A stretch of 64,000 bases of DNA from Candidatus Latescibacterota bacterium. GTDB lineage: Bacteria; Latescibacterota; UBA2968; UBA8231. The notes under the pieces are model-generated. The model was not told the origin of the DNA, ran no database searches, and was given only the letters and a program-made list of their open reading frames with translations. The translations under genes and the position numbers were made by a program. The stretch is from contig JAJDUT010000013.1 in NCBI GenBank assembly GCA_022826515.1, positions 49,990 through 113,989 of the forward strand, read 5' to 3'. This document shows, one piece after another, positions 1 through 64,000 of the stretch (its first letter is position 1; each line of letters starts with the position of its first letter).

Positions 1-1655
1 TCGAGCGCGTCTCCAGACTCCAATTGCTCGCTGTCGATCAACAACGTGCGAGGCCGTGGATACTGATTGCCCTGTTCGTCAAAATTGCGAAACAGTTCCA
101 ATCGCCCGTTTACCAGCGTCGTCGAGCCATCCTCGTTCTCGCGGTGAAAGCCGGAGATATAGTCGTACACCAGCTTAGAGGTCGAGGTATTATTGCAGAC
201 CACGATGAAGCACGGCGGAACGTCAATGTTCGCCTCCTGCATCAACTCAAAAGTTTTCTGATAATGTCCGTACAGGGCGTCTAGGGCGGTCAGCAAATCC
301 AAGGGCAAACTGAGCGGATCGAGGGTCTTGGCCTTGCCCCGCCCCTTCTTAGGCATGTCGCTACGGATGTGTTCCCAGAGATTGCGAAACCTCGGCATGT
401 CGCCGCCGGAGATGTTGTCAGCCACTGGCACGCGAGGCAGTTTGACGATGCCGCATTCAATGGCGTCCATGAGCGAGAAATCGCACATCGTCCAAGGGAA
501 CAACGTGCCTTCGGCATAGCCCGACCCGCGCAAGAAGAAGGGTGTTGCCGACAGGTCCATCACCCGGTTGATGCCCAGTTTGTCGCCGACAATTTCCAGC
601 CCCGAAATCCACAGCCGCGCCGCTTCTGTATTCTTTTCCGCTTCCCTTCTGTCATCTCCCTTGAACTCGTCTTCCTCCCCCTCGCCCGGCTTTTCTCGAT
701 AGCAGTGGTGCGCCTCGTCGTTGAGGATCAAGACGTTCTTCATACCCATGAGTTCGGGCATGACCCGTTGCAACATCTGCCCTTCGGTCTCCAAGGTCGT
801 CAGTGTCTCGCCCCGTCCCTGAAGCAAAGAACGCCCGCCTTTGGAAAGCTCCATGCGTTCGCGCAATTTGAAGGCGTGGTAGTTGGTGATGACAATCTTG
901 GCCTTCTCCAAGTCGGGCAGCATGTCGTTCGGAACCAACTCACGGCTCTGATAGTAGCTATCCGGGTCGTTCGGCTGCAGTACGCGCAGACGGTCCTTGA
1001 TGGTGATACCGGGCGTGACCACCAAAAAACCGCGCGTGAAGCGGCGGCTCTGGGGCCGACGCACCGCATTGACAGTCTGCCAAGCGATCAACATCGCCAT
1101 GACCGTAGTCTTGCCGGTGCCGGTCGCCAACTTGAGCGCCAACCGTGACAGAGGCAGGTCTGGATTGGCGTTATTGTTGGCGGCCTCCAGATGGTCGAGG
1201 AAGTCCCTACCGGATCGCGTGTTTGGCGCAACTTCGGTGAGCCAGATAGCAGTCTCCACCGCTTCGATTTGGCAGAAGAAGGGCCGAGTGTCACTAAAGC
1301 TGTGGTGCCGCCAGTGCTGGAGCAGGCGTGCCGTCTCCGGGGTCACCTGCCATTGGCTCGGATTCGGCAGATCGCGCCAGCGGTCAACCTGTTGGCGAAC
1401 CCCGTTGATGATGGCCGTCAGGTCGTATTGCTGGCCAGCGGCTTCGAGCTTCTGCGCCGCCTCGTCAAACACCAGCGCGGCTTGTTGCGCAGCTCCCTTG
1501 CGCCGCTTCGGCTGCGGAATCGGCGTGACGAACTCGGCCGGTCGGCGGTTTTTGACGACTTGCTGCGTCGGCTGCCCGGTCTCGTCCAGCTCCCAATGCC
1601 GACTCGGACGTTCATAAGGCGAGTTGAGGACGGGCTGTTCAAAAAATTCAGTCAA
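1..1655 (-). CDS. Type III-like restriction endonuclease helicase subunit (BPTD_3080-like), 3' end outside window
   Basis: The first about 551 residues of a DEAD/DEAH helicase-nuclease are visible; the reading frame is still open at position 1, so the C-terminus and nuclease part lie outside. Seen: Walker A ATGTGKTT at residues 177-184, Walker B/DEAH (LILNDEAHH) near 313, motif III (DLSATPFF) near 366, and LIDSEQLESG at the window edge. The N-terminal LNSPYERPSRHW and the QLESG block resemble the restriction enzymes annotated as BPTD_3080 family, related to the Res subunit of type III systems, which use ATP to translocate and cut unmodified DNA. There is no ATG in frame. I chose TTG at 1655 because AGAAGG sits 8 nt upstream. 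Any partner methylase would lie left of the window. It ends less than 30 nt from the alcohol dehydrogenase gene upstream, so readthrough is possible. Confidence 0.82.
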   Translation of the reverse strand, partial: MTEFFEQPVLNSPYERPSRHWELDETGQPTQQVVKNRRPAEFVTPIPQPKRRKGAAQQAALVFDEAAQKLEAAGQQYDLTAIINGVRQQVDRWRDLPNPSQWQVTPETARLLQHWRHHSFSDTRPFFCQIEAVETAIWLTEVAPNTRSGRDFLDHLEAANNNANPDLPLSRLALKLATGTGKTTVMAMLIAWQTVNAVRRPQSRRFTRGFLVVTPGITIKDRLRVLQPNDPDSYYQSRELVPNDMLPDLEKAKIVITNYHAFKLRERMELSKGGRSLLQGRGETLTTLETEGQMLQRVMPELMGMKNVLILNDEAHHCYREKPGEGEEDEFKGDDRREAEKNTEAARLWISGLEIVGDKLGINRVMDLSATPFFLRGSGYAEGTLFPWTMCDFSLMDAIECGIVKLPRVPVADNISGGDMPRFRNLWEHIRSDMPKKGRGKAKTLDPLSLPLDLLTALDALYGHYQKTFELMQEANIDVPPCFIVVCNNTSTSKLVYDYISGFHRENEDGSTTLVNGRLELFRNFDEQGNQYPRPRTLLIDSEQLESGDAL

Positions 1656-1680
1656 AGCGATGCACCTTCTATATTTCCCC

Positions 1681-2715
1681 TCACCCCTGCGGCATAAACA
1701 TCAGCTTAATCCCCTCCTGCCCCTCGGCCATATCAAAAGCCCGCTGCCATTCGCTCAGCGCAAAGTGGTGGGTAATCAGCTTTTCGCTGGGAATAAAGCC
1801 CCGCTCGATCAGCCGCAGCGCCCGCTTCCAAGCCGGTCGCCGCTGCCCAATGCCGCCGGAGACCTGAAGCTCGTTGTAGGCGATCTTCTCAAAGTCGATC
1901 TCCACCGGCGCACCCGGCAGACCCATCTGGGAAAAGCGGCCCCGCTTGCGCACAAGTTCCAAAGCCAACCGCATCGCCGGTGCCACCCCCGCGCACTCGA
2001 CCACCACGTCAGCACCATAGCCGCCGGTCAACTCGCGCACCCGCGCCACTGGGTCGCAAGCCGTAATATCGACTGTGTGTTGCACGCCCAATTCCTCGGC
2101 CAATTGCAGCCGTTCAGTATCTCGGTCAGTGCCGCAGAGGATCACCGTCCCCCCCTCAGCCAGCGCCACTAACGCCGAGAACAAACCCACCGGCCCAGGC
2201 CCAGTGATAGCAACAAAGTCCCCCGCCGTCACACCAGCCTGCTCAATGACCGAATGCACGCAGCAGGCCAACAACTCGGTCAGAGCACCGGCTTCAAACC
2301 CCACGCCCTCGGGCAGCTTGTGGACAAAAGTCGCATTGCAGTAGGGCGCAAAGCAGCCGTGGTGCCAGTAACCCATGACCTTGCGCTCGGGGCAGAGGTT
2401 GTAGTGCTCGCTCAAGCAGTAGTCGCAGTCGCCGCAGATGTACACGCTCGGCTCGCCCGTCACGCGGTCGCCCACCTGCACGTGGTCGCCAAACTCCGCG
2501 CCCTTTTCCACCACCACGCCGCTGAACTCGTGCCCCATGACGACCGGCGTCTGGATGTTGTAGTTGATGGTATCGCGGTACACGTGTAGATCCGATCCGC
2601 AAATCCCCGTGGCCTGCACCTCGACCTTCACCTGATTGGGGCCGGGCGGCGCATCCGCTAAGTCGCGCAGCTCGACAAATCCGTCACCCCGCTGGTATTT
2701 GATCACTCCCTGCAT
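1681..2715 (-). CDS. Zinc-dependent medium-chain alcohol/polyol dehydrogenase
   Basis: A 344-residue MDR-superfamily dehydrogenase of normal length. The N-terminal GroES-like domain carries the catalytic zinc site (GICGSD near residue 37, GHEFSG near 61) and the four structural-zinc cysteines (CGDCDYC then LC, about 93-107). The NAD(P)-binding Rossmann domain begins at ITGPGPVGL, about residue 168. It should oxidise a secondary alcohol or polyol to the ketone, as sorbitol or L-threonine 3-dehydrogenases do; the substrate cannot be read from sequence. The ATG lies only 2 nt after the stop codon of the upstream lipoprotein gene, so the two are almost certainly cotranscribed, although no functional link is obvious. 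Confidence 0.88.
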   Translation of the reverse strand: MQGVIKYQRGDGFVELRDLADAPPGPNQVKVEVQATGICGSDLHVYRDTINYNIQTPVVMGHEFSGVVVEKGAEFGDHVQVGDRVTGEPSVYICGDCDYCLSEHYNLCPERKVMGYWHHGCFAPYCNATFVHKLPEGVGFEAGALTELLACCVHSVIEQAGVTAGDFVAITGPGPVGLFSALVALAEGGTVILCGTDRDTERLQLAEELGVQHTVDITACDPVARVRELTGGYGADVVVECAGVAPAMRLALELVRKRGRFSQMGLPGAPVEIDFEKIAYNELQVSGGIGQRRPAWKRALRLIERGFIPSEKLITHHFALSEWQRAFDMAEGQEGIKLMFMPQG

Positions 2716-2717
2716 TG

Positions 2718-3728
2718 CTATTCTCCTTCGGCTAATTCGAGCCGGTCGCCCGCCTTGATCTCCCCGGTGGTGCGGATCACTCGCAAGCTGGCGAGCCGGG
2801 TGCTGATGATTTCTACTACTTCGACGAGGGCAACCGACTCTTCGGGGTCCAGCCCCTCGGCCTTGATCCGCTCATTGCCGGGATAGACGAAAAAACGCAA
2901 CCGCGGCCGCACGCCGTGCTCGCTGCCGATATTGGCGTAAATGTCCTCGCTGTACACGGCAATGACCTCGGGCGCGTCGCCTCCGAACACCAAACCTTCC
3001 GGCTCAAAAGCAGCAACCACCTTGTGTACCAGCTCGCCTATAGCCTCGACCGTCGCCTGGCCCAACAGAGTCTGGCGGAATTCCTCCGAGCCGAACTCTA
3101 CCTCCTTCAAGCTGGCAAATTGCAAGTCCTGTTCGCGCGGCTTGCCCAACAGATCGAGCCCTACGTCGCGGTCGGTGAGGTCGCGCAGGGTCTCTGCCTT
3201 ACCAATCGCGCTGCCGTCGTCAGCGTGCACGACCTCAACGCGCATCTGTGCTATGGCCGAATAGGATTTGTAGCCTCCCACCAAGGGATCCCCCACCGAC
3301 AGACGGCGCATATCGTAGTCTTGCAACAGGCCGATAATGACGAAGTCCGCCCCTAACTTGCGGCCAATTGAGAGGGCCTGCTCGTGGCTGGCAAACCCCC
3401 ATTCCATAGCCAACTCGGCCACCGCGTCAAAAGGGACGACCTTCCAATTGCGAACGGCCACCAACTCGGCGCTGAGCATGTTGGCCAACTCGTATTCTAT
3501 GTTCCACACGCCCTCGCGAAACCCCGACTCATCGACAAACGGCACCACGGCCACAAAGTCGGGCCGCGGGCCGGAGCCATAGCGCTGACGCACCTCCAAG
3601 TACTGCTCTAGCGCACTCGGCGGTGGCGGCGGCGGCTCGGATTTCTGCCAATCCTCCGGGCCTCCCGCAGGAGAGGTCAGAGGGGCGCAACTACACCACA
3701 AAAGGAATGCAACAGTCCATTTTTTCAT
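2718..3728 (-). CDS. Putative lipoprotein with a CsgG/LpoB-like domain and a FlgT-C-like tail
   Basis: About 336 residues. The N-terminus (MKKWTVAFLLWCSC) looks like a lipoprotein signal, although the lipobox is atypical, followed by a proline run. Residues about 55-200 (FVAVVPFVDESG, LGADFVIIG) resemble the CsgG/TolB-N/LpoB fold of outer-membrane-associated lipoproteins. The C-terminal 90 residues (DIYANIGSEHGV, GEIKAGDRL) resemble the FlgT C-terminal beta-barrel module, which also forms the body of the protein at 30883. An in-frame TTG five codons upstream is possible; I prefer ATG at 3728 because it starts directly at the signal sequence. Function unknown; an envelope-assembly role is a guess from the fold. 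Confidence 0.7.
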   Translation of the reverse strand: MKKWTVAFLLWCSCAPLTSPAGGPEDWQKSEPPPPPPSALEQYLEVRQRYGSGPRPDFVAVVPFVDESGFREGVWNIEYELANMLSAELVAVRNWKVVPFDAVAELAMEWGFASHEQALSIGRKLGADFVIIGLLQDYDMRRLSVGDPLVGGYKSYSAIAQMRVEVVHADDGSAIGKAETLRDLTDRDVGLDLLGKPREQDLQFASLKEVEFGSEEFRQTLLGQATVEAIGELVHKVVAAFEPEGLVFGGDAPEVIAVYSEDIYANIGSEHGVRPRLRFFVYPGNERIKAEGLDPEESVALVEVVEIISTRLASLRVIRTTGEIKAGDRLELAEGE

Positions 3729-3819
3729 CGCGAATTCTACCAAGAAAAAGTGTGATCCTACTGCGCGGCATAAAAAGCGGCCTGCCCAGTTCTATGTCAA
3801 CGCAGAGCGGCGCGCACCT

Positions 3820-3847
3820 TGACAGTGTTTTCCCTCGACGATACGTT
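3820..3847 (+). promoter_or_regulatory. Candidate addB promoter
   Basis: A perfect TTGACA (3820-3825) is followed after 16 nt by TACGTT (3842-3847), a weak -10. The predicted transcript starts near 3854, downstream of every in-frame start candidate except ATG 3887, which supports that start for addB. Confidence 0.4.
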
Positions 3848-3886
3848 GCCAACGCACCCCTCCACGCCACTCCCAACTTGCTGCTC

Positions 3887-6800
3887 ATGGGCGAACTAAC
3901 CCTCATCTACGGCCCGGCCCATCCCGACAAAATGTCGCCTGCGTACGAGCGCTGCTTGGCGAGTCTCGACGCGGGCGACGGCGAGTCCTTTCTCTGGCTC
4001 TTTCCCACGCATTTCCAAGCCCAGCTCATGCGGCGGCAGCTCATCCGCGCCAGTAGTACCGACCTACTCACCGGGCACTTAGCCCTCGACCTAAACAGTT
4101 TCACTGACATCCTCTACGGCTTCTGTCCCGGCCAGCGACCAGCCCTGCCCCTCAGCGCGCAGCGGCTCTTAGTCGAAGACGCCCTCGCCGCCAGCGCGGC
4201 CAGTGTGCCCTATTACAGTCGCCAACCTGAGCGGCTGAGCCGGGGGCTGACTCAGTTGTTCCGCCGATTAGAAGAAACGGGCACCCAGCCGAGCGACCTA
4301 AAGGGAACAACCCAGCGCAGCGCGGAATTGCAAGTCCTTTATGCGGCCTACTTGGAACGTCTCGCAGATGGCTGGAGTGGGAGCCGCGAGCGCTTTGCCG
4401 CCGTGGATGTCCACCTCGATCGCTCGACGCTCGCACAGCGTTTCCCCGGCCTCCGCTTGCTCGTGTTCTGCGGCTTTGTAGAAGTGCCCGCGCCTTTTTT
4501 GCCCATGCTGGAAAAGCTGCTAGCCCTCGTTCCAGAATCCATCGCGCTGCTCGATTACGATCCCGAAGGCCCCGGTTTTTTCGTCCGCACCCGCCCCCTG
4601 TACGAATTCCTCCGCGCCCGCGCCATCCGCGCCGAGCGCAGCACCGCCGACCAATACCCAGCCACCGCATTCGCCGGTCGTCTCTTCACCCACAGCCGCG
4701 ACCGCCTCAACGCGCCCGTAGAGCGAGTCGCTTGCCCGGACCGAGTCGGCGAAGTCGCGGCCATGGCCCGCCGCATCCGCCAGTTGCATCAAGAGCAAGG
4801 GGTCGAGCTAGCCCAGATCCGCATTGGTTTCCGCAGCCTCGACACCTATGCCGAACTCGTGGCCGAAGTGCTGCCGCGTCACGGCCTGCCTTTTTACCTC
4901 GCGCGCGGACGGCCCCTTGTCACAGCACCCGCCATGAACACTGTTTTAGCGCTTATCGACGCAGTGCTAGACCGCTACAGCCGCGCCGCGCTCTTCCGCC
5001 TACTCAGCTTACCCTTGGTGCGGCTGCGCTATTCATTCTCAGACCAGACTCGCACACTTGCCGCCGAAGACTTCGCTGCTTTTACCCGCAACGTTCCGCC
5101 GTCAACCGGACGCGACACATGGCTCGCAGCCATCGAAGGCAACTTCGCCTATTTAGAGAGCGAACTAAGCCGAGAAGGCGAACCGTTTGCCGAAGACATC
5201 GACGATTTTCCAACTCGACGCGAGGACCTACGCGCCGAGTTAGAAGCCCTCCAGCCCCTGCGAGCCGGCCTAACCGCGCTCTTTGACCTGCTCCAGCCCT
5301 TGGAAAGCCGCCAAGACCTGCCCTCCTTCCGCTACCATCTGCTCCATGCCCTCAGCGCGTTGGGCGTAGAGGACGCGCTCACAGCAGAAGACGGCCGGGC
5401 ACTGGCGCACTTTTTGGACCTGCTCGACGAATTGTGCGCACCGGCCGCAGCCCTCCAGCCCCGCACCCTGAGCCAGTTCGCCGACCTGCTGCGCGACGCC
5501 ATCTCCCAAGCGCATGTCCCCGCCGCAACGCGCGCTGGCATTCAAGTGACCGACCTTGCCGCAGCGGGCAGTGCACCTTGCGATTATCTCTTCCTCGGCG
5601 GGTTGGTACAAGGCGAATTCCCCCGCTTGCCGCCAGCCGATATTTTCCTCGAAGAAACCCAGCGCCGCGCCCTGAACTTGGACGAAGATTCCACCACTGC
5701 GTCCGAGCGCTTGCTGTTCTACCGCGCTGTGTGCTCGGCGCGCCGCGGCCTCGGTCTCTTTCATCCCCAGCAGTCGGGCAGCGAGACGCTAGCCCCCTCG
5801 CCCTTTATCGACGAGTTAGACGGCCTACTCGCCCCGCAGCCTGAGACGGAAAAGTCCAACGGCGCACCGGGCACCCTAGCCGAGTTGCACCTCAGATTGG
5901 GCCAGGGCCTATGCACGACGAACAAATCCGACCCAGCGCACGATGCCCTTGCACTCTACAGCCAAGCCGCACGACTCGACGGCCACGCCACCGCACTACG
6001 CCACCTCGTGCGCGGCTTGCACATCGCCGAGTTGCGCACGACCTCCAAGAGTCTCGGCCGTCACGAAGGGGTACTCGACGAGGAATCGCTACTCGACGCG
6101 CTACGCACCCGCCTCGGCGCGGGCCATTCTTTTTCCGCAACCCAATTGGAGCTTTACGGCCACTGTCCCTTCCGGTTTTTTGCCCAAGAACTGCTCAATC
6201 TCCAGCCTCTCCGCGACCCGGAAGACGATGACTCAGCGCTCAAGCGCGGCAACCTCGTCCACCGCATCTTCTATCGTTTCTATACAGCCCACGGCGAAGC
6301 GGCCGAACGCGCGGAAAATTTGGCTACAAACATCGAGGAGTTGCGCCACCTCGGCCGCGAAATAGCCGAGGAAATGGGGCTTGTGGGTTTTTTTTGGGAC
6401 CGGGAATTAGAGCGTCTGCTCGGCTCCGACGACGATGGAGATCGCGAGGGCGTTTTGCCCTACTTCCTCCGCCTGCAAGCGGCTGCGGCTAATCCGGCCA
6501 TGCCGACCCATTTCGAGCTGAGCTTTGGCAGCTATCCCGGCATGGGGGAGGGCGACCAGCAATCGACCACCACCCACTATGCCATCAGCGACTCAGAGAG
6601 CGGGGACGAGGTGCGGATCGCTGGCAAAATCGACCGCATCGACCGCACGGCCGACGGCCGCTTCGTCATCTTCGACTACAAGACCGGCCGCATGCCTCCC
6701 GTAGCCGAGATTGACACCGGCCTCAATCTCCAGCTTCCGCTCTACTTGCTAGCGACTGAATCCCTGTTCGAGGAGCTCGGGCTGCGCCAAGGAGCCGGGG

Positions 6801-7090
6801 CCGCGTACCTGATGCTCCGCGACCTAGAAGACTGCGGCCGCAACGGGCTATTCGCCGATGCCACCCATCGCAATACAGCCTATGTCGCCAGCGGCCGCTA
6901 TGGCATCTACGACCACGAAGCATATCGCCAGCGCCTCGACGCCGTGCGCGGCTTCGTCCTCTCATACACGCGGGCCATGCGCCGTGGGGTATTCCACGTC
7001 ACTACCCACGACCCAGCCAAAATCTGCCCGCACTGCTCGTATCAACAAAGCTGCCGCCTCGATCCCCAACGCATGAGGGCCTTGTCGTGA
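3887..7090 (+). CDS. addB: AddB-like helicase-exonuclease subunit with Fe-S/PD-(D/E)XK nuclease domain
   Basis: A 1067-residue partner of the following AddA. AddAB resects double-strand breaks for RecA-dependent repair in the cytoplasm. The C-terminal nuclease is clear: a first cysteine in YGHCPFRFF (about 759), GKIDRID (about 913) and FDYKTG (about 929), then CPHCSYQQSC (about 1046-1056). The four cysteines match the 4Fe-4S 'iron staple' of AddB nucleases. The N-terminal position where many AddB proteins carry Walker A reads IYGPAHPDK, so ATP binding by this subunit seems lost. The frame extends upstream to 3623, but that stretch overlaps the divergent lipoprotein gene; ATG 3887 follows the predicted promoter. 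No convincing Shine-Dalgarno is visible. Its stop overlaps the GTG of addA by 4 nt. Confidence 0.85.
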   Translation: MGELTLIYGPAHPDKMSPAYERCLASLDAGDGESFLWLFPTHFQAQLMRRQLIRASSTDLLTGHLALDLNSFTDILYGFCPGQRPALPLSAQRLLVEDALAASAASVPYYSRQPERLSRGLTQLFRRLEETGTQPSDLKGTTQRSAELQVLYAAYLERLADGWSGSRERFAAVDVHLDRSTLAQRFPGLRLLVFCGFVEVPAPFLPMLEKLLALVPESIALLDYDPEGPGFFVRTRPLYEFLRARAIRAERSTADQYPATAFAGRLFTHSRDRLNAPVERVACPDRVGEVAAMARRIRQLHQEQGVELAQIRIGFRSLDTYAELVAEVLPRHGLPFYLARGRPLVTAPAMNTVLALIDAVLDRYSRAALFRLLSLPLVRLRYSFSDQTRTLAAEDFAAFTRNVPPSTGRDTWLAAIEGNFAYLESELSREGEPFAEDIDDFPTRREDLRAELEALQPLRAGLTALFDLLQPLESRQDLPSFRYHLLHALSALGVEDALTAEDGRALAHFLDLLDELCAPAAALQPRTLSQFADLLRDAISQAHVPAATRAGIQVTDLAAAGSAPCDYLFLGGLVQGEFPRLPPADIFLEETQRRALNLDEDSTTASERLLFYRAVCSARRGLGLFHPQQSGSETLAPSPFIDELDGLLAPQPETEKSNGAPGTLAELHLRLGQGLCTTNKSDPAHDALALYSQAARLDGHATALRHLVRGLHIAELRTTSKSLGRHEGVLDEESLLDALRTRLGAGHSFSATQLELYGHCPFRFFAQELLNLQPLRDPEDDDSALKRGNLVHRIFYRFYTAHGEAAERAENLATNIEELRHLGREIAEEMGLVGFFWDRELERLLGSDDDGDREGVLPYFLRLQAAAANPAMPTHFELSFGSYPGMGEGDQQSTTTHYAISDSESGDEVRIAGKIDRIDRTADGRFVIFDYKTGRMPPVAEIDTGLNLQLPLYLLATESLFEELGLRQGAGAAYLMLRDLEDCGRNGLFADATHRNTAYVASGRYGIYDHEAYRQRLDAVRGFVLSYTRAMRRGVFHVTTHDPAKICPHCSYQQSCRLDPQRMRALS

Positions 7091-10000
7091 AGCGCGCCAT
7101 CCCCCTGACTCCCGTCCAGCGCATGGCCCTCGACAGCCAGCGCAATATCGCGGTCACGGCCAGCGCCGGTGCCGGCAAGACCGCAACGCTAGTCGAACGC
7201 TACATCGAGCTGTTGCGCCAGCATCCCGAAATCGGCGTGCGCCAAGTGCTGGCCATCACCTTTACCCAAAAGGCCGCAGCGGAAATGCGCGAGCGCATCG
7301 CCCGGCGGCTGACCGACGCCCTCGACCAAGAGCTGCCCGAGCCAGAGCGGCAGCGCCTGCGGCAAATCCGCGAAGACCTGCCCGCCGCGCGCATTTCCAC
7401 CATCCACGCCTTCTGCGCGGCCCTGTTGCGCGAGTATCCCATTGAGGCGGATGTGGACCCAGCCTTTGCGGTCTTAGAGGGCATAGATACCGCGCTACTC
7501 CGGCACCAAGCCGTGCGCCAAACCCTAGAGTCTCTAGCCCGCACGCGCGACTCCGATCCAGACAAAGAAGCCCTGCGGCGCACCTTGGCCGAATGGCCGC
7601 GCCGCTATCTCGAACAAGTTTTGGAATACCTGCTCGAAAAAAAGCATCTCGCCCGCTTGTGGTGCCACCGCTACGCCGAGCAGTCGCCCGACCAAATCCT
7701 CAGCGACTGGCGCGAGATGCAGCAAACGACCAGCGCTCCCGCGTGCCGCGCCCTGCTCGATGATACCCATTTCACCGAGATGCTCGCAGAGCTTGCCTTA
7801 CTTTCTCCCCTAACCGACGCGAAAGACTCGGCCGTCAAGCGTCTCGACCCGCTGCGCGATGCCATGCGTAGGTTGAGCCAAACGCCCCCGCTCGACGAGA
7901 CCCTAGCAATCCTCCCGCGTCTAGCCGAAGGGCTTTTGACCAACGGCAAACCCCTGAGCGTCAGTCGCTTCGGCAGTAAATCCAACTGGGACGAGGTGGC
8001 TCTCGCCCGCGTCCGTGAACTCGTACCCGCCGTGGGACGCTGCTTAGTCCCACACGCCGACCTCCTCAGCCTCGAACTCAGTGCGGCCGACGAGCGCGCC
8101 GCCGCAGTGCTGCCCGCCTTGTCGCGCGTCTTCTTCAGGGTCGATGCGCGCTATGAGAGCAGCAAAGGCAACGGCAGTATGCTGGACATGGATGACCTCC
8201 TAGAGAAAACTCACCAACTCATCGCCACTGACGCGGACATCCGCCACCGCTTGGCCCAACACTATCGCTTCGCACTGATCGACGAATTCCAAGACACCGA
8301 TCCCTTGCAGTGGAAAATCATCCGCTCGCTAGCGTCGCCGGATGGGCAAATGGCTGGCGACAAGCTCTTCATCGTCGGCGATCCCAAGCAGTCGATCTAC
8401 TCGTTCCGCGCTGCCGACGTCACCGTCTTCGCCCGCGTCCGCGACGCCATCGCCGAGGCTAATGCCGCGCACGAGCGCGCGTCCCGTCCCTTTTGCGACA
8501 ACGGCGAAATCCTCGACGCCTCCCCCACCCAGCGGCTCGGCTCCCTCGTCATGGGCGAAAACTTCCGCACCCTCGCCCAGCCGGTTGCCTTTGTCAACGC
8601 GCTCTTTCCCAAATTCATGCAAGCGGTTCCAGACGAGCCTTTTCAAGTCGGCTACGACCCGCTCATCGGATGCCGCTCCGCCGATGTAAGCGAAGGTTCG
8701 GTCGAGCTTTTGCTCTTGCCGCCCGACGATAGCCGCGACTCGACAGAAGCCGCGCGGTGCGAAGCTCAGTTGGTCGCCCGCCGCCTGAGTCACCTTTTAG
8801 CAGGCAACGACCTGCAAGTCGCCGACCAAGACGGCTTGCGCCCACCCGCCCCCGGCGACATTGCCCTGCTCTTGCGCCGCCGCCGCAATCTCTCCGCGTA
8901 CGAAGACGCGCTGCGAGCCTGCGGCATCCCCTTCCAAGTGGCCGGCGGCCGAGGCTTTTACCAGCGCCAAGAAATCTACGACCTAGCCAATATCCTCCGC
9001 GTCCTGTGCAATCCCGGCGACGGCATTGCCCTGATGGGCGCGTTGCGCTCGCCGTACTTCGGCCTCTCGGACAACGCCCTGTACGCGCTGACCGCACCCG
9101 ATGGTGGATGGCTCGCAAAGAATCTCGCGGACGCGAATCAGCGGCAGCGCCTCGCCCCTGCGGATCGAGAAGCCGCCGAGGATGCCGTCGCCCGGCTCCA
9201 CTGTTGGGGAGAGCTGCGCGACCGCGTCCCCCTCGTCGAGCTTCTGCACACCATCCTTGAAGACACTGGGGCTTGGGGCTTTCTCTGCTATGGCGAGCGC
9301 GGAGAGCAGGCCGTGGCCAACGTACACAAGCTCCTCGATCTCGCCCGCGAATTCCGCGGCCCCCTCGCCGATTTCGCAGTTCGCCTCGACTTGTTGACCA
9401 ATGAAGAGCAACAAGAAGGCGAAGCCCTCCTCGACGCAGACGCCTTGCACATCCTGACCGTGCATGCGGCCAAGGGCTTGGAGTTTCCCATCGTCGTCGT
9501 GCCCGACTTGGCCGCGCGATTTAACTTTCAAAACAGCGATCCTGCGCTCATCGACGCGGAAAAAGGCATCGGCTTGCGCACACTCGACCCCGAGCAGGAT
9601 TATAAAAGGACCTCCTCCTTTGTCCGCACCCTCATCAATCGCAACTCAAGCCGCCGCCAGCGCGCCGAAGAGAAGCGCCTGCTGTACGTGGCTTGCACCC
9701 GCGCCCGCGACCACTTGCTGCTCGGCGGCGCGCTGACCGACAAACACTTTGCCGCCGACCTCGACGCGGCTGCGGACTGTCTCGGTTGGATTTGCGGTAG
9801 CCTAGCACTGACAGAGGACGACCTCGCCCGAGGCAGCAAGGCGGTTGCAGGCACGCCATCCCCCTTGCCCATCCACACCGACCCCAGTGCGTTCTCGGTC
9901 CCTGCAACTACTGATCACCAAGCCGAGCCAGCCTTTCACGCCCTCGACGCCGCACCCGCGCAAGCAACAGAACCAACGTTGGATCTGCTCTCGCCGCTCG

Positions 10001-10710
10001 ACGACCCCCAGGACCGGCCCGAACTTGCCGCCAGCGAGTTGGTCCTCTTCGCCGCGGATCCGGCCGCGCACCATCGCCAGTACGCGCTGGGCCTGCCGCC
10101 GTGGCCGCTCGGCCAAGTAGATGCGTCCCGCCGCCGTGCCATGCTCTTTGGCCAGTTAGCCCACGCCGGTATAGAGGCCCTGAGCAACAGCCCAGACGCC
10201 GACCCCGCAGCCCTCGCTGCCGATCTCGTCGCCGCCGCCACTTTGCCTGTAGCATCCTATCGCGACCCGTTCGAACGCGAGTTGGCCGATCTATTGCTCC
10301 GCTGTCGCCAATCGCCTATAACCGAGCACTGGCTCGCCCATGCGGAGGCTCGTACCGAAGTGCGCTTCACGCTCTCGCTGGAGCGCGGATTAGTACATGG
10401 AGTGGTTGACTACATAGGGTGCGGGGCCGACGGGCTGTGGGAATTAGTCGATTACAAGACCGGTCACCGTGCGAATACAGAAGAGGCTGTACAATACTAC
10501 CGATTGCAGTTGGAAATTTACGCCCTCTGCTTACAGGCCCTCCATCCGGGCCAAGACGAATACCGCGCTACGCTGTACTTTACCGACTTAGACGAAGAGC
10601 GTCTTGTGCGTTTCACACCAACCGATCTAGCCACGGCCCGCACCCGCCTCGACGACCTCGTCGCCCAACTCATTGCGGCTAAAAATTCCATGCTCACCGG
10701 GAGGCCATAA
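7087..10710 (+). CDS. addA: AddA: UvrD-type helicase/nuclease subunit of AddAB
   Basis: 1207 residues, normal for AddA. SF1 helicase motifs appear in order: Walker A SAGAGKTAT (about 25-33), ITFTQKAAAEM (Ia), LIDEFQDTDP (about 398), VGDPKQSIYSFR (about 431), HAAKGLEFP (about 793) and LLYVACTRAR (about 865). The C-terminal RecB-type nuclease carries GVVDYIG and LVDYKTGH (about 1104-1126). It drives ATP-dependent 3'-5' translocation and cuts the 3' strand at double-strand ends. GTG start at 7087 within the addB stop (GTGA overlap) implies translational coupling. The gene ends in a TAA whose last base starts the next ORF's ATG. Confidence 0.93.
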   Translation: MKRAIPLTPVQRMALDSQRNIAVTASAGAGKTATLVERYIELLRQHPEIGVRQVLAITFTQKAAAEMRERIARRLTDALDQELPEPERQRLRQIREDLPAARISTIHAFCAALLREYPIEADVDPAFAVLEGIDTALLRHQAVRQTLESLARTRDSDPDKEALRRTLAEWPRRYLEQVLEYLLEKKHLARLWCHRYAEQSPDQILSDWREMQQTTSAPACRALLDDTHFTEMLAELALLSPLTDAKDSAVKRLDPLRDAMRRLSQTPPLDETLAILPRLAEGLLTNGKPLSVSRFGSKSNWDEVALARVRELVPAVGRCLVPHADLLSLELSAADERAAAVLPALSRVFFRVDARYESSKGNGSMLDMDDLLEKTHQLIATDADIRHRLAQHYRFALIDEFQDTDPLQWKIIRSLASPDGQMAGDKLFIVGDPKQSIYSFRAADVTVFARVRDAIAEANAAHERASRPFCDNGEILDASPTQRLGSLVMGENFRTLAQPVAFVNALFPKFMQAVPDEPFQVGYDPLIGCRSADVSEGSVELLLLPPDDSRDSTEAARCEAQLVARRLSHLLAGNDLQVADQDGLRPPAPGDIALLLRRRRNLSAYEDALRACGIPFQVAGGRGFYQRQEIYDLANILRVLCNPGDGIALMGALRSPYFGLSDNALYALTAPDGGWLAKNLADANQRQRLAPADREAAEDAVARLHCWGELRDRVPLVELLHTILEDTGAWGFLCYGERGEQAVANVHKLLDLAREFRGPLADFAVRLDLLTNEEQQEGEALLDADALHILTVHAAKGLEFPIVVVPDLAARFNFQNSDPALIDAEKGIGLRTLDPEQDYKRTSSFVRTLINRNSSRRQRAEEKRLLYVACTRARDHLLLGGALTDKHFAADLDAAADCLGWICGSLALTEDDLARGSKAVAGTPSPLPIHTDPSAFSVPATTDHQAEPAFHALDAAPAQATEPTLDLLSPLDDPQDRPELAASELVLFAADPAAHHRQYALGLPPWPLGQVDASRRRAMLFGQLAHAGIEALSNSPDADPAALAADLVAAATLPVASYRDPFERELADLLLRCRQSPITEHWLAHAEARTEVRFTLSLERGLVHGVVDYIGCGADGLWELVDYKTGHRANTEEAVQYYRLQLEIYALCLQALHPGQDEYRATLYFTDLDEERLVRFTPTDLATARTRLDDLVAQLIAAKNSMLTGRP

Positions 10711-12920
10711 TGTTGTACTCGACTTTCTCCCTAGTCGTATCCCTAGCCGCCTGTACCGCGCCCGAACAAGCGCCGTCCGCTGCGGATACCCAGCGCATGG
10801 CCGAGCGTTTGCAACAAATCGCCCACAACCAAAATCCGGTTTCCAACATCTATCTGAACGACTTGCGAGTGGAGCACTTCAGCAGCCGACAAGACCTGTT
10901 ATCGCCTTTGGCCCGCATGAGGGCGCGGATTTTATTGGCCCGGGAGCGCCTGCGAGCCGGCCAGACGCAGGCTTCCATTGACGAATTCCAGCAGTTGCGG
11001 CCCGAGCTTGAAAAGCGCCAAGTCCGCATGGAGCCGAGCCTAGACATGCTCTTGGGTCTCGCCTATCTGCGCTTGGGCGAGCAGGTCAATTGTCTGGAGG
11101 GCCATACTACTGCCTCGTGTCTTTTCCCCATCGGTCCCGACGGCGTTCACGCCGACCCACGCGGATCGCGGACGGCCCTAGACTACTTGGCCACTGTGCT
11201 GGAGCAAAACCCCGACGATTTGACTGCTCGCTGGCTTCTCAACATCGCCTATATGACCCTAGGAGAATACCCCGACCAAGTCCCACCCCAGTGGCTCATC
11301 GAGCCCTCGCTTTTCGCCTCCGAGTACGACATCGGCCACTTCCCCGACATCGCTCCCTTTCTGAGGCTCGACTTGGTATCCTTAGCCGGCGGCAGCATCA
11401 TGGACGACTTTGACAACGACGGGTTCCTCGACCTGATGATCTCGTCTTGGGACCTAGATGAGCAACTCCGCTATTTTCGCAACCAAGGCGACGGCACGTT
11501 CAGCGAGCGCACGCAAGAAGCCGGTCTCACCGGCATAACCGGTGGCCTGCAACTGGTCCACGCCGACTTCGACAACGACAGCTATCTCGATTTTCTGGCG
11601 GTGCGCGGGGCTTGGCAGGGGATCGACGGCCAGCATCCCAATTCGCTGATACGCAACCAAGGCGACGGCACCTTTGCCGATGTGACCGAAGCGGCCGGCT
11701 TGCTCAGCTTTCACCCCACCCAAACGGCGGCTTGGGCGGACGTCGATAGCGACGGCCTACTGGACCTATTCGTCGGCAATGAGACCTTTCCCGGCCTCAA
11801 CGATGTCCACCCCGGTGAACTCTTCCACAACCAAGGCGACGGCACCTTCGTCGAAAAGGCCGCCTCACTCGGTTTGGCCGTCGAAGGCTTTGTCAAGGGC
11901 GCAACTTGGGGCGACTTTGACAACGATGGGCAGATCGACTTATACGTCTCGCGCCTGATGGGCGACAATTTCCTCTTCCACAACCGAGAGGGCCTGCCCT
12001 TCGCAGACGTGGCTGGCCAAGCCGGGGTCAAGCGACCGCATGAGAGTTTTCCCGCTTGGTTTTGGGACTTCGACAACGACGGCTGGCTCGACTTGTTCGC
12101 CTCGGGTTATCACTACAACCCCGATCTCAATGCCGGGGATGTAGCAGCCGACTATCTGAACCTGCCCACCGACGCCGAACGGGCTCGGCTTTTTCGCAAC
12201 CGAGGCAATGGCACTTTTGCCGATGTCAGCCAAACCCACCACCTCCACAAAGTGCTCTATACGATGGGGTGCAATTACGTCGATCTAGACAACGATGGCT
12301 GGCTCGATTTGTATGTTGGTACGGGCGCACCTTCCCTGCGCTCGGTGATGCCCAACCGCATGTTTCGCAATGCGGGCGGGCAGGTCTTTCAGGACGTCAC
12401 GGCCGCAGGCGGCTTCGGCCATTTGCAGAAAGGGCACGGGGTAGCGGTCGGCGATTTGGACAACGACGGCGACCAAGATATCTATGCGGTCATAGGCGGG
12501 GCCTATACCGGGGATACCTTCCAGAATGTCCTCTTCGAAAACCCCGGCCACGGCAACCGCTGGATCACCTTATTACTGGAGGGTACCCGAGCCAACCGCA
12601 GTGCCATTGGAGCCCGCGTCGAGGTCCAAGTGGAAACGGCCGAGGGCACTCGATCAATCCACCGGATGGTGAGCAGCGGTGCCAGCTTCGGCGCTTCGAG
12701 CCTGCAACAGGAAATCGGTCTGGGCCAGGCCACGGCCATCCGGGAAATTGCGGTAATCTGGCCGGGCGAGGACGCGGTTCAGCGCTTTGCGGATGTTCCG
12801 CTGGACCGGGCTTATCGGGTGCGGCAAGGCGAAGCGGCCTTAATTCCACTAGTGCGGAAGTCCGTGTCTTTGGCACCCGAGCGGGATGCCCAAGGCCACC
12901 ACAGCCCTGCACACAATTAG
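10710..12920 (+). CDS. CRTAC1-type FG-GAP/VCBS repeat lipoprotein with ASPIC/UnbV domain
   Basis: 736 residues. It starts with a lipoprotein signal (SLVVSLAACTAP, lipobox LAAC). Residues about 30-210 are helical and TPR-like (LLARERLRAGQTQASIDEF). From about 230 to 600 there are repeated FG-GAP/VCBS units with calcium-loop motifs such as DFDNDGFLDL and DLDNDGDQDI, forming an integrin-like beta-propeller. Residues about 617-710 (GARVEVQVET, IGLGQATAI) are an ASPIC/UnbV module. Such proteins are surface or periplasmic; their ligands are mostly unknown. The ATG overlaps the addA stop by one base, so it appears translationally coupled to addAB, an odd pairing. Its last codon and stop (AAT TAG) are supplied by the repeat element at 12915. 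Confidence 0.85.
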   Translation: MLYSTFSLVVSLAACTAPEQAPSAADTQRMAERLQQIAHNQNPVSNIYLNDLRVEHFSSRQDLLSPLARMRARILLARERLRAGQTQASIDEFQQLRPELEKRQVRMEPSLDMLLGLAYLRLGEQVNCLEGHTTASCLFPIGPDGVHADPRGSRTALDYLATVLEQNPDDLTARWLLNIAYMTLGEYPDQVPPQWLIEPSLFASEYDIGHFPDIAPFLRLDLVSLAGGSIMDDFDNDGFLDLMISSWDLDEQLRYFRNQGDGTFSERTQEAGLTGITGGLQLVHADFDNDSYLDFLAVRGAWQGIDGQHPNSLIRNQGDGTFADVTEAAGLLSFHPTQTAAWADVDSDGLLDLFVGNETFPGLNDVHPGELFHNQGDGTFVEKAASLGLAVEGFVKGATWGDFDNDGQIDLYVSRLMGDNFLFHNREGLPFADVAGQAGVKRPHESFPAWFWDFDNDGWLDLFASGYHYNPDLNAGDVAADYLNLPTDAERARLFRNRGNGTFADVSQTHHLHKVLYTMGCNYVDLDNDGWLDLYVGTGAPSLRSVMPNRMFRNAGGQVFQDVTAAGGFGHLQKGHGVAVGDLDNDGDQDIYAVIGGAYTGDTFQNVLFENPGHGNRWITLLLEGTRANRSAIGARVEVQVETAEGTRSIHRMVSSGASFGASSLQQEIGLGQATAIREIAVIWPGEDAVQRFADVPLDRAYRVRQGEAALIPLVRKSVSLAPERDAQGHHSPAHN

Positions 12921-13020
12921 GAATTAAGAATTACGAATTACGAATTAGCCCAACCGCCCCGCCGATTCGGACGCCTTGGCAAGCTCTAATTCCTAATTCG
13001 TAATTTTTAATTCCTAATTC
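12915..13020. repeat. Heptad (GAATTAN) palindromic repeat element, copy 1
   Basis: About 106 bp. Both ends are tandem 7-mers of the form GAATTA(C/A/G), inverted relative to each other, around a GC-rich core of about 40 nt (GCCCAACCGCC to CTTGGCAAGCTC). A second copy lies inverted at 20229. AATTAG at the left end is the stop of the FG-GAP gene, and CTAATT at the right end is the stop of the convergent 70-residue gene. Confidence 0.85.
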
Positions 13021-13226
13021 CTAACCGCCGCAGCGCGCGCCAAAACCGCCAGCACCTCTTCGCGCAGGGCCTCTGGCAGGTCCGCGAAGTCGATCTGCCT
13101 AGCTCCGCTCGGCAACTCGGTCCGGCTCTTGTTCCACTCCTCCTCCACTCGGCACCACCGGAGTACCAAACCATTGCCCAAGCGGATGAAATACGCCCCG
13201 TCGTCTGTGTACAGTGTCGCTTGCAT
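13014..13226 (-). CDS. Small hypothetical protein (70 aa)
   Basis: The protein begins MQATLYTDDGAYFIRLGNG and is mixed alpha/beta with an acidic C-terminal helix (DFADLPEALREEVLAVL). The frame is open further upstream, but ATG 13226 is preceded by AGAGGA at 5-6 nt, and the upstream extension is arginine-rich antisense sequence of the isomerase gene. I do not recognise the family. The last two residues and stop (RN, TAG) fall in the repeat element, so the native C-terminus may have been replaced. It is convergent with the FG-GAP gene and divergent from the isomerase gene. Confidence 0.6.
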   Translation of the reverse strand: MQATLYTDDGAYFIRLGNGLVLRWCRVEEEWNKSRTELPSGARQIDFADLPEALREEVLAVLARAAAVRN

Positions 13227-13324
13227 AGAATTCCTCTCGCTGAATCGCGTCGTTTGCGCTCCCCGTCCGACTGCGTACTTTTTTAAGCATTCCCGACGCA
13301 ACAGACAAATCACTAGGACATCCA

Positions 13325-15019
13325 ATGCAGATTTCCGCCCTTCGGGCCGCGGCCGATTTCGGTGCCCAAGTGCAGCGGGCCGCCGAGCGTCTAGCCGCCG
13401 AGCGCGTCTATGAGCGCATCCTCGCGCGCGACCACACGGTTTGGCGGCCCGACCCAACCGAGATTGCCAACCGGCTCGGGTGGCTCGACAGCCCGCGCGT
13501 CATGCGGGACGCCATCGGCCCCATCCACCAATGTATCGATGCCGTCCGCGCCGATGGCTACACCCACGCCCTGCTGTTGGGTATGGGCGGCTCTAGCCTC
13601 GCGCCGGAAGTATTTCGCGCGGTCTTTGGCGTGGCCGATGGTTTTCTCGACCTCTCGGTACTCGACAGCACTCAGCCCGACGCCGTCTTGGCCAAGGCGC
13701 GCGCCCTCGACCCAGCCCGCACCCTACTTCTCCCGGCCACCAAGTCCGGCGGCACCGTAGAGACGCTGTCCTTGCTCAAGTACTTCTACAATCGCACAGC
13801 GGACGCTGTCGGGCTAGACGAAGCCGGACGGCACTTCGCCGCCATCACCGACCCAAGCAGCGGCCTCGAAGCCCTCGCGCGACAACTCGGTTTTCGCCAC
13901 ATCTTTCGCAACGACCCCAACATCGGCGGGCGCTACTCAGCCCTGTCGTACTATGGCTTGGTCGCGGCCGGTGCCATTGGCGCGAATCTCGGTCTCCTAC
14001 TCGACCGAGCCGAGCGAGCCACTGCCGACCCGCAACCGGGCATCCAACTCGGTGCCTTTCTCGGCGCTGGTGCCCTCGCTGGCCGCGATAAGCTAACGCT
14101 CATCACTTCTCCCGCCGTCAGCGCGGTTGGTGCTTGGATCGAGCAACTCATCGCCGAGAGTACGGGCAAAGACGGCAAGGGCCTGCTGCCAGTTGATTTA
14201 GAACCTGAGTGCGCAGCTCACACCTACGGACCCGACCGGCTCTTCGTCCACCTCCGCTTGGACGACGCAGCCGATGCCTACGCCCAAGCCATTGCCAAGG
14301 CCGGGTACCCCATCTTGTGCCTCCAGCTAGCGGACGCCTACGATCTCGGCGCGGCCTTCTTGCACTGGGAAATCGCCACGGCCATCGCCGGATTTTTCCT
14401 CGACATCCATCCCTTCGACCAGCCCGATGTCGAGGCGGCTAAGGAACTAGCTCGCCAGATGGTGGTCGCCTACCAGCAACGCGGCGCACTGCCCGCCCCC
14501 GCACCCGACCTCGTCGATGGTCTCGCGCTATATGGACCGGTGAAGGGCACCACATTGCCACAGGCTCTAGCGCGCTTTCTGGCAAGCGGCGAGTCGGGAC
14601 GCGCGTACATTGCCCTGCAAGCACATCTCCCGCCGACCCCGGCAACCACCGCCGCCCTACAGGACTTGCGTCATCAGTTACTAACACGCACCGGCCTAGC
14701 TACGACCCTCGGCTTTGGCCCGCGCTTCCTGCACTCAACCGGCCAATTGCACAAGGGCGACGCCGGACGCGGACTTTTCATTCAGCTAACCGCCGACTCA
14801 GCAGAAGACGCGCCGATTCCCGACCAAGCCGGGGCTGCGGATTCTAGCATCACTTTCGGCGTCCTCGCCCAGGCCCAAGCCCTCGGCGACCGCCAAGCTC
14901 TCGTCGATCAAGGGCGGGCCGTGCTCCGCATCCATTTAGGCGCAGACATCGACGCGGGCCTTGCCCAATTGCGCCGCGCCTTAGACTCAAACAACGACCC
15001 CACAGGAGGAGTCCAATGA
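13325..15019 (+). CDS. pgi: Glucose-6-phosphate isomerase (of the kind fused to transaldolase elsewhere)
   Basis: 564 residues with SIS folds. Sugar-phosphate-binding motifs are GMGGSSLAPEV (about 87-97) and ATKSGGTVETL (about 138-148). GGRYSALS (about 201) is the PGI-family glutamate/arginine region, and FLHSTGQLHKGD (about 468) matches the lysine/histidine segment. The sequence resembles the isomerase half of bifunctional transaldolase/PGI proteins, but no transaldolase domain is attached. It interconverts glucose-6-P and fructose-6-P. AGGA lies 7 nt before ATG 13325. Its stop overlaps the gnd start by 4 nt, so the pair is a pentose-phosphate/glycolysis unit. Confidence 0.82.
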   Translation: MQISALRAAADFGAQVQRAAERLAAERVYERILARDHTVWRPDPTEIANRLGWLDSPRVMRDAIGPIHQCIDAVRADGYTHALLLGMGGSSLAPEVFRAVFGVADGFLDLSVLDSTQPDAVLAKARALDPARTLLLPATKSGGTVETLSLLKYFYNRTADAVGLDEAGRHFAAITDPSSGLEALARQLGFRHIFRNDPNIGGRYSALSYYGLVAAGAIGANLGLLLDRAERATADPQPGIQLGAFLGAGALAGRDKLTLITSPAVSAVGAWIEQLIAESTGKDGKGLLPVDLEPECAAHTYGPDRLFVHLRLDDAADAYAQAIAKAGYPILCLQLADAYDLGAAFLHWEIATAIAGFFLDIHPFDQPDVEAAKELARQMVVAYQQRGALPAPAPDLVDGLALYGPVKGTTLPQALARFLASGESGRAYIALQAHLPPTPATTAALQDLRHQLLTRTGLATTLGFGPRFLHSTGQLHKGDAGRGLFIQLTADSAEDAPIPDQAGAADSSITFGVLAQAQALGDRQALVDQGRAVLRIHLGADIDAGLAQLRRALDSNNDPTGGVQ

Positions 15020-16470
15020 GCCGAGCAGACATCGGCCTAATCGGCCTAGCCGTGATGGGCGAAAACCTCGTCCTCAACATGGCTAGCCACGATTTTACTG
15101 TCGCCGTTTACAACCGCACAACCACCAAAGTCGATGCCTTTATGTCCGGTCGCGCCCGCGGTCAATCCATCATCGGCACCCATTCGCCAGCCGAACTGCT
15201 CGCCCAGCTCAAAAAGCCGCGCCGCGTGATGCTAATGGTGCAAGCCGGCCAAGCCGTGGACCGCGTCATAGCCGAACTCGTGCCCTTGCTTGACGAAGGC
15301 GACATCCTCATCGACGGCGGCAACTCCAACTACCAAGACACGACCCGCCGCACCCAAGAGCTGGCTGCCAAAGGCTTGCTCTACGTGGGCACGGGGGTCT
15401 CCGGCGGCGAGGAGGGCGCGCTCAAGGGGCCGAGTATCATGCCAGGCGGCAATCCCGCCGCTTGGCCCCACATCAAAGACCTCTTTCAAGCCATTGCCGC
15501 CAAAGTCGCCAACGGCAGCCCGTGCTGCGATTGGGTGGGCCGCGACGGCGCTGGCCACTACGTGAAAATGGTCCACAACGGCATCGAGTACGGCGACATG
15601 CAGATGATTGCCGAGGCATACGCCCTGATGCGCGAGGGTCTCGGCATTGAGCCGCCGGAACAGAGCGAAATTTTCAAGCAGTGGAACGAGGGCGAACTCG
15701 ACAGCTACCTCATCGAAATCACTGGCGATATCCTCGCCAAGATCGACGACGAAACCGGCCAGCCCATGGTCGATGTCATACTCGATGCGGCTGGCCAAAA
15801 GGGCACCGGCAAGTGGACCGGCATCGACGCCCTGCAATTGGGCGCGCCCGTAACCGCCATTACCGAAGCGGTATTTAGCCGCGCCCTTTCTTTTCTCAAA
15901 GACGAGCGCGTGGCTGCGGCCGATGTCCTCCAAGGCCCAGACGCTTCATTCACTGGCGACAAAGACGCTTTCGTCGCAGACATCCGCCGAGCCCTGTACG
16001 CAGCCAAAATTTGCTCCTACGCCCAAGGCTATCAGTTGCTCTCCCTCGCCGCTCGCGAATATGGCTGGGAACTCAACTACGGCGGCATCGCCCTGCTATG
16101 GCGCGGCGGCTGCATCATTCGCGCTCAGTTTTTGGGCCGCATCAAGGAAGCCTTTGACGCGGACCCAACGCTGGCCAATCTGCTGCTTGCACCGTACTTC
16201 AGCGCAGCAATCGCACAAACCCAAGCGTCTTGGCGCAGAGTCGTGGCCACGGCTGCGACGCTCGGCATCCCCGTGCCGACCTTTGCCAGCGCCCTCGCGT
16301 ACTACGATGGCTACCGCTCTGCCCGCCTGCCCGCCAACCTGCTCCAAGCCCAGCGCGACTACTTCGGTGCCCACACCTATGAGCGCACCGACAAGCCACG
16401 CGGCATGTTCTTTCACACCAATTGGACCGGGCGCGGGGGAACGACGGCATCGACGGCTTACAACGTCTAA
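15016..16470 (+). CDS. gnd: 6-phosphogluconate dehydrogenase, decarboxylating
   Basis: 484 residues, full length. N-terminal Rossmann motif GLAVMGENLVLNMA (about 8-21), substrate/catalytic segment GVSGGEEGALKGPS (about 126-139), active-site lysine region HYVKMVHNGIEYGDMQ (about 182-197) and the C-terminal dimer tail YFGAHTYERTD. It converts 6-phosphogluconate plus NADP(+) to ribulose-5-phosphate and CO2 in the oxidative pentose phosphate pathway. The ATG is inside the isomerase stop (ATGA), with AGGAGGAG just upstream, so translation is coupled. Confidence 0.96.
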   Translation: MSRADIGLIGLAVMGENLVLNMASHDFTVAVYNRTTTKVDAFMSGRARGQSIIGTHSPAELLAQLKKPRRVMLMVQAGQAVDRVIAELVPLLDEGDILIDGGNSNYQDTTRRTQELAAKGLLYVGTGVSGGEEGALKGPSIMPGGNPAAWPHIKDLFQAIAAKVANGSPCCDWVGRDGAGHYVKMVHNGIEYGDMQMIAEAYALMREGLGIEPPEQSEIFKQWNEGELDSYLIEITGDILAKIDDETGQPMVDVILDAAGQKGTGKWTGIDALQLGAPVTAITEAVFSRALSFLKDERVAAADVLQGPDASFTGDKDAFVADIRRALYAAKICSYAQGYQLLSLAAREYGWELNYGGIALLWRGGCIIRAQFLGRIKEAFDADPTLANLLLAPYFSAAIAQTQASWRRVVATAATLGIPVPTFASALAYYDGYRSARLPANLLQAQRDYFGAHTYERTDKPRGMFFHTNWTGRGGTTASTAYNV

Positions 16471-16744
16471 TCCGCAAAAAAGCATATAGCAAAAGCTGTA
16501 TTGACACACGTAATTTGTCGCATACAGTCGCTAGCAATCTATTATAAAAACAACCCCTGTTGTCATCCTTTTTGGACTGAAAACAGGGGTCGTTTCTAAT
16601 AAGTGGAAATATTTGCTGCACCTTCTTTTGCTACTTTTTCGTTAGCGTCCACAATACCATTCTGCACTGCATTTGCTAAATACTATATTTTTTTTAGTTT
16701 AGAAACGTTATATCTACACACACTTAAAGGCGAAAGGATTTTTT
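16471..16744. other. AT-rich intergenic stretch between gnd and the HTH gene
   Basis: 274 bp without a convincing ORF. It holds a possible weak promoter (TTGACA at 16501, TACAGT 16 nt later), the hairpin at 16553-16590, and a very AT-rich run (ATATTTTTTTTAG) about 60 nt before the HTH gene start. Confidence 0.5.
16553..16590 (+). terminator. Hairpin downstream of gnd, probable terminator
   Basis: A 9-bp perfect stem (ACCCCTGTT / AACAGGGGT) with a 20-nt loop containing a T run, followed by CGTTTCT. It lies about 80 nt after the gnd stop. The U tract is poor and the loop long, so an RNA regulatory hairpin is the alternative. Confidence 0.45.
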
Positions 16745-17188
16745 ATGCCTACTCTCGCAGCCCTTTTGAAAGAAGAAATTGGCAAGATCGTCCGCAAAGA
16801 AGTTCAAGATCAAATGCGCGATCTCAACAAAACAGTGCGCGCCCAGCGCGATGCACTCGCTCGCTTAGAAAAGCAACTCGGCTCAGCAAAGGCCAAACCA
16901 GCCGCTAAGCCAGCCGCTAAGCCAGCCGCCAAACCAGCCGCCAAAACCAGCAAAGCATCCACCGGCGACAAAAGAAAACAACTCCGCATCTCACCGGATA
17001 CAATCAAGAAGCACCGCAAGCGCCTCAAGCTCTCCCAAGCCGATCTCGGCAAGCTACTCAATGTTAGCACCAACACCGTTTTGCGCTGGGAAGCGGGCAC
17101 CTCTAAACCGCGTAGCAAGCACCTCCCGGGACTTGGTCAACTCCGTTCTATAAGCAAGCGAGACCTCAAGAAACAACTCGGCGAATAA
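16745..17188 (+). CDS. XRE-type HTH protein with coiled coil and H1-like AKP linker
   Basis: 147 residues in three parts. Residues 1-45 are a charged coiled coil (LLKEEIGKIVRKEVQDQM). Residues about 48-70 contain AKPA repeats encoded by a 12-bp tandem repeat, like histone H1 or HU tails. Residues about 80-125 are a Cro/XRE helix-turn-helix (KLSQADLGKLLNVS, VLRWEAG). The N-terminus and HTH resemble a small family of chromosomally encoded HTH proteins; the lysine-rich linker makes a nucleoid-associated or regulatory role plausible. AAAGGA precedes ATG 16745 by 7 nt. It stands alone between a hairpin and the strong terminator at 17205. Confidence 0.8.
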   Translation: MPTLAALLKEEIGKIVRKEVQDQMRDLNKTVRAQRDALARLEKQLGSAKAKPAAKPAAKPAAKPAAKTSKASTGDKRKQLRISPDTIKKHRKRLKLSQADLGKLLNVSTNTVLRWEAGTSKPRSKHLPGLGQLRSISKRDLKKQLGE

Positions 17189-17204
17189 CAGGCTTTACAG
17201 AACC

Positions 17205-17250
17205 AACAAAACCCCCCTAGTCCGCGTGGACGGACTAGGGGGGTTTTGTT
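17205..17250. terminator. Perfect bidirectional intrinsic terminator
   Basis: A perfect 20-bp inverted repeat with a 6-nt loop. It has an AACAAAA/TTTTGTT outer section and a CCCCCCTAGTCCG inner stem, so a T-rich tail exists on both strands. It separates the HTH gene from the convergent glycosyltransferase gene, whose stop is 10 nt away. Confidence 0.92.
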
Positions 17251-17259
17251 GCGACCCTA

Positions 17260-18081
17260 TCACTGCCAACGCGCTATATAGTCGCCCATCTGCTGCTGCA
17301 ATTCCGCGTTGTCGCGTTTAGCGGCTCCGCGCTCGACAATCCGCGCCTTGCGCAACAGCGTAGCGTGCGCAGCCGCTGCGCGATCCGCTGCGAGTTGTGG
17401 CTCCTCGCGCAGCAGTTTGTCGAGCGCATACACCCGGAAGCGATCCATCGCGTAGTGCGCCTGCGATAGTTGATCGGCGTGGCCGCCGTATTTGCGGATG
17501 AGTTTTTCCGCCAAATAAACCACCTCATAGCGACAGGTAATCCGCAGCCAAAGTTCGTAGTCCTCGCAGGCCGGCAGACATTCGTCAAACATCCCAACGT
17601 CCGCAAAAACTTGGCGGTGAATTGCAATCGACGAAGGCGACATAACACACAACGGCAACGCCTGAAAGAAAATGTCGCCGCCGTATTTCTGGTGGTGTTT
17701 GTGGGGATTGACCCGCACGCCATTGCGGATCCAGATCTCGTCGGTGTGGCAGATCAACAATCCGCTCTCGCGCAGGGCCGCTGCTTGGCGTGCGAGTTTG
17801 TTGGGCAACCACTCGTCGTCCGAGTCGAGTAAGGCAATCCACTCGCCTTCGGCTGCCGCGATCCCGCGATTGCGCGCGGCAGAGACCCCGCTGTTTGCTG
17901 CCAAACTCACTATTTTGACTGCGTCGCCAAATTCCTCGCGCACTTGCTCGGGCGTGCCGTCGTCAGAGGCATCATCTACCACGATCACCTCAAAGTCCAC
18001 CCCCTGCTGCGCCAGTACCGAACGAATCGCCCGGCCGACTAATGCGCGGCGATTGTACACGGGAATGACAACCGAAAACAC
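17260..18081 (-). CDS. Family 2 glycosyltransferase
   Basis: 273 residues. GT-A fold motifs: SVVIPVYNRRALVGRAI (3-19), VIVVDDASDDGTPEQV (about 34-49), SGVSAARNRGIAAAEGEW (about 64-81) and the metal/nucleotide-sugar motif ALLDSDDEW (about 83-91). The later ACEDYELWLR block is typical of GT2 enzymes. It transfers a sugar from an NDP-sugar to a cell-surface glycan or lipid; the acceptor is unknown. GTG start 3 nt after the dsbD stop implies cotranscription with dsbD. No transmembrane segment, so a cytoplasmic or membrane-peripheral enzyme. Confidence 0.88.
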   Translation of the reverse strand: MFSVVIPVYNRRALVGRAIRSVLAQQGVDFEVIVVDDASDDGTPEQVREEFGDAVKIVSLAANSGVSAARNRGIAAAEGEWIALLDSDDEWLPNKLARQAAALRESGLLICHTDEIWIRNGVRVNPHKHHQKYGGDIFFQALPLCVMSPSSIAIHRQVFADVGMFDECLPACEDYELWLRITCRYEVVYLAEKLIRKYGGHADQLSQAHYAMDRFRVYALDKLLREEPQLAADRAAAAHATLLRKARIVERGAAKRDNAELQQQMGDYIARWQ

Positions 18082-18084
18082 GGC

Positions 18085-20211
18085 TCAGGCTCCACTAGCA
18101 AGCGCGGCGGCCGCGTCTAGTTTTTCGATGACCATTTCTGCCGTAATAACCTCGGGCAACACCAGCGGCTGGTCGATAAGACCGGCGGGAAAAATCACGT
18201 ACAAGGGCACCCCTGAGCGTCCAAAGGCGCGCAAGAGCTGGGTGATCTCGGGATTGCGGTTGGTCCAATCGGCTTTGACTAGCGCCACATTGTGCGCGGA
18301 GAATCGCTCGCGGACCACTTGCTGCGCCAGCACGGCCCGCTCGTTGACCTTGCACGTCCAGCACCACTCGGCTGTAAAGTCGATAAAGACCGTCTGCCCG
18401 CCCGCGACCAAATCCTCAACGTGCGCGGCGCTAAACGGCTGCCAGTCCAATTCAGACGCGGTGGTCTGCTCGGCCAAGGTTTGCTCGGCGGCCAACAGCG
18501 GATGGACAAAGATCACATAACTGCCCAAAACCAGAATCAGCGCCACCGTTCGGGCCAACAGTTTTGCGGGGTTGGGATGTAGGAAACTACCCCATTGACC
18601 CCAGACCCAGCAGGCCAAACCCAGACCCAGTAAAAAGGCCCCCGTCCACACCACGCCTTCGACGCCGACCTGATTGCCTAAGACCCACAACAACCACAGC
18701 ACCGTGGCCATCAGCAAAAATCCCATTAGCTGCTTGAAGCGCACCATCCAAGGGCCGGGCTTGGGCAAGCGCCCGATCCACGCCGGCTTGAGCGCCAGTA
18801 CCACATACGGCAGTGCCATCCCCGCGCCAATCGCCAAAAAGACCGCGATGACGACGCCGGCCGGCTGGGCAAAGGCAAACCCCAACGCGGTCCCCAAAAA
18901 GGGCGCAGTGCAAGGCGTGGCCAGAATCGTCGCCAGCACGCCGTTGAGAAAGGATCCCGTCAACCCCTCGCGTCCTTCTAGCCCCCCCAAGTTGCTAGTC
19001 CCCGGCAGCAAAATTTCATAGACGCCGAACAAACTTAAGGCCAATGCAAAAACCAAGGCACTCATCGCCACCACAAAACCCGGGTACTGAAACTGAAAGC
19101 CCCAGCCGATTTGCTCACCACTGCTTTTGACCAACAGCACCGCTAGCGCCAGCACCAAAAAAGTAGCCACAATACCAGCGCAAAACGCCCACCCTAGTTG
19201 CTGCACCCGCTTGGTCTCTTCGCCGGCTTGATTGACAAAGCCGAGCACCTTGAGCGAGATGACCGGCAACACGCAAGGCATCAAGTTGAGGATCAATCCA
19301 CCCAACACCGCAAAGGCGATATAGACCCACAGCGACCGGGCGACCTCCCCGCTAGCCGCGCGGTAATCCCGCGCCAAGATCCCCTCTCCCTGGCGCGGCG
19401 CAGCGCGCAAATTCAGCGCCAGCGTCCCGGCTTGCACCGCGCCATCTAATCCATAGACAAGCACTCCGCGCAACGTATCAACTTCGGCACCGCCATAGGG
19501 TTCGACAGACAGCACGAGATGATCGGCGGCTAGCCGCCGAGTGGAAAGCGCAAAATCATCGGCTGCCAGCGGATAAAAGTCGGGCACTTGTTCGCTCTGC
19601 TCGAAAGCCTTTCCCTCGTAGGCAAGGCGCACGTCAACCCCCACAGCCCCCTCGCCCCGCACGGCGAGTTCTACCGCAACGCGCTCGTCCAACGCGCCCG
19701 GCACCTGCGCTGCATAGCGGTCAAATTGCGCCTGCTGGGCGCTCGGCTTGCCGACGGCCGCCACCGGCAGTGCCAACGTCAACGATGCTCCTCCGGGGAT
19801 GCACAACTCGCGGCATACCAACCAGGAGACCTCAGCCCCAAAGTGCAGTGTATCCCCTGCTGCCAACGCCTGCGGCGCAGTAGCCTCGGCCATGAGCAGC
19901 ACTTCGTCGGCATATCCATAGACCACCAGTTCCCCCTGTTCCTCGAATTTGTTGGGCAAGGGCCATTGCAACGGCCCTGCCACAACACCGGCCGGTAGCT
20001 GCCATTCGACTTCGATCGGCAAACCAGCGTCGCCGCTAAAAAGCCAATAGGTGTGCCATTTCTCCTCCATTGTCAGCTCGATCCCCAACCGGAAAGACTG
20101 GCCGGGCGCTACGGCATCTACATCGGCCAGCAAGCGGGCTTGAACAGGATGGTCGGCAGCGGCGAGCGGGCCGCAGAGAACTAAGGTGAGAAGCAGGATG
20201 AAATTGTACAT
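18085..20211 (-). CDS. dsbD: DsbD/ScsB-like thiol:disulfide interchange protein
   Basis: 708 residues. After a signal peptide (LLLTLVLCGPLAAA) comes a periplasmic DsbD-alpha domain with CRELCIPG (about 133-140). The membrane domain of about eight helices has the redox-cysteine motifs MPCVLPVISLK (about 312) and ATPCTAPFLG (about 430). The C-terminal thioredoxin domain carries EWCWTC (about 615-620). It carries electrons from cytoplasmic thioredoxin across the inner membrane to periplasmic reductases. GAGG lies just before ATG 20211. The 90 nt upstream are the heptad repeat element, placed between ribB and this gene in the same transcript. Confidence 0.9.
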   Translation of the reverse strand: MYNFILLLTLVLCGPLAAADHPVQARLLADVDAVAPGQSFRLGIELTMEEKWHTYWLFSGDAGLPIEVEWQLPAGVVAGPLQWPLPNKFEEQGELVVYGYADEVLLMAEATAPQALAAGDTLHFGAEVSWLVCRELCIPGGASLTLALPVAAVGKPSAQQAQFDRYAAQVPGALDERVAVELAVRGEGAVGVDVRLAYEGKAFEQSEQVPDFYPLAADDFALSTRRLAADHLVLSVEPYGGAEVDTLRGVLVYGLDGAVQAGTLALNLRAAPRQGEGILARDYRAASGEVARSLWVYIAFAVLGGLILNLMPCVLPVISLKVLGFVNQAGEETKRVQQLGWAFCAGIVATFLVLALAVLLVKSSGEQIGWGFQFQYPGFVVAMSALVFALALSLFGVYEILLPGTSNLGGLEGREGLTGSFLNGVLATILATPCTAPFLGTALGFAFAQPAGVVIAVFLAIGAGMALPYVVLALKPAWIGRLPKPGPWMVRFKQLMGFLLMATVLWLLWVLGNQVGVEGVVWTGAFLLGLGLACWVWGQWGSFLHPNPAKLLARTVALILVLGSYVIFVHPLLAAEQTLAEQTTASELDWQPFSAAHVEDLVAGGQTVFIDFTAEWCWTCKVNERAVLAQQVVRERFSAHNVALVKADWTNRNPEITQLLRAFGRSGVPLYVIFPAGLIDQPLVLPEVITAEMVIEKLDAAAALASGA

Positions 20212-20228
20212 GGGAACCTCGAAAGGGA

Positions 20229-20317
20229 AATTAGGAATTACGAATTAGAGTTTGCCAAGCGGTACGAATCGGGGTGGTTGGGTCAATTCGTAATTCTCAA
20301 TTCCTAATTCTCAATTT
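20229..20317. repeat. Heptad palindromic repeat element, copy 2 (inverted relative to copy 1)
   Basis: 89 bp. The core (GAGTTTGCCAAGCGGTACG and GGTGGTTGGG) matches the reverse complement of the core at 12915-13020 with a few differences, and GAATTAN heptads flank it. The right end supplies the last codons and stop of ribB (ATT GAG AAT TAG); the left end lies 17 nt before the dsbD start codon. Confidence 0.85.
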
Positions 20318-20918
20318 TACGCAGCACGGCTTGGTGGAGTTGCTCCACGTCGATCAAGCGGCAGCCGAAGCGGGCGGCAAAATCCACGAGTTGCTGGCCC
20401 TTGGCCATGGTGCCATCCGCGGTCATCACCTCGGACATGACAGCCGCCGGAAAAAGACCGGCTTGGCGAGCTAGCTCTACTGCGCCTTCGGTGTGCCCCT
20501 GGCGGCTGAGCAAACCCTCTGGGCGAGCTGCCAATGGAAATACGTGCCCGGGAATGACAATGTCCGCCGGGCCGGTGTCTGGATCGAGGGCGCACTGAAT
20601 GGACGTGGCGCGATCGGCAGCCGAGACGCCGGTTTCAATCCCCTCGCGCGCGTCAAAGGGCAGGCCGAAGCGCGGGGTCGTCCAATCGGCATTGTGCGGC
20701 TCAATCAACCCCACGCCGAGCCGGGCTAGATGAATTTCGGTCGTGGCCAAGTGCAGCAGACCGCGCGCCTCTTGCAGCATCCGATTTATCTTGGCGGTAG
20801 AAACGCGCTCAGCCGCTAAAATTAGGTCGCCCTCGTCTTCGCGCTCCTGCGCATCCACTAAGACCAGGAACTTCCCAGCGCGAAAATCTGCGATCGCTTC
20901 GTCGAGCTGACAGAACAT
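20304..20918 (-). CDS. ribB: 3,4-dihydroxy-2-butanone 4-phosphate synthase
   Basis: 204 residues, the single-domain form with no fused GTP cyclohydrolase II. Motifs: the acidic Mg-binding loop EREDEGDLI (about 26-34), GIETGVSAADRATSI, SRQGHTEGAVELA (about 147-159) and AAVMSEVM (about 168). It makes the four-carbon precursor of riboflavin from ribulose-5-phosphate. ATG 20918 directly follows the stop of the upstream enolase-superfamily gene. The C-terminal RKIEN and stop are encoded by the repeat element, so the natural end may have been altered slightly. No other riboflavin gene is in the window. Confidence 0.92.
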   Translation of the reverse strand: MFCQLDEAIADFRAGKFLVLVDAQEREDEGDLILAAERVSTAKINRMLQEARGLLHLATTEIHLARLGVGLIEPHNADWTTPRFGLPFDAREGIETGVSAADRATSIQCALDPDTGPADIVIPGHVFPLAARPEGLLSRQGHTEGAVELARQAGLFPAAVMSEVMTADGTMAKGQQLVDFAARFGCRLIDVEQLHQAVLRKIEN

Positions 20919-22040
20919 TTATTGCACCTGGTGCGCCATAAGCACCGCTTCGTCGAGTTCAATCCCCAAGCCGGGCGCGTCCGGCACTCGGATGTGGCCG
21001 TCTATTATGGTTTCTGCCGGGCGCACCAACTCGCCGCGCCAATCCACCTCGCCAAACGCATATTCGAGCACCGTGAAGTTGGCAACCGTCGCCGCCAAAT
21101 GTACCCCAGCCATCGTCGAGACCGGACCAGCCGGGCTATGGGGCGCAATCGGCATCTGCGCTATTTCGGCCAGCGCGGCAATGCGCCGACATTCGGTAAT
21201 GCCGCCAGCGTGTTTGACATCCGGCATCAGCACATCCACTGCTCCTTGGGCGATGTAGGGCCAAAACCCCTCGCGACCGACGAGCGACTCTCCGCCAGCA
21301 ATGGTCTGACCCGAGTGCAGCCGCAACTGGCGCAACTCATCAACTTGGTCGCGCGGCACCGGCTCCTCAAACCAGTACAGATCGAGCGGCCGCACCTTTT
21401 CGGCCACCTTAAAAGCCAAGGCCAAGTCAAAGCGCTGATGGCAATCCACCAGCAGTTCGATTTCGTCGCCAATGGCCTCCCGCGTCGCCACCAGCCGCGC
21501 GATCCCTTTGTCTGCATCGCGCTCGACTCCTCCTCGATCCATTCGCCGCCAATGTACCTCGTCAAAGGGCGTGCTCTTGACAGCACCAAAGCCGGCATCA
21601 ACCGCCCGGCGCGCCGCATCGGCAAACCCCTGTGTGCTGCGGTCGCGAGTGCCGCGATTGAGGTTGGCGTACAATCGCACGGAGTCGCGCCGCTTGCCGC
21701 CCAGCAAGCGCCAAGCCGGCACTCCGAGCGCCTTGCCGGCTAAGTCCCACAGCGCTTGATCGACTGCGCTACGCGCCGTGGCTCCGACGCGGCCAGTGTC
21801 GTCCGAGAAAATCGCCGATCCTCGCGCCATCTGTTCCCACAACACCTCTACTTGGGTCGGGTCCGCGCCCACCAACCGCGGTCCCAATTGCTCCAGCGCG
21901 GCCGCGACCAAACCGTCGTTACCACTCTGGCTTGCTTCGCCCAGCCCGCTCAGCCCGGCGTCGGTGTGAATTTGCACGAATATCCAAGTGCCTCGGTGCG
22001 ACGCCGCCACCGAATGTAGTTCCAAATGAGTAATTTTCAC
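20919..22040 (-). CDS. Enolase-superfamily (mandelate racemase/muconate lactonizing) sugar-acid dehydratase-like enzyme
   Basis: 373 residues from GTG 22040, chosen because GGAGAG lies a few nt upstream; an ATG at 22079 in the same frame has no such signal. An N-terminal capping domain is followed by a TIM barrel. Metal ligands appear in order: LLVDCH (Asp), FEEPVP (Glu) and IAGGES (Glu); then PDVKHAGGITE and the His region APHSPAGPVS. The His in DCHQRF and the APHSP His fit the acid-sugar dehydratase groups (galactonate/mannonate-type) rather than muconate cycloisomerase, but the substrate is uncertain. It is the first gene of the minus-strand run MR-ribB-dsbD-GT2. Confidence 0.82.
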   Translation of the reverse strand: MKITHLELHSVAASHRGTWIFVQIHTDAGLSGLGEASQSGNDGLVAAALEQLGPRLVGADPTQVEVLWEQMARGSAIFSDDTGRVGATARSAVDQALWDLAGKALGVPAWRLLGGKRRDSVRLYANLNRGTRDRSTQGFADAARRAVDAGFGAVKSTPFDEVHWRRMDRGGVERDADKGIARLVATREAIGDEIELLVDCHQRFDLALAFKVAEKVRPLDLYWFEEPVPRDQVDELRQLRLHSGQTIAGGESLVGREGFWPYIAQGAVDVLMPDVKHAGGITECRRIAALAEIAQMPIAPHSPAGPVSTMAGVHLAATVANFTVLEYAFGEVDWRGELVRPAETIIDGHIRVPDAPGLGIELDEAVLMAHQVQ

Positions 22041-22140
22041 ATGGTCTCTCCAGCGTAAAACTGCTTTCTCAGAAAACATAAAGAAGAGACGGCCTAGCCG
22101 CTACGCGCCTCCCCTCCTAGACAAGGTACCCCTTACCCCT

Positions 22141-22173
22141 CATCTGCGTTCATCTGCGTTCATCTGCGGATAC
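22141..22173. repeat. CATCTGCGTT decamer repeat, copy 1
   Basis: Two perfect CATCTGCGTT units plus CATCTGCGGATAC in the divergent intergenic region between the dehydratase gene and rarA. An inverted near-copy is at 28611-28643, with about 31 of 33 positions the same. Confidence 0.8.
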
Positions 22174-22248
22174 TCTCTTTAGGATTTCACGCGGTTCAAC
22201 TAAGTCGTTATGTTTTAGTCCACGCCTTCTTTCCCCGGAGGTAAAAGC

Positions 22249-24492
22249 ATGGATCTATTCGACGCCGGACTGCGGGACCGCCAAGCGGCGGACCAACCCC
22301 TAGCCGCCCGCCTGCGACCGCGCAACTTAGACGAATACGTCGGCCAAGACCACATTCTCGGTCCGGGCCGCCTGCTGCGGCGCGCCATTGAGGCCGATCA
22401 ACTCTCCTCGTTGATTTTCTACGGTCCGCCGGGCACGGGCAAGACCACGCTCGCCGCGGTCATTGCCCACACCACCAGCGCCCATTTTATCTCCATCAAC
22501 GCTGTCTTAGCTGGGGTCGCCGACATTCGTCAAGCCGTCGATGAAGCCGGCCAGTTGCGCAAGCTGCACAGCCGCAAAACCATCCTCTTTATCGACGAGG
22601 TCCACCGCTTCAACAAGGCCCAGCAAGACGCACTCCTGCCCTGGGTTGAAAACGGCACCATCATCCTCATCGGCGCGACCACCGAAAATCCCTACTTCTC
22701 GGTCAATCGCCCCCTGCTCTCGCGCAGCCGGGTTTTTCAACTCCAGGGCCTCAGCTCCGAAGCCCTCGCCCACATCGCCCAACAGGCGCTTACCGACGAG
22801 CGCGGCTATGGCCATCTCCGCGTCGCCCTGCACCCCGACGCCCTCGCGCACCTGATCGACGTGGCCAACGGCGACGCTCGCGCCCTGCTCAACGCCTTGG
22901 AGCTAGCAGTCGAAACCACCGACCCAGACACCCAAGGGCGGATCGTCGTCGATCTAGCCGTGGCCGAGGAATCCATCCAGCGTCGCGCCCTGCTCTACGA
23001 CAAGGAGGGCGACTACCACTTCGACGCCATCAGCGCCTTCATCAAATCCATGCGCGGCTCAGACCCAGACGCCACCCTCTACTGGCTGGCGCGGATGGTG
23101 TACGCCGGTGAAGATCCGCGCTTTCTCTTCCGCCGCATGCTCATCTTCGCCAGCGAGGACGTCGGCCTCGCCGACGAGTGCGCCCTCCAGGTCGTCATCG
23201 CCGCGGCTGAATCCTTCGACCGCATCGGCCTACCCGAAGGGCGCTTCCCCCTAGCCCACGCCGCCTTGTACTTAGCCACCGCGCCCAAGAGCAACTCGAC
23301 TATGGCCTTCTTCGACGCGCTAGCGGTTGTGGAAAAAGAACGCGACGGCGAGGTCCCCAATCACCTCAAAGACGCCAGCCGCGACAGCGAGGGCTTTGGC
23401 CACGGCGCGGGTTATCTCTATCCCCACGCCTTTCGCGAGCACTGGGTTGCCCAGCAGTATCTGCCCGCCGATCTGCAGGGCCGCATCTTCTACCAGCCCT
23501 CGGACCAAGGCCAAGAAAAAGACATTGGCGACCGCGTCCGCCAACGTCGCGAGCTACAGCTCGCCGCCATGCGCGAAGCAGAGTCCGCCCCAGCCGAAAT
23601 ACTGTCCCTGTCCCCGCCCGATCAAGCGCGCGACCAATGGCTCAAACGCGCCAGCGGCGACATTGGCACCCAACTAGAGCGCGAGCGCCAACGCCTCTTC
23701 GCCCCGCTTGCACTCGCGCGCCATCACCTCGTCCTAGACTTGGAAGCCGGCACCGGACTACTCACGTGGGAAGCCCTGCGGCGCGTGCCCGAAGGCGGCG
23801 TCTGGGCGCACACCAGCGACAAGATCGCGGCCGTAGCCCTGCACGAAATCGCCGAGCACCTAGCTGAAATCGAGCGACCCCAAGTGCTGCAAGGCCCGCT
23901 CGCCACCCTCCCCGACCAGATCGCCGCCTGCGACTCCAACATTCTCTTTGACGCCATCGTAGGGCGTAACGCCCTCGGTGCATTAACCCACAAGGCCGAA
24001 GTCATCGCGGCCCTCTATCGCCACCTCGCCCCACAGGGCCGCGTCAGCTTGGTCGAGACCCTCTCGCGCCGGTCCCAGCGTCTGTACCAGTTGCTCGACT
24101 TACAGCAACTCGGCGACCTAGGAGAGCGCCTCGTCGCCGCCGAAGAGGCCATCTACGCCGCGCCCGACAACCCGCGAGTCAACTGGGATGCTGCGGATCT
24201 CGAACACATGTTCGCGGCCGCGGGCTTTGCTGCGGTGCAGGTGCGGGTGGAAGAGGTCCAGTCGCAGCGCCACATCGAGCCGCGCCATCTCGCACACTGG
24301 TTCAACCCCGGCGGCGAGAAGCGGCACACGTACGCCCACCATCTGACTCAGCATCTCGACGATGGCGAACTGCGGCAGGTGCGCAAGTTCTTCGAGCAGA
24401 GTTTGGCCAACCGCACGGTGACTTGGACGACGCCTCAGGTATTTGTCATCGCAGAAGGACGACCGAGGAACGATACAGCACTCAAGAATTGA
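22249..24492 (+). CDS. rarA: RarA (MgsA) AAA+ ATPase fused to a C-terminal methyltransferase-like domain
   Basis: 747 residues, against about 440 for ordinary RarA. Residues 1-430 are Rar[12 protein letters not shown], Walker [12 protein letters not shown] (about 59-69), Walker [12 protein letters not shown] (about 113), sensor 1 GATTENP, and the clamp-loader-like C-part with SEDVGLAD and HAALYLA. Residues about 480-740 resemble a class I SAM methyltransferase fold ([17 protein letters not shown] near 495). This matches the 'RarA/unknown domain fusion' described from cyanobacteria. RarA acts at stalled replication forks; the role of the second domain is unknown. GGAGGT lies 7 nt before ATG 22249. 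Confidence 0.9.
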
Positions 24493-24552
24493 TTTATGGC
24501 GTCTCACGGCTTACCTTATCCGCACTCTGCCACCTCTAACCCGCCATAGACC

Positions 24553-25767
24553 ATGATTGCCAAGCGCCTAACCTGTCTGCTTCTACTAGGCCTCAGCGCC
24601 TGTAGCACCACCGAAGAGCAGGTCGTCGAACTCCTAGAGCAGATGGCTGCCAATCCGGTGGATTCGCCCGCCTATCAGCAATCCATCGATGAATTAGCCA
24701 CCATTGGTCGGCCAGCCGCCCGCCAGCTCATCGCCCGCCTCAATCCCGACCTGTACCTCGGCGAGAACTACCGCGAGTTCCGCGACGAACAGGAAAAGCT
24801 CCGCATCGGCTGCGCCCGAGCCCTAGGCCACATCAAGCCGCGCGGAGCCACGGCCGCGCTCAAGGACCGGATCACCACCGCTTACACCGATCGAGAGCGC
24901 ATCGCCTGCCTGTGGGCTATGGGCCAAGTCGGCTACGTCCAAGCGGGCGTTGATGCGGCCAAAGTCCAGCTCGACGACGAGGACCCCATCATCCGCATCC
25001 ACGCAGCCATTGCCCTACTCAAGATGGACGACGAACTCGGCACCAGTGAAATCGAAGCGGCCCTAGCCAGCAGCGACCCGGAGTTGGCCCAAGCCGCCCT
25101 GCAAGGGCTAGAAGAATCCGGCTACTTCGGCGTCCCACTGCTCGTCGAACTAAGCGGCCGCGCCGGTCCTCACCAAGCCGCGCTACGCTCGGTGATAGCC
25201 AAGGTCAAAGACCAACTCGTCGCCCAGCTAGAGGCCGAGGAGCCAGTCCACCGCCAGCGCGCCGCGCAAGCCCTCGGCTACATCGGCGACGAAGGTGCAG
25301 CGGCCGCCCTAGCCGACCTGCTGGAAGACCCCAGCAATCAGGTGCGCTTTAGCACGGCTGCTGCCTTGGCCACCATGGGGCGCAGCCAAGGCATTGAATT
25401 TCTCTTTGAGGCCCTGCGCAACACCGACTCCATCCTCCGCGCCAATGCCGTGAAGTTTCTCACCAACGTCCAGCAACAATCCGGCGCAGTTGAAGCGCAA
25501 CTCATAGCCGCCCTCGGCGATGAGGATCCGCTCTCCCGCGCTGGCGCAGCCCAAGTCCTAGGCCAAGCGCGGGTGCAATCCGCCCTCAGCGCCCTGTTGG
25601 CGGCCACTGCGGACGAAGTCGCCGACGTGCGCGCCAATGCCGTCATTGCCCTCGGCCACATCGGCGGCGACCAAAGCCGCGCCCAGCTCGAAAAATTGCG
25701 CCACGACAGCGACGCCACCGTTTCCTACTACGCCGAGTGGGCCTTAGGTCAGCTCGGATCGAGTTGA
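24553..25767 (+). CDS. HEAT-repeat lipoprotein
   Basis: 404 residues. Lipoprotein signal CLLLLGLSACSTT (lipobox LSAC), then about ten HEAT/PBS-lyase-type helical repeats (e.g. AAQALGYIGDEGAAAALADL, 250-270), forming a superhelical scaffold for protein-protein contacts. It has no catalytic motif. It sits 60 nt after rarA and 22 nt before the next secreted protein gene, so it probably belongs to the run that continues to the symporter. Role unknown; probably an outer-membrane-anchored periplasmic adaptor. Confidence 0.8.
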   Translation: MIAKRLTCLLLLGLSACSTTEEQVVELLEQMAANPVDSPAYQQSIDELATIGRPAARQLIARLNPDLYLGENYREFRDEQEKLRIGCARALGHIKPRGATAALKDRITTAYTDRERIACLWAMGQVGYVQAGVDAAKVQLDDEDPIIRIHAAIALLKMDDELGTSEIEAALASSDPELAQAALQGLEESGYFGVPLLVELSGRAGPHQAALRSVIAKVKDQLVAQLEAEEPVHRQRAAQALGYIGDEGAAAALADLLEDPSNQVRFSTAAALATMGRSQGIEFLFEALRNTDSILRANAVKFLTNVQQQSGAVEAQLIAALGDEDPLSRAGAAQVLGQARVQSALSALLAATADEVADVRANAVIALGHIGGDQSRAQLEKLRHDSDATVSYYAEWALGQLGSS

Positions 25768-25789
25768 CCCTAACCCCCCGTTTCGCGCC

Positions 25790-26704
25790 ATGCAAAATGC
25801 AATCTGCCTGTTGTTCGTCCTCTTGGCCCTGCCGCCGTTTGCCGCGCCCAGCCGCGCCGGCGAGACGCCCGAGACCCTCCTCATCCGCCAAGCCCTCGCC
25901 AACGATATCTCCGGGTATCGCCGGGCTGATACCGAACTGGCCCTCAAGGCGTATCACCCGCACTTCGTCGCCTATCAGGGCCACGCCAACGGCGACCCGC
26001 GCGCTTGGACGGTCCTGCACGAAAACCGCGATGCGTTCGCCAGCCAGCTAGCGGAGGACCTCAGCGCCCAGCGCTATGAGGTCACGCGCACGGTTCCCTT
26101 TATCGCGGTGCGGACAACCCACGCCATTGCCACCAGCTTGGATTCCGGGCGCGTCGTCGATCGCCAGACTAGCGAGGCCAAGCCACTTGTCATCCACCGC
26201 TTCTGGACTTTCCTCAAGGAAGAGGACGACTGGCTAGCCACAGGCATGGTCGCGGATTTGGGCGACACGCTCTTGCCCGCGGCGGGCACACCAGCCAACG
26301 GCGAGATAGCCGAACTGTTGCAGCGCGAAAGCCAAGCGTGGGAAGCCGGCAGCGGCATCCTCGGCTTCTTCGACGCCAACTTCACTGGCTACGAAGCCTT
26401 GGGCACTTTCAAGCCAGCCTCCTACAAAATCGCCTTCAGCGGCAGCGAGGAACTGGAAAAGTGGCTCGACAAGCGGCTGCCCTACGTGCAGTACGACCTC
26501 GACCGCAAAGTGCTCCACACGGCCATAGGCCCTAACGGCGACGAAGCCTTGGCCGTCACGCATGAAAAAGTGGCCGTCGAACACGTCAAAGGGCCGGCCA
26601 AACACCACAAGGAACGCTACGTGTTCTGGACGCTGAGCCGCCGCTCCGGCTCGTGGAAAGTCACCAACATGGTCTTCGATTTGGGGCTGGAACTTTCCGA
26701 TTAA
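25790..26704 (+). CDS. Secreted protein with two NTF2/SnoaL-like domains, function unknown
   Basis: 304 residues. A cleavable signal (CLLFVLLALPPFAAPSRA) precedes two similar halves of about 130 residues, each with a helix, a tyrosine/aspartate-rich turn (ALKAYHPHFVAYQG; FFDANFTGYEAL) and a closing strand containing W (VIHRFWTFLKEEDDWLATGM; RYVFWTLSRRSGSWKVTNMV). This is the pattern of a duplicated NTF2-like (DUF4440/SnoaL) fold. No catalytic residues are evident. The stop is 3 nt before the symporter ATG, so the two are cotranscribed and may share a substrate, but that is inference. Confidence 0.65.
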   Translation: MQNAICLLFVLLALPPFAAPSRAGETPETLLIRQALANDISGYRRADTELALKAYHPHFVAYQGHANGDPRAWTVLHENRDAFASQLAEDLSAQRYEVTRTVPFIAVRTTHAIATSLDSGRVVDRQTSEAKPLVIHRFWTFLKEEDDWLATGMVADLGDTLLPAAGTPANGEIAELLQRESQAWEAGSGILGFFDANFTGYEALGTFKPASYKIAFSGSEELEKWLDKRLPYVQYDLDRKVLHTAIGPNGDEALAVTHEKVAVEHVKGPAKHHKERYVFWTLSRRSGSWKVTNMVFDLGLELSD

Positions 26705-26707
26705 CTC

Positions 26708-28582
26708 ATGGAAAAGCTGGTCTGGCTACTGCTCTTTACCGTCGGCTACTGGTCGTACTGCATCTTCTGGGGCGTCAAAGGAGCCCGCCGGGCCAAGACG
26801 GCCTCGGATTATTTTATCGCCGGTCGCGGCATCGGCCTGTGGGTCTTCGTGCTCGCCGCCACCGCCACCTCCTTTAGCGGCTGGACTTTCGTCGGGCACC
26901 CTGGCACCATCTACAACGTCGGCCTGCCTTACGCTTTTGCCTCCTTCTACGCCATCACCATCCCCTTCACCGGGGTGTTGTTCCTCAAGCGCCAGTGGCT
27001 TTTGGGCCAGCGCTTTGGCTATATCACGCCGGGCGAGATGTTCAGCGACTACTACCGCACGGATGCGATGCGCTTCCTCACCGTCATCGTCGCGCTCGTC
27101 TTCAGCGTGCCCTATCTCGGCATCCAGCTCAAGGCATCGGGCTTGCTGTTCAACCGCCTGACGACCGGCACGCCGCTGGAGGGCAGCTTCATCGGCTCGG
27201 TTGAGGGGGGGGCGATTGTGCTTTCGGTCGTCGTCTTTATCTACGTAGCATCCGGCGGATTGCGCTCGGTCGCCTACGTTGACTGCGCCCAGTGCATCCT
27301 CTTGGCCTTCGGCATCGTCGTCCTCGGCTTTGTTGCCCTCGACTTGGTCGGCGGCTGGACGGCTTTCAAGGGGGGGTTGGTCGGCCTCGCCCAGCAAAAA
27401 CCCGATATGGTCGCCATTCCGACTCGGCCGGAGTCAGATTCCTTTTTCGAACGAGTCGGTACCTTGTTTTTCGACAGCACCGGCGGCCCTTGGACCGGCC
27501 TGATGATCCTGACCTATATGTTCGCCTTGATGGGCATTCAGTCGGCTCCGGCCTTTTCGATGTGGGCTTTTGCCAACCGCGACCCTCGGCCTTTTCCCTG
27601 GCAACAGGTTTTCGCCTCTTCGCTGGTCATCGGCGGCATCTTGTTCTTTTTCACCGCCTTCCAAGGGCTGGGCGTCCGGCTGCTCGATATGGAACTGATC
27701 CCAGGGACTAAACCCCTCGGCCTGCCCGCATCCGACCACTTGGTTCCCTACCTAATCGACACCTTAGCCGGCAGCTTTCCCTTCCTCTTGGGGCTTTTGG
27801 CCGTTTGTGCGCTAGCCGCAATGCAATCGACCGGGGCCGCCTATATGTCCACGGCCAGCGGCATTATCACCCGCGACCTCTACCGCCATTTCTTCAACAA
27901 AGAGGCATCGCATGCAGCCCAAGTCTTTGTCGGTCGCTTGACTGTGGCGGTCGTCGTCAGTCTAGCCCTGCTAGTCGGCCTAGCCTCCGGCGACCTGCTC
28001 GTCCTGCTGGGCGGATTGGCCGTTTCCTATGGATTCCAAATGTGGCCGGCGCTGCTGGGCATCTGCTACATCCGCTTCTTCACTCCCAAGGCCATCGTCG
28101 CCGGACTCATCGCTGGACTCATCGCCGTTACCTTCACCTATATAACCGAGTTAGGCGGACTCATCGGCATTGGCCGCTATCCGCTCACGCTCCACAGCGC
28201 CGGTTGGGGCATCCTCTTTAATATGGGCACTGTCGTCGTCGTCAGTTTGTTCACCCAGCCCAAGGAAGCCAACCATCTGGCCCACCGCGACCGCTACCAC
28301 CACTTCCTCAAAGCGCACACCGCCCTGCCCGAGGCCAAAAAGAAATGGAAAACGCCGGTCTGGATTTTGACGATAGTCTGGTTCCTCTGCGCCATCGGCC
28401 CATTTGCCGTCTTAGGCAATCAGACCGATCCAGCCCAATGGCCCTTGGGGATTCCCTCGCTGTGGATATGGCAGATCGCCTGGTGGATCATCGGCTGTTT
28501 TATGATGTATCTGCTGGCCTTTAAGCTGGAAATGTCCACCGTTCCCACCAGCGAGGTCGAATCCCCGCCGCAAGACGACTAA
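26708..28582 (+). CDS. Sodium:solute symporter (SSS family)
   Basis: 624 residues with about 13-14 hydrophobic segments. SSS family features: the N-terminal YFIAGRGIGLWVF motif (about 38-50), TSFSGWTFVGHPG (about 57-69) and QSTGAAYMSTASGI (about 377-390), matching the Na2-site region. It imports a small solute such as an amino acid, sugar or organic acid using the sodium gradient; the substrate is not deducible. Runs of 8 and 7 G occur in the gene (near 27205 and 27370) without frame damage. It follows the NTF2-like gene by 3 nt. Confidence 0.88.
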   Translation: MEKLVWLLLFTVGYWSYCIFWGVKGARRAKTASDYFIAGRGIGLWVFVLAATATSFSGWTFVGHPGTIYNVGLPYAFASFYAITIPFTGVLFLKRQWLLGQRFGYITPGEMFSDYYRTDAMRFLTVIVALVFSVPYLGIQLKASGLLFNRLTTGTPLEGSFIGSVEGGAIVLSVVVFIYVASGGLRSVAYVDCAQCILLAFGIVVLGFVALDLVGGWTAFKGGLVGLAQQKPDMVAIPTRPESDSFFERVGTLFFDSTGGPWTGLMILTYMFALMGIQSAPAFSMWAFANRDPRPFPWQQVFASSLVIGGILFFFTAFQGLGVRLLDMELIPGTKPLGLPASDHLVPYLIDTLAGSFPFLLGLLAVCALAAMQSTGAAYMSTASGIITRDLYRHFFNKEASHAAQVFVGRLTVAVVVSLALLVGLASGDLLVLLGGLAVSYGFQMWPALLGICYIRFFTPKAIVAGLIAGLIAVTFTYITELGGLIGIGRYPLTLHSAGWGILFNMGTVVVVSLFTQPKEANHLAHRDRYHHFLKAHTALPEAKKKWKTPVWILTIVWFLCAIGPFAVLGNQTDPAQWPLGIPSLWIWQIAWWIIGCFMMYLLAFKLEMSTVPTSEVESPPQDD

Positions 28583-28610
28583 GAAGCTGGCTGAAAACTC
28601 CGGTAGCAAG

Positions 28611-28643
28611 GTATCCGCAGATGAACGCAGATGAGCACAGATG
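28611..28643. repeat. CATCTGCGTT decamer repeat, copy 2 (inverted)
   Basis: Reads GTATCCGCAGATGAACGCAG followed by ATGAGCACAGATG; its reverse complement matches the repeat at 22141. It lies in the 111-bp gap between the symporter and the antiporter gene. Confidence 0.8.
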
Positions 28644-28693
28644 CTGGATGACGTTGCTTGGAGCGTACTCGGAATTTTCGGACGACTTCTAAG

Positions 28694-30388
28694 ATGCGCT
28701 CCGCCTTTCCCTTTCTCCGCTTGCTGCTAGCGCTCGGCGCGGCCCTGCTCGGCGCGCTGCTCTTGCCCGCTCAAGGCGCAACGAGCGGGCTGAGCCTTTT
28801 TCCTCCCGCCGCAGCCATCCTCGTCGCCGTGGCCACTGGACGCCTGATCTTGGGACTCGGGTTGGCAATCGTCGGTGGTGCGCTCATTTCCCTGCCGCCA
28901 GACGTCCCATTCTACGCGATCCCATTTCGCAGCTTAGAGCGTGCCCTCATAGACTTTGTCTGGACCCCGCTGCGCGACTCCTTTCAACTCTTCATCCTCG
29001 GCTTCACCGCCTCCCTGATCGGCATGGTGCGCGTCATCTCGCTGGCCGGCGGCACCCGAGGCATCGCCGACCTGTTAGTCGCCCGGGCCGCTGGCGTGCG
29101 CTCGGCTCGGCTGGCCACCGCGCTGTTGGGGCTGGCGGTCTTCTTCGACGATTACGCCAACACGCTCGTCGTCGGCACCACCATGCGCCCCATCGCCGAT
29201 CGCTTCCGCATCTCGCGTGAAAAACTGGCCTTTCTCGTCGATTCCACCGCCGCCCCCGTGGCTGGCATCGCGGTCGTCAGCACCTGGATCGGCTTTGAGG
29301 TGGGTCTGTTCGACAGCGCGATGGAGCAAGTCGGCGCTGGGATCTCTGGCTACGAACTGTTCTTCCGCGCCCTGCCGGCTCGCTTCTACTGCCTGCTAAC
29401 CCTAACTTTTGTGCTGTGCTCCACCATCGCCGGCCGCGATTTTGGCCCGATGCTCAAAGCCGAGCAGTGCGCCCGGCGAACCGGCCAAGTCCTCGCGCCG
29501 GGCCACCGCCCGATGACCGGCGACGCCTCCCAACTCCCCGAGCACCCCGGCCTCCGCGCTCATTGGGCCGTGGCCGCAGGCCCCGTCCTCCTCGTCGTTG
29601 CTGGCGTCCTTGGCGGGATGCACCTAGACGCCAGCCAAGCACCGGCCGTGGTGGCCGCTCGCGCCGAACACGGCTTTTTCGCCCGGCTCTACTGGATCCA
29701 AGTTTTTTCCCACGCCGACGGAGCCAAAGTGATGTTCCTATCCGCCTTAGCCGGCTCGGTATTAGCAGCAGTCTTGGCCCTAACCCGCCGCGAGGAAGCA
29801 AGCCCTAGACGCCCGCTCGGCCTAGTGGAAGTCTGCAAGACTTGGGCGAGCGGCATTACGGGCTTTTCCTATGCGCTGGTGATATTGATCTTGGCTTGGG
29901 CGATTAAGGAAACCTGCGAGGCCGTCGAGACTTCGGCCTATATCGTCGGTGCGCTCTCCGGCTTCCTCGACCCGCACTTCCTCCCCCTCCTCGTCTTCCT
30001 ACTCGCCGCAGTAGTTGCCTTCTCCATCGGCACCTCGTGGACGACCATGGCCGTCCTGTTGCCGACCATGATCCCGGTAGCCTACGACTTGGGCGGGCTG
30101 GCGCTGACGGTCCTCGTCGCCGCCGCGGTATTGGACGGCGCGATCTTCGGCGACCATTGCTCCCCCATCAGCGACACCACCGTCCTCTCCAGCATTGCCG
30201 CGGCCTGCGACCACTTAGCCCACGTGCGCACCCAGATACCCTACGCCCTGACGACGATGACAATCGCCGGGCTGTGCGGCTACTTGGGCAGCACCCTGCT
30301 GTGGTCGCCGACCACTGGCTTGATCGTGGGACTATGCCTGATTGTTGCAGTGATTTTTGTAGTGGGAAGAAAAACAGACGCCGATTGA
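28694..30388 (+). CDS. nhaC: NhaC-family Na+/H+ antiporter
   Basis: 564 residues from ATG 28694, which opens directly into a hydrophobic segment; a TTG at 28658 in frame is less likely. About 11 membrane helices. NhaC signatures: FFDDYANTLVVGTTMRPI (about 150-167), IGTSWTTMAVLLPTMIPV (about 444-461) and GDHCSPISDTTVLSS (about 484-498). It exchanges sodium for protons across the inner membrane. With the upstream sodium symporter it suggests a sodium-based transport economy. It is convergent with the LptE-like gene, 16 nt apart. Confidence 0.85.
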   Translation: MRSAFPFLRLLLALGAALLGALLLPAQGATSGLSLFPPAAAILVAVATGRLILGLGLAIVGGALISLPPDVPFYAIPFRSLERALIDFVWTPLRDSFQLFILGFTASLIGMVRVISLAGGTRGIADLLVARAAGVRSARLATALLGLAVFFDDYANTLVVGTTMRPIADRFRISREKLAFLVDSTAAPVAGIAVVSTWIGFEVGLFDSAMEQVGAGISGYELFFRALPARFYCLLTLTFVLCSTIAGRDFGPMLKAEQCARRTGQVLAPGHRPMTGDASQLPEHPGLRAHWAVAAGPVLLVVAGVLGGMHLDASQAPAVVAARAEHGFFARLYWIQVFSHADGAKVMFLSALAGSVLAAVLALTRREEASPRRPLGLVEVCKTWASGITGFSYALVILILAWAIKETCEAVETSAYIVGALSGFLDPHFLPLLVFLLAAVVAFSIGTSWTTMAVLLPTMIPVAYDLGGLALTVLVAAAVLDGAIFGDHCSPISDTTVLSSIAAACDHLAHVRTQIPYALTTMTIAGLCGYLGSTLLWSPTTGLIVGLCLIVAVIFVVGRKTDAD

Positions 30389-30404
30389 CTAGGCCGTGGA
30401 CTAA

Positions 30405-30905
30405 CTACCATCCCGCCGTCGTCCGATTCACCAATTCCTCTAACACCATGTCCAGCGCCCGCTCCACCGCCGGATCCCGCCCCTCTTCCTCGGCCAGCGC
30501 GGCGTCATAAGTTGCCCATCCCTCTAGCTCGGACAAGGTCAACAACACCTCCCCATCCTCCACCCGCACCAATTCGGCCGCTACCAAGACCGCAAACCGG
30601 TACTGCTCGGTCTGCTCGGCCGTCGTATAGGTAAAGGGGCGGTCCTCAATGGAGATCACGTTGAGTTGCAAGAGGGCATCGGCGCTCTCTTCGTCAACGA
30701 CCCGCAACTGGCCATCCGCGGTGTAAAGCGAATCGGCGAGTTCAGTTAGACGCTCGGCCACGGCAAACTCCGAGGTCTGGTTGTCAGCTACGGGGATGCC
30801 AATGCTGCGGATGCCGCCCAACAGGCCGCCGGAGGTCGAGTAGTAAGCGCATCCACCGATGCAGAGCGCGACCAGCGCCACTCTAATCGTCTGACTTGCT
30901 CGCAT
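30405..30905 (-). CDS. LptE-like LPS-assembly lipoprotein
   Basis: 166 residues from ATG 30905. Lipoprotein signal IRVALVALCIGGCAYYSTSG (lipobox IGGC), then the LptE-like pattern GIRSIGIPVADNQTSEFAVAE and a C-terminal helix EGRDPAVERALDMVLEELV. LptE plugs LptD in the outer membrane for LPS insertion. The start codon lies 23 nt inside the end of the upstream repeat-tailed gene, and GAGGG in that gene's coding sequence can serve as ribosome binding site. Longer in-frame starts at 30959 overlap the upstream repeats and lack a signal peptide at the N-terminus. Confidence 0.72.
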   Translation of the reverse strand: MRASQTIRVALVALCIGGCAYYSTSGGLLGGIRSIGIPVADNQTSEFAVAERLTELADSLYTADGQLRVVDEESADALLQLNVISIEDRPFTYTTAEQTEQYRFAVLVAAELVRVEDGEVLLTLSELEGWATYDAALAEEEGRDPAVERALDMVLEELVNRTTAGW

Positions 30906-31440
30906 CGCCCTCGGTTGTAGGCTTACTCGCATCGTCATCAGCGGCGGACTTACTCGCATCGTCCTCGACCGCCGGCTTGCTCACATCCTCCTCAGCGGCT
31001 GACTTGCTCCCGTCGTCCTCAGCCACCGCCAACGACCTCGCTCCGTCGCCCACGGCAATGGGCTGGTTCTGGGGCCGCCCCCGCACATCGCCCCCTCGCA
31101 CCTCCAGCCGCTGCCACTGCTCTTGTCCCGGGGCGCGGGCCACCGAGTGCTCGACCATCATCGCGCTCAAAGGCCGGGTATCGCCCACCACCGGCACCTC
31201 GCCTACGACCGGAGCGCGCACCGTACACAGGCGAGGTTGCACATGGGTGGCGACTACCCGCGCCTTGACCGCTTCCCAGCGACCCAGCGGCTGCCCGCTG
31301 TCTGGGTCTGCGATCTCCCCGTGCAAAGCGAAAATGGCAAAGGCCATGCCTTCCTGGACGCCCTGCTCGCTGCCGACGTTGAGTACCAGCGTAGTGTCGT
31401 CGATAATGGCGGCTACTTTGCCCTCAATAGGCGTGCTCAT
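30883..31440 (-). CDS. FlgT-C-like domain protein with acidic 9-residue repeat tail
   Basis: 185 residues. Residues 1-85 (LVLNVGSEQGVQEGM, VKARVVATHVQPRLC) resemble the C-terminal beta-barrel module of flagellar protein FlgT, also found in the lipoprotein at 2718. The last 46 residues are five copies of a 9-mer, consensus (A/V)EDDASKSA, highly acidic and low complexity. No signal peptide or lipobox is visible, unusual given the envelope-protein neighbours. GGAG lies about 9 nt before ATG 31440. It is cotranscribed with, and overlaps, the LptE-like gene. Function unknown. Confidence 0.65.
   Translation of the reverse strand: MSTPIEGKVAAIIDDTTLVLNVGSEQGVQEGMAFAIFALHGEIADPDSGQPLGRWEAVKARVVATHVQPRLCTVRAPVVGEVPVVGDTRPLSAMMVEHSVARAPGQEQWQRLEVRGGDVRGRPQNQPIAVGDGARSLAVAEDDGSKSAAEEDVSKPAVEDDASKSAADDDASKPTTEGDASKSDD
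30886..31023. repeat. 27-bp coding minisatellite, five units
   Basis: Tandem 27-bp units, imperfect, encoding the acidic 9-residue repeats of the gene on the minus strand. Units differ at several positions, so the array is not freshly expanded, but it could still vary in copy number between strains. Confidence 0.8.
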
Positions 31441-31454
31441 ACGGCTGTACTCCG

Positions 31455-31491
31455 AAAAAAAGACCGGCCCGCGTTTGCTGGACCGGTCTTT
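31455..31491 (-). terminator. Intrinsic terminator after the M23 peptidase gene
   Basis: On the minus strand, a 9-bp stem (AAAGACCGG / CCGGTCTTT) with a 15-nt loop is followed by a run of T. It sits 22 nt after the M23 stop and just before the FlgT-like gene start, so it separates the two transcripts. Confidence 0.85.
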
Positions 31492-31513
31492 AGATACTTG
31501 GTAGAGGTTCGAA

Positions 31514-32569
31514 TCACTCGCTTGCGGCCCACATATAGTCCCCGTAGTCCCCGCTGTTGTCGAAGATAAAATCTTCTGGGTTCTGGTATCCTCGGTGTTT
31601 GCTCAACTGCTGATCCCGCAAACGCACCGCATAGTGTAGGTGCGGGCCGGTCGAGCGGCCCGAGTTACCCATCGTCCCGATCTGCTGCCCGCGCTTTATC
31701 TGTTCACCTTGCACGACCATAATTCTATCCAAGTGGCCGTATTCGGTCTGGTAGCCGCCTTGGCGCGCATAGGGCTGGCCCTGCTCGTCGCGTTCCTTTT
31801 TTCGATGGGCAACAATAATCGTATTACCGAGGTACTTATCCTTCCCAGCGTAGCTTACAAAACCATCCGCCGTCGCGTAGATCGGCGTCCCTATGCGACC
31901 AGCGAAATCGACGCCCCGGTGGAAGGCCCGCCGCCCGGTAAAAGGATCAATGCGCCAGCCAAAGGGCGACGACCGCCACGTCTGCTGCTCGGGAACGGGT
32001 AAAATCGTGGGCAAGTATTGGACGTTTGTTTCTTCGAATTTGCGCTCGATTTCCTCAAAACTCTCGGCCTGTAGGTTGACCATCCGCTTTAGATAGTCGA
32101 TGCGCACGCTCATCTCGCGCATCATCAAGTGCTTTTGCGGCGGTAAGGACGCGACCTCCTCGGACAAATCTTCCACGCCGCCGACGCCGCCCAACTCCCC
32201 CTCCGCAGCGAGTGGCTCTATCTCCAGCGGCTCCATCTCGTGGTGGGCGCGCAATCTATCTTCCGTGGCTTTGAGCTGATCCATGGCCTCCCCGAGCTGC
32301 TGCACTTCCTCGCGGGTCTGCTCTAAGCCGTGCAAGAGGTTTTTGTTTTCTTCCTGCAAGGCCAGCAGGGCTTTCTGATCGCTCGATTGATGAAAGCCCT
32401 CGGTGTAGGCGTAATAACCACCACCAACCACAAAACCCAACACGCCCAGCAGAATCAGCCCTAAGGCGCGAGGCGAAAAACTATACTCGCGGATCTGACC
32501 ATCGCGCGGGGAAATGACGATAAAAGTCCGGCGCTTACCCAACATATTCGCTTTCGCTGCTATCTTCAT
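31514..32569 (-). CDS. Membrane-anchored M23 (LytM-type) metallopeptidase
   Basis: About 351 residues from ATG 32569 (TTG 32578 and ATG 32545 are alternatives). Topology: short cytoplasmic N-terminus, one membrane helix (ALGLILLGVLGFVVGGGYY, about 36-54), a periplasmic coiled coil (about 65-110) and the M23 domain. Zinc ligands: FHRGVDFAG (H, D; about 213-221) and GPHLHYAV (about 307-314). It hydrolyses peptidoglycan cross-bridges, or, like EnvC/NlpD, could regulate an amidase, but the active-site residues look intact. It is preceded by a near-consensus promoter and followed by an intrinsic terminator, so it is a monocistronic unit. Confidence 0.88.
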   Translation of the reverse strand: MKIAAKANMLGKRRTFIVISPRDGQIREYSFSPRALGLILLGVLGFVVGGGYYAYTEGFHQSSDQKALLALQEENKNLLHGLEQTREEVQQLGEAMDQLKATEDRLRAHHEMEPLEIEPLAAEGELGGVGGVEDLSEEVASLPPQKHLMMREMSVRIDYLKRMVNLQAESFEEIERKFEETNVQYLPTILPVPEQQTWRSSPFGWRIDPFTGRRAFHRGVDFAGRIGTPIYATADGFVSYAGKDKYLGNTIIVAHRKKERDEQGQPYARQGGYQTEYGHLDRIMVVQGEQIKRGQQIGTMGNSGRSTGPHLHYAVRLRDQQLSKHRGYQNPEDFIFDNSGDYGDYMWAASE

Positions 32570-32613
32570 GCAGGACAACTTTCGCTAAGGGGATGAGACG
32601 TAAATGTTGGATA

Positions 32614-32642
32614 TTGTTTGAATTAGAAAGTTATATTATATA
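32614..32642 (+). promoter_or_regulatory. Candidate coaX promoter
   Basis: TTGTTT (32614-32619) and TATATA (32637-32642) with a 17-nt spacer. The -10 overlaps that of the divergent M23 promoter, so the two may compete for RNA polymerase. Confidence 0.45.
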
Positions 32643-32663
32643 GATAACGCGCCGGAAAGTCAA
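32635..32663 (-). promoter_or_regulatory. Near-consensus promoter of the M23 peptidase gene
   Basis: On the minus strand, TTGACT (32663-32658), a 17-nt spacer and a perfect TATAAT (32640-32635). Transcription would start near 32628, about 60 nt before ATG 32569. Confidence 0.75.
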
Positions 32664-32674
32664 TAAATTCGCCC

Positions 32675-33424
32675 ATGCTCTTGGCCATCGACATCGGCAA
32701 CACCTGCATCGACATCGGTCTTTTGGCCGGGGATGAAACCGTTTGTCGCCACAAATTCCCCACGGCCCCGCCAGCCAATACCGACCTCCTGTGCCGGCTG
32801 GCCGGGCTTGCCACCCCTCCCATTGGCGCAGTCATCGGATCGGTCGTCGCGGAATTGGGGGCGGCGTACGCCGCAGCTTGTCGCGATTTCTCCGCCGGCC
32901 CCGTCCTCCAAGCGCACAACACGTGGGATTGGGGCCTGCAAATTGACTACGACGATCCCGCTCGGATTGGCGTTGATCGCCTCGCGGCGGCCGTAGCCGC
33001 CCATCGCGCAGCCCCGGCTAGCCAAGCCGTTGTGGTCGTCGATGCCGGCACCGCGCTAACGGTCGATGCCATCGACGCCGCTGGCACCTTTCGCGGCGGG
33101 GTCATCGCCCCAGGGCTGCGCCTCGGATTAAATGCCCTCAGCGCAAACACCAGCTTCCTACCCCAAGTCGAGCTCGCGGCCACCACGCCCTTGCTGGGCC
33201 AAAACACCGCGGACGGCCTGCGCTCGGGGGCACTGCACGGGTCGGCCGCACTCGTCGAGGGCCTTTGCACGCGCATGGCCGCAGCCTTAGATAGCCCTGT
33301 CGCAGTCTTCCTTACCGGCGGCGACGGCCCCCTCCTCCACCCTCATATCGCCGCGGTCCACACATGCGATCCAAACCTCGTATTGCGCGGTTTAGCCCTC
33401 GCGTACCGGCGGCGCACTGCTTGA
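32675..33424 (+). CDS. coaX: Type III pantothenate kinase
   Basis: 249 residues. ASKHA fold: phosphate-binding LLAIDIGNTCIDIGLL (2-17), a catalytic Asp in RIGVDRLAAAVAA (about 96-108), VVVDAGTALTVDAI (about 121-134) and GGVIAPGL (about 142-149). It phosphorylates pantothenate as the first step of CoA biosynthesis; type III enzymes need a monovalent cation and resist CoA feedback. Size is normal. No clear Shine-Dalgarno; ATG 32675 gives the exact family start. Confidence 0.94.
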   Translation: MLLAIDIGNTCIDIGLLAGDETVCRHKFPTAPPANTDLLCRLAGLATPPIGAVIGSVVAELGAAYAAACRDFSAGPVLQAHNTWDWGLQIDYDDPARIGVDRLAAAVAAHRAAPASQAVVVVDAGTALTVDAIDAAGTFRGGVIAPGLRLGLNALSANTSFLPQVELAATTPLLGQNTADGLRSGALHGSAALVEGLCTRMAAALDSPVAVFLTGGDGPLLHPHIAAVHTCDPNLVLRGLALAYRRRTA

Positions 33425-33449
33425 CGCGGTACAGGCGTGTTGATATTAT
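33421..33449 (+). promoter_or_regulatory. Candidate promoter of the S41 peptidase gene
   Basis: TTGACG (33421-33426), a 17-nt spacer and TATTAT (33444-33449). The -35 overlaps the coaX stop codon. The -10 is identical to that of the lipA promoter at 36609. Confidence 0.6.
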
Positions 33450-33501
33450 GGCATGTTTCTATTATGCATCTCAACGCGCCCTACTGACCAAGGAGTGTCG
33501 C

Positions 33502-35373
33502 TTGTCCATTTTGCGTATTTCGCTGCTGCTCGCCCTCGTCGCATCCGCTTCTGACTTGCGGGCTGAGCGCTCCGTTGAAGACGAATACAAAGCCCTGTTG
33601 TGGAAGACGGCCAAAATCATTCACCAGTACTACGTTGAAGAAGTACATCCCGATTCCCTAGCGCAGGCGGCCGTGCGAGGGATATTCAACTCCTTAGATC
33701 CAGCCTCGGAATACACGTTCAACACCCATGCCCAGCTCGATAGTGAGGACGTGGAAAGGCAGCTAAACGACCGCTTCTACACCCTCATGCAGATGGCCCA
33801 AGCCATCGACGAGAATGCCTTTTATCCGGTTACTGCGGATACGCTAGTCCGCTTTGGCATCGCCGGGATGATGGAAATTCTCGACCCCTATTCGGTGTTT
33901 TTGGAAAAGCGCAATCTCGACAATTTCAACATCCAGACCCAAGGCAAATACGGGGGATTAGGCTTCCGCATCCAAGTCGTCTATCCCGACAGCGCGATTG
34001 CCGTGTGGAGCCTCCTACACAACCAGACGCCGGCCGCTCTAGCGGGCGTCCAGTCGGGCGACCTCATCACTGCGATCAACAACACTTCCACCAAGGGCAT
34101 GTCGGCTGGCGTGGCCGCCGACAGCATGCGCGGTACGCCTGGCACTTCCGTGACTCTGACCCTAGAGCGAGCTGACCGCCCCACTTCCTTTGACCTGACG
34201 ATCGAGCGCCGAGAAGTGCAGATGAACAGCGTCTCCCTTGCCACCCTCTTCCCCGACGGCACCGGCTACATCAAGCTCGACAGCTTCCAAAAGGGGTCGA
34301 CCCGAGAGGTGTTCAAGGCAATTGTCGAGCTAGAAGAACAAGGCATGGAGCGGCTGATTTTCGATCTGCGCAACAACGGCGGCGGGTACCTCGAAGAAGC
34401 CGTGCAAATCACCGATCTCTTCCTGCCCCGCGACTGCCTCGTGGCCTTTACCGAGGGCCGCCGCATCGAAACTGCCGAATACATAACCCGCGAGGACGCC
34501 CTGCTACGCGACACACCCCTCATCGTCATGGTCAACCGCCTGTCCGCTTCGGCGTCCGAAATCGTCGCTGGTGCTATCCAAGACTGGGACCGCGGGCTAG
34601 TGCTGGGAACTACGACCGTGGGCAAGGGCTCCGTTCAGCAGATCGTCCACATCGACGACCGCGCCGAACTCAAGCTGACTATGGCCGCTTGGCACACGCC
34701 TTCGGGGCGCTCCATCGACAAGCGCATGCGCAAGGATTCCACCCTCGTCCGCGGGTACGACAAGGAGTTCAAGACCCTCCGGCTCGAGCGCATCGTTCGC
34801 GGCAGCGGCGGCATCACCCCAGACATCGAGGTATCTGGACGCAGTGGCAGCCGCCTCGACGCGCAGCTCAGCGGCTTCTACAGCCTCAACAACCAATTCT
34901 TCTACTACGCCCGCGAGCACCGGCTCAAGTACCCCGATCTGACGCCAGACTTCGTCGTCGGCCCAACAGAGCTAGCGGCCTTCCGCGCCTTTGCCGAAAA
35001 TCGCGGATTCAACTACATCAGCGACCTCGAAGCCCAAATCGAGGAATTGGACAAAGTCGCCGAAGACGAGGAGTACAACCAGCTCGCCAAACCGCTTGGC
35101 CACCTGACTGACGAAATCGACAAAATCGAGGAACAACACTGGCAGGAGAACGAAGACCTCATCGCTTGGCGGCTCACCTTCGCCATCCTCGAAAAAGCAT
35201 TCGGAGAGCCAGTGGCCGAAGCATACAATGTAACCGTGGATCCCCAAGTGCTGGAGGCGCGTCGCATCATCGCCGACCCGAGCGAGTACCAGATGTGGTT
35301 CGACAAGGGGGAAATAGGCACACCAGCAGAGGACTCCATCGCCCAAGAAGACGGCCGCGGCGATCTCCAGTAG
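33502..35373 (+). CDS. S41-family C-terminal processing peptidase (tail-specific protease)
   Basis: 623 residues from TTG 33502, chosen because AAGGAG lies 6 nt upstream, a promoter precedes it, and it begins a signal peptide (LRISLLLALVASASDLRA). Then a helical N-terminal part, a PDZ domain (about 150-230: GKYGGLGFRIQVV, GVQSGDLITAINN) and the S41 core with catalytic Ser in NRLSASASEIVAGA (about 350) and Lys in TTVGKGSVQQ (about 377). It degrades or processes periplasmic proteins by their C-termini. An extra C-terminal stretch of about 170 residues, helical and charged, follows the catalytic domain. Confidence 0.9.
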   Translation: MSILRISLLLALVASASDLRAERSVEDEYKALLWKTAKIIHQYYVEEVHPDSLAQAAVRGIFNSLDPASEYTFNTHAQLDSEDVERQLNDRFYTLMQMAQAIDENAFYPVTADTLVRFGIAGMMEILDPYSVFLEKRNLDNFNIQTQGKYGGLGFRIQVVYPDSAIAVWSLLHNQTPAALAGVQSGDLITAINNTSTKGMSAGVAADSMRGTPGTSVTLTLERADRPTSFDLTIERREVQMNSVSLATLFPDGTGYIKLDSFQKGSTREVFKAIVELEEQGMERLIFDLRNNGGGYLEEAVQITDLFLPRDCLVAFTEGRRIETAEYITREDALLRDTPLIVMVNRLSASASEIVAGAIQDWDRGLVLGTTTVGKGSVQQIVHIDDRAELKLTMAAWHTPSGRSIDKRMRKDSTLVRGYDKEFKTLRLERIVRGSGGITPDIEVSGRSGSRLDAQLSGFYSLNNQFFYYAREHRLKYPDLTPDFVVGPTELAAFRAFAENRGFNYISDLEAQIEELDKVAEDEEYNQLAKPLGHLTDEIDKIEEQHWQENEDLIAWRLTFAILEKAFGEPVAEAYNVTVDPQVLEARRIIADPSEYQMWFDKGEIGTPAEDSIAQEDGRGDLQ

Positions 35374-35394
35374 GAGTTTGTATTTTGCGGCGGT

Positions 35395-36612
35395 ATGAAG
35401 TGCTTTAGACGGCCTGTTCCCTACCTCGTAGCGGGCCTTTTAATTCACGCCGTTTTCCTCGCCGCCCTCGGCACCGACCTCCTCCGTCCCCTCTTCAACG
35501 ACGCTTCCCACACCCGCCGAGGCTTTGACTTCGGGGTTTTCTATTTAGCGGGCCAGGCCCTAGCTGAAGGCCGCGACATCTACTCGGTGTCGGGAGCCTT
35601 CGGCTTCCGCTATCTGCCGGCTTTTGCCTTGGTCGCCAGTCTTTTCGCCCAATTTCAGCCCTTCACTGCATACCTTCTGCATCTCTGCTGCACTGAGCTT
35701 TTCCTCGCAGCCAACCTCTATCTGACTTGGCGGTGGGTCGAAGAGCCGCACCGGGGCTTGGCCTTGTTTATGTGGCTGGCGTTCTCGCCTTACTTTCTCG
35801 AACTCTACATGGGGCAGGTCAGCTTCTGGGCGGCCTCGCTGCTTTTTTGGCTCATCGTCGGCCTCCACAGCGACCGGAGATGGGCGACTGGCTTGTGTTG
35901 GGCGGGTGCCCTCTTGGTCAAACCCAACGCCCTAATCCTCGCTCCCGCGCTTTTAAGGCTGCGCGCCTGGCGCGTCCTCGTTTTGGGGCTGCTAGCCGGC
36001 TTGCTTACGTCGCTACCTTACTTCCTGCTGCATCCAGATAGCACGGCGGCTTTTTTCGCCGCCAATATCTACGGCGCTCCCGTCCAAGGTGCCCTCACCC
36101 ACGCGGGCAACCTCGGGCTGCAAGGCGGGCTGGTCAGCCTCGTAGCCCAACTAGCCGGGCGGCCCCTAACCGAGCTGACGACCCTCGCCGACCTCCCTTT
36201 GGCGGGCCGCACGGTCATCTACTGCTCGCAGGCCGCCATCCTCGTCGCGGCACTGGTGGCCACCTATCGTGGCCGCGATGCCCTGCCGCTGCTCGCGCTG
36301 TGGATGTGTACCTTTTTTCTCGTTTACAAAGACGTTTGGGAGCATCACTACGTCTTTCTCCAGCCCGTACTCGTGGCTTTGTACGCGCGCTCAGGTTCTC
36401 CTAAGTTCTTGTGGATATTTGCTCTTATCGCTCTGCCGACGCCCTTTGTCTTCTTCGACCTTGAACCGGGAGCCTATGGGCCGATTGACCCTGAGCGCAC
36501 GTGGGGCCCGGTCGCTTCCATCGCCTATCGCAGCACTAAACTCATTCCCCTCGGCTATCTGTGGTACGGGCTGTGCCGCACGTGCTTAGCCTCGGTACCC
36601 ACCAAGTCTTGA
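35395..36612 (+). CDS. GT87 (DUF2029)-type polyprenyl-phosphate-dependent glycosyltransferase
   Basis: 405 residues, a polytopic membrane protein with about ten hydrophobic segments. The first luminal loop carries acidic residues and the FDFGVFYLAGQALAEGRDIY pattern (about 44-63) characteristic of the GT-C family GT87/DUF2029, which use lipid-linked mannose or arabinose. Other signs are YLPAFALVASLFAQF and the central LLVKPNALILAPALLRLRAW (about 181-200). The acceptor is unknown, probably an envelope glycan. It lies 21 nt after the protease gene. The TGA stop overlaps the lipA -35 box. Confidence 0.75.
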   Translation: MKCFRRPVPYLVAGLLIHAVFLAALGTDLLRPLFNDASHTRRGFDFGVFYLAGQALAEGRDIYSVSGAFGFRYLPAFALVASLFAQFQPFTAYLLHLCCTELFLAANLYLTWRWVEEPHRGLALFMWLAFSPYFLELYMGQVSFWAASLLFWLIVGLHSDRRWATGLCWAGALLVKPNALILAPALLRLRAWRVLVLGLLAGLLTSLPYFLLHPDSTAAFFAANIYGAPVQGALTHAGNLGLQGGLVSLVAQLAGRPLTELTTLADLPLAGRTVIYCSQAAILVAALVATYRGRDALPLLALWMCTFFLVYKDVWEHHYVFLQPVLVALYARSGSPKFLWIFALIALPTPFVFFDLEPGAYGPIDPERTWGPVASIAYRSTKLIPLGYLWYGLCRTCLASVPTKS

Positions 36613-36637
36613 TATTAGCGTGCCGGAGTCGTATTAT
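36609..36637 (+). promoter_or_regulatory. lipA promoter
   Basis: TTGATA (36609-36614), a 17-nt spacer and TATTAT (36632-36637), each 5 of 6 matches. Predicted start near 36644, 27 nt before the lipA ATG. The -35 includes the stop codon of the preceding gene. Confidence 0.7.
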
Positions 36638-36670
36638 ATTCTATTCTTTTAGTTTTTCCTCGTCTATCCT

Positions 36671-37558
36671 ATGGCATCTAATTCCAAGCGCCGACTTCCG
36701 CCCTGGCTCAAGGCCAAAGCCCCAGGCCACCCCAATTACATCGCCCTAAAAAATCTGCTCGCCGATTTACAGCTTAACACGGTGTGTGAGAGTGCGCATT
36801 GCCCCAACATCGGCGAGTGCTGGAGCCAGCGCACGGCGACTTTTATGATTTTGGGCGATGTCTGCACCCGCAGTTGCGGATTTTGCGCGATCAAGACGGG
36901 TCGCCCCCAATGGCTCGACGAAGGCGAGCCTGAGCGCGTGGCCGCTGCCATTGCCCGCCTCGGGCTAGAGCACGCGGTGATTACCTCGGTCAATCGCGAC
37001 GAATTGCCAGACGGCGGAGCGCGGATCTTCGCCCGGACGATCGCAGCAGTACATCAGCTTTGCCCCGAGACGAGCGTCGAAGTCCTGATCCCGGATTTCA
37101 AAGGCGACTGGCAGGCCCTAGCTACCGTCCTTGAAGCCGGCCCGGACATTCTCAATCACAACATTGAGACGCCGCCTCGCCTCTACTCCACCATGCGCCC
37201 GCAAGCCCGGTATGGCCGCTCGCTAGAGCTCCTCGACCGAGCGCGCAAGATCAGTCCCGCCCCCACCAAGTCCGGCATGATGCTAGGGGCCGGCGAAACC
37301 AAAAGAGAAATAGCCCAGAGCATCCAAGATCTAGCGGATGTTGGCTGCGCCATTCTGACCTTGGGCCAATACCTAAGCCCGTCCGCCGACCACGTGCCCG
37401 TAGAGCGCTTCGTCCATCCCGACGAATTCGCCGAGTGGCGGCGCTTTGCTCTCGGCTTGGGCTTTCGCCACGTCGAGTCTGGCCCATTGGTGCGCAGCTC
37501 GTACCATGCCGCCAGCCAAGTCGAACAGGTACGTGCCACCACCCCCACTACTTCCTGA
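36671..37558 (+). CDS. lipA: Lipoyl synthase
   Basis: 295 residues, normal length. The auxiliary cluster cysteines are CESAHCPNIGEC (about 40-51), and the radical-SAM CxxxCxxC is CTRSCGFC (about 66-73). Other landmarks: ITSVNRDELPDGGA, HNIETPPRLY and the C-terminal RSSYHA serine. It inserts two sulfurs into octanoyl-ACP/protein to form lipoate for 2-oxoacid dehydrogenases and glycine cleavage. The glycine cleavage system links it to one-carbon metabolism, but no lipB or gcv gene is nearby. A downstream kinase gene follows after 9 nt. Confidence 0.96.
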   Translation: MASNSKRRLPPWLKAKAPGHPNYIALKNLLADLQLNTVCESAHCPNIGECWSQRTATFMILGDVCTRSCGFCAIKTGRPQWLDEGEPERVAAAIARLGLEHAVITSVNRDELPDGGARIFARTIAAVHQLCPETSVEVLIPDFKGDWQALATVLEAGPDILNHNIETPPRLYSTMRPQARYGRSLELLDRARKISPAPTKSGMMLGAGETKREIAQSIQDLADVGCAILTLGQYLSPSADHVPVERFVHPDEFAEWRRFALGLGFRHVESGPLVRSSYHAASQVEQVRATTPTTS

Positions 37559-37567
37559 AAGAAGCCC

Positions 37568-38572
37568 ATGAACCTAGAGAAAAAGGCTATATCCCAGTAC
37601 CTGAAACGCAAAAAACTGTGCACCGACGCGGGGCCGATCCGCGTCCAGAGCTTGAGTGACGGGCTAAAAAACCGGGTGTACTACGTAGAGGCTGCCAATC
37701 AGGCTTGGATCGTCAAGCAGGCGCACTCGCGCGTCCAAATCAAGGAGCGCTGGTGGACCGACCGGCGGCGCATCTTCGCTGAGAAGAGCTGTATCGAGCG
37801 CTTGGCGGAATTTCTCGCTCCCGAGGTCTTGCCGGAAGTCCTGCTTGAAGACCGTACGGACTTCATCCTCGTGACAACCCCACCGCCGCACAACGCCCTG
37901 TCGTGGGAAGGCGACTTGGTCAATGGCCGCATCGACCTGCAAATCGCCGTCCAGTGCGGCGAACTGCTGGCCACGGTCCACAACGAGACCGCCAACTCGT
38001 CCGAGGTCGCCGACGAGTTGGCATCTACTAAGGCATTTGAGCAACTGCGCATTGACCCGCACTACAACTATATCGCCAACGCCTATCCCGACCTCAAAAA
38101 GGCCATTGCCGTCCATACCAACCGCCTGCTCAAAGAGGGGTTTTGTCTCGTCTTGGGCGACTTGCGGCCCCGCAACGTATGGGTCGCCAACGGCCATCCC
38201 TATTGGGTCGATTTTGCCACCGCCCACTACGGCTACCCCACCTTTGACCTCGCCTTCTACACGGCTGATATGTGCATCAAGGCCATGCAGAACACCGCCC
38301 AAAAAGCCGCCTATTTAGAGGCCGTCAATGTATTCTGGAACAGCTATTTTCAGAATGCGAGCTACAAGAAAGCCGAGGAAGTCAAACACCAAGCCGTACA
38401 CGATCTCGGCTGCCTGCTATTGAGCGCGACCGACGGCCGCCAACCAGTCGCACTCGACGACGAACGCATCATCGGGCTCTCGCGGCGCATTGCTCAGAGC
38501 TTGATTTTAACGGGATTGGGGCGAATCGAGGAAGTCACTGAGTTCGTCAACCGGACCCTGATCGACGGCTAG
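37568..38572 (+). CDS. Aminoglycoside-phosphotransferase-fold kinase, substrate unknown
   Basis: 334 residues. APH/choline-kinase fold: an N-lobe with WIVKQAHSRV (Lys near 50), the catalytic loop VLGDLRPRNVWV (about 195-206; the usual HGD is LGD, Asp and Asn kept) and a metal-binding DFA in YWVDFATAHYG (about 214-224). The pattern, including RWWTDRRRIFAE in the N-lobe, is like methylthioribose kinase relatives. It would phosphorylate a small hydroxyl compound with ATP. It follows lipA by 9 nt and its 3' end overlaps the convergent GntR gene by 26 bp. Confidence 0.72.
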   Translation: MNLEKKAISQYLKRKKLCTDAGPIRVQSLSDGLKNRVYYVEAANQAWIVKQAHSRVQIKERWWTDRRRIFAEKSCIERLAEFLAPEVLPEVLLEDRTDFILVTTPPPHNALSWEGDLVNGRIDLQIAVQCGELLATVHNETANSSEVADELASTKAFEQLRIDPHYNYIANAYPDLKKAIAVHTNRLLKEGFCLVLGDLRPRNVWVANGHPYWVDFATAHYGYPTFDLAFYTADMCIKAMQNTAQKAAYLEAVNVFWNSYFQNASYKKAEEVKHQAVHDLGCLLLSATDGRQPVALDDERIIGLSRRIAQSLILTGLGRIEEVTEFVNRTLIDG

Positions 38573-39293
38573 TCCGCTGCAAATCCCCGCTGCTGGAGCA
38601 GATGTGCGCGGCCATCGCCTGCCGCGCGGCCTCCGCATCTCGCCGCTGCAATGCCGCCAATATCTGGCGGTGTTCCGCCAGTGAGAGTTCGGCCCGAGGG
38701 CCAGCCAGCGCCGGCTCCGCTAAACTTTCCTTGATCCATTCTTGTAGATAGCTGCGCGTGGTTTCGAGCAAACTGTAGAGAATAGAATTGTGCGTGGCCC
38801 GCGCAATAAGTAGGTGGAACTGCAAATCGCTGGCGAGAAAACGCCCCTCGTCAGAAAGCCCCCCGGCCATGCCGGCCAGCGCGTCGGCAATGGCCGCCAA
38901 ATCCTCGGGCGTGGCCCGTTCGGCCGCCAAATAGGCGTTTTGCGACTCGAGCATCATCCGCGTTTCGCTCAGGTCTTGGAGTTTCTTGCCGTCGAGCAAA
39001 AATCCCCACTGCAGCGCCCGCTCCACGTATTGGCCCTTGTTGCAGACAAAGGTGCCCTCACCCACGCGGCCGTCGAGTAGGCCCATCATGGATAGCGAGC
39101 GCAAGGCTTCGCGCAGCGAGGAGCGCCCAACCTGAAAGCGCTTGCACAGCTCCCGCTCCGGCGGCAGCCGGTCGCCGGGCTTGAGGACGTTGCGCTCGAT
39201 CAAGTCCGTTATCTGCGCGATAATCTCGTCGCTTACGGACGTGCGCTGCACCGGGCGCATGGCATCGTCAATCGGAGCCGTGGCTTTTTTCAT
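38547..39293 (-). CDS. GntR-family regulator, FadR subfamily (FCD domain)
   Basis: 248 residues. Winged HTH at about 17-82 (DEIIAQITDLIERNVLKPGD, VGRSSLREALRSL, GRVGEGTFV). The C-terminal FCD effector domain has the metal/ligand set DLQFHLL (about 158-164), EHRQILAAL (about 210) and MAAHI (about 230). FadR-type regulators bind TNGTNNNACNA palindromes and release DNA when they bind a small carboxylate or similar ligand. Exactly such a palindrome lies in the 115-bp divergent region towards the corrinoid operon, so this is its likely regulator, usually a repressor, and probably autoregulated. Confidence 0.9.
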   Translation of the reverse strand: MKKATAPIDDAMRPVQRTSVSDEIIAQITDLIERNVLKPGDRLPPERELCKRFQVGRSSLREALRSLSMMGLLDGRVGEGTFVCNKGQYVERALQWGFLLDGKKLQDLSETRMMLESQNAYLAAERATPEDLAAIADALAGMAGGLSDEGRFLASDLQFHLLIARATHNSILYSLLETTRSYLQEWIKESLAEPALAGPRAELSLAEHRQILAALQRRDAEAARQAMAAHICSSSGDLQRTSRRSGSG

Positions 39294-39332
39294 AAGCAGG
39301 TGCCAAGTGTCAAATGCAGAAGAAAATAAAAT

Positions 39333-39361
39333 TTGCCGATGGTCAGACCATTAGCTATTTT
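39333..39361 (+). promoter_or_regulatory. Corrinoid-operon promoter with embedded FadR-type operator
   Basis: TTGCCG (39333-39338) and TATTTT (39356-39361) with a 17-nt spacer; each box matches 4 of 6. The spacer contains the perfect 13-bp palindrome ATGGTCAGACCAT (39339-39351), which fits the FadR-family consensus TNGTNNNACNA at every fixed position. Regulator binding here would block RNA polymerase. Confidence 0.65.
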
Positions 39362-39408
39362 TTAAAACAGTACTCAATCCCGCGCTTTGCTGTCAAGAGG
39401 GAATGCAA

Positions 39409-40038
39409 ATGGCACAAACTTTGGATCTTGGCTCGCGCGTCGAATTGGTCTCCATGGATCCCCACTTCGACGACATTTCCATTGCGCTCTATTGCCCCGA
39501 TGGCCCTCCCTGCTATCAAGTCCACACCTACAGCCATCTCCCCGGAGCCGCCGGGCGCGTCGCCGGAGTCGCCCGCGCTATGCAGGTACTCGGCGGCATG
39601 GAACAAACCGGCGATGGCCTGCTCCGCTTCCCCTGCGGCCACGCCCATCAGTTCGCGGTCAAGCGGCTCTTCCTAGAGGCTTGTAAGCTGTCGCCGGAGC
39701 AGCCCGTCGAGCCGCGCCCACTGCACATTTTCGACAAAAAGGCCAACGCCACCATCGCCGTTGCCAGTCTCGGTCAGGGCCTGTACGAGGTCCTCGCCAC
39801 CGAACAGGTACGAGGTGTGGAGCGCCGCGTTGCCACTATCGCCCGCGGCCTAATTCGCCTCGGTGAGATGGAAGAAGTCGCCGATCAACCCAACCAAGTC
39901 CGCTTCGGCTGCGGCCACTCCCACGACGCCCTAATCGGCCTGTTGCTCGTCCGTGCCCCCAACGTGCGCGCCGCCGTGCGCGAGGCTGAAGCCATGGCCA
40001 GCCGCGGCGTGCTCTCAGCCCCCAGCGCCCAGGAATAA
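39409..40038 (+). CDS. Duplicated CGHxH-motif protein, function unknown, first gene of the corrinoid operon
   Basis: 209 residues from ATG 39409, chosen over ATG 39403 because AGAGG sits 8 nt upstream. I do not recognise the family. The protein is two similar halves of about 95 residues: each has a helix with RVAGVARAMQVLGGMEQ or RVATIARGLIRLGEMEE, a short strand, then LRFPCGHAHQFAVKRLFLEA or VRFGCGHSHDALIGLLLVRA. The CGH(A/S)H motif in each half could bind a metal or cofactor. There are no signal peptide or membrane segments. It starts the operon, 11 nt before the methyltransferase gene, so a role in substrate methyl transfer or cobamide/zinc handling is inferred only from context. Confidence 0.72.
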   Translation: MAQTLDLGSRVELVSMDPHFDDISIALYCPDGPPCYQVHTYSHLPGAAGRVAGVARAMQVLGGMEQTGDGLLRFPCGHAHQFAVKRLFLEACKLSPEQPVEPRPLHIFDKKANATIAVASLGQGLYEVLATEQVRGVERRVATIARGLIRLGEMEEVADQPNQVRFGCGHSHDALIGLLLVRAPNVRAAVREAEAMASRGVLSAPSAQE

Positions 40039-40049
40039 AGGAGTCTATC

Positions 40050-41096
40050 ATGCCTTCTTCGATGACCAGTCGCGAGCGTGTCCTCGCCGCCCTCGCCCGC
40101 CAGCCTGTGGACCGCACCCCGCTCTGCAACCCGACCTCGGTGGCCACCGTCGAATTGATGGACCTCGTCGATGCCCCCTTCCCCGCGGCCAACCGCGAGC
40201 CTGAACTCATGGCGCGGCTAGCTGCCACTGGCTACACCGAACTGGGCTTTGACACCATCATGCCGGTCTTCACCATCATCCAAGAATCCTCGGCCCTCGG
40301 GTGCAAAATCCAGTGGGAGCAAAAGGACAACTGGCCCACCGTCCGCATGAGCGAACCGATCTGGCACGAGCCAGACGACATCAAAATCCCCGCCGACCTC
40401 TGCACCCACCCCGACACGGCCTGCGTCACCGAAGCAATCAAAATTCTGCGCAAGGAATACGGCGACGAAGTCGCCATCGTCGGCAAGACCATGGGGCCTT
40501 GGTCGCTGGGCTACCACTGCTTTGGAGTCGAGCCTTTTCTGCTGCTGTCGCTCGACGATCCCGGTGAGACCAAGCTCTGCCTAGATCGCATGAAAGAGAT
40601 TACCATCGAATTCGGCCAAGCGCAGATCGAAGCCGGTGCCGACGCTCTGTGCCTGCCCGATCACGCCACCGGAGACCTCGTCAGCGGCGAGTACTACGAG
40701 CGCTACCTGCGCGACCTGCACATCGAGTTTGCCGAGCGGCTTTCGGTGCCCATCATCCTCCACATCTGCGGCCGCACGGTTGACCGTATGGAGTACATCG
40801 CCCAAACCGGCATGGCGGCCTTCCACTTCGATTCCAAGAATACGCCCGAAGAATCCACCCAAATCATGCGCGATCGCATCTCGTTAGTAGGCAACATCAA
40901 CAACCCCGAAACCCTTTTTTCTAAAGGACCAGAAGTCGTCAGCGCCGAAGTCGTGCGCAACCTCGAAGCCGGCGTCCAACTCATCGGCCCAGAGTGCGCC
41001 ATCCCCTTGCAGACCTCCATCGAAAACCTCAAAGCCATCCCCCACACGGTGCACGAGTGGCACCGGGACCAGGCTCGCAACAAGAAGAGATCATAA
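40050..41096 (+). CDS. UroD-fold corrinoid-dependent methyltransferase (MtaA/CmuA-like)
   Basis: 348 residues. Uroporphyrinogen-decarboxylase fold as in MtaA/MtbA and the N-terminal half of CmuA. It lacks the strict UroD active-site pattern but has the zinc set of the methyltransferases: HICG (about 234-237, His and Cys) and GPECAIP (about 311-317, Cys). It is expected to move a methyl group between a corrinoid protein and a zinc-activated acceptor, or from a methylated substrate to the corrinoid. The next gene, the corrinoid protein, begins at the base after the stop (TAAATG). AGGAG precedes ATG 40050. The substrate is unknown. Confidence 0.82.
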   Translation: MPSSMTSRERVLAALARQPVDRTPLCNPTSVATVELMDLVDAPFPAANREPELMARLAATGYTELGFDTIMPVFTIIQESSALGCKIQWEQKDNWPTVRMSEPIWHEPDDIKIPADLCTHPDTACVTEAIKILRKEYGDEVAIVGKTMGPWSLGYHCFGVEPFLLLSLDDPGETKLCLDRMKEITIEFGQAQIEAGADALCLPDHATGDLVSGEYYERYLRDLHIEFAERLSVPIILHICGRTVDRMEYIAQTGMAAFHFDSKNTPEESTQIMRDRISLVGNINNPETLFSKGPEVVSAEVVRNLEAGVQLIGPECAIPLQTSIENLKAIPHTVHEWHRDQARNKKRS

Positions 41097-41852
41097 ATGG
41101 CAGACATCACCGACATCGCCAACGAATTTATCCGCGACGAGATCGAAGAATTTATCGAGCGCGACGAAGAGCGCGAGCGCATCATCGGCATCTTTGCCCA
41201 AGCCAGCGAGCAGATGCAGAATATCGCCGCAGCCCTCATCGACGGCGACCACCATACGGTGGACGAACTGACCGGCCAAGCCATTGCCGCTGGCGTGGAA
41301 GCCCTCGAAGTCATGGACGACGGGCTGATTGCCGGCATGGCCATCGTCGGCATCAAATTCCGCGAAAACTTTATCTTCGTCCCCGAAGTGCTAGCTTGTG
41401 CCCGCGCCATGAAGGCCGGCATGACCCACATCGAGCCTATTCTCTCGGCCTCGGGCGTCGAGCCCATCGGCATTGTGATCATGGGCACGGTTAAGGGCGA
41501 TCTCCACGACATCGGCAAAAACTTGTGCATTATGATGCTGCGCGGGGCTGGCTTCGTCGTCCACGACCTAGGCGTAGATACCTCCGAAGACGAGTTCATC
41601 GACGCCGTCGAAGAGCACGAAGCCCCGCTCTTGGGTATGTCGGCCCTGTTGACTACCACCATGCCGAACATGGGCAAGACCATTGAGGCCTTCATCGACG
41701 CCGACTTGCGCGACGACGTCAAAATCATGGTCGGCGGCGCACCCGTGACCCAGGAATTTGCCGACGACATGGGCGCCGACGGCTACGGCAAGGACGCCCT
41801 CGCCTGCGTGTCCTTGGCCAAGGACTTGCTGAATGAACTTGAGGACGAGTAG
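41097..41852 (+). CDS. Corrinoid (B12-binding) methyl-carrier protein
   Basis: 251 residues. Residues about 20-115 are the helical cap (B12-binding-2); the Rossmann-like cobamide domain has the base-off ligand motif GDLHDIGKN (about 135-143; DxHxxG), LLGMSALLTTTMPNM (about 178-192) and MVGGAPV (about 212-218). These match the MtaC/MtbC/MtgC-type carriers that take up the methyl group as methyl-Co(III). About 20 extra acidic residues precede the cap. It is adjacent to the UroD-type methyltransferase; in CmuA the two are fused. Confidence 0.92.
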   Translation: MADITDIANEFIRDEIEEFIERDEERERIIGIFAQASEQMQNIAAALIDGDHHTVDELTGQAIAAGVEALEVMDDGLIAGMAIVGIKFRENFIFVPEVLACARAMKAGMTHIEPILSASGVEPIGIVIMGTVKGDLHDIGKNLCIMMLRGAGFVVHDLGVDTSEDEFIDAVEEHEAPLLGMSALLTTTMPNMGKTIEAFIDADLRDDVKIMVGGAPVTQEFADDMGADGYGKDALACVSLAKDLLNELEDE

Positions 41853-41880
41853 GGTGTATGGGTGATGCCCTCCAGCGACG

Positions 41881-42162
41881 ATGATCAAAACATTCGCCGA
41901 TAGAGAAACCCAAAGGGTCTATACAGAGGGACAATCGAGACGTTTACCACCCGACCTAATTCAAAGAGCCATGAGACGATTAGAGTACATCGATCTTGCT
42001 CAGACCTTGAACGACTTGCGCGTACCGATCAGTAATCGTCTCCATCCCTTGAAGGGGAATCGCCAAGGCCAACACTCCATATCCATCAACGATCAGTGGC
42101 GTATCTGCTTTCGCTTTGCCAACGGTGACGCCTACGATGTAGAGATAACAGATTATCATTAA
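41881..42162 (+). CDS. higB: HigB/RelE-type toxin
   Basis: 93 residues. RelE-superfamily host-inhibition toxin: N-terminal MIKTFADRETQRVYTEGQ, RAMRRLEYIDLAQTLNDL, then SISINDQWRICFRF (about 67-80) with the catalytic-face tryptophan and arginine, and DVEITDYH at the end. HigB proteins cut mRNA on the ribosome. The toxin-before-antitoxin order is typical of higBA. Its codon usage is more AT-rich than the flanking corrinoid genes, suggesting recent insertion. It lies 28 nt after the corrinoid gene. Confidence 0.92.
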   Translation: MIKTFADRETQRVYTEGQSRRLPPDLIQRAMRRLEYIDLAQTLNDLRVPISNRLHPLKGNRQGQHSISINDQWRICFRFANGDAYDVEITDYH

Positions 42163-42173
42163 AGAGGTGATTA

Positions 42174-42500
42174 ATGGCTATCGCGAATGACCAAAAACGC
42201 ACCATCCCGCCCACGCATCCTGGGGCGATGCTAAGAGAAGATTTTCTTCCCGACTACGCATTGACGGCGGACTCTTTGGCCGATGAGTTGGGCGAATCTC
42301 GACATACCATCCGTGAACTCCTACAAGAGCAGTGCTCTATTTCGTCCATCATGGCTTTGAAACTATCCCGTTTATTCAGGAACTCTCCTGAGTTTTGGCT
42401 GAGGGCCCAACACGCCAGAGATCTTTGGGAGTTGGAGCAGCAATATCGAGACGAACTGGCTCAGATCGAGCCATTGCCACTGTACACTTCTGAGCGATAA
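42174..42500 (+). CDS. higA: HigA-type antitoxin (XRE HTH)
   Basis: 108 residues. HTH of the VapI/HigA type: PPTHPGAMLREDFLPDYALT, SLADELGESRHTIRELLQEQ and the SISSIMALKLSRLFRNSPEF helix, ending in a conserved WLRAQHARDLWELE tail. It neutralises HigB and autoregulates the pair by operator binding. AGAGG lies upstream of ATG 42174. The RACo gene begins 14 nt after it, so the toxin-antitoxin pair is transcribed in line with the corrinoid operon. Confidence 0.93.
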   Translation: MAIANDQKRTIPPTHPGAMLREDFLPDYALTADSLADELGESRHTIRELLQEQCSISSIMALKLSRLFRNSPEFWLRAQHARDLWELEQQYRDELAQIEPLPLYTSER

Positions 42501-42514
42501 CGACGCCTTCGTCC

Positions 42515-44392
42515 ATGACCCAAATCGACCCCCAAGAGTACCAAAAGAGCCTCGACCGCCTGTCGGACATTCTCGCGGGCATCGCTACCCATGCCGACGT
42601 GCAGGCGACCTTCCGCTGCCCGTATAAGAACCGCTTCGACCAATGCACCGCCCACTTCGGCTGCCGCAATCAGCGCAAGCCAAAAGAACCGGGCGGGCTG
42701 TTCCAGTGCGGCAGCGACGACCAGCTCGACTACCGCTCGGCCTGGGAGACGGAGCAACGTCCGGCCACACCCGGTCGCGGCCAAATCCGCTGCGACGGCA
42801 CCTCCTACCCGCTATCGACTGGCGGCACCCTCTTCGACTACGCGGATCAACTCGGTGCCCGGGTACCCACCTCCTGCGGACGCACCGGCCACTGCCACGA
42901 GTGCATCGTCGAGGTCACGAGCGGCGCGCAAGCCCTCAGCGCACCGACGCCGGCCGAGGACTTCCTCGGCGGTGAATTCCGGCTCGCCTGCCAAGCCAAA
43001 GTCGAAGACGCGGATGTCGATATCGAGTTTGCACCACTTTTTCGCACGCCCCGCATACTGACCCAGACCGTGGATCGATCCGCCGAGATCGAACCCGTAG
43101 TCCAGCGGCGCGGGCAAGCCATCTACTATGGCAACGAAGAAATCGACCAATACCGCGGCCACCTCTACGGCCTAGCCATCGACTTGGGCACCACCACCAT
43201 CGTCCTCGACTTAGTCGATCTGGAGACGGGCGAGAGCGTGCATTTGAGCGCGTTTGAAAACCCGCAGCGCTTTGGCGGCAGCGACATCATGCACCGCATC
43301 TCCTACGACGGGCAACACCCCGGTGAGCTGCGCCAAGCCTTGGTCAAGGCGCTCAACCACGAGATCGCGGGTCTATGCCAGCGCGGCGGCTTTGTGCGGC
43401 AGGAGATTTACGAGATCGCAGTCGCCGGCAACTCGACGATGCGCGACATCCTCTTCCGCCTCGACGTGCAGAGCATCGGCCAAAAGCCCTACAAATCGCG
43501 CATTGAGCACGAATATCTAAGCGGCGAACGCACCGCGACCAGCCTAGTCGAAAAGACCCGTCGCCTCGGCCTGAAGGCCAATCCCAAGGCGCGCGCGTAT
43601 TCGCTGCCGCTGATTGCCAGTCACGTCGGCGCGGATGTGGCCGCCGACTTAGTCGCCGTCGATATGGACCTTGCCAGCGAGAGCGCGATGCTGGTCGATG
43701 TAGGCACCAACACCGAAGTAGTAGTCGCGCATCAAGGCCGTCTCGTCGCGGCCTCTTGCCCGGCTGGCCCGGCCTTTGAGGGCGGCGGCATCACCTATGG
43801 GATGCCCGGCTGCGACGGAGCCATTGAATCCATCCGCTGGGACGGCGCACGCTGGCAGTGGAAAACCATCGGCGACACCGCGCCAGCGGGACTGTGCGGC
43901 TCTGGGCTAATCGACCTCCTCGCCGAGTTGCGCCGCCACGACTTAATGACTCCCAAAGGCGTTTTCGCCGCCAAAAAGCGCCAGTTTGAGCTAGTTCCCG
44001 AGCGCGGCATCACTTTCTCGCGCCTCGACGCCTCCAACCTCGCCCAAGCCAAAGCCGCCAATTTCTGCGGTCAGTACATCGTCTTGCGGACCTTGGGCCT
44101 GAATCCAGGCGACGTGCAACAGCTCTACCTCGCCGGTGGCTTTGCCAACTACGTCGATGTCCAAGCCGCCATCGACATTGGCTTTTTGGCCCCCGTGCCC
44201 ATCGCCCGCATCGCCAAGGTGGGCAATGCCGCCGTCCAAGGGGCGCGCGAAGCACTCCTCTCCGCCAGCAAACGCGCCCGCATCGAAGCGCTGGCCAAGC
44301 GCATTGAGCACGTCGAACTGGAGACGACCCCGGACTTTTTTGAACTCTTCGTCGAGGGCTGCCAATTCAAACCCATGCCCGCCGCACTTTAG
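42515..44392 (+). CDS. RACo-like reductive activator of corrinoid proteins (2Fe-2S + ASKHA)
   Basis: 625 residues. N-terminal extension with CPYKNRFDQC and HFGC (about 35-50), then a 2Fe-2S ferredoxin domain (about 88-175; TSCGRTGHCHEC and LACQ), a linker and the ASKHA domain (about 210-620; AIDLGTTTIVLDL, VAGNSTMRDI, LVDVGTNTEVVV, AGLCGSGLIDLL). RACo proteins use ATP to reduce inactive Co(II) corrinoid to Co(I). This fits the corrinoid protein two genes upstream. The additional N-terminal cysteines are not part of the usual ferredoxin set. The MTHFR gene follows after 2 nt. Confidence 0.9.
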   Translation: MTQIDPQEYQKSLDRLSDILAGIATHADVQATFRCPYKNRFDQCTAHFGCRNQRKPKEPGGLFQCGSDDQLDYRSAWETEQRPATPGRGQIRCDGTSYPLSTGGTLFDYADQLGARVPTSCGRTGHCHECIVEVTSGAQALSAPTPAEDFLGGEFRLACQAKVEDADVDIEFAPLFRTPRILTQTVDRSAEIEPVVQRRGQAIYYGNEEIDQYRGHLYGLAIDLGTTTIVLDLVDLETGESVHLSAFENPQRFGGSDIMHRISYDGQHPGELRQALVKALNHEIAGLCQRGGFVRQEIYEIAVAGNSTMRDILFRLDVQSIGQKPYKSRIEHEYLSGERTATSLVEKTRRLGLKANPKARAYSLPLIASHVGADVAADLVAVDMDLASESAMLVDVGTNTEVVVAHQGRLVAASCPAGPAFEGGGITYGMPGCDGAIESIRWDGARWQWKTIGDTAPAGLCGSGLIDLLAELRRHDLMTPKGVFAAKKRQFELVPERGITFSRLDASNLAQAKAANFCGQYIVLRTLGLNPGDVQQLYLAGGFANYVDVQAAIDIGFLAPVPIARIAKVGNAAVQGAREALLSASKRARIEALAKRIEHVELETTPDFFELFVEGCQFKPMPAAL

Positions 44393-44394
44393 CC

Positions 44395-46005
44395 ATGTCG
44401 CTGACCGCGCTCCATCCACCCGCCCGCTACTCGGGTGCCTGGCAGAAGAAACCCCTGCGCCACCTGCTCGAAACCACCGACACCTTCGTCCACATCGTCG
44501 AGTTGGTGACCTCGCGGGGCTTAATCACCGAGCGCGACGGCCGCAAGGTTCTCGCCCTCGCCCGCCGCCTCGCCGAGCATCCGCAATTCCACGCTCTGAG
44601 CATCACCGACAACCCCGGGGGTAACGCCATGATCAACCCGGACACCCTCGGCACAGACCTGATCTCGCGCGGGCAAGACGTCATCATCCACCTCTCCTGC
44701 AAGGACTGGAACCGCAACGCGCTGCAAGGCCGCGCTTGGCAACTCGCCAGCGAGGGCTTCAACAACATCCTCGCCCTGTCTGGAGACTACCCCATTAGCG
44801 GCTATCAAGGCACGGCCGGGGGGGTCTTCGACCTCGACTCAGTCGGCCTGCTCGAAATGTTCGCCGCCATGAACGCTGGGCTGAAAATGAAAAAGGGCAA
44901 GCGGACCCAGCGCATGGAGGCCACGGATTTTTACCTAGGGGCCGTAGTCAACAACCACAAGCGCTACGAGCGCGAGGTCATGCCCCAATACTTCAAGCTG
45001 GCCAAAAAAATCCACGTCGGCGCGGCTTTTGTCATCAGCCAGATCGGCTACGACGCGCGCAAACAGGACGAGTTGCTCAAATACATGGCCCTGTGCGGTC
45101 TCGAGGTCCCGGTCATCGCCAACGTGTACGTGCTCTCGCGGTCGGCGGCGCGCTTCTTCCACAAGGGCCACATTCCCGGAGTTGAAGTCACCGACGAGTT
45201 GATGGCCGTCGTCGAAAAGCAGGCCCAAGCCAACGACAAGGGCCGAGCGTTTTTTTTGGAACTGGCCGCCAAGCAATGCGCCATTGCCAAGGGCCTCGGC
45301 TACCGGGGAGCTTATCTCGGCGGGCACCTGCAATACGGCGATTACGAAAAAATCCTCGCGCTCGCCGCGACCTACTCGGAAGACGATTGGCGCGATTTTG
45401 CCAAAGAACTCTGCTTCTCCTTTGCCGACGAATTTTACTTTTTTGAACCTCAGGGCGACACCGGTCTCAGTTCTACCACCATCAACCGCGCGTACCTCGC
45501 CTCCAAAGAGCAAGCCGCCCTCCGCCAAGCACGCGGTCGCCTACCGCTGAGCTACAAGGTAAACCGCCGCGTCCACGACCAAGTATTTGCGCCCGAGAGC
45601 GCAGGCTTTCGCACCGGTGCTCATCTCGCCCGCGCTCTAGCTGAGCACCCCAAGGCCGCCAAGCTCTTCCACGCGGCCGAGCACGCGCTCAAAATCGCTG
45701 CTTTTGACTGCCGAGACTGCGGCGATTGCTCGCTGCCGGACATCGCCTACTTGTGCCCGGAATCGCAGTGCGTCAAAAACCAGCGCAACGGCCCCTGCGG
45801 CGGCACCCGCCAAGGCAAGTGCGAAGTCGGCGACAAGGACTGCATTTGGGCGCGTGCGTACGACCGCCTCAAAGCCTATGGCGAAGAGGAACAAATGCTC
45901 GGCGACGCAGCCGTTATCAAGGATGCGGCCTTACAGGGCACCAGCGCTTGGGCCAACGCCTTTTTGCAAAAAGATCACCACGGCAAGAAAAAAAATTCGC
46001 AGTAA
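44395..46005 (+). CDS. metF: Methylenetetrahydrofolate reductase with Cys-rich C-terminal domain
   Basis: 536 residues. Residues about 25-300 are the MetF TIM barrel (IVELVTSRG, ALSITDNPGG, LALSGDYP, GAAFVISQIGYD). From about 435 comes a C-terminal zinc-ribbon-like extension with about ten cysteines (CRDCGDC, CPESQC, GPCGG, CEVGDKDC), as in the PF12225-type MTHFRs of acetogens and C1 users. It interconverts CH2-THF and CH3-THF; in methyl-catabolic clusters it works in the oxidative direction. It lies 2 nt after the RACo gene and ends the operon. A run of 8 T occurs in the coding sequence near 45250. Confidence 0.88.
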   Translation: MSLTALHPPARYSGAWQKKPLRHLLETTDTFVHIVELVTSRGLITERDGRKVLALARRLAEHPQFHALSITDNPGGNAMINPDTLGTDLISRGQDVIIHLSCKDWNRNALQGRAWQLASEGFNNILALSGDYPISGYQGTAGGVFDLDSVGLLEMFAAMNAGLKMKKGKRTQRMEATDFYLGAVVNNHKRYEREVMPQYFKLAKKIHVGAAFVISQIGYDARKQDELLKYMALCGLEVPVIANVYVLSRSAARFFHKGHIPGVEVTDELMAVVEKQAQANDKGRAFFLELAAKQCAIAKGLGYRGAYLGGHLQYGDYEKILALAATYSEDDWRDFAKELCFSFADEFYFFEPQGDTGLSSTTINRAYLASKEQAALRQARGRLPLSYKVNRRVHDQVFAPESAGFRTGAHLARALAEHPKAAKLFHAAEHALKIAAFDCRDCGDCSLPDIAYLCPESQCVKNQRNGPCGGTRQGKCEVGDKDCIWARAYDRLKAYGEEEQMLGDAAVIKDAALQGTSAWANAFLQKDHHGKKKNSQ

Positions 46006-46050
46006 AACCAATTTACGACCATTTCACCACATCTCGCGAAAACCCGTTCG

Positions 46051-47718
46051 ATGATGCTCCTCCAACGATTCATGCGCTGCCTGTGGGTCACCTGCTTGGG
46101 CATCGCAAGTGGCTGCGACCTCTTGTCGGAACGTCCCGTAGCAGAAGTAGGACCACACCAAATCACCGCCGCTGCGCTGAAGAGTTTTGCCGCCGAATGG
46201 TCGGGGCGCAGACCTGCTGCACAGACCGCCGACCAAGCCCGTCGGCACTATCTGCAGACCATGATCGACGCCCGTCTGTTGCTGCTAGAAGCCCGTTCCC
46301 TCGGGATCGATACCACGCAGGCCGTGCGCTCAATCGTTCAGGACGCAATCGACAACCGAGTCAGCGCCCTCTATCGGGCCCGCGAAATCACGGATGCAAT
46401 CGCAATTCCCGAAGACGAGATTCGCGCCTATTTCGACGATGAGGGCTATGGCCTAGAGCGCAAAGTCAGCGGCATACTGGTGGAGCGCCAGAGTGAGGTG
46501 GATTCGGTTTTGACCCTACTGCGCGCCGGACGGCCCTTTGCAGAAGTAGCTGCTGCCTACTCCATAGATGCGCGCTCGGCCCGCCAAGGCGGCGAACTGG
46601 GTTTCATAGGGCGCGACATGGCCCCGCGGATCCACATCCCACCAGAGGTTTTCCGCACCCTCCCCCTCGACGCAATCTCGGAACCCATGTACACGGGCAA
46701 GTACTGGAACATCGTGCGCTTCACCGAAGAGCGGCCCGCTTCCTACGACAAGTATCGGGACTCCATCAGCAGGCAGCTCTTTGCCGAGCGATCTGCCCAA
46801 GCCACAAGGGAACACCTCGAACTGCTTCATAACGCGTTTGAGGTGCGGCTGCGCGAAGAGGCCCTCCTGCCGCTAGTAAGTGCCTACCAGCGGCAGGATC
46901 TCTCCCCGCTGACCGCGGAATCGCTTCCCCTATATACCTTTGACGAGGGCGAGATCACCGTGGCAGCAGCGGTGAAGGTTTTGCAACAACAAAACATCGG
47001 CTCTGGATTCGCCGACAGCACACAAGCAGCCTCCACGCTCAAGCGCATCGTCCTGAATCCCTTCCTCATCAAAAAAGCCGCACGGCGAGCGGGCTACTAC
47101 CAAAAACCCGCAATCCAGCAGCTAGAGAAAATAAAAGAAGAGGAAGCCCTGCTCGATGGCCTCAAAGAAACCATAACCCAAGACCTAGACGTATCCGAGG
47201 AGGACGTGCGCCGCTACTACGACAGCCACCCCGACATATTTAGCCACGAGCCTGCGGTATGGGTTGAGGAACTACTCCTGCCCAGTGCCGACGAAGCGAA
47301 AAAAAAGAGAGCACTGCTAGAAGGCGGCACACCCTTTGCCGACCTAGCGGGCGAAAGCCTGCGCTCGGACGCCATTGAGAAGGCCAATCGATTCCACTTC
47401 CACCCGCTGAAGAAAGCCATCTATCCCAAGCTGATGGCGGCGCTTGAGGATGCACCCGAGGGCGAACTCATCGGACCCGTGGCCGTCGAGGGAGGCTTTT
47501 CCCTTTTTCGCATCCTCAGCCATGAGGAGGCCTCCATCGAACCCTATGAACAGGTTCAGAGGAGGGCTGCCGCCCTGCTGCGCCGCGAGCGAGAGCACTG
47601 GCATCTGCAAGCCTTGTTGGAGAAATTGCGCGAAAAGTACGCCGCCCAGATCAAGATCGACGAAGCGCGCCTGCGCGAAGCCGTGCCCCCCGCTGCTGCC
47701 GTAAAATCGACGAATTGA
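46051..47718 (+). CDS. SurA/PpiD-like parvulin peptidyl-prolyl isomerase lipoprotein
   Basis: 555 residues. Lipoprotein signal CLWVTCLGIASGCDLLSE (lipobox ASGC), SurA-N-like helices (RRHYLQTMIDARLLLLEARS), a parvulin domain (about 135-235; GGELGFIGRDM), a helical spacer and a second degenerate parvulin region (about 400-500). It acts as periplasmic chaperone/foldase for outer-membrane proteins. The last about ten codons (PPAAAVKSTN) are the antisense of the FG-GAP gene that overlaps its end by 163 bp, so the C-terminus seems to have been rewritten by a rearrangement. It follows the MTHFR gene by 45 nt but is functionally unrelated. Confidence 0.8.
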   Translation: MMLLQRFMRCLWVTCLGIASGCDLLSERPVAEVGPHQITAAALKSFAAEWSGRRPAAQTADQARRHYLQTMIDARLLLLEARSLGIDTTQAVRSIVQDAIDNRVSALYRAREITDAIAIPEDEIRAYFDDEGYGLERKVSGILVERQSEVDSVLTLLRAGRPFAEVAAAYSIDARSARQGGELGFIGRDMAPRIHIPPEVFRTLPLDAISEPMYTGKYWNIVRFTEERPASYDKYRDSISRQLFAERSAQATREHLELLHNAFEVRLREEALLPLVSAYQRQDLSPLTAESLPLYTFDEGEITVAAAVKVLQQQNIGSGFADSTQAASTLKRIVLNPFLIKKAARRAGYYQKPAIQQLEKIKEEEALLDGLKETITQDLDVSEEDVRRYYDSHPDIFSHEPAVWVEELLLPSADEAKKKRALLEGGTPFADLAGESLRSDAIEKANRFHFHPLKKAIYPKLMAALEDAPEGELIGPVAVEGGFSLFRILSHEEASIEPYEQVQRRAAALLRREREHWHLQALLEKLREKYAAQIKIDEARLREAVPPAAAVKSTN

Positions 47719-48767
47719 CCGTCTCCTTGATTCTGGTACAGCGTGTTGACGTCGTCTGAAAAGTGGGTCATGTACAGATCCAGATCGCCGTCATTGTCGT
47801 AGTCGCCAGCCGCCGCGCCCATGCCGGCCTGCGCCCGCCCGTCCTCGCTGTAGGCCGCCCCAGCAAAGGCCGCCACTTCCGTCAATTGCCAATGCCCGTC
47901 GTTGCGATAGAGCAGGTTGGGGTAGCCGTCGTTGGCCACGTAGAGATCCTGGTCGCCGTCGCCGTCGCCGTCTAAAAAGACCACCCCCAAGGACGCCTGC
48001 TTGTCTGCGTCAATCCCCGTCGTCCGGCTCACATCCGCAAAGCCAGTCCCGCCCTCGTTGCGATAGAGCACGTTGGCTTGAGGCACCATGCCGTGCGGAC
48101 CGCAATAGACATCCAGCCCCTTGAAGCCACTACAGAGTTGGCCGCCGCCGGGCGGGTTTTCCAAGTCGAAGACCAAATAGTTAGCCACGTAGAGATCTAA
48201 AAATCCGTCGGCATCCACGTCTCCAAATGCCGCGCTAGTTCCCCAGCCATCGTCCTCTACGCCCAGCTCAACCTCGGCAAACCTTTCCCCGTCGTTGCGA
48301 TAGAATACATTGGGACCCCAATAGGTGACGTACAAGTCCAGATCGCCATCGTTGTCGTAGTCTCCGACCGCGCACCCCATACCCCAACCCGTCCGCCGCA
48401 GACCAGCCTCATCGGTTTTGTCCTCAAAGACTCGCCCATTGGTCCCTTCGCTGTTGCGGTAGAGCCGATTGGAGTGATGCGAGGAATCGGCCTCCACTCG
48501 CGTGCTATTGACCAAAAACAGGTCGAGATACCCATCGCTATCGTAGTCGAAAAAAGCGGCCCCCGACGACATCGATTCGAGGATATAGCGCTGCTCTGCG
48601 CTGCCGGAGACTTGGCGGAAATCGAGGCCGACAGTCTCGGTCACATCGACGAATTGCACTTCGGCTGTCGCTGTTTCGATCTCCGCTTCTGGCTCGCATC
48701 CTGTGCCCCACATCAGGCTTACAAGCCCCATGCCGGCGATCCATCCACGCATTAGTCTCATTTCCAT
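47556..48767 (-). pseudogene. Truncated CRTAC1-type FG-GAP lipoprotein fused antisense to the PPIase gene end
   Basis: About 403 residues from ATG 48767 (lipobox GTGC). It has seven or so FG-GAP units (DYDSDGYLDLF, DYDNDGDLDLYVT, DGDGDGDQDLYVA) down to GDGQFVDFTAAAGG. From about 47690 the frame runs into the reverse strand of the peptidyl-prolyl isomerase gene and reads arginine/serine-rich nonsense (RRRASSILIWAAYFSR, ending RAAALL). The C-terminal propeller part and the ASPIC/UnbV domain of the family are missing; the intact copy at 10710 has 736 residues. It is probably inactive or partially functional. Confidence 0.75.
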
Positions 48768-48900
48768 AGAGTAGAAAAGGTTGCCCTGCCCACTGCCCAA
48801 AGTACGCAATAACGTACAAAAATAAACCCATCGTCTATCATTGAGATTGACCATATATTCTCTGTAGAAAACAGGCACGTGCCCAAACGCTGAGGAATAA

Positions 48901-49311
48901 ATGGCAGCCATCCATCACATCTGGTTATCAGTCTCCGATCTGGATACTGCGACGAGATTCTACTCGCCCTTGCTAGCGGCGCTTGGCTTCCGAGCGTTGT
49001 CCTCGCACCTGACAGAGCAGGGCGCGATCGACAGATTGCGATTCGAAAAGGATGGGATGATTCTGCTGATCGGCCGCACTACAGAAGCAGGCCGACATGA
49101 GCGGGGAAAACCGGGACTGCACCATCTCGCCTTTTCTGTGGACTCACGGGCAGAAGTCGAACGAATCTACGAAGAGGTGATCAAGAATCTAGAGCATGTG
49201 GATGTCGAAGATCCGCCAATCGACTGTCCAGAGTACCGCGAGGGATACTACGCGACTTTCTTCTTCGACCCTGACGGTATCAAGCTCGAAGTAACTTACA
49301 CCCCCGAGTAA
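48901..49311 (+). CDS. VOC-family (glyoxalase/bleomycin-resistance fold) protein
   Basis: 136 residues with two beta-alpha-beta-beta-beta modules. HHIWLSVSDLDTATRFYSPL (4-23) gives the first metal-ligand histidine; LHHLAFSVDSRAEVE (about 72-86) and the terminal DPDGIKLEVTY glutamate complete the pattern. Such metalloenzymes include glyoxalase I, dioxygenases and resistance proteins; the substrate is unclear. ATG 48901 is close to AGGAA. It is divergent from the truncated FG-GAP gene and 18 nt before the esterase gene. Confidence 0.88.
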   Translation: MAAIHHIWLSVSDLDTATRFYSPLLAALGFRALSSHLTEQGAIDRLRFEKDGMILLIGRTTEAGRHERGKPGLHHLAFSVDSRAEVERIYEEVIKNLEHVDVEDPPIDCPEYREGYYATFFFDPDGIKLEVTYTPE

Positions 49312-49329
49312 ACCAGAAAACGGCAGTAT

Positions 49330-51564
49330 ATGTATTCCTATAACTGCGCAGAACTCGTGCGAAAACCTCTATCTTTCCTTCCCCTCAATCCCCTGTATCC
49401 GATCGTCCTGATCCTCGCGTCAGCCCTCGCTCCACCGACCTTTGCCGACGTGCGCCTGCCCAAGATATTCGGCGATCACATGGTATTGCAGCGCGATAGC
49501 CCCCTGCCTATCTGGGGCTGGGCTGGGCCTGGCGAGCAGGTCATCGTCGAATTTCTCGGCCAAATCGACAGTACCAGCGCCAATGCACAGGGCGAGTGGA
49601 AGGTGGAACTGCCACCAGCCAAAGCCGGTGGTCCTCATACACTGACAGTGATAGGCACCAACAGCATTGAACTGCAAAACGTGCTCGTCGGCGAAGTCTG
49701 GCTCTGCTCGGGGCAATCGAATATGGAAATGGGCGTCAGTCTCTGCCTCAACCCAGAAGCGGAGATCACCGCAGCCAATCATCCACAAATCCGTCTCTTC
49801 CAGATTCCCAAAAAACTCAGCGCTGAACCACAAACGGACATCGAGGCCGATTGGAATCTCTGTACCCCGGAGACCATCGCCAAGGGCGGCTGGGGTGGGT
49901 TCTCGGCCGCCGCCTACTATTTCGGTCGCCACTTGCAGCACGAGCTCGACGTGCCCATCGGCTTGATTCAGTCAGCTTGGGGCGGCACCCGGATTGAACC
50001 TTGGATCCCTCCCGCTGGTTTTGCCGCAGTACCTGCTGTACACGACATCTACGAGCAACTACAATTGCAAAACCCGCGCAGTGATCTGTACAAAGCGCGC
50101 TTAGGAGGCGTATTGGACGAAGTCGAAGCCTGGCTCAATGCCGCCCGAGCGGCGCGACAAAGCGAAGAGCCGGTACCGGAAATGCCGACCTATCCCCCCG
50201 AACTCCTGCCGCCAAACGACCCGCAGCAACCCGCCGTGCTCTACAACGCCATGATCCACCCTCTCGTCCCCTTTGCATTCCGCGGTGCCATCTGGTACCA
50301 AGGCGAGTCCAACCACACTGAGGGCATGCTCTACACGGAGAAAATGAAGGCGCTCATCAGGGGTTGGCGCGGCCTTTGGCCGAACGGCGAGTTTCCGTTT
50401 TACTACGTGCAGATTGCCCCTTATTCCTACGGTGACGAAGCGTCTGACGTACTGCCCCAATTCTGGGAAGCGCAAACGGCCGCGCTGGGAATTCCCCACA
50501 CCGGTATGGCCGTCATCCACGATGTCGGCGACCTCAATGATATCCATCCCAAGAACAAGCAGGAGGTCGGGCGGCGTTTGGCACTGGTCGCGCTGGCCAA
50601 GACCTATAACCAAGAAGTGATCTACTCAGGTCCGCTCTACCGTTCGATGCAGATCAAAGGCGACAAAATTCACTTGCGCTTTGACCACGGCGGCGGCCTG
50701 AAAACACGCGATGGTGCGACACCAAATCACTTTGCGGTGATCGACCAAGAACGCGGTGGATTCGTCAAAGCAAATGCTAAAATAGTAGGCGATGAAGTTG
50801 TAGTTTCAGCGCCGGGTGTCGAATACCCCGTGGCAGTGCGCTTTGCCTGGCACAAGCTGGCTGAACCTAACTTAGTCAACGCCGCTGGCCTACCCACCGC
50901 CCCATTCCGCGCTGGTGTCGTGCCCCAACGCGATCGGCTCAAAATGGAAGTGCCCGAAGCGGCAGACTATCACCTCGTGTACGACCTCGACCTGGCCAAC
51001 CTCGGCGCGGATATCCACTACGACATCGACAATAGCGCTGCGATTACCTCGCCCTTTGATCGCATCGCCTATTTTGTGGAATTGCAACGCAGTGACGGCG
51101 AAACGCGCTTTCTCTACGTTTCACTGGATGCCTTTACCGATAATCTCAAAATGATCGGCGTACCCACCTTGGCCTCGGGGGCTCACTTCCAACAACCTGT
51201 CACCCAGATGAACATCTGGTCCAACACTGGCGTACACAACGGCATCGGCTTAGAAGGAGGCCGCATCGAATTATGGCCCAATAACTACACCCCAGCTAAC
51301 TCCGCTGCCGTGCCCAATGCCTCTCAGCATAGCTACGACTTTGGCGACCAGCCCATAGACCCCGCTGACGGCTATGGCAGTATGCAGATACACAACGCCA
51401 CGACGGAACAGACGCTCTTTGCCATCAACCACTGGCGTCGAGGTGAACGCGCCGATATCGGCATTGGCAATCGGGCGGATAAACACTCCGATTGGACTTT
51501 TGCCGGCAATGCACAGAGCTACTCTGCCAAAAGACTGCGAGTACTGGTGAGATTAGATCGGTGA
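49330..51564 (+). CDS. Secreted sialate O-acetylesterase-like (SGNH) protein
   Basis: 744 residues. Signal peptide (LYPIVLILASALAPPTFA), then LPKIFGDHMVLQRD, a small beta domain and the SASA domain. SGNH blocks: WLCSGQSNMEM (Ser block, about 128-138), GLIQSAWGGTRIEPW (Gly), FRGAIWYQGESNH (Asn, about 316-328) and VGDLNDIHPKNK (Asp/His, about 398-409). It removes acetyl groups from sialic acid or plant-type glycans. The last 200 residues (DYHLVYDLDLANLG onwards) are an extra beta-rich module not seen in the plain enzyme. It suggests use of acetylated exogenous polysaccharides. Confidence 0.85.
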   Translation: MYSYNCAELVRKPLSFLPLNPLYPIVLILASALAPPTFADVRLPKIFGDHMVLQRDSPLPIWGWAGPGEQVIVEFLGQIDSTSANAQGEWKVELPPAKAGGPHTLTVIGTNSIELQNVLVGEVWLCSGQSNMEMGVSLCLNPEAEITAANHPQIRLFQIPKKLSAEPQTDIEADWNLCTPETIAKGGWGGFSAAAYYFGRHLQHELDVPIGLIQSAWGGTRIEPWIPPAGFAAVPAVHDIYEQLQLQNPRSDLYKARLGGVLDEVEAWLNAARAARQSEEPVPEMPTYPPELLPPNDPQQPAVLYNAMIHPLVPFAFRGAIWYQGESNHTEGMLYTEKMKALIRGWRGLWPNGEFPFYYVQIAPYSYGDEASDVLPQFWEAQTAALGIPHTGMAVIHDVGDLNDIHPKNKQEVGRRLALVALAKTYNQEVIYSGPLYRSMQIKGDKIHLRFDHGGGLKTRDGATPNHFAVIDQERGGFVKANAKIVGDEVVVSAPGVEYPVAVRFAWHKLAEPNLVNAAGLPTAPFRAGVVPQRDRLKMEVPEAADYHLVYDLDLANLGADIHYDIDNSAAITSPFDRIAYFVELQRSDGETRFLYVSLDAFTDNLKMIGVPTLASGAHFQQPVTQMNIWSNTGVHNGIGLEGGRIELWPNNYTPANSAAVPNASQHSYDFGDQPIDPADGYGSMQIHNATTEQTLFAINHWRRGERADIGIGNRADKHSDWTFAGNAQSYSAKRLRVLVRLDR

Positions 51565-51592
51565 GCTGAAGACTTGGCCCTTCGTCGTCCCA

Positions 51593-54535
51593 CTAGAGCA
51601 TCACTTTCAAGCCAATATCTGCCGTCATACCATAACGTTCTTGCAACGCCGGAAAGCTAGTTTTCTGATTGAGATCAATATCATCCGCGCCTGTAATATT
51701 ATTTAGGTTAAAAAACGCCTGCATTCCAAACCACGGAAGCCGCTGGCTGATCGCGAGATCCCACCGCGTGTACTTGTCCGAGTGAATTCGCTGTTGCAAC
51801 CAGAAGTCGGGTTTCTTGAAAATATTATCTTGGTACAAGGCAGACACTCTGGCTGAGAATCCACGATAATCGAATCCGACTGCTAGATTAAAGATGTCAT
51901 TGGGCTGGTGCAATAAGCGGCTCGTATAAAACGTATCCACCACCGTTCTGTACAGCGTTCCGAGTTCATCATACGATATATCCAATTCCGTTCGCGGATA
52001 ATTTGCTTCCGAAAACACTCGCGTATAGTTGATATTAAAGACCAGATTAGACAGGATACTAGGTAGATACCATGGATGCGTTTGCCAGTCAATTTCAATA
52101 CCTCGAACGTCGGTCGGGTTCGGATTGTTAATAAATGTACTGAAATTATACAGTTGCGTATTCTGCTGGTCGTCTTGTGGCAGATCCGGATACACACTGA
52201 GATCGCTAAGGAATGTTGTTGACGGGAAGATCAAGTCCTCTATGCGTTTTCGAAAAGCATTGACCGTAAACAATCCTACTGCATTTCCATAGATCGACAC
52301 AGCGAGATCAATATTCTCCGACGAAGCCGTCCTTAGCGAATAATTATTGTAAATGATCGTCGCCAGTGACACGTCATACCGTGGGACAATTGCGCTATAG
52401 TCCGGGTAGTTTAATGTATTGGTATAGGCAAAATGAATTTGCAACCACCGTAGCGGCTTGTACCGCGCATGGACCATAGGAAGCAGAAAGCCACGAGAAT
52501 TAGTTGCGGTCGTATCCCTAGCATTGAATGCTATCCCACCGCCGGCATCTGGCAGTTGCACACCGCGATTGCCCGTATAGCTCGTCCTAAGGTTCTGGAA
52601 ACGCATGCCGGGCAGTAGCGTAATCTTTTCGCCTATATTAACCGTGAGCATCCCATAGGCTGCGCTCTTGGCCTCTGATCCATTGTAATCAAAACCGAGA
52701 GATCTATACTCATTCTCTATGAAGCCTATATCTCTTGCTATGGCGATTTCTATAATCTCTTCCATGAAATCAATATTCATCGGGTATGCCAGTGAATAGG
52801 CACCCGCGAGAAAATTTCGATATGAATATGGATCGTCTGTAAATAGAGCTAAGACAACATCGCCATTGTACATGTTCAATTCGGGATACTTTTCGAACAC
52901 TCTTGCGTATAGTTGTCTACCGCCTAGATCGAAATGTACTCCTGCTCTGTCATCGATGTCGTAGGATCGCTTGCGATACTGATAAGAACCGCCAAGCTTG
53001 ACCTTAGATGCAAAAACATCAACAGTCACCAGATCTCTTTCCAGACCCACAGCTCCCGTCAGCGACCGGTCCATAGCAACGTTTTTCGAGCTATTAATCG
53101 TTTTCAGCTTAGCGCCTATCGAGTCAGGTACTCCTGAAGCGGCTATGGTTGAAGGATGTGATTTGGACAAATCGCCTTGGCCAGCATATCCTGCCCTGTC
53201 TTGCAGAAACATGAGTGTGAAATCTTCAGGATTCTGGCTCCTCGAATAGGTATGGGAGAGCTTCAGGTCAATATCAAATAGTGGTACTTCCTGCCGAATA
53301 CTGAGCAGATTAGTGACAGACATTAAATCATTACTAGATCGTCCGCCCGAGTACGTGATATCGTCAATGGCATGTACGAATGACTGCCCTCGACTCAGAG
53401 ATCCGGTCTCCGATGTACTAAAAAAATTGAGAATACCCACTTCGCCCGAATCATGATTGTAATCTACCACAAGAGTCGCGCCATGGCGCTGTTTTTCGCT
53501 GAAGACGTCACTTAGATCGACACTCGTTAGATCGGGAATACCGTCATCTCCGTGCGACTTGTCGTTTAGCACATAATGGGCCGCCAGCCGATTAGCACTC
53601 CGATTGCGCTTTTCAGTGGTGCCCTGTAGGAACAAACCCAGTCGTTGATTTAAGACTCGATGTTCAAGAGAACCAACCAGCCTATAGTCGGCATACGTTC
53701 CTTTCAGATCATTGTAACTTCCTTGTGAGGTAAGGCCAAAGACAGGGCGAGTGCCACTGGTCTTCGCTTTCCGTAAGCCGAAATTTACTACGCCGCCGAT
53801 AACCGCAGCATCCATATCCGGCGTAATCGCCTTTACCACATCAATCCCTCCAAGGATGCTTGAGGATATCATACTGAGATCGGTAGCCCGATCCCCTACT
53901 AATGACGCTTGTTCATTGGGGTTATTAGATACGACGTTACCTGGAAGCTGAACACCGTCTATCGCAATCTGGTTGTACTGTGGTGATAGGCCACGAACAA
54001 CGACTTTGGCCCCTTCACCTCCTTCCCGGATAATCGACACACCGGGAAGTCTTGCTACTGATTCAGCCGCATTTGCATCGGGTAGCTCCTGTATTCGTGC
54101 ACCAGATACAACATTCTTAATCGCCAGCGATGACAGTTGTCGATTTATCGCCTCCGTTTGGCCACTTGCCTGTGCTGTAACAACGACTTCTTCTTCGATG
54201 AGGCTCACTGGATCTAAAGGTAGCTCTAATTCCAGTACTTGATCAACCGTCAGCACTACTTCAAGCTCACGTGTCTCGTAGCCAATATAGGTCGCTCTTA
54301 CCGTGTGGGATCCAACCGGAACATTCCTGATTACAAACTTGCCCTCTATATCACTTGCGCCCCCAATACTCGTGCCAATCAGGATTACATTTGCCCACGG
54401 CAATGGCTCGCTAGTAACCGCATCCAATATGGTCCCACGCACCGTTGCCGACTGCGCGCTAGCCGCACTTGTGGTAAGTACGGCTAGCCACGCCGTCAGC
54501 AAGCCAATATACCTACATCTAGCCTTAATGGTCAT
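51593..54535 (-). CDS. TonB-dependent outer-membrane receptor with carboxypeptidase-regulatory N-terminus
   Basis: 980 residues from ATG 54535 (signal peptide LLTAWLAVLTTSAASAQ). Residues about 28-115 are a CarboxypepD_reg beta-sandwich (VRGTILDAVTSEPLPWANV); the plug follows (IQELPDANAAESVARLPGVS, GLSPQYNQIAIDGVQLPG); the rest is a 22-strand barrel ending with an aromatic/hydrophobic terminal strand (GLKVML). It imports a ligand bound outside, using TonB. Codon usage is visibly more AT-rich than the surrounding genes, indicating transfer. The stop of the upstream beta-helix gene lies 19 nt before the start, so both depend on the upstream poly-C promoter. Confidence 0.9.
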   Translation of the reverse strand: MTIKARCRYIGLLTAWLAVLTTSAASAQSATVRGTILDAVTSEPLPWANVILIGTSIGGASDIEGKFVIRNVPVGSHTVRATYIGYETRELEVVLTVDQVLELELPLDPVSLIEEEVVVTAQASGQTEAINRQLSSLAIKNVVSGARIQELPDANAAESVARLPGVSIIREGGEGAKVVVRGLSPQYNQIAIDGVQLPGNVVSNNPNEQASLVGDRATDLSMISSSILGGIDVVKAITPDMDAAVIGGVVNFGLRKAKTSGTRPVFGLTSQGSYNDLKGTYADYRLVGSLEHRVLNQRLGLFLQGTTEKRNRSANRLAAHYVLNDKSHGDDGIPDLTSVDLSDVFSEKQRHGATLVVDYNHDSGEVGILNFFSTSETGSLSRGQSFVHAIDDITYSGGRSSNDLMSVTNLLSIRQEVPLFDIDLKLSHTYSRSQNPEDFTLMFLQDRAGYAGQGDLSKSHPSTIAASGVPDSIGAKLKTINSSKNVAMDRSLTGAVGLERDLVTVDVFASKVKLGGSYQYRKRSYDIDDRAGVHFDLGGRQLYARVFEKYPELNMYNGDVVLALFTDDPYSYRNFLAGAYSLAYPMNIDFMEEIIEIAIARDIGFIENEYRSLGFDYNGSEAKSAAYGMLTVNIGEKITLLPGMRFQNLRTSYTGNRGVQLPDAGGGIAFNARDTTATNSRGFLLPMVHARYKPLRWLQIHFAYTNTLNYPDYSAIVPRYDVSLATIIYNNYSLRTASSENIDLAVSIYGNAVGLFTVNAFRKRIEDLIFPSTTFLSDLSVYPDLPQDDQQNTQLYNFSTFINNPNPTDVRGIEIDWQTHPWYLPSILSNLVFNINYTRVFSEANYPRTELDISYDELGTLYRTVVDTFYTSRLLHQPNDIFNLAVGFDYRGFSARVSALYQDNIFKKPDFWLQQRIHSDKYTRWDLAISQRLPWFGMQAFFNLNNITGADDIDLNQKTSFPALQERYGMTADIGLKVML

Positions 54536-54554
54536 GCGCCAAGAAGCTACATGA

Positions 54555-56399
54555 CTACTTGAGGAGTAACATTCGCTTCCACAGTGTAAGATCGCCAGCA
54601 TCTAGTGAGTAAAAATATACGCCATTGCTCAAACCAGAGGCATCGAAATGGAATTTGTACGCACCGGCTTCCAGATGCTGATTGACCAAAGTCTTCACCA
54701 ATTGCCCCAAGGTATTGTAAACTTTGAGCGTAACCAACCCCGCTTCAGGCGTCTCGAATCCGATAGTGGTAGATGGGTTAAACGGATTAGGATAGTTTTC
54801 CGCCAAGTGGTAACCGGTTGGCACTTGGCTCGCCAAGTGTTCTACAGCGGTTGCCGCACTCTGATTCAGCCACTGCTCTTTCTGTTCGGGAAACCAGTTC
54901 AAATCCCCCACCGCAAATCCATCGGTACCAGCATGTTGTAATGCCGAATTCGAAAACGCCAAGTTCTCTGGCAAAGGCCATGGAGGTGGATAGTGGACAC
55001 CTTCGCCTCCCGGATCGTAGGACCATCGTGAATTCAGATCAAGCCGTTCATGCACGGTCTTGTCCATATACTCTATCAAGGCGTCCACATGTCCTTCGAT
55101 AGCCGGATCAAACATAGGATCTGCCTCTATATTACCCGCTAGAGTTGACTGAACGCCGATTGCTGGGAACAGATTGTCAAACGTCCATTGCGTGTATTCC
55201 GTAATCCACCTCGGCTTATGCAATCTTCTGGGGAGTATCTGTATTGATCCATCGGGGACCTTGACGCTATCAGTAAGCGTGATGTTAGCGTTATAGGTAT
55301 CGTAATAATCAAACAGTTTCTTGGGCCAGAAATACGCGTTGTTCTGGACATCTATTACGCGCCTCGTTGGATCCAGCATTTCAGCGGTGACCCCTCGATC
55401 CGGATCGATATATACCTCCGGCCCAGGGATAGTCTGGTTCCAAATATCCGTGCTCCACTTACTGACAGAATCCCGTGCCGTAAAGTGGATCAGGCTAGTG
55501 GATGTGGTATCTGGCCAATTGGAGAAACCGGGGTCTTCCAGTACAAACTTCGTCCACCAACCCAAGGAATGTACCGAGTAAAACAGGTTGTTCTTGATGT
55601 GAACATTGGAGCCATGGTGTGCCAAGAAGGGATTAACATGGGTATAAACCAGCGTGTTGTGCTCGAATACCGAATGACGATCGTAGCCCCTCGCCGACCA
55701 TATATACCCATTAACAGCAAAAAACGTGTTGTTAATGACTTTCAGCGTATCCATATGGACCCCTGGGAACGCAATCATGGGTGAACCACCCGCAATCCAC
55801 GCCAGACTGTGATGATTATTGCGAAATACGCAATCCTGCATATCGATCTTGGACCAGTGGCCGGCTATGAGTATGCCAAATCCGCCACCGCTATCAAATA
55901 CAATGTCGCGAAGTCTCAGCGATATCGAATCGGCAGTTAGCGTCATGTAGTTATCCCAGCCTGCAACAACGTTATCGGCTCTCCGGGACAGTAAGTAGAG
56001 ATCATTTATATTGACCTTTCCACCCTTCCCAATCAGGTCAAAGAACTGAGTTGGGGACGAGTCGTCCGGCAGGATTCCGGGAACAATTACGGGAGGTCTG
56101 TTAGCCAATTCATCCGGATCACCGTTTACTTCGGTAGCAATCAGATTTAGGTCACCATTGATCTTCATCGTCTCCGTAAACTGGTATACCGCGCCTCGCT
56201 TGAGTCGGTAGGCACGATCGGGATGGGCTCGCAAACCGTTGGCTAGCGTGTCTGCGTTGATCACGGCATTGATGTTGCCGGCGGGAAGCACTTGGATGTC
56301 AAGCGTATCGGCCATCTGGGCATGCATGGGACTCGGAATGGCGAAGAAGTAGAACACTAAGAGGGCAAGCAGCGATACGTACGTCAGTGCGGTTTTCAT
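54555..56399 (-). CDS. Secreted beta-helix protein with FlgD/Por-type C-terminal sorting domain
   Basis: 614 residues from ATG 56399 (GAGG 8 nt upstream); signal peptide SLLALLVFYFFAIPSPMHAQ. The middle has right-handed parallel beta-helix repeats (about 130-310; DCVFRNNHHSL, KNNLFYSVHSL, NTLVYTHVNPF). The last about 80 residues are a T9SS/FlgD-Ig-like sorting module (YHLAENYPNPFNPSTTIGFE, NTLGQLVKTLV, GLSNGVYFYSL). Such proteins are exported to the surface and may degrade or bind polysaccharide; a polysaccharide lyase-like role is possible, but no catalytic site is clear. It is the first gene after the poly-C promoter. Confidence 0.82.
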   Translation of the reverse strand: MKTALTYVSLLALLVFYFFAIPSPMHAQMADTLDIQVLPAGNINAVINADTLANGLRAHPDRAYRLKRGAVYQFTETMKINGDLNLIATEVNGDPDELANRPPVIVPGILPDDSSPTQFFDLIGKGGKVNINDLYLLSRRADNVVAGWDNYMTLTADSISLRLRDIVFDSGGGFGILIAGHWSKIDMQDCVFRNNHHSLAWIAGGSPMIAFPGVHMDTLKVINNTFFAVNGYIWSARGYDRHSVFEHNTLVYTHVNPFLAHHGSNVHIKNNLFYSVHSLGWWTKFVLEDPGFSNWPDTTSTSLIHFTARDSVSKWSTDIWNQTIPGPEVYIDPDRGVTAEMLDPTRRVIDVQNNAYFWPKKLFDYYDTYNANITLTDSVKVPDGSIQILPRRLHKPRWITEYTQWTFDNLFPAIGVQSTLAGNIEADPMFDPAIEGHVDALIEYMDKTVHERLDLNSRWSYDPGGEGVHYPPPWPLPENLAFSNSALQHAGTDGFAVGDLNWFPEQKEQWLNQSAATAVEHLASQVPTGYHLAENYPNPFNPSTTIGFETPEAGLVTLKVYNTLGQLVKTLVNQHLEAGAYKFHFDASGLSNGVYFYSLDAGDLTLWKRMLLLK

Positions 56400-56479
56400 G
56401 GGTAAGACCTCGTGGTGAATTAGGTGGGAGAGAGCGTGGTCAAAACAAAAGCCTGATCGCGCCGACAAATAGCGGCGGT

Positions 56480-56509
56480 AATGTACAGGGGGGGGGGTAC
56501 GCTTGTCAA
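56480..56509 (-). promoter_or_regulatory. Candidate phase-variable promoter of the beta-helix/TonB receptor pair
   Basis: On the minus strand: perfect TTGACA (56509-56504), an 18-nt spacer, then TACATT (56485-56480). The spacer contains ten consecutive C. The predicted start is near 56473, about 74 nt before ATG 56399. Loss of one C would give the optimal 17-nt spacing. Confidence 0.65.
56488..56497. repeat. Homopolymer G10 (C10 on the minus strand)
   Basis: Ten uninterrupted G on the plus strand, the longest G tract noticed in the window and a slippage-prone sequence. Confidence 0.95.
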
Positions 56510-56511
56510 CT

Positions 56512-56606
56512 CGATTTTTGGTAGTGGGTCACTTTGAAAATTTAAGCCCTTCGATAAAGAGGCAAAATGTCCAAAAAATTTCAAAACAGCCCACTACCCG
56601 ATTTTT
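56512..56606. mobile_element. MITE-like element with 8-bp target-site duplications
   Basis: A 79-bp unit (56520-56598) with imperfect inverted arms of about 24 bp: GGTAGTGGG, four differing bases, TTTGAAA, then an A/T run. It is flanked by identical 8-mers CGATTTTT at 56512-56519 and 56599-56606. It has no coding capacity. This is the architecture of a non-autonomous transposable element; the parent family is not identified. Confidence 0.72.
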
Positions 56607-56850
56607 CTTTTTTTGCCAATCAGATTAACACGGATCTTGAGGTCTCCTCGACGATCTATACGAGGACGACAGGGGTTGACCAAGGACGGGGGAGGCGATA
56701 CCTTACAAAGTCTGGTTGTCTTGGACAAAATGGCGGCGATTTTCTTGCCAGTAAATCGCATCCCATCCATAGCAGCCTATCTTATCCAACTTCATGCAAC
56801 AACGCCCGTCTTAATCGCCCATTTCACTCACAAACAAATACGGAATTGCA

Positions 56851-57879
56851 ATGAACATCCCCGGTACGGACCGTCCCTTCTTCGTCATCGGCGAAAACAT
56901 CCACACCACCCGCGTCGTCTTGCGCAAGGGTAAGCTCATCGGCCCAGACCCCCAAGGCGTCGAATCCGTGCGCTTCCGCGACGCCAACAACAAGCGCCGC
57001 TTCCTCCACATTCCCGAAGCAGTCAAAACAACCCAAGACTACGAGGAAGGCCGCGTCAAACACCTCAAGATCGCCGTGCAACAAGCCATGCTCGGCAACG
57101 CGGATGGCCTCGACTATCTGCGCCGCCAAATACAGCGCCAAGAAGCGGCCGGCACCGATTTCCTCGACTTGAATGTCGATGAGATATCGCTCAAACACGT
57201 AGAGCAACAAGAAGCCATGCGCTGGTTGGTACAGACGGTATCGGCCATGTCGCAGACGCCCTTGGCCATCGACTCTTCTCAGATAGACACCCTCGCCGTC
57301 GGTCTCAAAGCCGGAGCCGACCACCCCCAGCGCCTCCTGCTCAACTCCGCATCTTTAGAGCGACCCGAAGCCCTAGAGCTAGCCAAACGATACAATGCCC
57401 AAGTCATCATTACTGCGGCGGGCGAGTCCGGTATGCCGCAAAGTGCGCAAGAGCGGATCGATCACGCCCGGCAGATGGTAGATAAGGCCCTCGCCTTGGG
57501 GCTGCCGCTCGCCGACTTGTACATCGACCCCTTGATCTTCCCCATCTCGGTTGACGAGCAATTCGGCCACCACGCTTTTGACGCCATCCGCCAATTGCGC
57601 GACGAGTTAGGTGCCGACGTCCACATCACTGGAGGCTTCTCCAACGTCTCCTTCGGCCTGCCCTGCCGCCACTTGATCAACGACGTCTTCCTGCTGCTAG
57701 CCGTCGAAGCCGGAGCCGATAGCGCGATCATGGACCCGACTACTACTTCTCTAGCCGACCTCTTTTCCACCGACCGCCAAGCTCGTCCCTACCAACTCGC
57801 CGAGGATATGCTGCTGGGCCGCGACGAGTACTGCGCCGCCTTCCTCCGCGCCTATCGCAAAGGCGAACTCGCCGCCTAG
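56851..57879 (+). CDS. Pterin-binding (methyltetrahydrofolate:corrinoid) methyltransferase
   Basis: 342 residues. DHPS-like TIM barrel as in AcsE, MtgA, CmuB and MetH domain 2. Seen: GENIHTTRVVLRKG at the start, AGTDFLDLNVDE (about 99-110), PLAIDSSQIDTLAVGLKAG (about 141-159), LLNSASLERPE (about 164-174) and DVHITGGFSNVSFGLP (about 257-272). It would move the methyl group between CH3-corrinoid and THF, the step missing from the operon at 39.4-46 kb. It is not adjacent to a corrinoid gene. Start ATG 56851 lacks a strong Shine-Dalgarno. No CoA- or ACP-related residues are seen. Confidence 0.84.
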   Translation: MNIPGTDRPFFVIGENIHTTRVVLRKGKLIGPDPQGVESVRFRDANNKRRFLHIPEAVKTTQDYEEGRVKHLKIAVQQAMLGNADGLDYLRRQIQRQEAAGTDFLDLNVDEISLKHVEQQEAMRWLVQTVSAMSQTPLAIDSSQIDTLAVGLKAGADHPQRLLLNSASLERPEALELAKRYNAQVIITAAGESGMPQSAQERIDHARQMVDKALALGLPLADLYIDPLIFPISVDEQFGHHAFDAIRQLRDELGADVHITGGFSNVSFGLPCRHLINDVFLLLAVEAGADSAIMDPTTTSLADLFSTDRQARPYQLAEDMLLGRDEYCAAFLRAYRKGELAA

Positions 57880-57979
57880 CGCGTTGGTCATTATTGGCCT
57901 TATCCCATAAATTAAAACTGAGCTTAGAACCGTTTTTTGCCGTCGGCCTGTAGATCGCGAACGGAAAGGAGGGTCAATA

Positions 57980-58909
57980 ATGCGGAACGACAAAATCTGT
58001 ATCTTTGCTGCTCTGCTGTCGTTGGCCCTCACCGCCTGTAGCAAAGAAATATCCCATACCGAATTGGTCGCCGAATTAGTCGCCGACCTGAGTACGGATC
58101 ATATCGTCCACACGTTAGGCGACCAACGCCCGGCCTTTTTGGTCCTCCCTGCCGATCACGACCCCAAGACGCCCATTCCGCTCGTACTAAGCCTGCACGG
58201 CTTCACCAGCCACTTGGCCCAACACGACCGCTATTTTGGTCTCTCAAAGCGGGTGAACGACGATCGCTTCGCCCTCATTATGGCCAACGGCACGCGCGAC
58301 CCCGATGGCAAGCGCTTTTGGAATGCCACGGACTTTTGCTGCGACCTCCACGACACCCAGGTCGATGACGTGAAGTACCTTTCCGGGCTGCTTGAAGAAG
58401 CGGCCACGCACATCGCCGTAGAGCGCATCTTCGCCCTCGGACACTCCAACGGCGGCTTTATGTCCTATCGACTCGCCTGCGAAGGCGTCCCGGGCTTAGT
58501 CGCCATTGCCAGCCTCGCCGGCACTTCCTTTAGCGACCCCTCCCGTTGTGCCTTCGCATCCCCAGTCTCAGTGCTGCAAATCCATGGCACAGCCGACGAG
58601 ATCGTGGCCTACGACGGCAGCACGGGCGAGCAGGAGTACGCCGGCGCACAAGAAGTCGCGCTGCGCTGGGCGGCCCTCGCCCGCTGCGATCTCACCGATC
58701 CAGAAACCCTTCCCCCACTCGACCTAGACCAAGGTATCGACGGCCCCGAGACCGTCCGCACCCGCTACCGCACGGGCTGCCGCCACGACGTCACCATCGA
58801 GTTGTGGACCATAGAGCAGGGCGCGCACATACCGCACTTTGCGCCCGACTTTGGCCAACGCTTGCTCAAGTGGCTGTTCAACGACTCCCGCCCCGACACC
58901 CTATCCTAG
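57980..58909 (+). CDS. LpqC/PHB-depolymerase-like esterase lipoprotein
   Basis: 309 residues. Lipoprotein signal LLSLALTACSKE (lipobox LTAC). Alpha/beta hydrolase core: oxyanion region VLSLHGFTSH (about 71-80), nucleophile motif LGHSNGGFM (about 153-161) and a late ASPVSVLQIHGTADEIVAYD with the Asp, and a terminal GAHIPHF histidine. It resembles esterases of the poly(3-hydroxybutyrate) depolymerase/feruloyl esterase group. Strong AAAGGAGG precedes ATG 57980. A methyl- or feruloyl-esterase releasing methoxylated aromatics would fit the C1 context, but that is speculation. Confidence 0.82.
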   Translation: MRNDKICIFAALLSLALTACSKEISHTELVAELVADLSTDHIVHTLGDQRPAFLVLPADHDPKTPIPLVLSLHGFTSHLAQHDRYFGLSKRVNDDRFALIMANGTRDPDGKRFWNATDFCCDLHDTQVDDVKYLSGLLEEAATHIAVERIFALGHSNGGFMSYRLACEGVPGLVAIASLAGTSFSDPSRCAFASPVSVLQIHGTADEIVAYDGSTGEQEYAGAQEVALRWAALARCDLTDPETLPPLDLDQGIDGPETVRTRYRTGCRHDVTIELWTIEQGAHIPHFAPDFGQRLLKWLFNDSRPDTLS

Positions 58910-58923
58910 ACGGAGACAACCCT

Positions 58924-59913
58924 GTGTCCCTTTTCCTTCAGCGCCTAGACGACCCGCGCCCCCTCTTGTACGACGGTGGTTTTGGCTCCGAGCTTTTCGC
59001 CCGTCAAATCGAACTGACCAACTCCACCCTCGCCATCGAAAGCCATCCAGAGGCCGTCGTCGATATTCATGCCGAATACATCGCCGCAGGTGCCGACTGC
59101 ATTGGCACCAACACCTTTGTCGCCTCTGAGCTGCACCTCGCCATGGCCGGTAAAGACCCGACCCAAGCCGGTGTGCTAGCCCGGCGCGGGGCCGAACTGG
59201 CACAACGCGCTCGGGAGCGCAGCGAGCGCGATGTCTTCATCGCCGGCACCATCGGCCCCTCCCCCGGAGCCATCGAAGCCGACACGGGCAACACGGATTT
59301 CGGCATTGCCAACGACAAGGTCCGCGCCGCGCATCAACGCATCATCGACGCGCTATATGAGGGGGGGGTCGATTTTTTTTCTATTGAGACCCAGTTTTCC
59401 GCCGTCGAAGCGGCCATGGTTTGCGACATCGCCCGCCAGACTGGCCTGCCCATTGCCGTCAACCTCGCGCTCAAATACACGCGGGATCGCAAAAGCAAGC
59501 AGATCGTCTATCGCACCGATTGGGGGCACTCGGTCGGCGACCTGTTGGACATACTCGCCTCGGGCCAATACTCCGGCGGCGATAACCTCCTCGACCACGT
59601 CCACATCGTCGGGGTCAACTGCGGCGCTGAAACCCGGCGCAGCGAGCACACCGGCATGCCGTACGCCCTCCACGGCGCTGAGCAGTTTAAGGCCGCCATG
59701 CAGGAGCGCGGCCTCGACAAGAAGCTGATGACCTATCCCAACGCCGGTATGCCGCAACTCAACAGCGCCCTCCGCACCATCTACTCGCAAAGCCCCGAAG
59801 AAATGGCCGCGTTTATCCCAGACCTAGCGACCGCCGGCGTCCAGATCATCGGCGGCTGCTGTGGCACTACACCGAACCACATCCGCGCCTTTCGCCAGAT
59901 ACTCGACTCATGA
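58924..59913 (+). CDS. Homocysteine S-methyltransferase-family (zinc) methyltransferase
   Basis: 329 residues from GTG 58924 (GGAG about 8 nt upstream). TIM barrel: LLYDGGFGSELF (about 16-27), CIGTNTFVAS (about 59-68), IAGTIGPSPG (about 105-114), then zinc ligands VGVNCGAE (about 231-238) and GGCCGTTPNHI (about 307-317). These are the Cys of MetH-N, BHMT and MmuM enzymes, which take methyl from betaine, S-methylmethionine or a corrinoid and pass it to homocysteine. Contains a run of 8 G followed by 8 T near 59361. It lies 14 nt after the esterase gene; its stop overlaps the next ATG by 4 nt. Confidence 0.88.
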   Translation: MSLFLQRLDDPRPLLYDGGFGSELFARQIELTNSTLAIESHPEAVVDIHAEYIAAGADCIGTNTFVASELHLAMAGKDPTQAGVLARRGAELAQRARERSERDVFIAGTIGPSPGAIEADTGNTDFGIANDKVRAAHQRIIDALYEGGVDFFSIETQFSAVEAAMVCDIARQTGLPIAVNLALKYTRDRKSKQIVYRTDWGHSVGDLLDILASGQYSGGDNLLDHVHIVGVNCGAETRRSEHTGMPYALHGAEQFKAAMQERGLDKKLMTYPNAGMPQLNSALRTIYSQSPEEMAAFIPDLATAGVQIIGGCCGTTPNHIRAFRQILDS

Positions 59914-60191
59914 TTCAATACCAAGTCCTCTACTGGCGCGACATCCCCGTGCAAATCAAGCTCTTCGCCGGCCGCCGACCGAGCTCGCACACCCTACCCG
60001 GCCGCTTCCAATTGGCGATCGACCGCATCGCCATGCAGGAAGGACTAGTGGGCACCGACGCCTATCTAGACCAGTGGCACTGGTCCGCAAAGCAAGAGCG
60101 CGCCGGTACCCCCGAAGACGTGCTACCAGTGCTCTTGCGTGAAACCGAAGAGGAAGGCAACCGCATCCTCGCCGAGTATAAACAATCGTGA
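59910..60191 (+). CDS. Virulence-factor-domain (PF13769-like) protein, 93 aa
   Basis: 93 residues. [20 protein letters not shown] (4-23) and [20 protein letters not shown] (about 32-51) match the small family named 'virulence factor' (PF13769) in proteobacterial genomes, whose molecular role is unknown; in several organisms it neighbours methyltransferase genes. ATG 59910 lies in the stop of the homocysteine-type methyltransferase (ATGA), and its own TGA overlaps the mnmG GTG, so it is translationally coupled on both sides. A role with the methyltransferase is suggested by position only. Confidence 0.75.
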
Positions 60192-62071
60192 TTTTCTACG
60201 ACAAAGCGTACCAAGTCATCGTCGTCGGCGGCGGCCACGCCGGCACCGAGGCCGCACTCGCCGCAGCGCGCATGGGAGCCGAGACCCTGCTCCTGACCAT
60301 GAACTTGGACACCATTGGCCAGCTATCCTGCAACCCGGCTATCGGCGGGATCGGCAAGGGGCACATCGTCAAGGAAATCGACGCGCTCGGCGGCCAGATG
60401 GCTGTCAACATCGACCGCACCGGCATCCAATTCCGCCGCCTCAACACCTCGCGCGGACCAGCCGTGCGCGCTTCGCGAGCCCAAGCCGACAAAAAAGACT
60501 ACCAATTCGAACTGAAGTACACCTGCGAACAGCAAGAGCATCTCGACATCCGCCAGGGCCTGATGGAGAGCTTGCTGATCGAGAACGGGACCGTCCAAGG
60601 CATCGGCATCAAGGGCGGCATCGCCTACCGCGGCCGCACTGTCATCCTCACGACCGGCACCTTCCTGCGCGGCAAAATTCACGTCGGCGATTTCTCCTAC
60701 AGCGCCGGGCGCGCTGGCGAGACCGCCGCCGAAAAGGCCGCCGAGGGCTTAGTCGCGCTCGGCTTTGAAACCGGCCGTCTCAAAACCGGCACCCCACCGC
60801 GCGTCAACGGCCGCACCCTCGACTTTGCCGCGTTCGAAGAACAGCCCGGCGACGACCCTCCGCGTCCCTTTTCCTATGCGGTGCAAAAAATCACTCAGCC
60901 GCAAATGCCCTGCTGGATCACCTATACCAACGCCCACACCCACGAACTCGTCCAAGACAACCTAGCGCGTTCGGCCATGTACAGCGGGCGCATCGAGGGC
61001 ATCGGCCCGCGTTACTGCCCCTCCATAGAGGACAAAATAGCCCGCTTTGCCGACAAGGAGCGGCACCAAGTTTTCGTCGAGCCAGAGGGGCGGCGCACGC
61101 TTGAATTTTATCTCAACGGCCTGTCGATGAGCCTGCCGGAAACCCTGCAACCCCAGATCGTGCGCTCCCTGCCCGGCCTCGAACAGGCCGAGATCCTGCG
61201 CCCGGCGTACGCAGTCGAATACGATTTCGCCCCGCCGACCCAACTCTATCCACACCTAGAGACCAAGCGCGTGGCCAATCTCTTCTTCGCCGGCCAGATC
61301 AACGGCACCACCGGCTACGAAGAAGCTGCGGCTCAAGGGATTATGGCTGGCATCAACGCCGTGCTCAAGGCGCGCGGTGACGACCCGCTGGTCCTCACGC
61401 GCGCCGATGCGTACATCGGCGTCCTAATCGACGACCTCGTGACCAAAGGCACGCTGGAGCCGTACCGCATCTTCACCTCGCGCGCCGAACACCGCCTGCT
61501 CTTGCGCGAGGACAACGCCGACGACCGCCTGATGGCCAAGGGCCGGTCGCTAGGGTTGATCGGCGACGAGTTGTGGCGTCAGTTTCAAACCAAGCAGCAA
61601 CAGGTCGCTGCCGAGCGCGAACGCCTCCAGCACGAGCGCGTCAAACCGACCGAAAAGGTGCGGGAGGTCTTGGCGCGGCAGGGCACCACCCCCATCGCCG
61701 AATCGACCTCGCTCGCCGAGCTGCTGCGCCGCCCCCAACTCAACTACGACCACCTCTGCGAATTCGCCCCGCCGCCACAGCCGCTCTCCCCAGACGCGGC
61801 CGAACACGTCGAGGCCGAGATCAAATACGCGGGGTACATCAAGCGCCAAGAGACCCAAGCGCAAAAGCTCAAGCGCCTCGAATCCCTGCGCCTGCCGATT
61901 GATTTTGACTTCGCCGCTCCCGGACTAAACATTTCGACCGAGGCGCGCCAAAAGCTCGCGGCAGTCCGCCCGCAGACCCTAGGACAGGCGTCGCGCATTT
62001 CCGGGGTCTCGCCCGCGGACCTCGCTTCGCTCATGGTCTTCTTACACGCCCGCACTCAATCCGCCACCTAG
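60188..62071 (+). CDS. mnmG: tRNA uridine-5-carboxymethylaminomethyl modification enzyme MnmG (GidA)
   Basis: 627 residues, full length. FAD site [20 protein letters not shown] (9-28), [20 protein letters not shown] (about 47-66), and later [20 protein letters not shown] (about 371-390) and [17 protein letters not shown] (about 429-445). With MnmE it modifies U34 of tRNAs using CH2-THF as carbon donor. That is another folate-dependent step, fitting the C1 neighbourhood, although the gene is universal. GTG start at 60188 in the preceding stop (GTGA). Confidence 0.97.
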
Positions 62072-62076
62072 CGCAC

Positions 62077-62116
62077 AAAAAAACGCCCCTGCACGACAAC
62101 AGCCGTACAAGAGCGT
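62077..62116 (-). terminator. Minus-strand intrinsic terminator facing mnmG
   Basis: Read on the minus strand, a 13-bp stem (three G.U pairs) with an 8-nt loop is followed by seven U (62083-62077). On the plus strand the same positions give three C.A mismatches, so it works better for a transcript coming from the right. No minus-strand gene directly feeds it now: the plus-strand methyltransferase lies there. Confidence 0.6.
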
Positions 62117-62139
62117 CTAACACTCCGGCGTGTATGGAC

Positions 62140-62168
62140 TTGACGCCGTTTCGCATCTTTGCTAAGCT
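62140..62168 (+). promoter_or_regulatory. Candidate promoter of the DNA methyltransferase gene
   Basis: TTGACG (62140-62145), a 17-nt spacer and TAAGCT (62163-62168). Start near 62175, leaving a leader of about 80 nt before ATG 62257. The -10 is weak. Confidence 0.4.
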
Positions 62169-62256
62169 CGATTATTCCGCAGCGAGCGCTATTGAGGCGT
62201 TCCCACAACAAGTCCTTTGGTCAACTGCCAGTTCCATAACCGAAGGAGTGAATTCT

Positions 62257-63327
62257 ATGGACAATAGTCTAATAATTCAACAAGTCATAGATGGACAACG
62301 AGACCTTGGGTTATTGAAAGGCAACTGCCGAGAAGTTGTTAAAAAGATACCTGACGATAGTATCGACTGCGTAATAACGTCGCCTCCTTACTGGCAATTA
62401 AGAGAGTACGACATAAGTGAATACACAGACCATCTAATAGGAACAGAGAAGACTCCCGAAGAATACGTAGATCATATTACAGAAGTTTTTAAGCAGATCA
62501 AAAGAATTCTAAAAAAGACAGGATCGGTATGGCTAAATCTCGGAGACAAGTACCACAATAAAAATCTGATGGGGATGCCTTGGCGTGTTGCTTTAGCAAT
62601 GCAGGACGATGGATGGATTTTGCGGAACGATGTAATTTGGTCTCAGATGAAGGGAACGCAAAGTGCCAAAGACAGATTGCGAGATATGTACGAACACATT
62701 TTTCACTTTGTAAAAAACAAGAAATACTACTACGACGCGGATAGCATAAGAATTAAGCCTACCAAACTTCCCAAAGTGACAGGTAGTGAAACGATATCTG
62801 CGACTGGCGTAAGTGGCAAAAAATACCGCCAGCAAATTATCGATTCGGATTCCTTAACTCAAAGCGAAAAAAACGCCGCAATAAAAGCACTCGACGAGAC
62901 GTTGGCAAGAATTCGCTCTGGCGAGCTCGTCGATTTTAGGATGACTATTCGAGGTACACAACGTACGTACCACAGTAATAACGGTAGGGTAAGTGGACGA
63001 GCTAAAGAACTGGAGAGTAAAGGATATTTTATTTTAACAAGTAAATCTAAGGGCCATATTCCATCCGACATATGGAATATAGTACCAGAAGATGAATGGA
63101 GGAAAGACACCCATTATGCCGTGTTCCCCATTGAATTATTGCAAATTCCAATCAAAGCTACTAGTCACAAAAAAGGCATAGTGCTCGATCCATTTATGGG
63201 AACTGGTAGTACCTTAGTCGCCGCTAATCAATTGGGCAGACGCAGCATGGGGATTGAATTGAGTGACAACTACATAAAAGTTGCCAACCAAAGATTAGAA
63301 AATGTCCAGTTGAGCCTCAGAATGTAG
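62257..63327 (+). CDS. Site-specific DNA methyltransferase (beta class, SPPYW type)
   Basis: 356 residues from ATG 62257, preceded by GAAGGAG at 8 nt; the frame continues upstream without a signal. Motif IV CVITSPPYWQLREY is near residue 38, and the SAM-binding motif I region FMGTGSTLVAANQLGRRSMG near 319, so the order is the beta class. SPPY suggests N4-cytosine or N6-adenine modification. VWLNLGDKYHNKNLMGMPWR and DIWNIVPEDEWRKDTHYAVF are typical. The gene is much more AT-rich than mnmG next to it, so this is an acquired restriction-modification island. Its 3' end overlaps the convergent endonuclease gene by 33 bp. Confidence 0.9.
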   Translation: MDNSLIIQQVIDGQRDLGLLKGNCREVVKKIPDDSIDCVITSPPYWQLREYDISEYTDHLIGTEKTPEEYVDHITEVFKQIKRILKKTGSVWLNLGDKYHNKNLMGMPWRVALAMQDDGWILRNDVIWSQMKGTQSAKDRLRDMYEHIFHFVKNKKYYYDADSIRIKPTKLPKVTGSETISATGVSGKKYRQQIIDSDSLTQSEKNAAIKALDETLARIRSGELVDFRMTIRGTQRTYHSNNGRVSGRAKELESKGYFILTSKSKGHIPSDIWNIVPEDEWRKDTHYAVFPIELLQIPIKATSHKKGIVLDPFMGTGSTLVAANQLGRRSMGIELSDNYIKVANQRLENVQLSLRM

Positions 63328-63873
63328 TTTCAGCCTAGAACTTATATTTTCTTTGAATTCATCGACAGTTGGAAATTTATCTTCAGGAGCTCCCCCTAGA
63401 ATTTTTCGTATCCCTTCAGTATTAGTTCCCATTCTTTTATCAAAAACTAACCTCCACGTAGAGTCACTTTCGCTCCAAGCCATTTTGAACGTACAGAAGT
63501 GTATGGAATCATCATCCGTTGCTTCGTGTAAGTCGCTGGCATCAGTGGCCTTTTCTATATACTCAAGACCAACATCTTGCAGTACGAATACTATTTTTCT
63601 TCCCCAAGTCTCTACCACCATACCCTTTTTGTACACCTGCTGCATCATCGTCTTCAAAAACTCATTCGCCCAATTTATACCGTATTTATAGGATTTTTTA
63701 GTGAATCTGCCTGTTCTGTGGAAGTCTAAAACTGCCTCCCAAGGAGTTCCCGTAGTGCCGGCTGCCTGAAATTCAACGCAAATGAAATCCTCGATCCCTT
63801 CGCTAATTTTTGCTGCTATAAAATCTATACTACCCGCCACACCACATGACACTTCTGATAGGCTTTGGTGCAT
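63295..63873 (-). CDS. NotI-like type II restriction endonuclease, N-terminus probably incomplete
   Basis: 192 residues from ATG 63873. The middle resembles NotI-family restriction enzymes: SIDFIAAKI (Asp17), FICVEFQAAGTTGT (Glu34-x-Gln36, as in the NotI ExQ active site), SYKYGINWANEFLKTMMQQ and WGRKIVFVLQDVGLEYIE. The frame stays open upstream to about 63978, reading VPWTRKHGFFGES and more with plausible coding character, but no ATG, GTG or TTG starts it. So the true start may be beyond a frameshift or outside. It overlaps the methyltransferase gene tail to tail. NotI itself needs an N-terminal iron domain that is not seen here. Confidence 0.6.
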   Translation of the reverse strand: MHQSLSEVSCGVAGSIDFIAAKISEGIEDFICVEFQAAGTTGTPWEAVLDFHRTGRFTKKSYKYGINWANEFLKTMMQQVYKKGMVVETWGRKIVFVLQDVGLEYIEKATDASDLHEATDDDSIHFCTFKMAWSESDSTWRLVFDKRMGTNTEGIRKILGGAPEDKFPTVDEFKENISSRLKLHSEAQLDIF

Positions 63874-63980
63874 GAATCGGTGTTTTTTTGGGTAGCTCGG
63901 TTGAATAAAAACAGGCTCCTCAGTAGATTGAGCACGACTTTCGCCAAAAAACCCATGCTTTCTCGTCCAAGGAACCTGTC

Positions 63981-64000
63981 ATGGCCAACCTATCGTCTTG
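63981..64000 (+). CDS. Possible start of another gene (first six codons only)
   Basis: ATG 63981 (MANLSS) is preceded by AAGGA 7 nt upstream, a good ribosome binding site, but only 20 nt remain before the window ends. It would be divergent from the endonuclease gene. It may be chance. Confidence 0.25.

Follow-up and report, generated by a model that had tools for sequence, protein, structure and literature searches.

A corrinoid methyl-transfer operon in Latescibacterota encoding a UroD-fold methyltransferase and a new duplicated protein family

Corrinoid-dependent methyl transfer involves a donor, a carrier and an acceptor, and the locus described here raises the question of which methyl group it moves and to what. 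It lies in a 64,000-nucleotide stretch of a Latescibacterota genome, called the window below. All open reading frames named in an initial annotation are present at their given places, and the parts found bear out its reading as a corrinoid methyl-transfer operon with methyltransferase and carrier in two genes. It recognised the parts correctly and overlooked three genes 10–14 kb downstream (MtgD-like, MtgE-like and PF13769), which come after the MTHFR gene in several relatives. The features are as follows.

38547..39293, minus strand: divergent FadR-family (GntR + FCD) regulator (PF00392 66.2 bits, PF07729 92.7 bits)
39340..39350, no strand: likely operator, a TGGTCAGACCA palindrome conserved in divergent regions
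39403..40038, plus strand: CGH (CGHxH) protein, two tandem homologous domains, each C-x3-H (C78/H82, C170/H174)
40050..41096, plus strand: UroD-fold corrinoid methyltransferase, MtaA/CmuA family, putative Zn-ligand triad H238, C240, C316
41097..41852, plus strand: stand-alone corrinoid carrier (MtgC/MtbC type; PF02607 + PF02310), DLHDIG at 135
41881..42500, plus strand: HigB-HigA toxin-antitoxin pair (PF05015, TIGR02607)
42515..44392, plus strand: RACo/RamA-type ATP-dependent corrinoid reductive activator with 2Fe-2S domain (PF14574 217 bits, PF17651 138.5 bits, PF00111)
44395..46005, plus strand: MTHFR (PF02219) fused to a Cys-rich C-terminal DUF5981 with an 8-Cys tail (PF12225)
56851..57879, plus strand: stand-alone H4folate:corrinoid methyltransferase, MtgD-like (PF00809 81 bits; PRK07535 207 bits, below the cut-off of 259)
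about 58924..59913, plus strand: homocysteine S-methyltransferase, MtgE-like, GGCC motif (PF02574 183.8 bits); the likely GTG start at 58924 lies inside ORF 58546-59913
59910..60191, plus strand: small PF13769 ('Virulence_fact') protein (60.5 bits), a recurrent companion of this cluster type

Gaps between the plus-strand genes from CGH to MTHFR are 0–28 bp, making a single transcript plausible. The expected conservation of the gene set appeared in the neighbourhood comparison: among the best 80 of 142 confirmed loci, CGH and UroD share a strand and lie no more than 2 kb apart in 79, and 37 extend to carrier and RACo, which implies an association beyond chance. These loci were found with CGH patterns and are thus biased toward CGH carriage, and some represent the same genome twice (e.g., L021/L142, L087/L139, L030/L140). 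All 37 carrier-bearing loci of this set have RACo downstream of the carrier in the same orientation. HigA and/or HigB occurs in just three of them (L018, L022, L023), so the pair, previously counted as an operon member, is a lineage-specific insertion outside the pathway. The PF13769 protein lies downstream in 8 of the best 80 of 142 loci. Across 47 related, mutually non-independent genomes, CGH and UroD are both present in 44 and both absent in three (concordance 47/47); in one genome (G026) they occupy separate contigs. The genomes that carry these genes come from metagenomes, and most are labelled Latescibacterota, Poribacteria or Gemmatimonadota; these bin labels may be wrong (e.g., 'Betaproteobacteria' for L052 and L090, 'Alphaproteobacteria' for L081).

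Profile searches with CGH returned no Pfam or NCBIfam match and no clear PDB match. Its two halves align with one another (hhalign probability 97.3%, E 2e-11; at most 2.9% in 20 column-shuffled controls), and C78, H82, C170 and H174 are invariant in 27 sequences. CGH is a new duplicated family without a Pfam entry, and we propose it, in a presumed role, as the partner of UroD.

The UroD-fold protein passes the MtaA/CmuA model TIGR01463 (255.7 bits, cut-off 235.4) and PRK06252 (263, cut-off 244). It is not HemE, scoring 65 bits against the hemE equivalog cut-off of 302.95, and a second UroD-family gene of 23–26% identity, presumably the true HemE, occurs in 10 of 11 nearest-genus genomes, in agreement with the earlier view that the operon enzyme is no uroporphyrinogen decarboxylase. 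H238, C240 and C316 are kept in 121/121 homologues, all of them close, and match the H-x-C ... C pattern of 4ay7, suggesting a zinc at this site. The His-Cys-Cys arrangement marks S- and Se-methyltransferases of the UroD superfamily (PMC10418091), which argues against an oxygen-linked substrate; most likely UroD and CGH take the methyl from a compound that carries it on S (or Se). Counting against a sulfur substrate, no transporter, catabolic or substrate gene suggestive of a sulfur compound was found. The sequence does not set the methyl direction, since the nearest solved relative bearing the triad methylates a thiol rather than demethylating one.

Upstream of CGH is a conserved, likely FadR-type operator, with which the divergent regulator presumably pairs. 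In 18 of the best 80 of 142 loci, a regulator orthologue (at least 45% identity) is transcribed away from CGH. The motif GGTCNGACC is present in 24 of 24 divergent regions (23 places, L030 and L140 being one), and TGGTN3ACCA in 19 of 24, compared with a mean of 0.10 and a maximum of 2 in shuffles. Exact TGGTCNGACCA has a single copy in the window, where a second with one mismatch at 21302 is compatible with chance; the fetched loci (1.90 Mb, partly overlapping) contain 24 exact copies, every one upstream of CGH.

The remaining parts resemble two alphaproteobacterial systems: Mtg of Ruegeria pomeroyi (MtgBCDE, PMC12478193), which acts both as methionine synthase and as glycine betaine demethylase, and, in Phaeobacter inhibens, a split methionine synthase (PMC5764234). 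Both share with the operon a stand-alone carrier, pterin and homocysteine methyltransferases, RACo/RamA and an MTHFR with C-terminal domain. The stand-alone carrier, both methyltransferases and RACo that mark Mtg membership are all present. The carrier is 43.7% identical to that of S. meliloti and 46.0% to that of Paracoccus aminovorans, and scores below the curated MtgC cut-offs (205.6 vs 370; 173.5 vs 310). Like the present set, Mtg-type systems often occur in MetH-less genomes. The substrate-side pair differs from the described systems compared: the Mtg donor is of MttB type (MtgB) with DUF1638, whereas here it is of UroD/MtaA type with the unrelated CGH (0.2% profile probability), and versions lacking the folate arm exist here. 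None of 20 window proteins scanned with Pfam is of MttB type (PF06253), in line with the initial annotation, and such an enzyme was found in 0/11 nearest-genus genomes and in 8/47 overall. DUF1638 does not adjoin the window's carrier and was found in one of the 11 genus genomes and seven of the 47. For two further DUF1638 copies (G018 C29, G019 C223), the contig shows no match to the carrier.

Where the methyl group goes is best addressed by genomes lacking part of the set. Of the 44 genomes that encode both CGH and UroD, 23 have a stand-alone MtgD orthologue (at least 51% identity; in two pieces in G023), and none was found in the other 21. Pterin-binding enzymes were searched in 18 of these 21, all with CGH, UroD and carrier; FolP and MetH were assigned by score and frame length. 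Fifteen contain a FolP-like protein plus a long-frame domain taken as MetH, G013 has only the FolP-like protein, and G016 and G018 have a further pterin-binding enzyme on the contig of a DUF1638 gene, so that no other stand-alone folate methyltransferase was found in 16 of the 18. Loci fetched from 10 of these genomes all read CGH-UroD-carrier-RACo-MtgE, and in seven of the other eight PF02574 is encoded no more than about 3 kb from the carrier, so that 17 of 18 have a gene for a homocysteine methyltransferase alongside it. By elimination, the methyl in these genomes passes between the substrate of UroD and homocysteine. MtgE-like genes are close to carrier and RACo in relatives, and MtgD-like genes adjoin MTHFR in L025-L027, L138, L139 and L141. 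Twelve genomes labelled Poribacteria carry the set at two separate sites; in 10 of them the fetched stretch has carrier-RACo-MtgE and no MtgD. Of the 19 genomes that lack PF02965, 16 have MtgD, compared with 7 of the 25 that contain PF02965 (Fisher p 0.0003, genomes non-independent). Absences for the window's lineage were read from 11 genomes of the nearest genus, where no MetH was found.

Sequence establishes the presence and conservation of the parts, the ligand triad and the conserved operator, and relatives show no other recognisable partners. We infer the direction of the methyl and the class of substrate as follows. UroD with CGH would bind a methylated substrate at the His-Cys-Cys zinc site, most likely via sulfur (or selenium), and UroD would move the methyl onto the carrier's cob(I)alamin (41097). 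RACo would re-reduce the carrier after a drop to Co(II), and the MtgE-like enzyme would transfer the methyl to homocysteine, yielding methionine. The window's lineage would have added a folate arm (MtgD-like and MTHFR) exchanging methyl between carrier and CH3-H4folate in either direction; surplus methyl could then be oxidised, and, with no MetH found in the nearest genus, folate methyl groups could serve for methionine synthesis too. The FadR-type regulator would control the operon through TGGTCNGACCA. We consider this hub, with UroD and CGH as donor, MtgE as acceptor and an added folate arm, about evenly balanced between right and wrong. The proposal that it began as a new and widespread folate-independent corrinoid route from an S- or Se-methyl compound via UroD and CGH, carrier and PF02574 to homocysteine, which MetH-less lineages extended with the folate arm and made their methionine synthase, is tentative and falls somewhat short of an even chance. 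Such a route would be the corrinoid counterpart of betaine-homocysteine methyltransferase. Several observations weigh against the hub: MtgE is about 7–20 kb from the operon in the window's genus, a MetH domain is also present in 25 of 44 genomes, where the core is thus unneeded for methionine, and core-MetE-like PF01717 proteins, which could make methionine, occur in 46 of 47. MtgE is missing from the fetched stretch in 18 of the 37 carrier-bearing loci among the best 80 of 142; three of the 18 (L030, L081, L090) do carry MtgD there, which speaks for the folate route.

The initial annotation took the methyl from corrinoid to H4folate and on to oxidation. This describes one arm; it missed the homocysteine arm and the H4folate methyltransferase that the scheme requires, of which the 21 genomes noted above lack a stand-alone orthologue. 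A purely catabolic pathway of this kind, yielding energy through MTHFR, is unlikely. It draws on the joint presence of H4folate:corrinoid methyltransferase and MTHFR, the regulator with its conserved operator, loci with MtgD and no MtgE in the fetched stretch (L030, L081, L090 and Poribacteria-labelled L126, which reads carrier-RACo-MTHFR-MtgD), and Ruegeria MetF2, which is proposed to oxidise CH3-H4folate (PMC12478193). However, the homocysteine methyltransferase belongs to the set in many relatives, nearly all searched MtgD-less genomes show no other stand-alone pterin methyltransferase, and the operon MTHFR is the sole one found in 5 of 11 nearest-genus genomes (G001, G005, G006, G008, G010), where it must also serve biosynthesis.

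In a third reading the flow is reversed: UroD would act on the acceptor side, as MtaA/MtbA do, and methylate a thiol from methyl-carrier, the methyl arriving from CH3-H4folate or the MtgE side. This we regard as quite unlikely: in MtgD-less genomes, MtgE is the only recognised enzyme left to charge the carrier, the MtgE family uses homocysteine as acceptor, and 39 of 47 genomes yielded no MttB-type donor. That UroD and CGH are helpers of a split methionine synthase, loading or reactivating the cofactor with CGH replacing DUF1638, would fit the scarcity of DUF1638, which in each of its seven genomes has a copy adjoining another carrier paralogue of 48–53% identity rather than the operon carrier, and the rescue of P. 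inhibens DUF1638 mutants by methionine in the part of that report used here (PMC5764234). It is very unlikely given the unrelated CGH and DUF1638 profiles and the retained UroD ligand triad; moreover, if UroD were not the donor, nothing recognised would supply the methyl in the MtgD-less versions. The hub with UroD and CGH as donor thus remains our preferred reading.

Type 1 mlp clusters share with the operon an MtaA-like His-Cys-Cys protein, carrier, RACo and proposed methyl-S/Se chemistry (Kountz and Balskus, PMC10418091). A cluster counts as type 1 if it has two or more Mlps and lacks an H4folate methylase within 20 kb, and the type is described in obligate anaerobes only (PMC10418091). The window is not such a cluster, with one Mlp among scanned genes and the MtgD-like gene 15.8 kb from UroD, and unlike them it has a homocysteine methyltransferase. 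The chloromethane system CmuA/CmuB and CdmBCA likewise move methyl from a UroD-superfamily methyltransferase through corrinoid to H4folate, and the passages of that account at hand make no mention of a homocysteine methyltransferase or CGH-like protein, both present here; CdmB groups with O-demethylases and does not need zinc (PMC13222342). CmuA itself is ruled out because it fuses methyltransferase and carrier, separate genes here. In the MesA-C folate-independent methionine synthases, methyl is also thought to pass from a corrinoid protein directly to homocysteine (PMC7857596); these are of core-MetE type, unlike the PF02574 homocysteine enzyme of the present set, which has UroD and CGH on its donor side.

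If the hub is real, 44 of 47 class members examined share one B12 system carrying the methyl of a probable sulfur compound to methionine, which bears on methyl-sulfur turnover and vitamin-B12 dependence in their habitats. The CGH family, tied to its enzyme in nearly all of the best 80 of 142 loci, is now directly testable. The Mtg chassis appears modular, its donor side being either MttB or the UroD and CGH module: clusters of S. meliloti and Paracoccus have the same chassis with MttB and DUF1638 in place of UroD and CGH, and MtgE is absent from the stretches shown. The S. meliloti cluster includes a gene named 'virulence factor', comparable to the PF13769 protein.

Scanning the alignment of the CGH protein, a family without a known match, against GTDB species contigs gave 142 confirmed loci, of which the best 80 were kept. 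Among these best 80 of 142, CGH and the UroD-fold methyltransferase gene lie within 2 kb on the same strand in 79 and within 300 bp in 75, and the corrinoid carrier and RACo activator follow them in 37. Further downstream, MTHFR was found in 21 loci, MtgD in 13 and MtgE in 13; a divergent regulator was present in 18, and HigA and/or HigB in three. Counting either side, MtgE accompanies 19 of the 37 loci that have the carrier. Across the 47 nearest genomes, all of one class, CGH and the UroD orthologue (at least 73% identity) share the same 44 genomes, on different contigs in G026, and neither was found in the same three (G012, G014, G034). The carrier (at least 70%, near full length) occurs in 41 of the 47; G024 has part of it, cut off by a contig end, and in G037 and G040 it was not found. 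Identities among these genomes of 73–98% for UroD and 70–99% for the carrier indicate strong constraint on both. In a few strains HigBA (41881–42500 in the window) separates the carrier gene from the RACo gene, and around 13861–15028 of locus L022 a RACo gene fragment precedes HigBA, as if duplicated by insertion.

The two halves of CGH are homologous to each other (hhalign 97.3%, E 2e-11; at or below 2.9% in 20 column-shuffled controls), and each has a C-x3-H motif whose residues (C78, H82, C170, H174) are invariant in 27 sequences; from sequence, these could form one shared metal site or two separate ones. The tight linkage of CGH to UroD suggests that it is a subunit whose binding partner is the enzyme, the carrier or the substrate.

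The operon described in the initial annotation was recovered and extended. In several relatives, MTHFR is followed by three genes, all of which the window also encodes, apart from the operon:

46051–56468, about 10–11 kb between the operon and the MtgD/MtgE half: PPIase, FG-GAP protein, glyoxalase, esterase, TonB receptor and secretion-tail protein
56851–57879, pterin-binding methyltransferase (MtgD-like)
about 58924–59913, PF02574 homocysteine methyltransferase (MtgE-like)
59910–60191, small PF13769 'Virulence_fact' protein

Two single-contig relatives (G005, G008) show a comparable separation, and in loci L025–L027 the two halves are contiguous, unlike in the window. The PF13769 protein is a repeated neighbour of MtgD/MtgE-type clusters (also at 9909–10211 of L148, and in the S. 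meliloti cluster). Its label seems to be a misnomer, and the protein may serve the methyl-transfer machinery as a subunit or chaperone.

The S. meliloti pSymB carrier (43.7% identity) stands beside a trimethylamine-methyltransferase family gene, DUF1638, a 'virulence factor', an MTHFR C-terminal-domain protein, MTHFR and a methyltetrahydrofolate-cobalamin methyltransferase. In Paracoccus aminovorans (46.0%) the 'virulence factor' is missing from this set and an ASKHA (RACo-type) protein is added; MtgE is absent from both displayed stretches. According to PMC12478193, Ruegeria mutants show that carrier and MtgD are common to glycine betaine demethylation and methionine synthesis, and Candidatus Handelsmaniibacteriota is named among mtgC contributors; PMC5764234 describes in Phaeobacter a three-part methionine synthase, a RamA-like protein and DUF1638. 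The window's system has this Mtg chassis, with UroD and CGH instead of MttB and DUF1638. It is Mtg-like on the folate/homocysteine side and not an Mtg member by its substrate side. Its best place is among the Mtg-type corrinoid methyl-transfer systems, as a variant whose donor module is new. DUF1638 occurs in seven of the 47 genomes, and in all seven a copy adjoins a second carrier (48–53% identical), not the operon's. At this paralogue in L096 and L098 (genomes G019 and G021), the ORF before DUF1638 resembles a UroD-family protein by eye, and these bacteria may hold a second UroD-type corrinoid system.

A stand-alone MtgD orthologue is present in 23 of the 44 genomes with CGH and UroD (in two pieces in G023). 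Any pterin-binding enzyme was sought in 18 of the 21 MtgD-less genomes, all 18 of which have CGH, UroD and carrier. Fifteen encode only a FolP-like protein and a pterin-binding domain in a long (MetH-type) frame, G013 the FolP-like protein alone, and G016 and G018 another pterin-binding enzyme on the contig of their DUF1638 gene. The order CGH-UroD-carrier-RACo-MtgE was seen in all ten MtgD-less genomes fetched, and in seven of the remaining eight the carrier has a PF02574 gene no more than about 3 kb away; G020 has none near the carrier among the matches listed. UroD/CGH and MtgE are the recognised carrier partners in these versions, with the caveat that divergent enzymes could escape the profiles. 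Where no MetH activation domain was found, 16 of 19 genomes have MtgD, against 7 of 25 where one was found (Fisher p 0.0003, kinship ignored). Some results tell against a methionine-making role for the gene set: carrier loci L030, L081 and L090, like L126, have MtgD and no MtgE in the fetched stretch, and PF01717 proteins occur in 46 of the 47 genomes. Five genomes (G039, G041, G042, G044, G045) have 12–14 PF02574 matches each versus 1–8 in the other 42. A second PF02574-like gene, 26–32% identical, lies upstream of CGH in L134–L137, and in L147 between UroD and carrier.

In 12 Poribacteria-labelled genomes, entered through loci with CGH and UroD alone, the carrier (80–83%) is located elsewhere. 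Ten have carrier-RACo-MtgE without MtgD within the fetched stretch, one (L126) has carrier-RACo-MTHFR-MtgD-PF13769 without MtgE in the stretch, and in one the region is cut by a contig end. Upstream of carrier-RACo-MtgE, six of the 12 (L117–L122) carry a TRAP-type solute-binding-like gene, judged by eye, which could reflect substrate uptake or simple synteny.

Within the window's genus, neither a MetH activation domain nor MttB was found in any of 11 genomes, and the carrier search showed no long MetH frame; G005 and G008 each have a single PF02574 protein (MtgE), a single MtgD and, as their sole MTHFR, that of the operon. The family of MtgE and the MtgD-less versions point to homocysteine as the methyl destination. 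The initial reading, in which the methyl group passes to THF and is oxidised through MTHFR, holds in part: the gene set is conserved, but the MtgD/MtgE genes had been overlooked and versions lacking MtgD exist. A direct corrinoid-to-homocysteine step is proposed for MesA–C in PMC7857596. A folate-independent methionine route of the present type would be new, and its existence is somewhat less likely than not.

According to PMC10418091, a His-Cys-Cys site is the mark of S- and Se-methyltransferases in this superfamily, and by that rule an S- or Se-methyl compound is the most likely substrate of the UroD protein; the neighbouring genes name no such compound. Zinc is not required by the haloalkane enzyme CdmB (PMC13222342).

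Between the regulator and CGH genes lies a further element:

39340–39350, palindrome TGGTCAGACCA

It resembles the E. coli FadR consensus. Every one of the 24 divergent regions examined, which represent 23 places because L030 and L140 are the same, contains GGTCNGACC, and 19 contain TGGTN3ACCA. Over 500 mononucleotide shuffles, TGGTN3ACCA was matched in 0.10 regions on average (maximum 2) and the looser GGTN3ACC in 1.4 (maximum 6). FCD domains commonly sense small organic acids. The probable inducer of the operon is its substrate or a product. The fetched loci, some of which overlap, total 1.90 Mb and contain 24 copies of TGGTCNGACCA, every one upstream of CGH.
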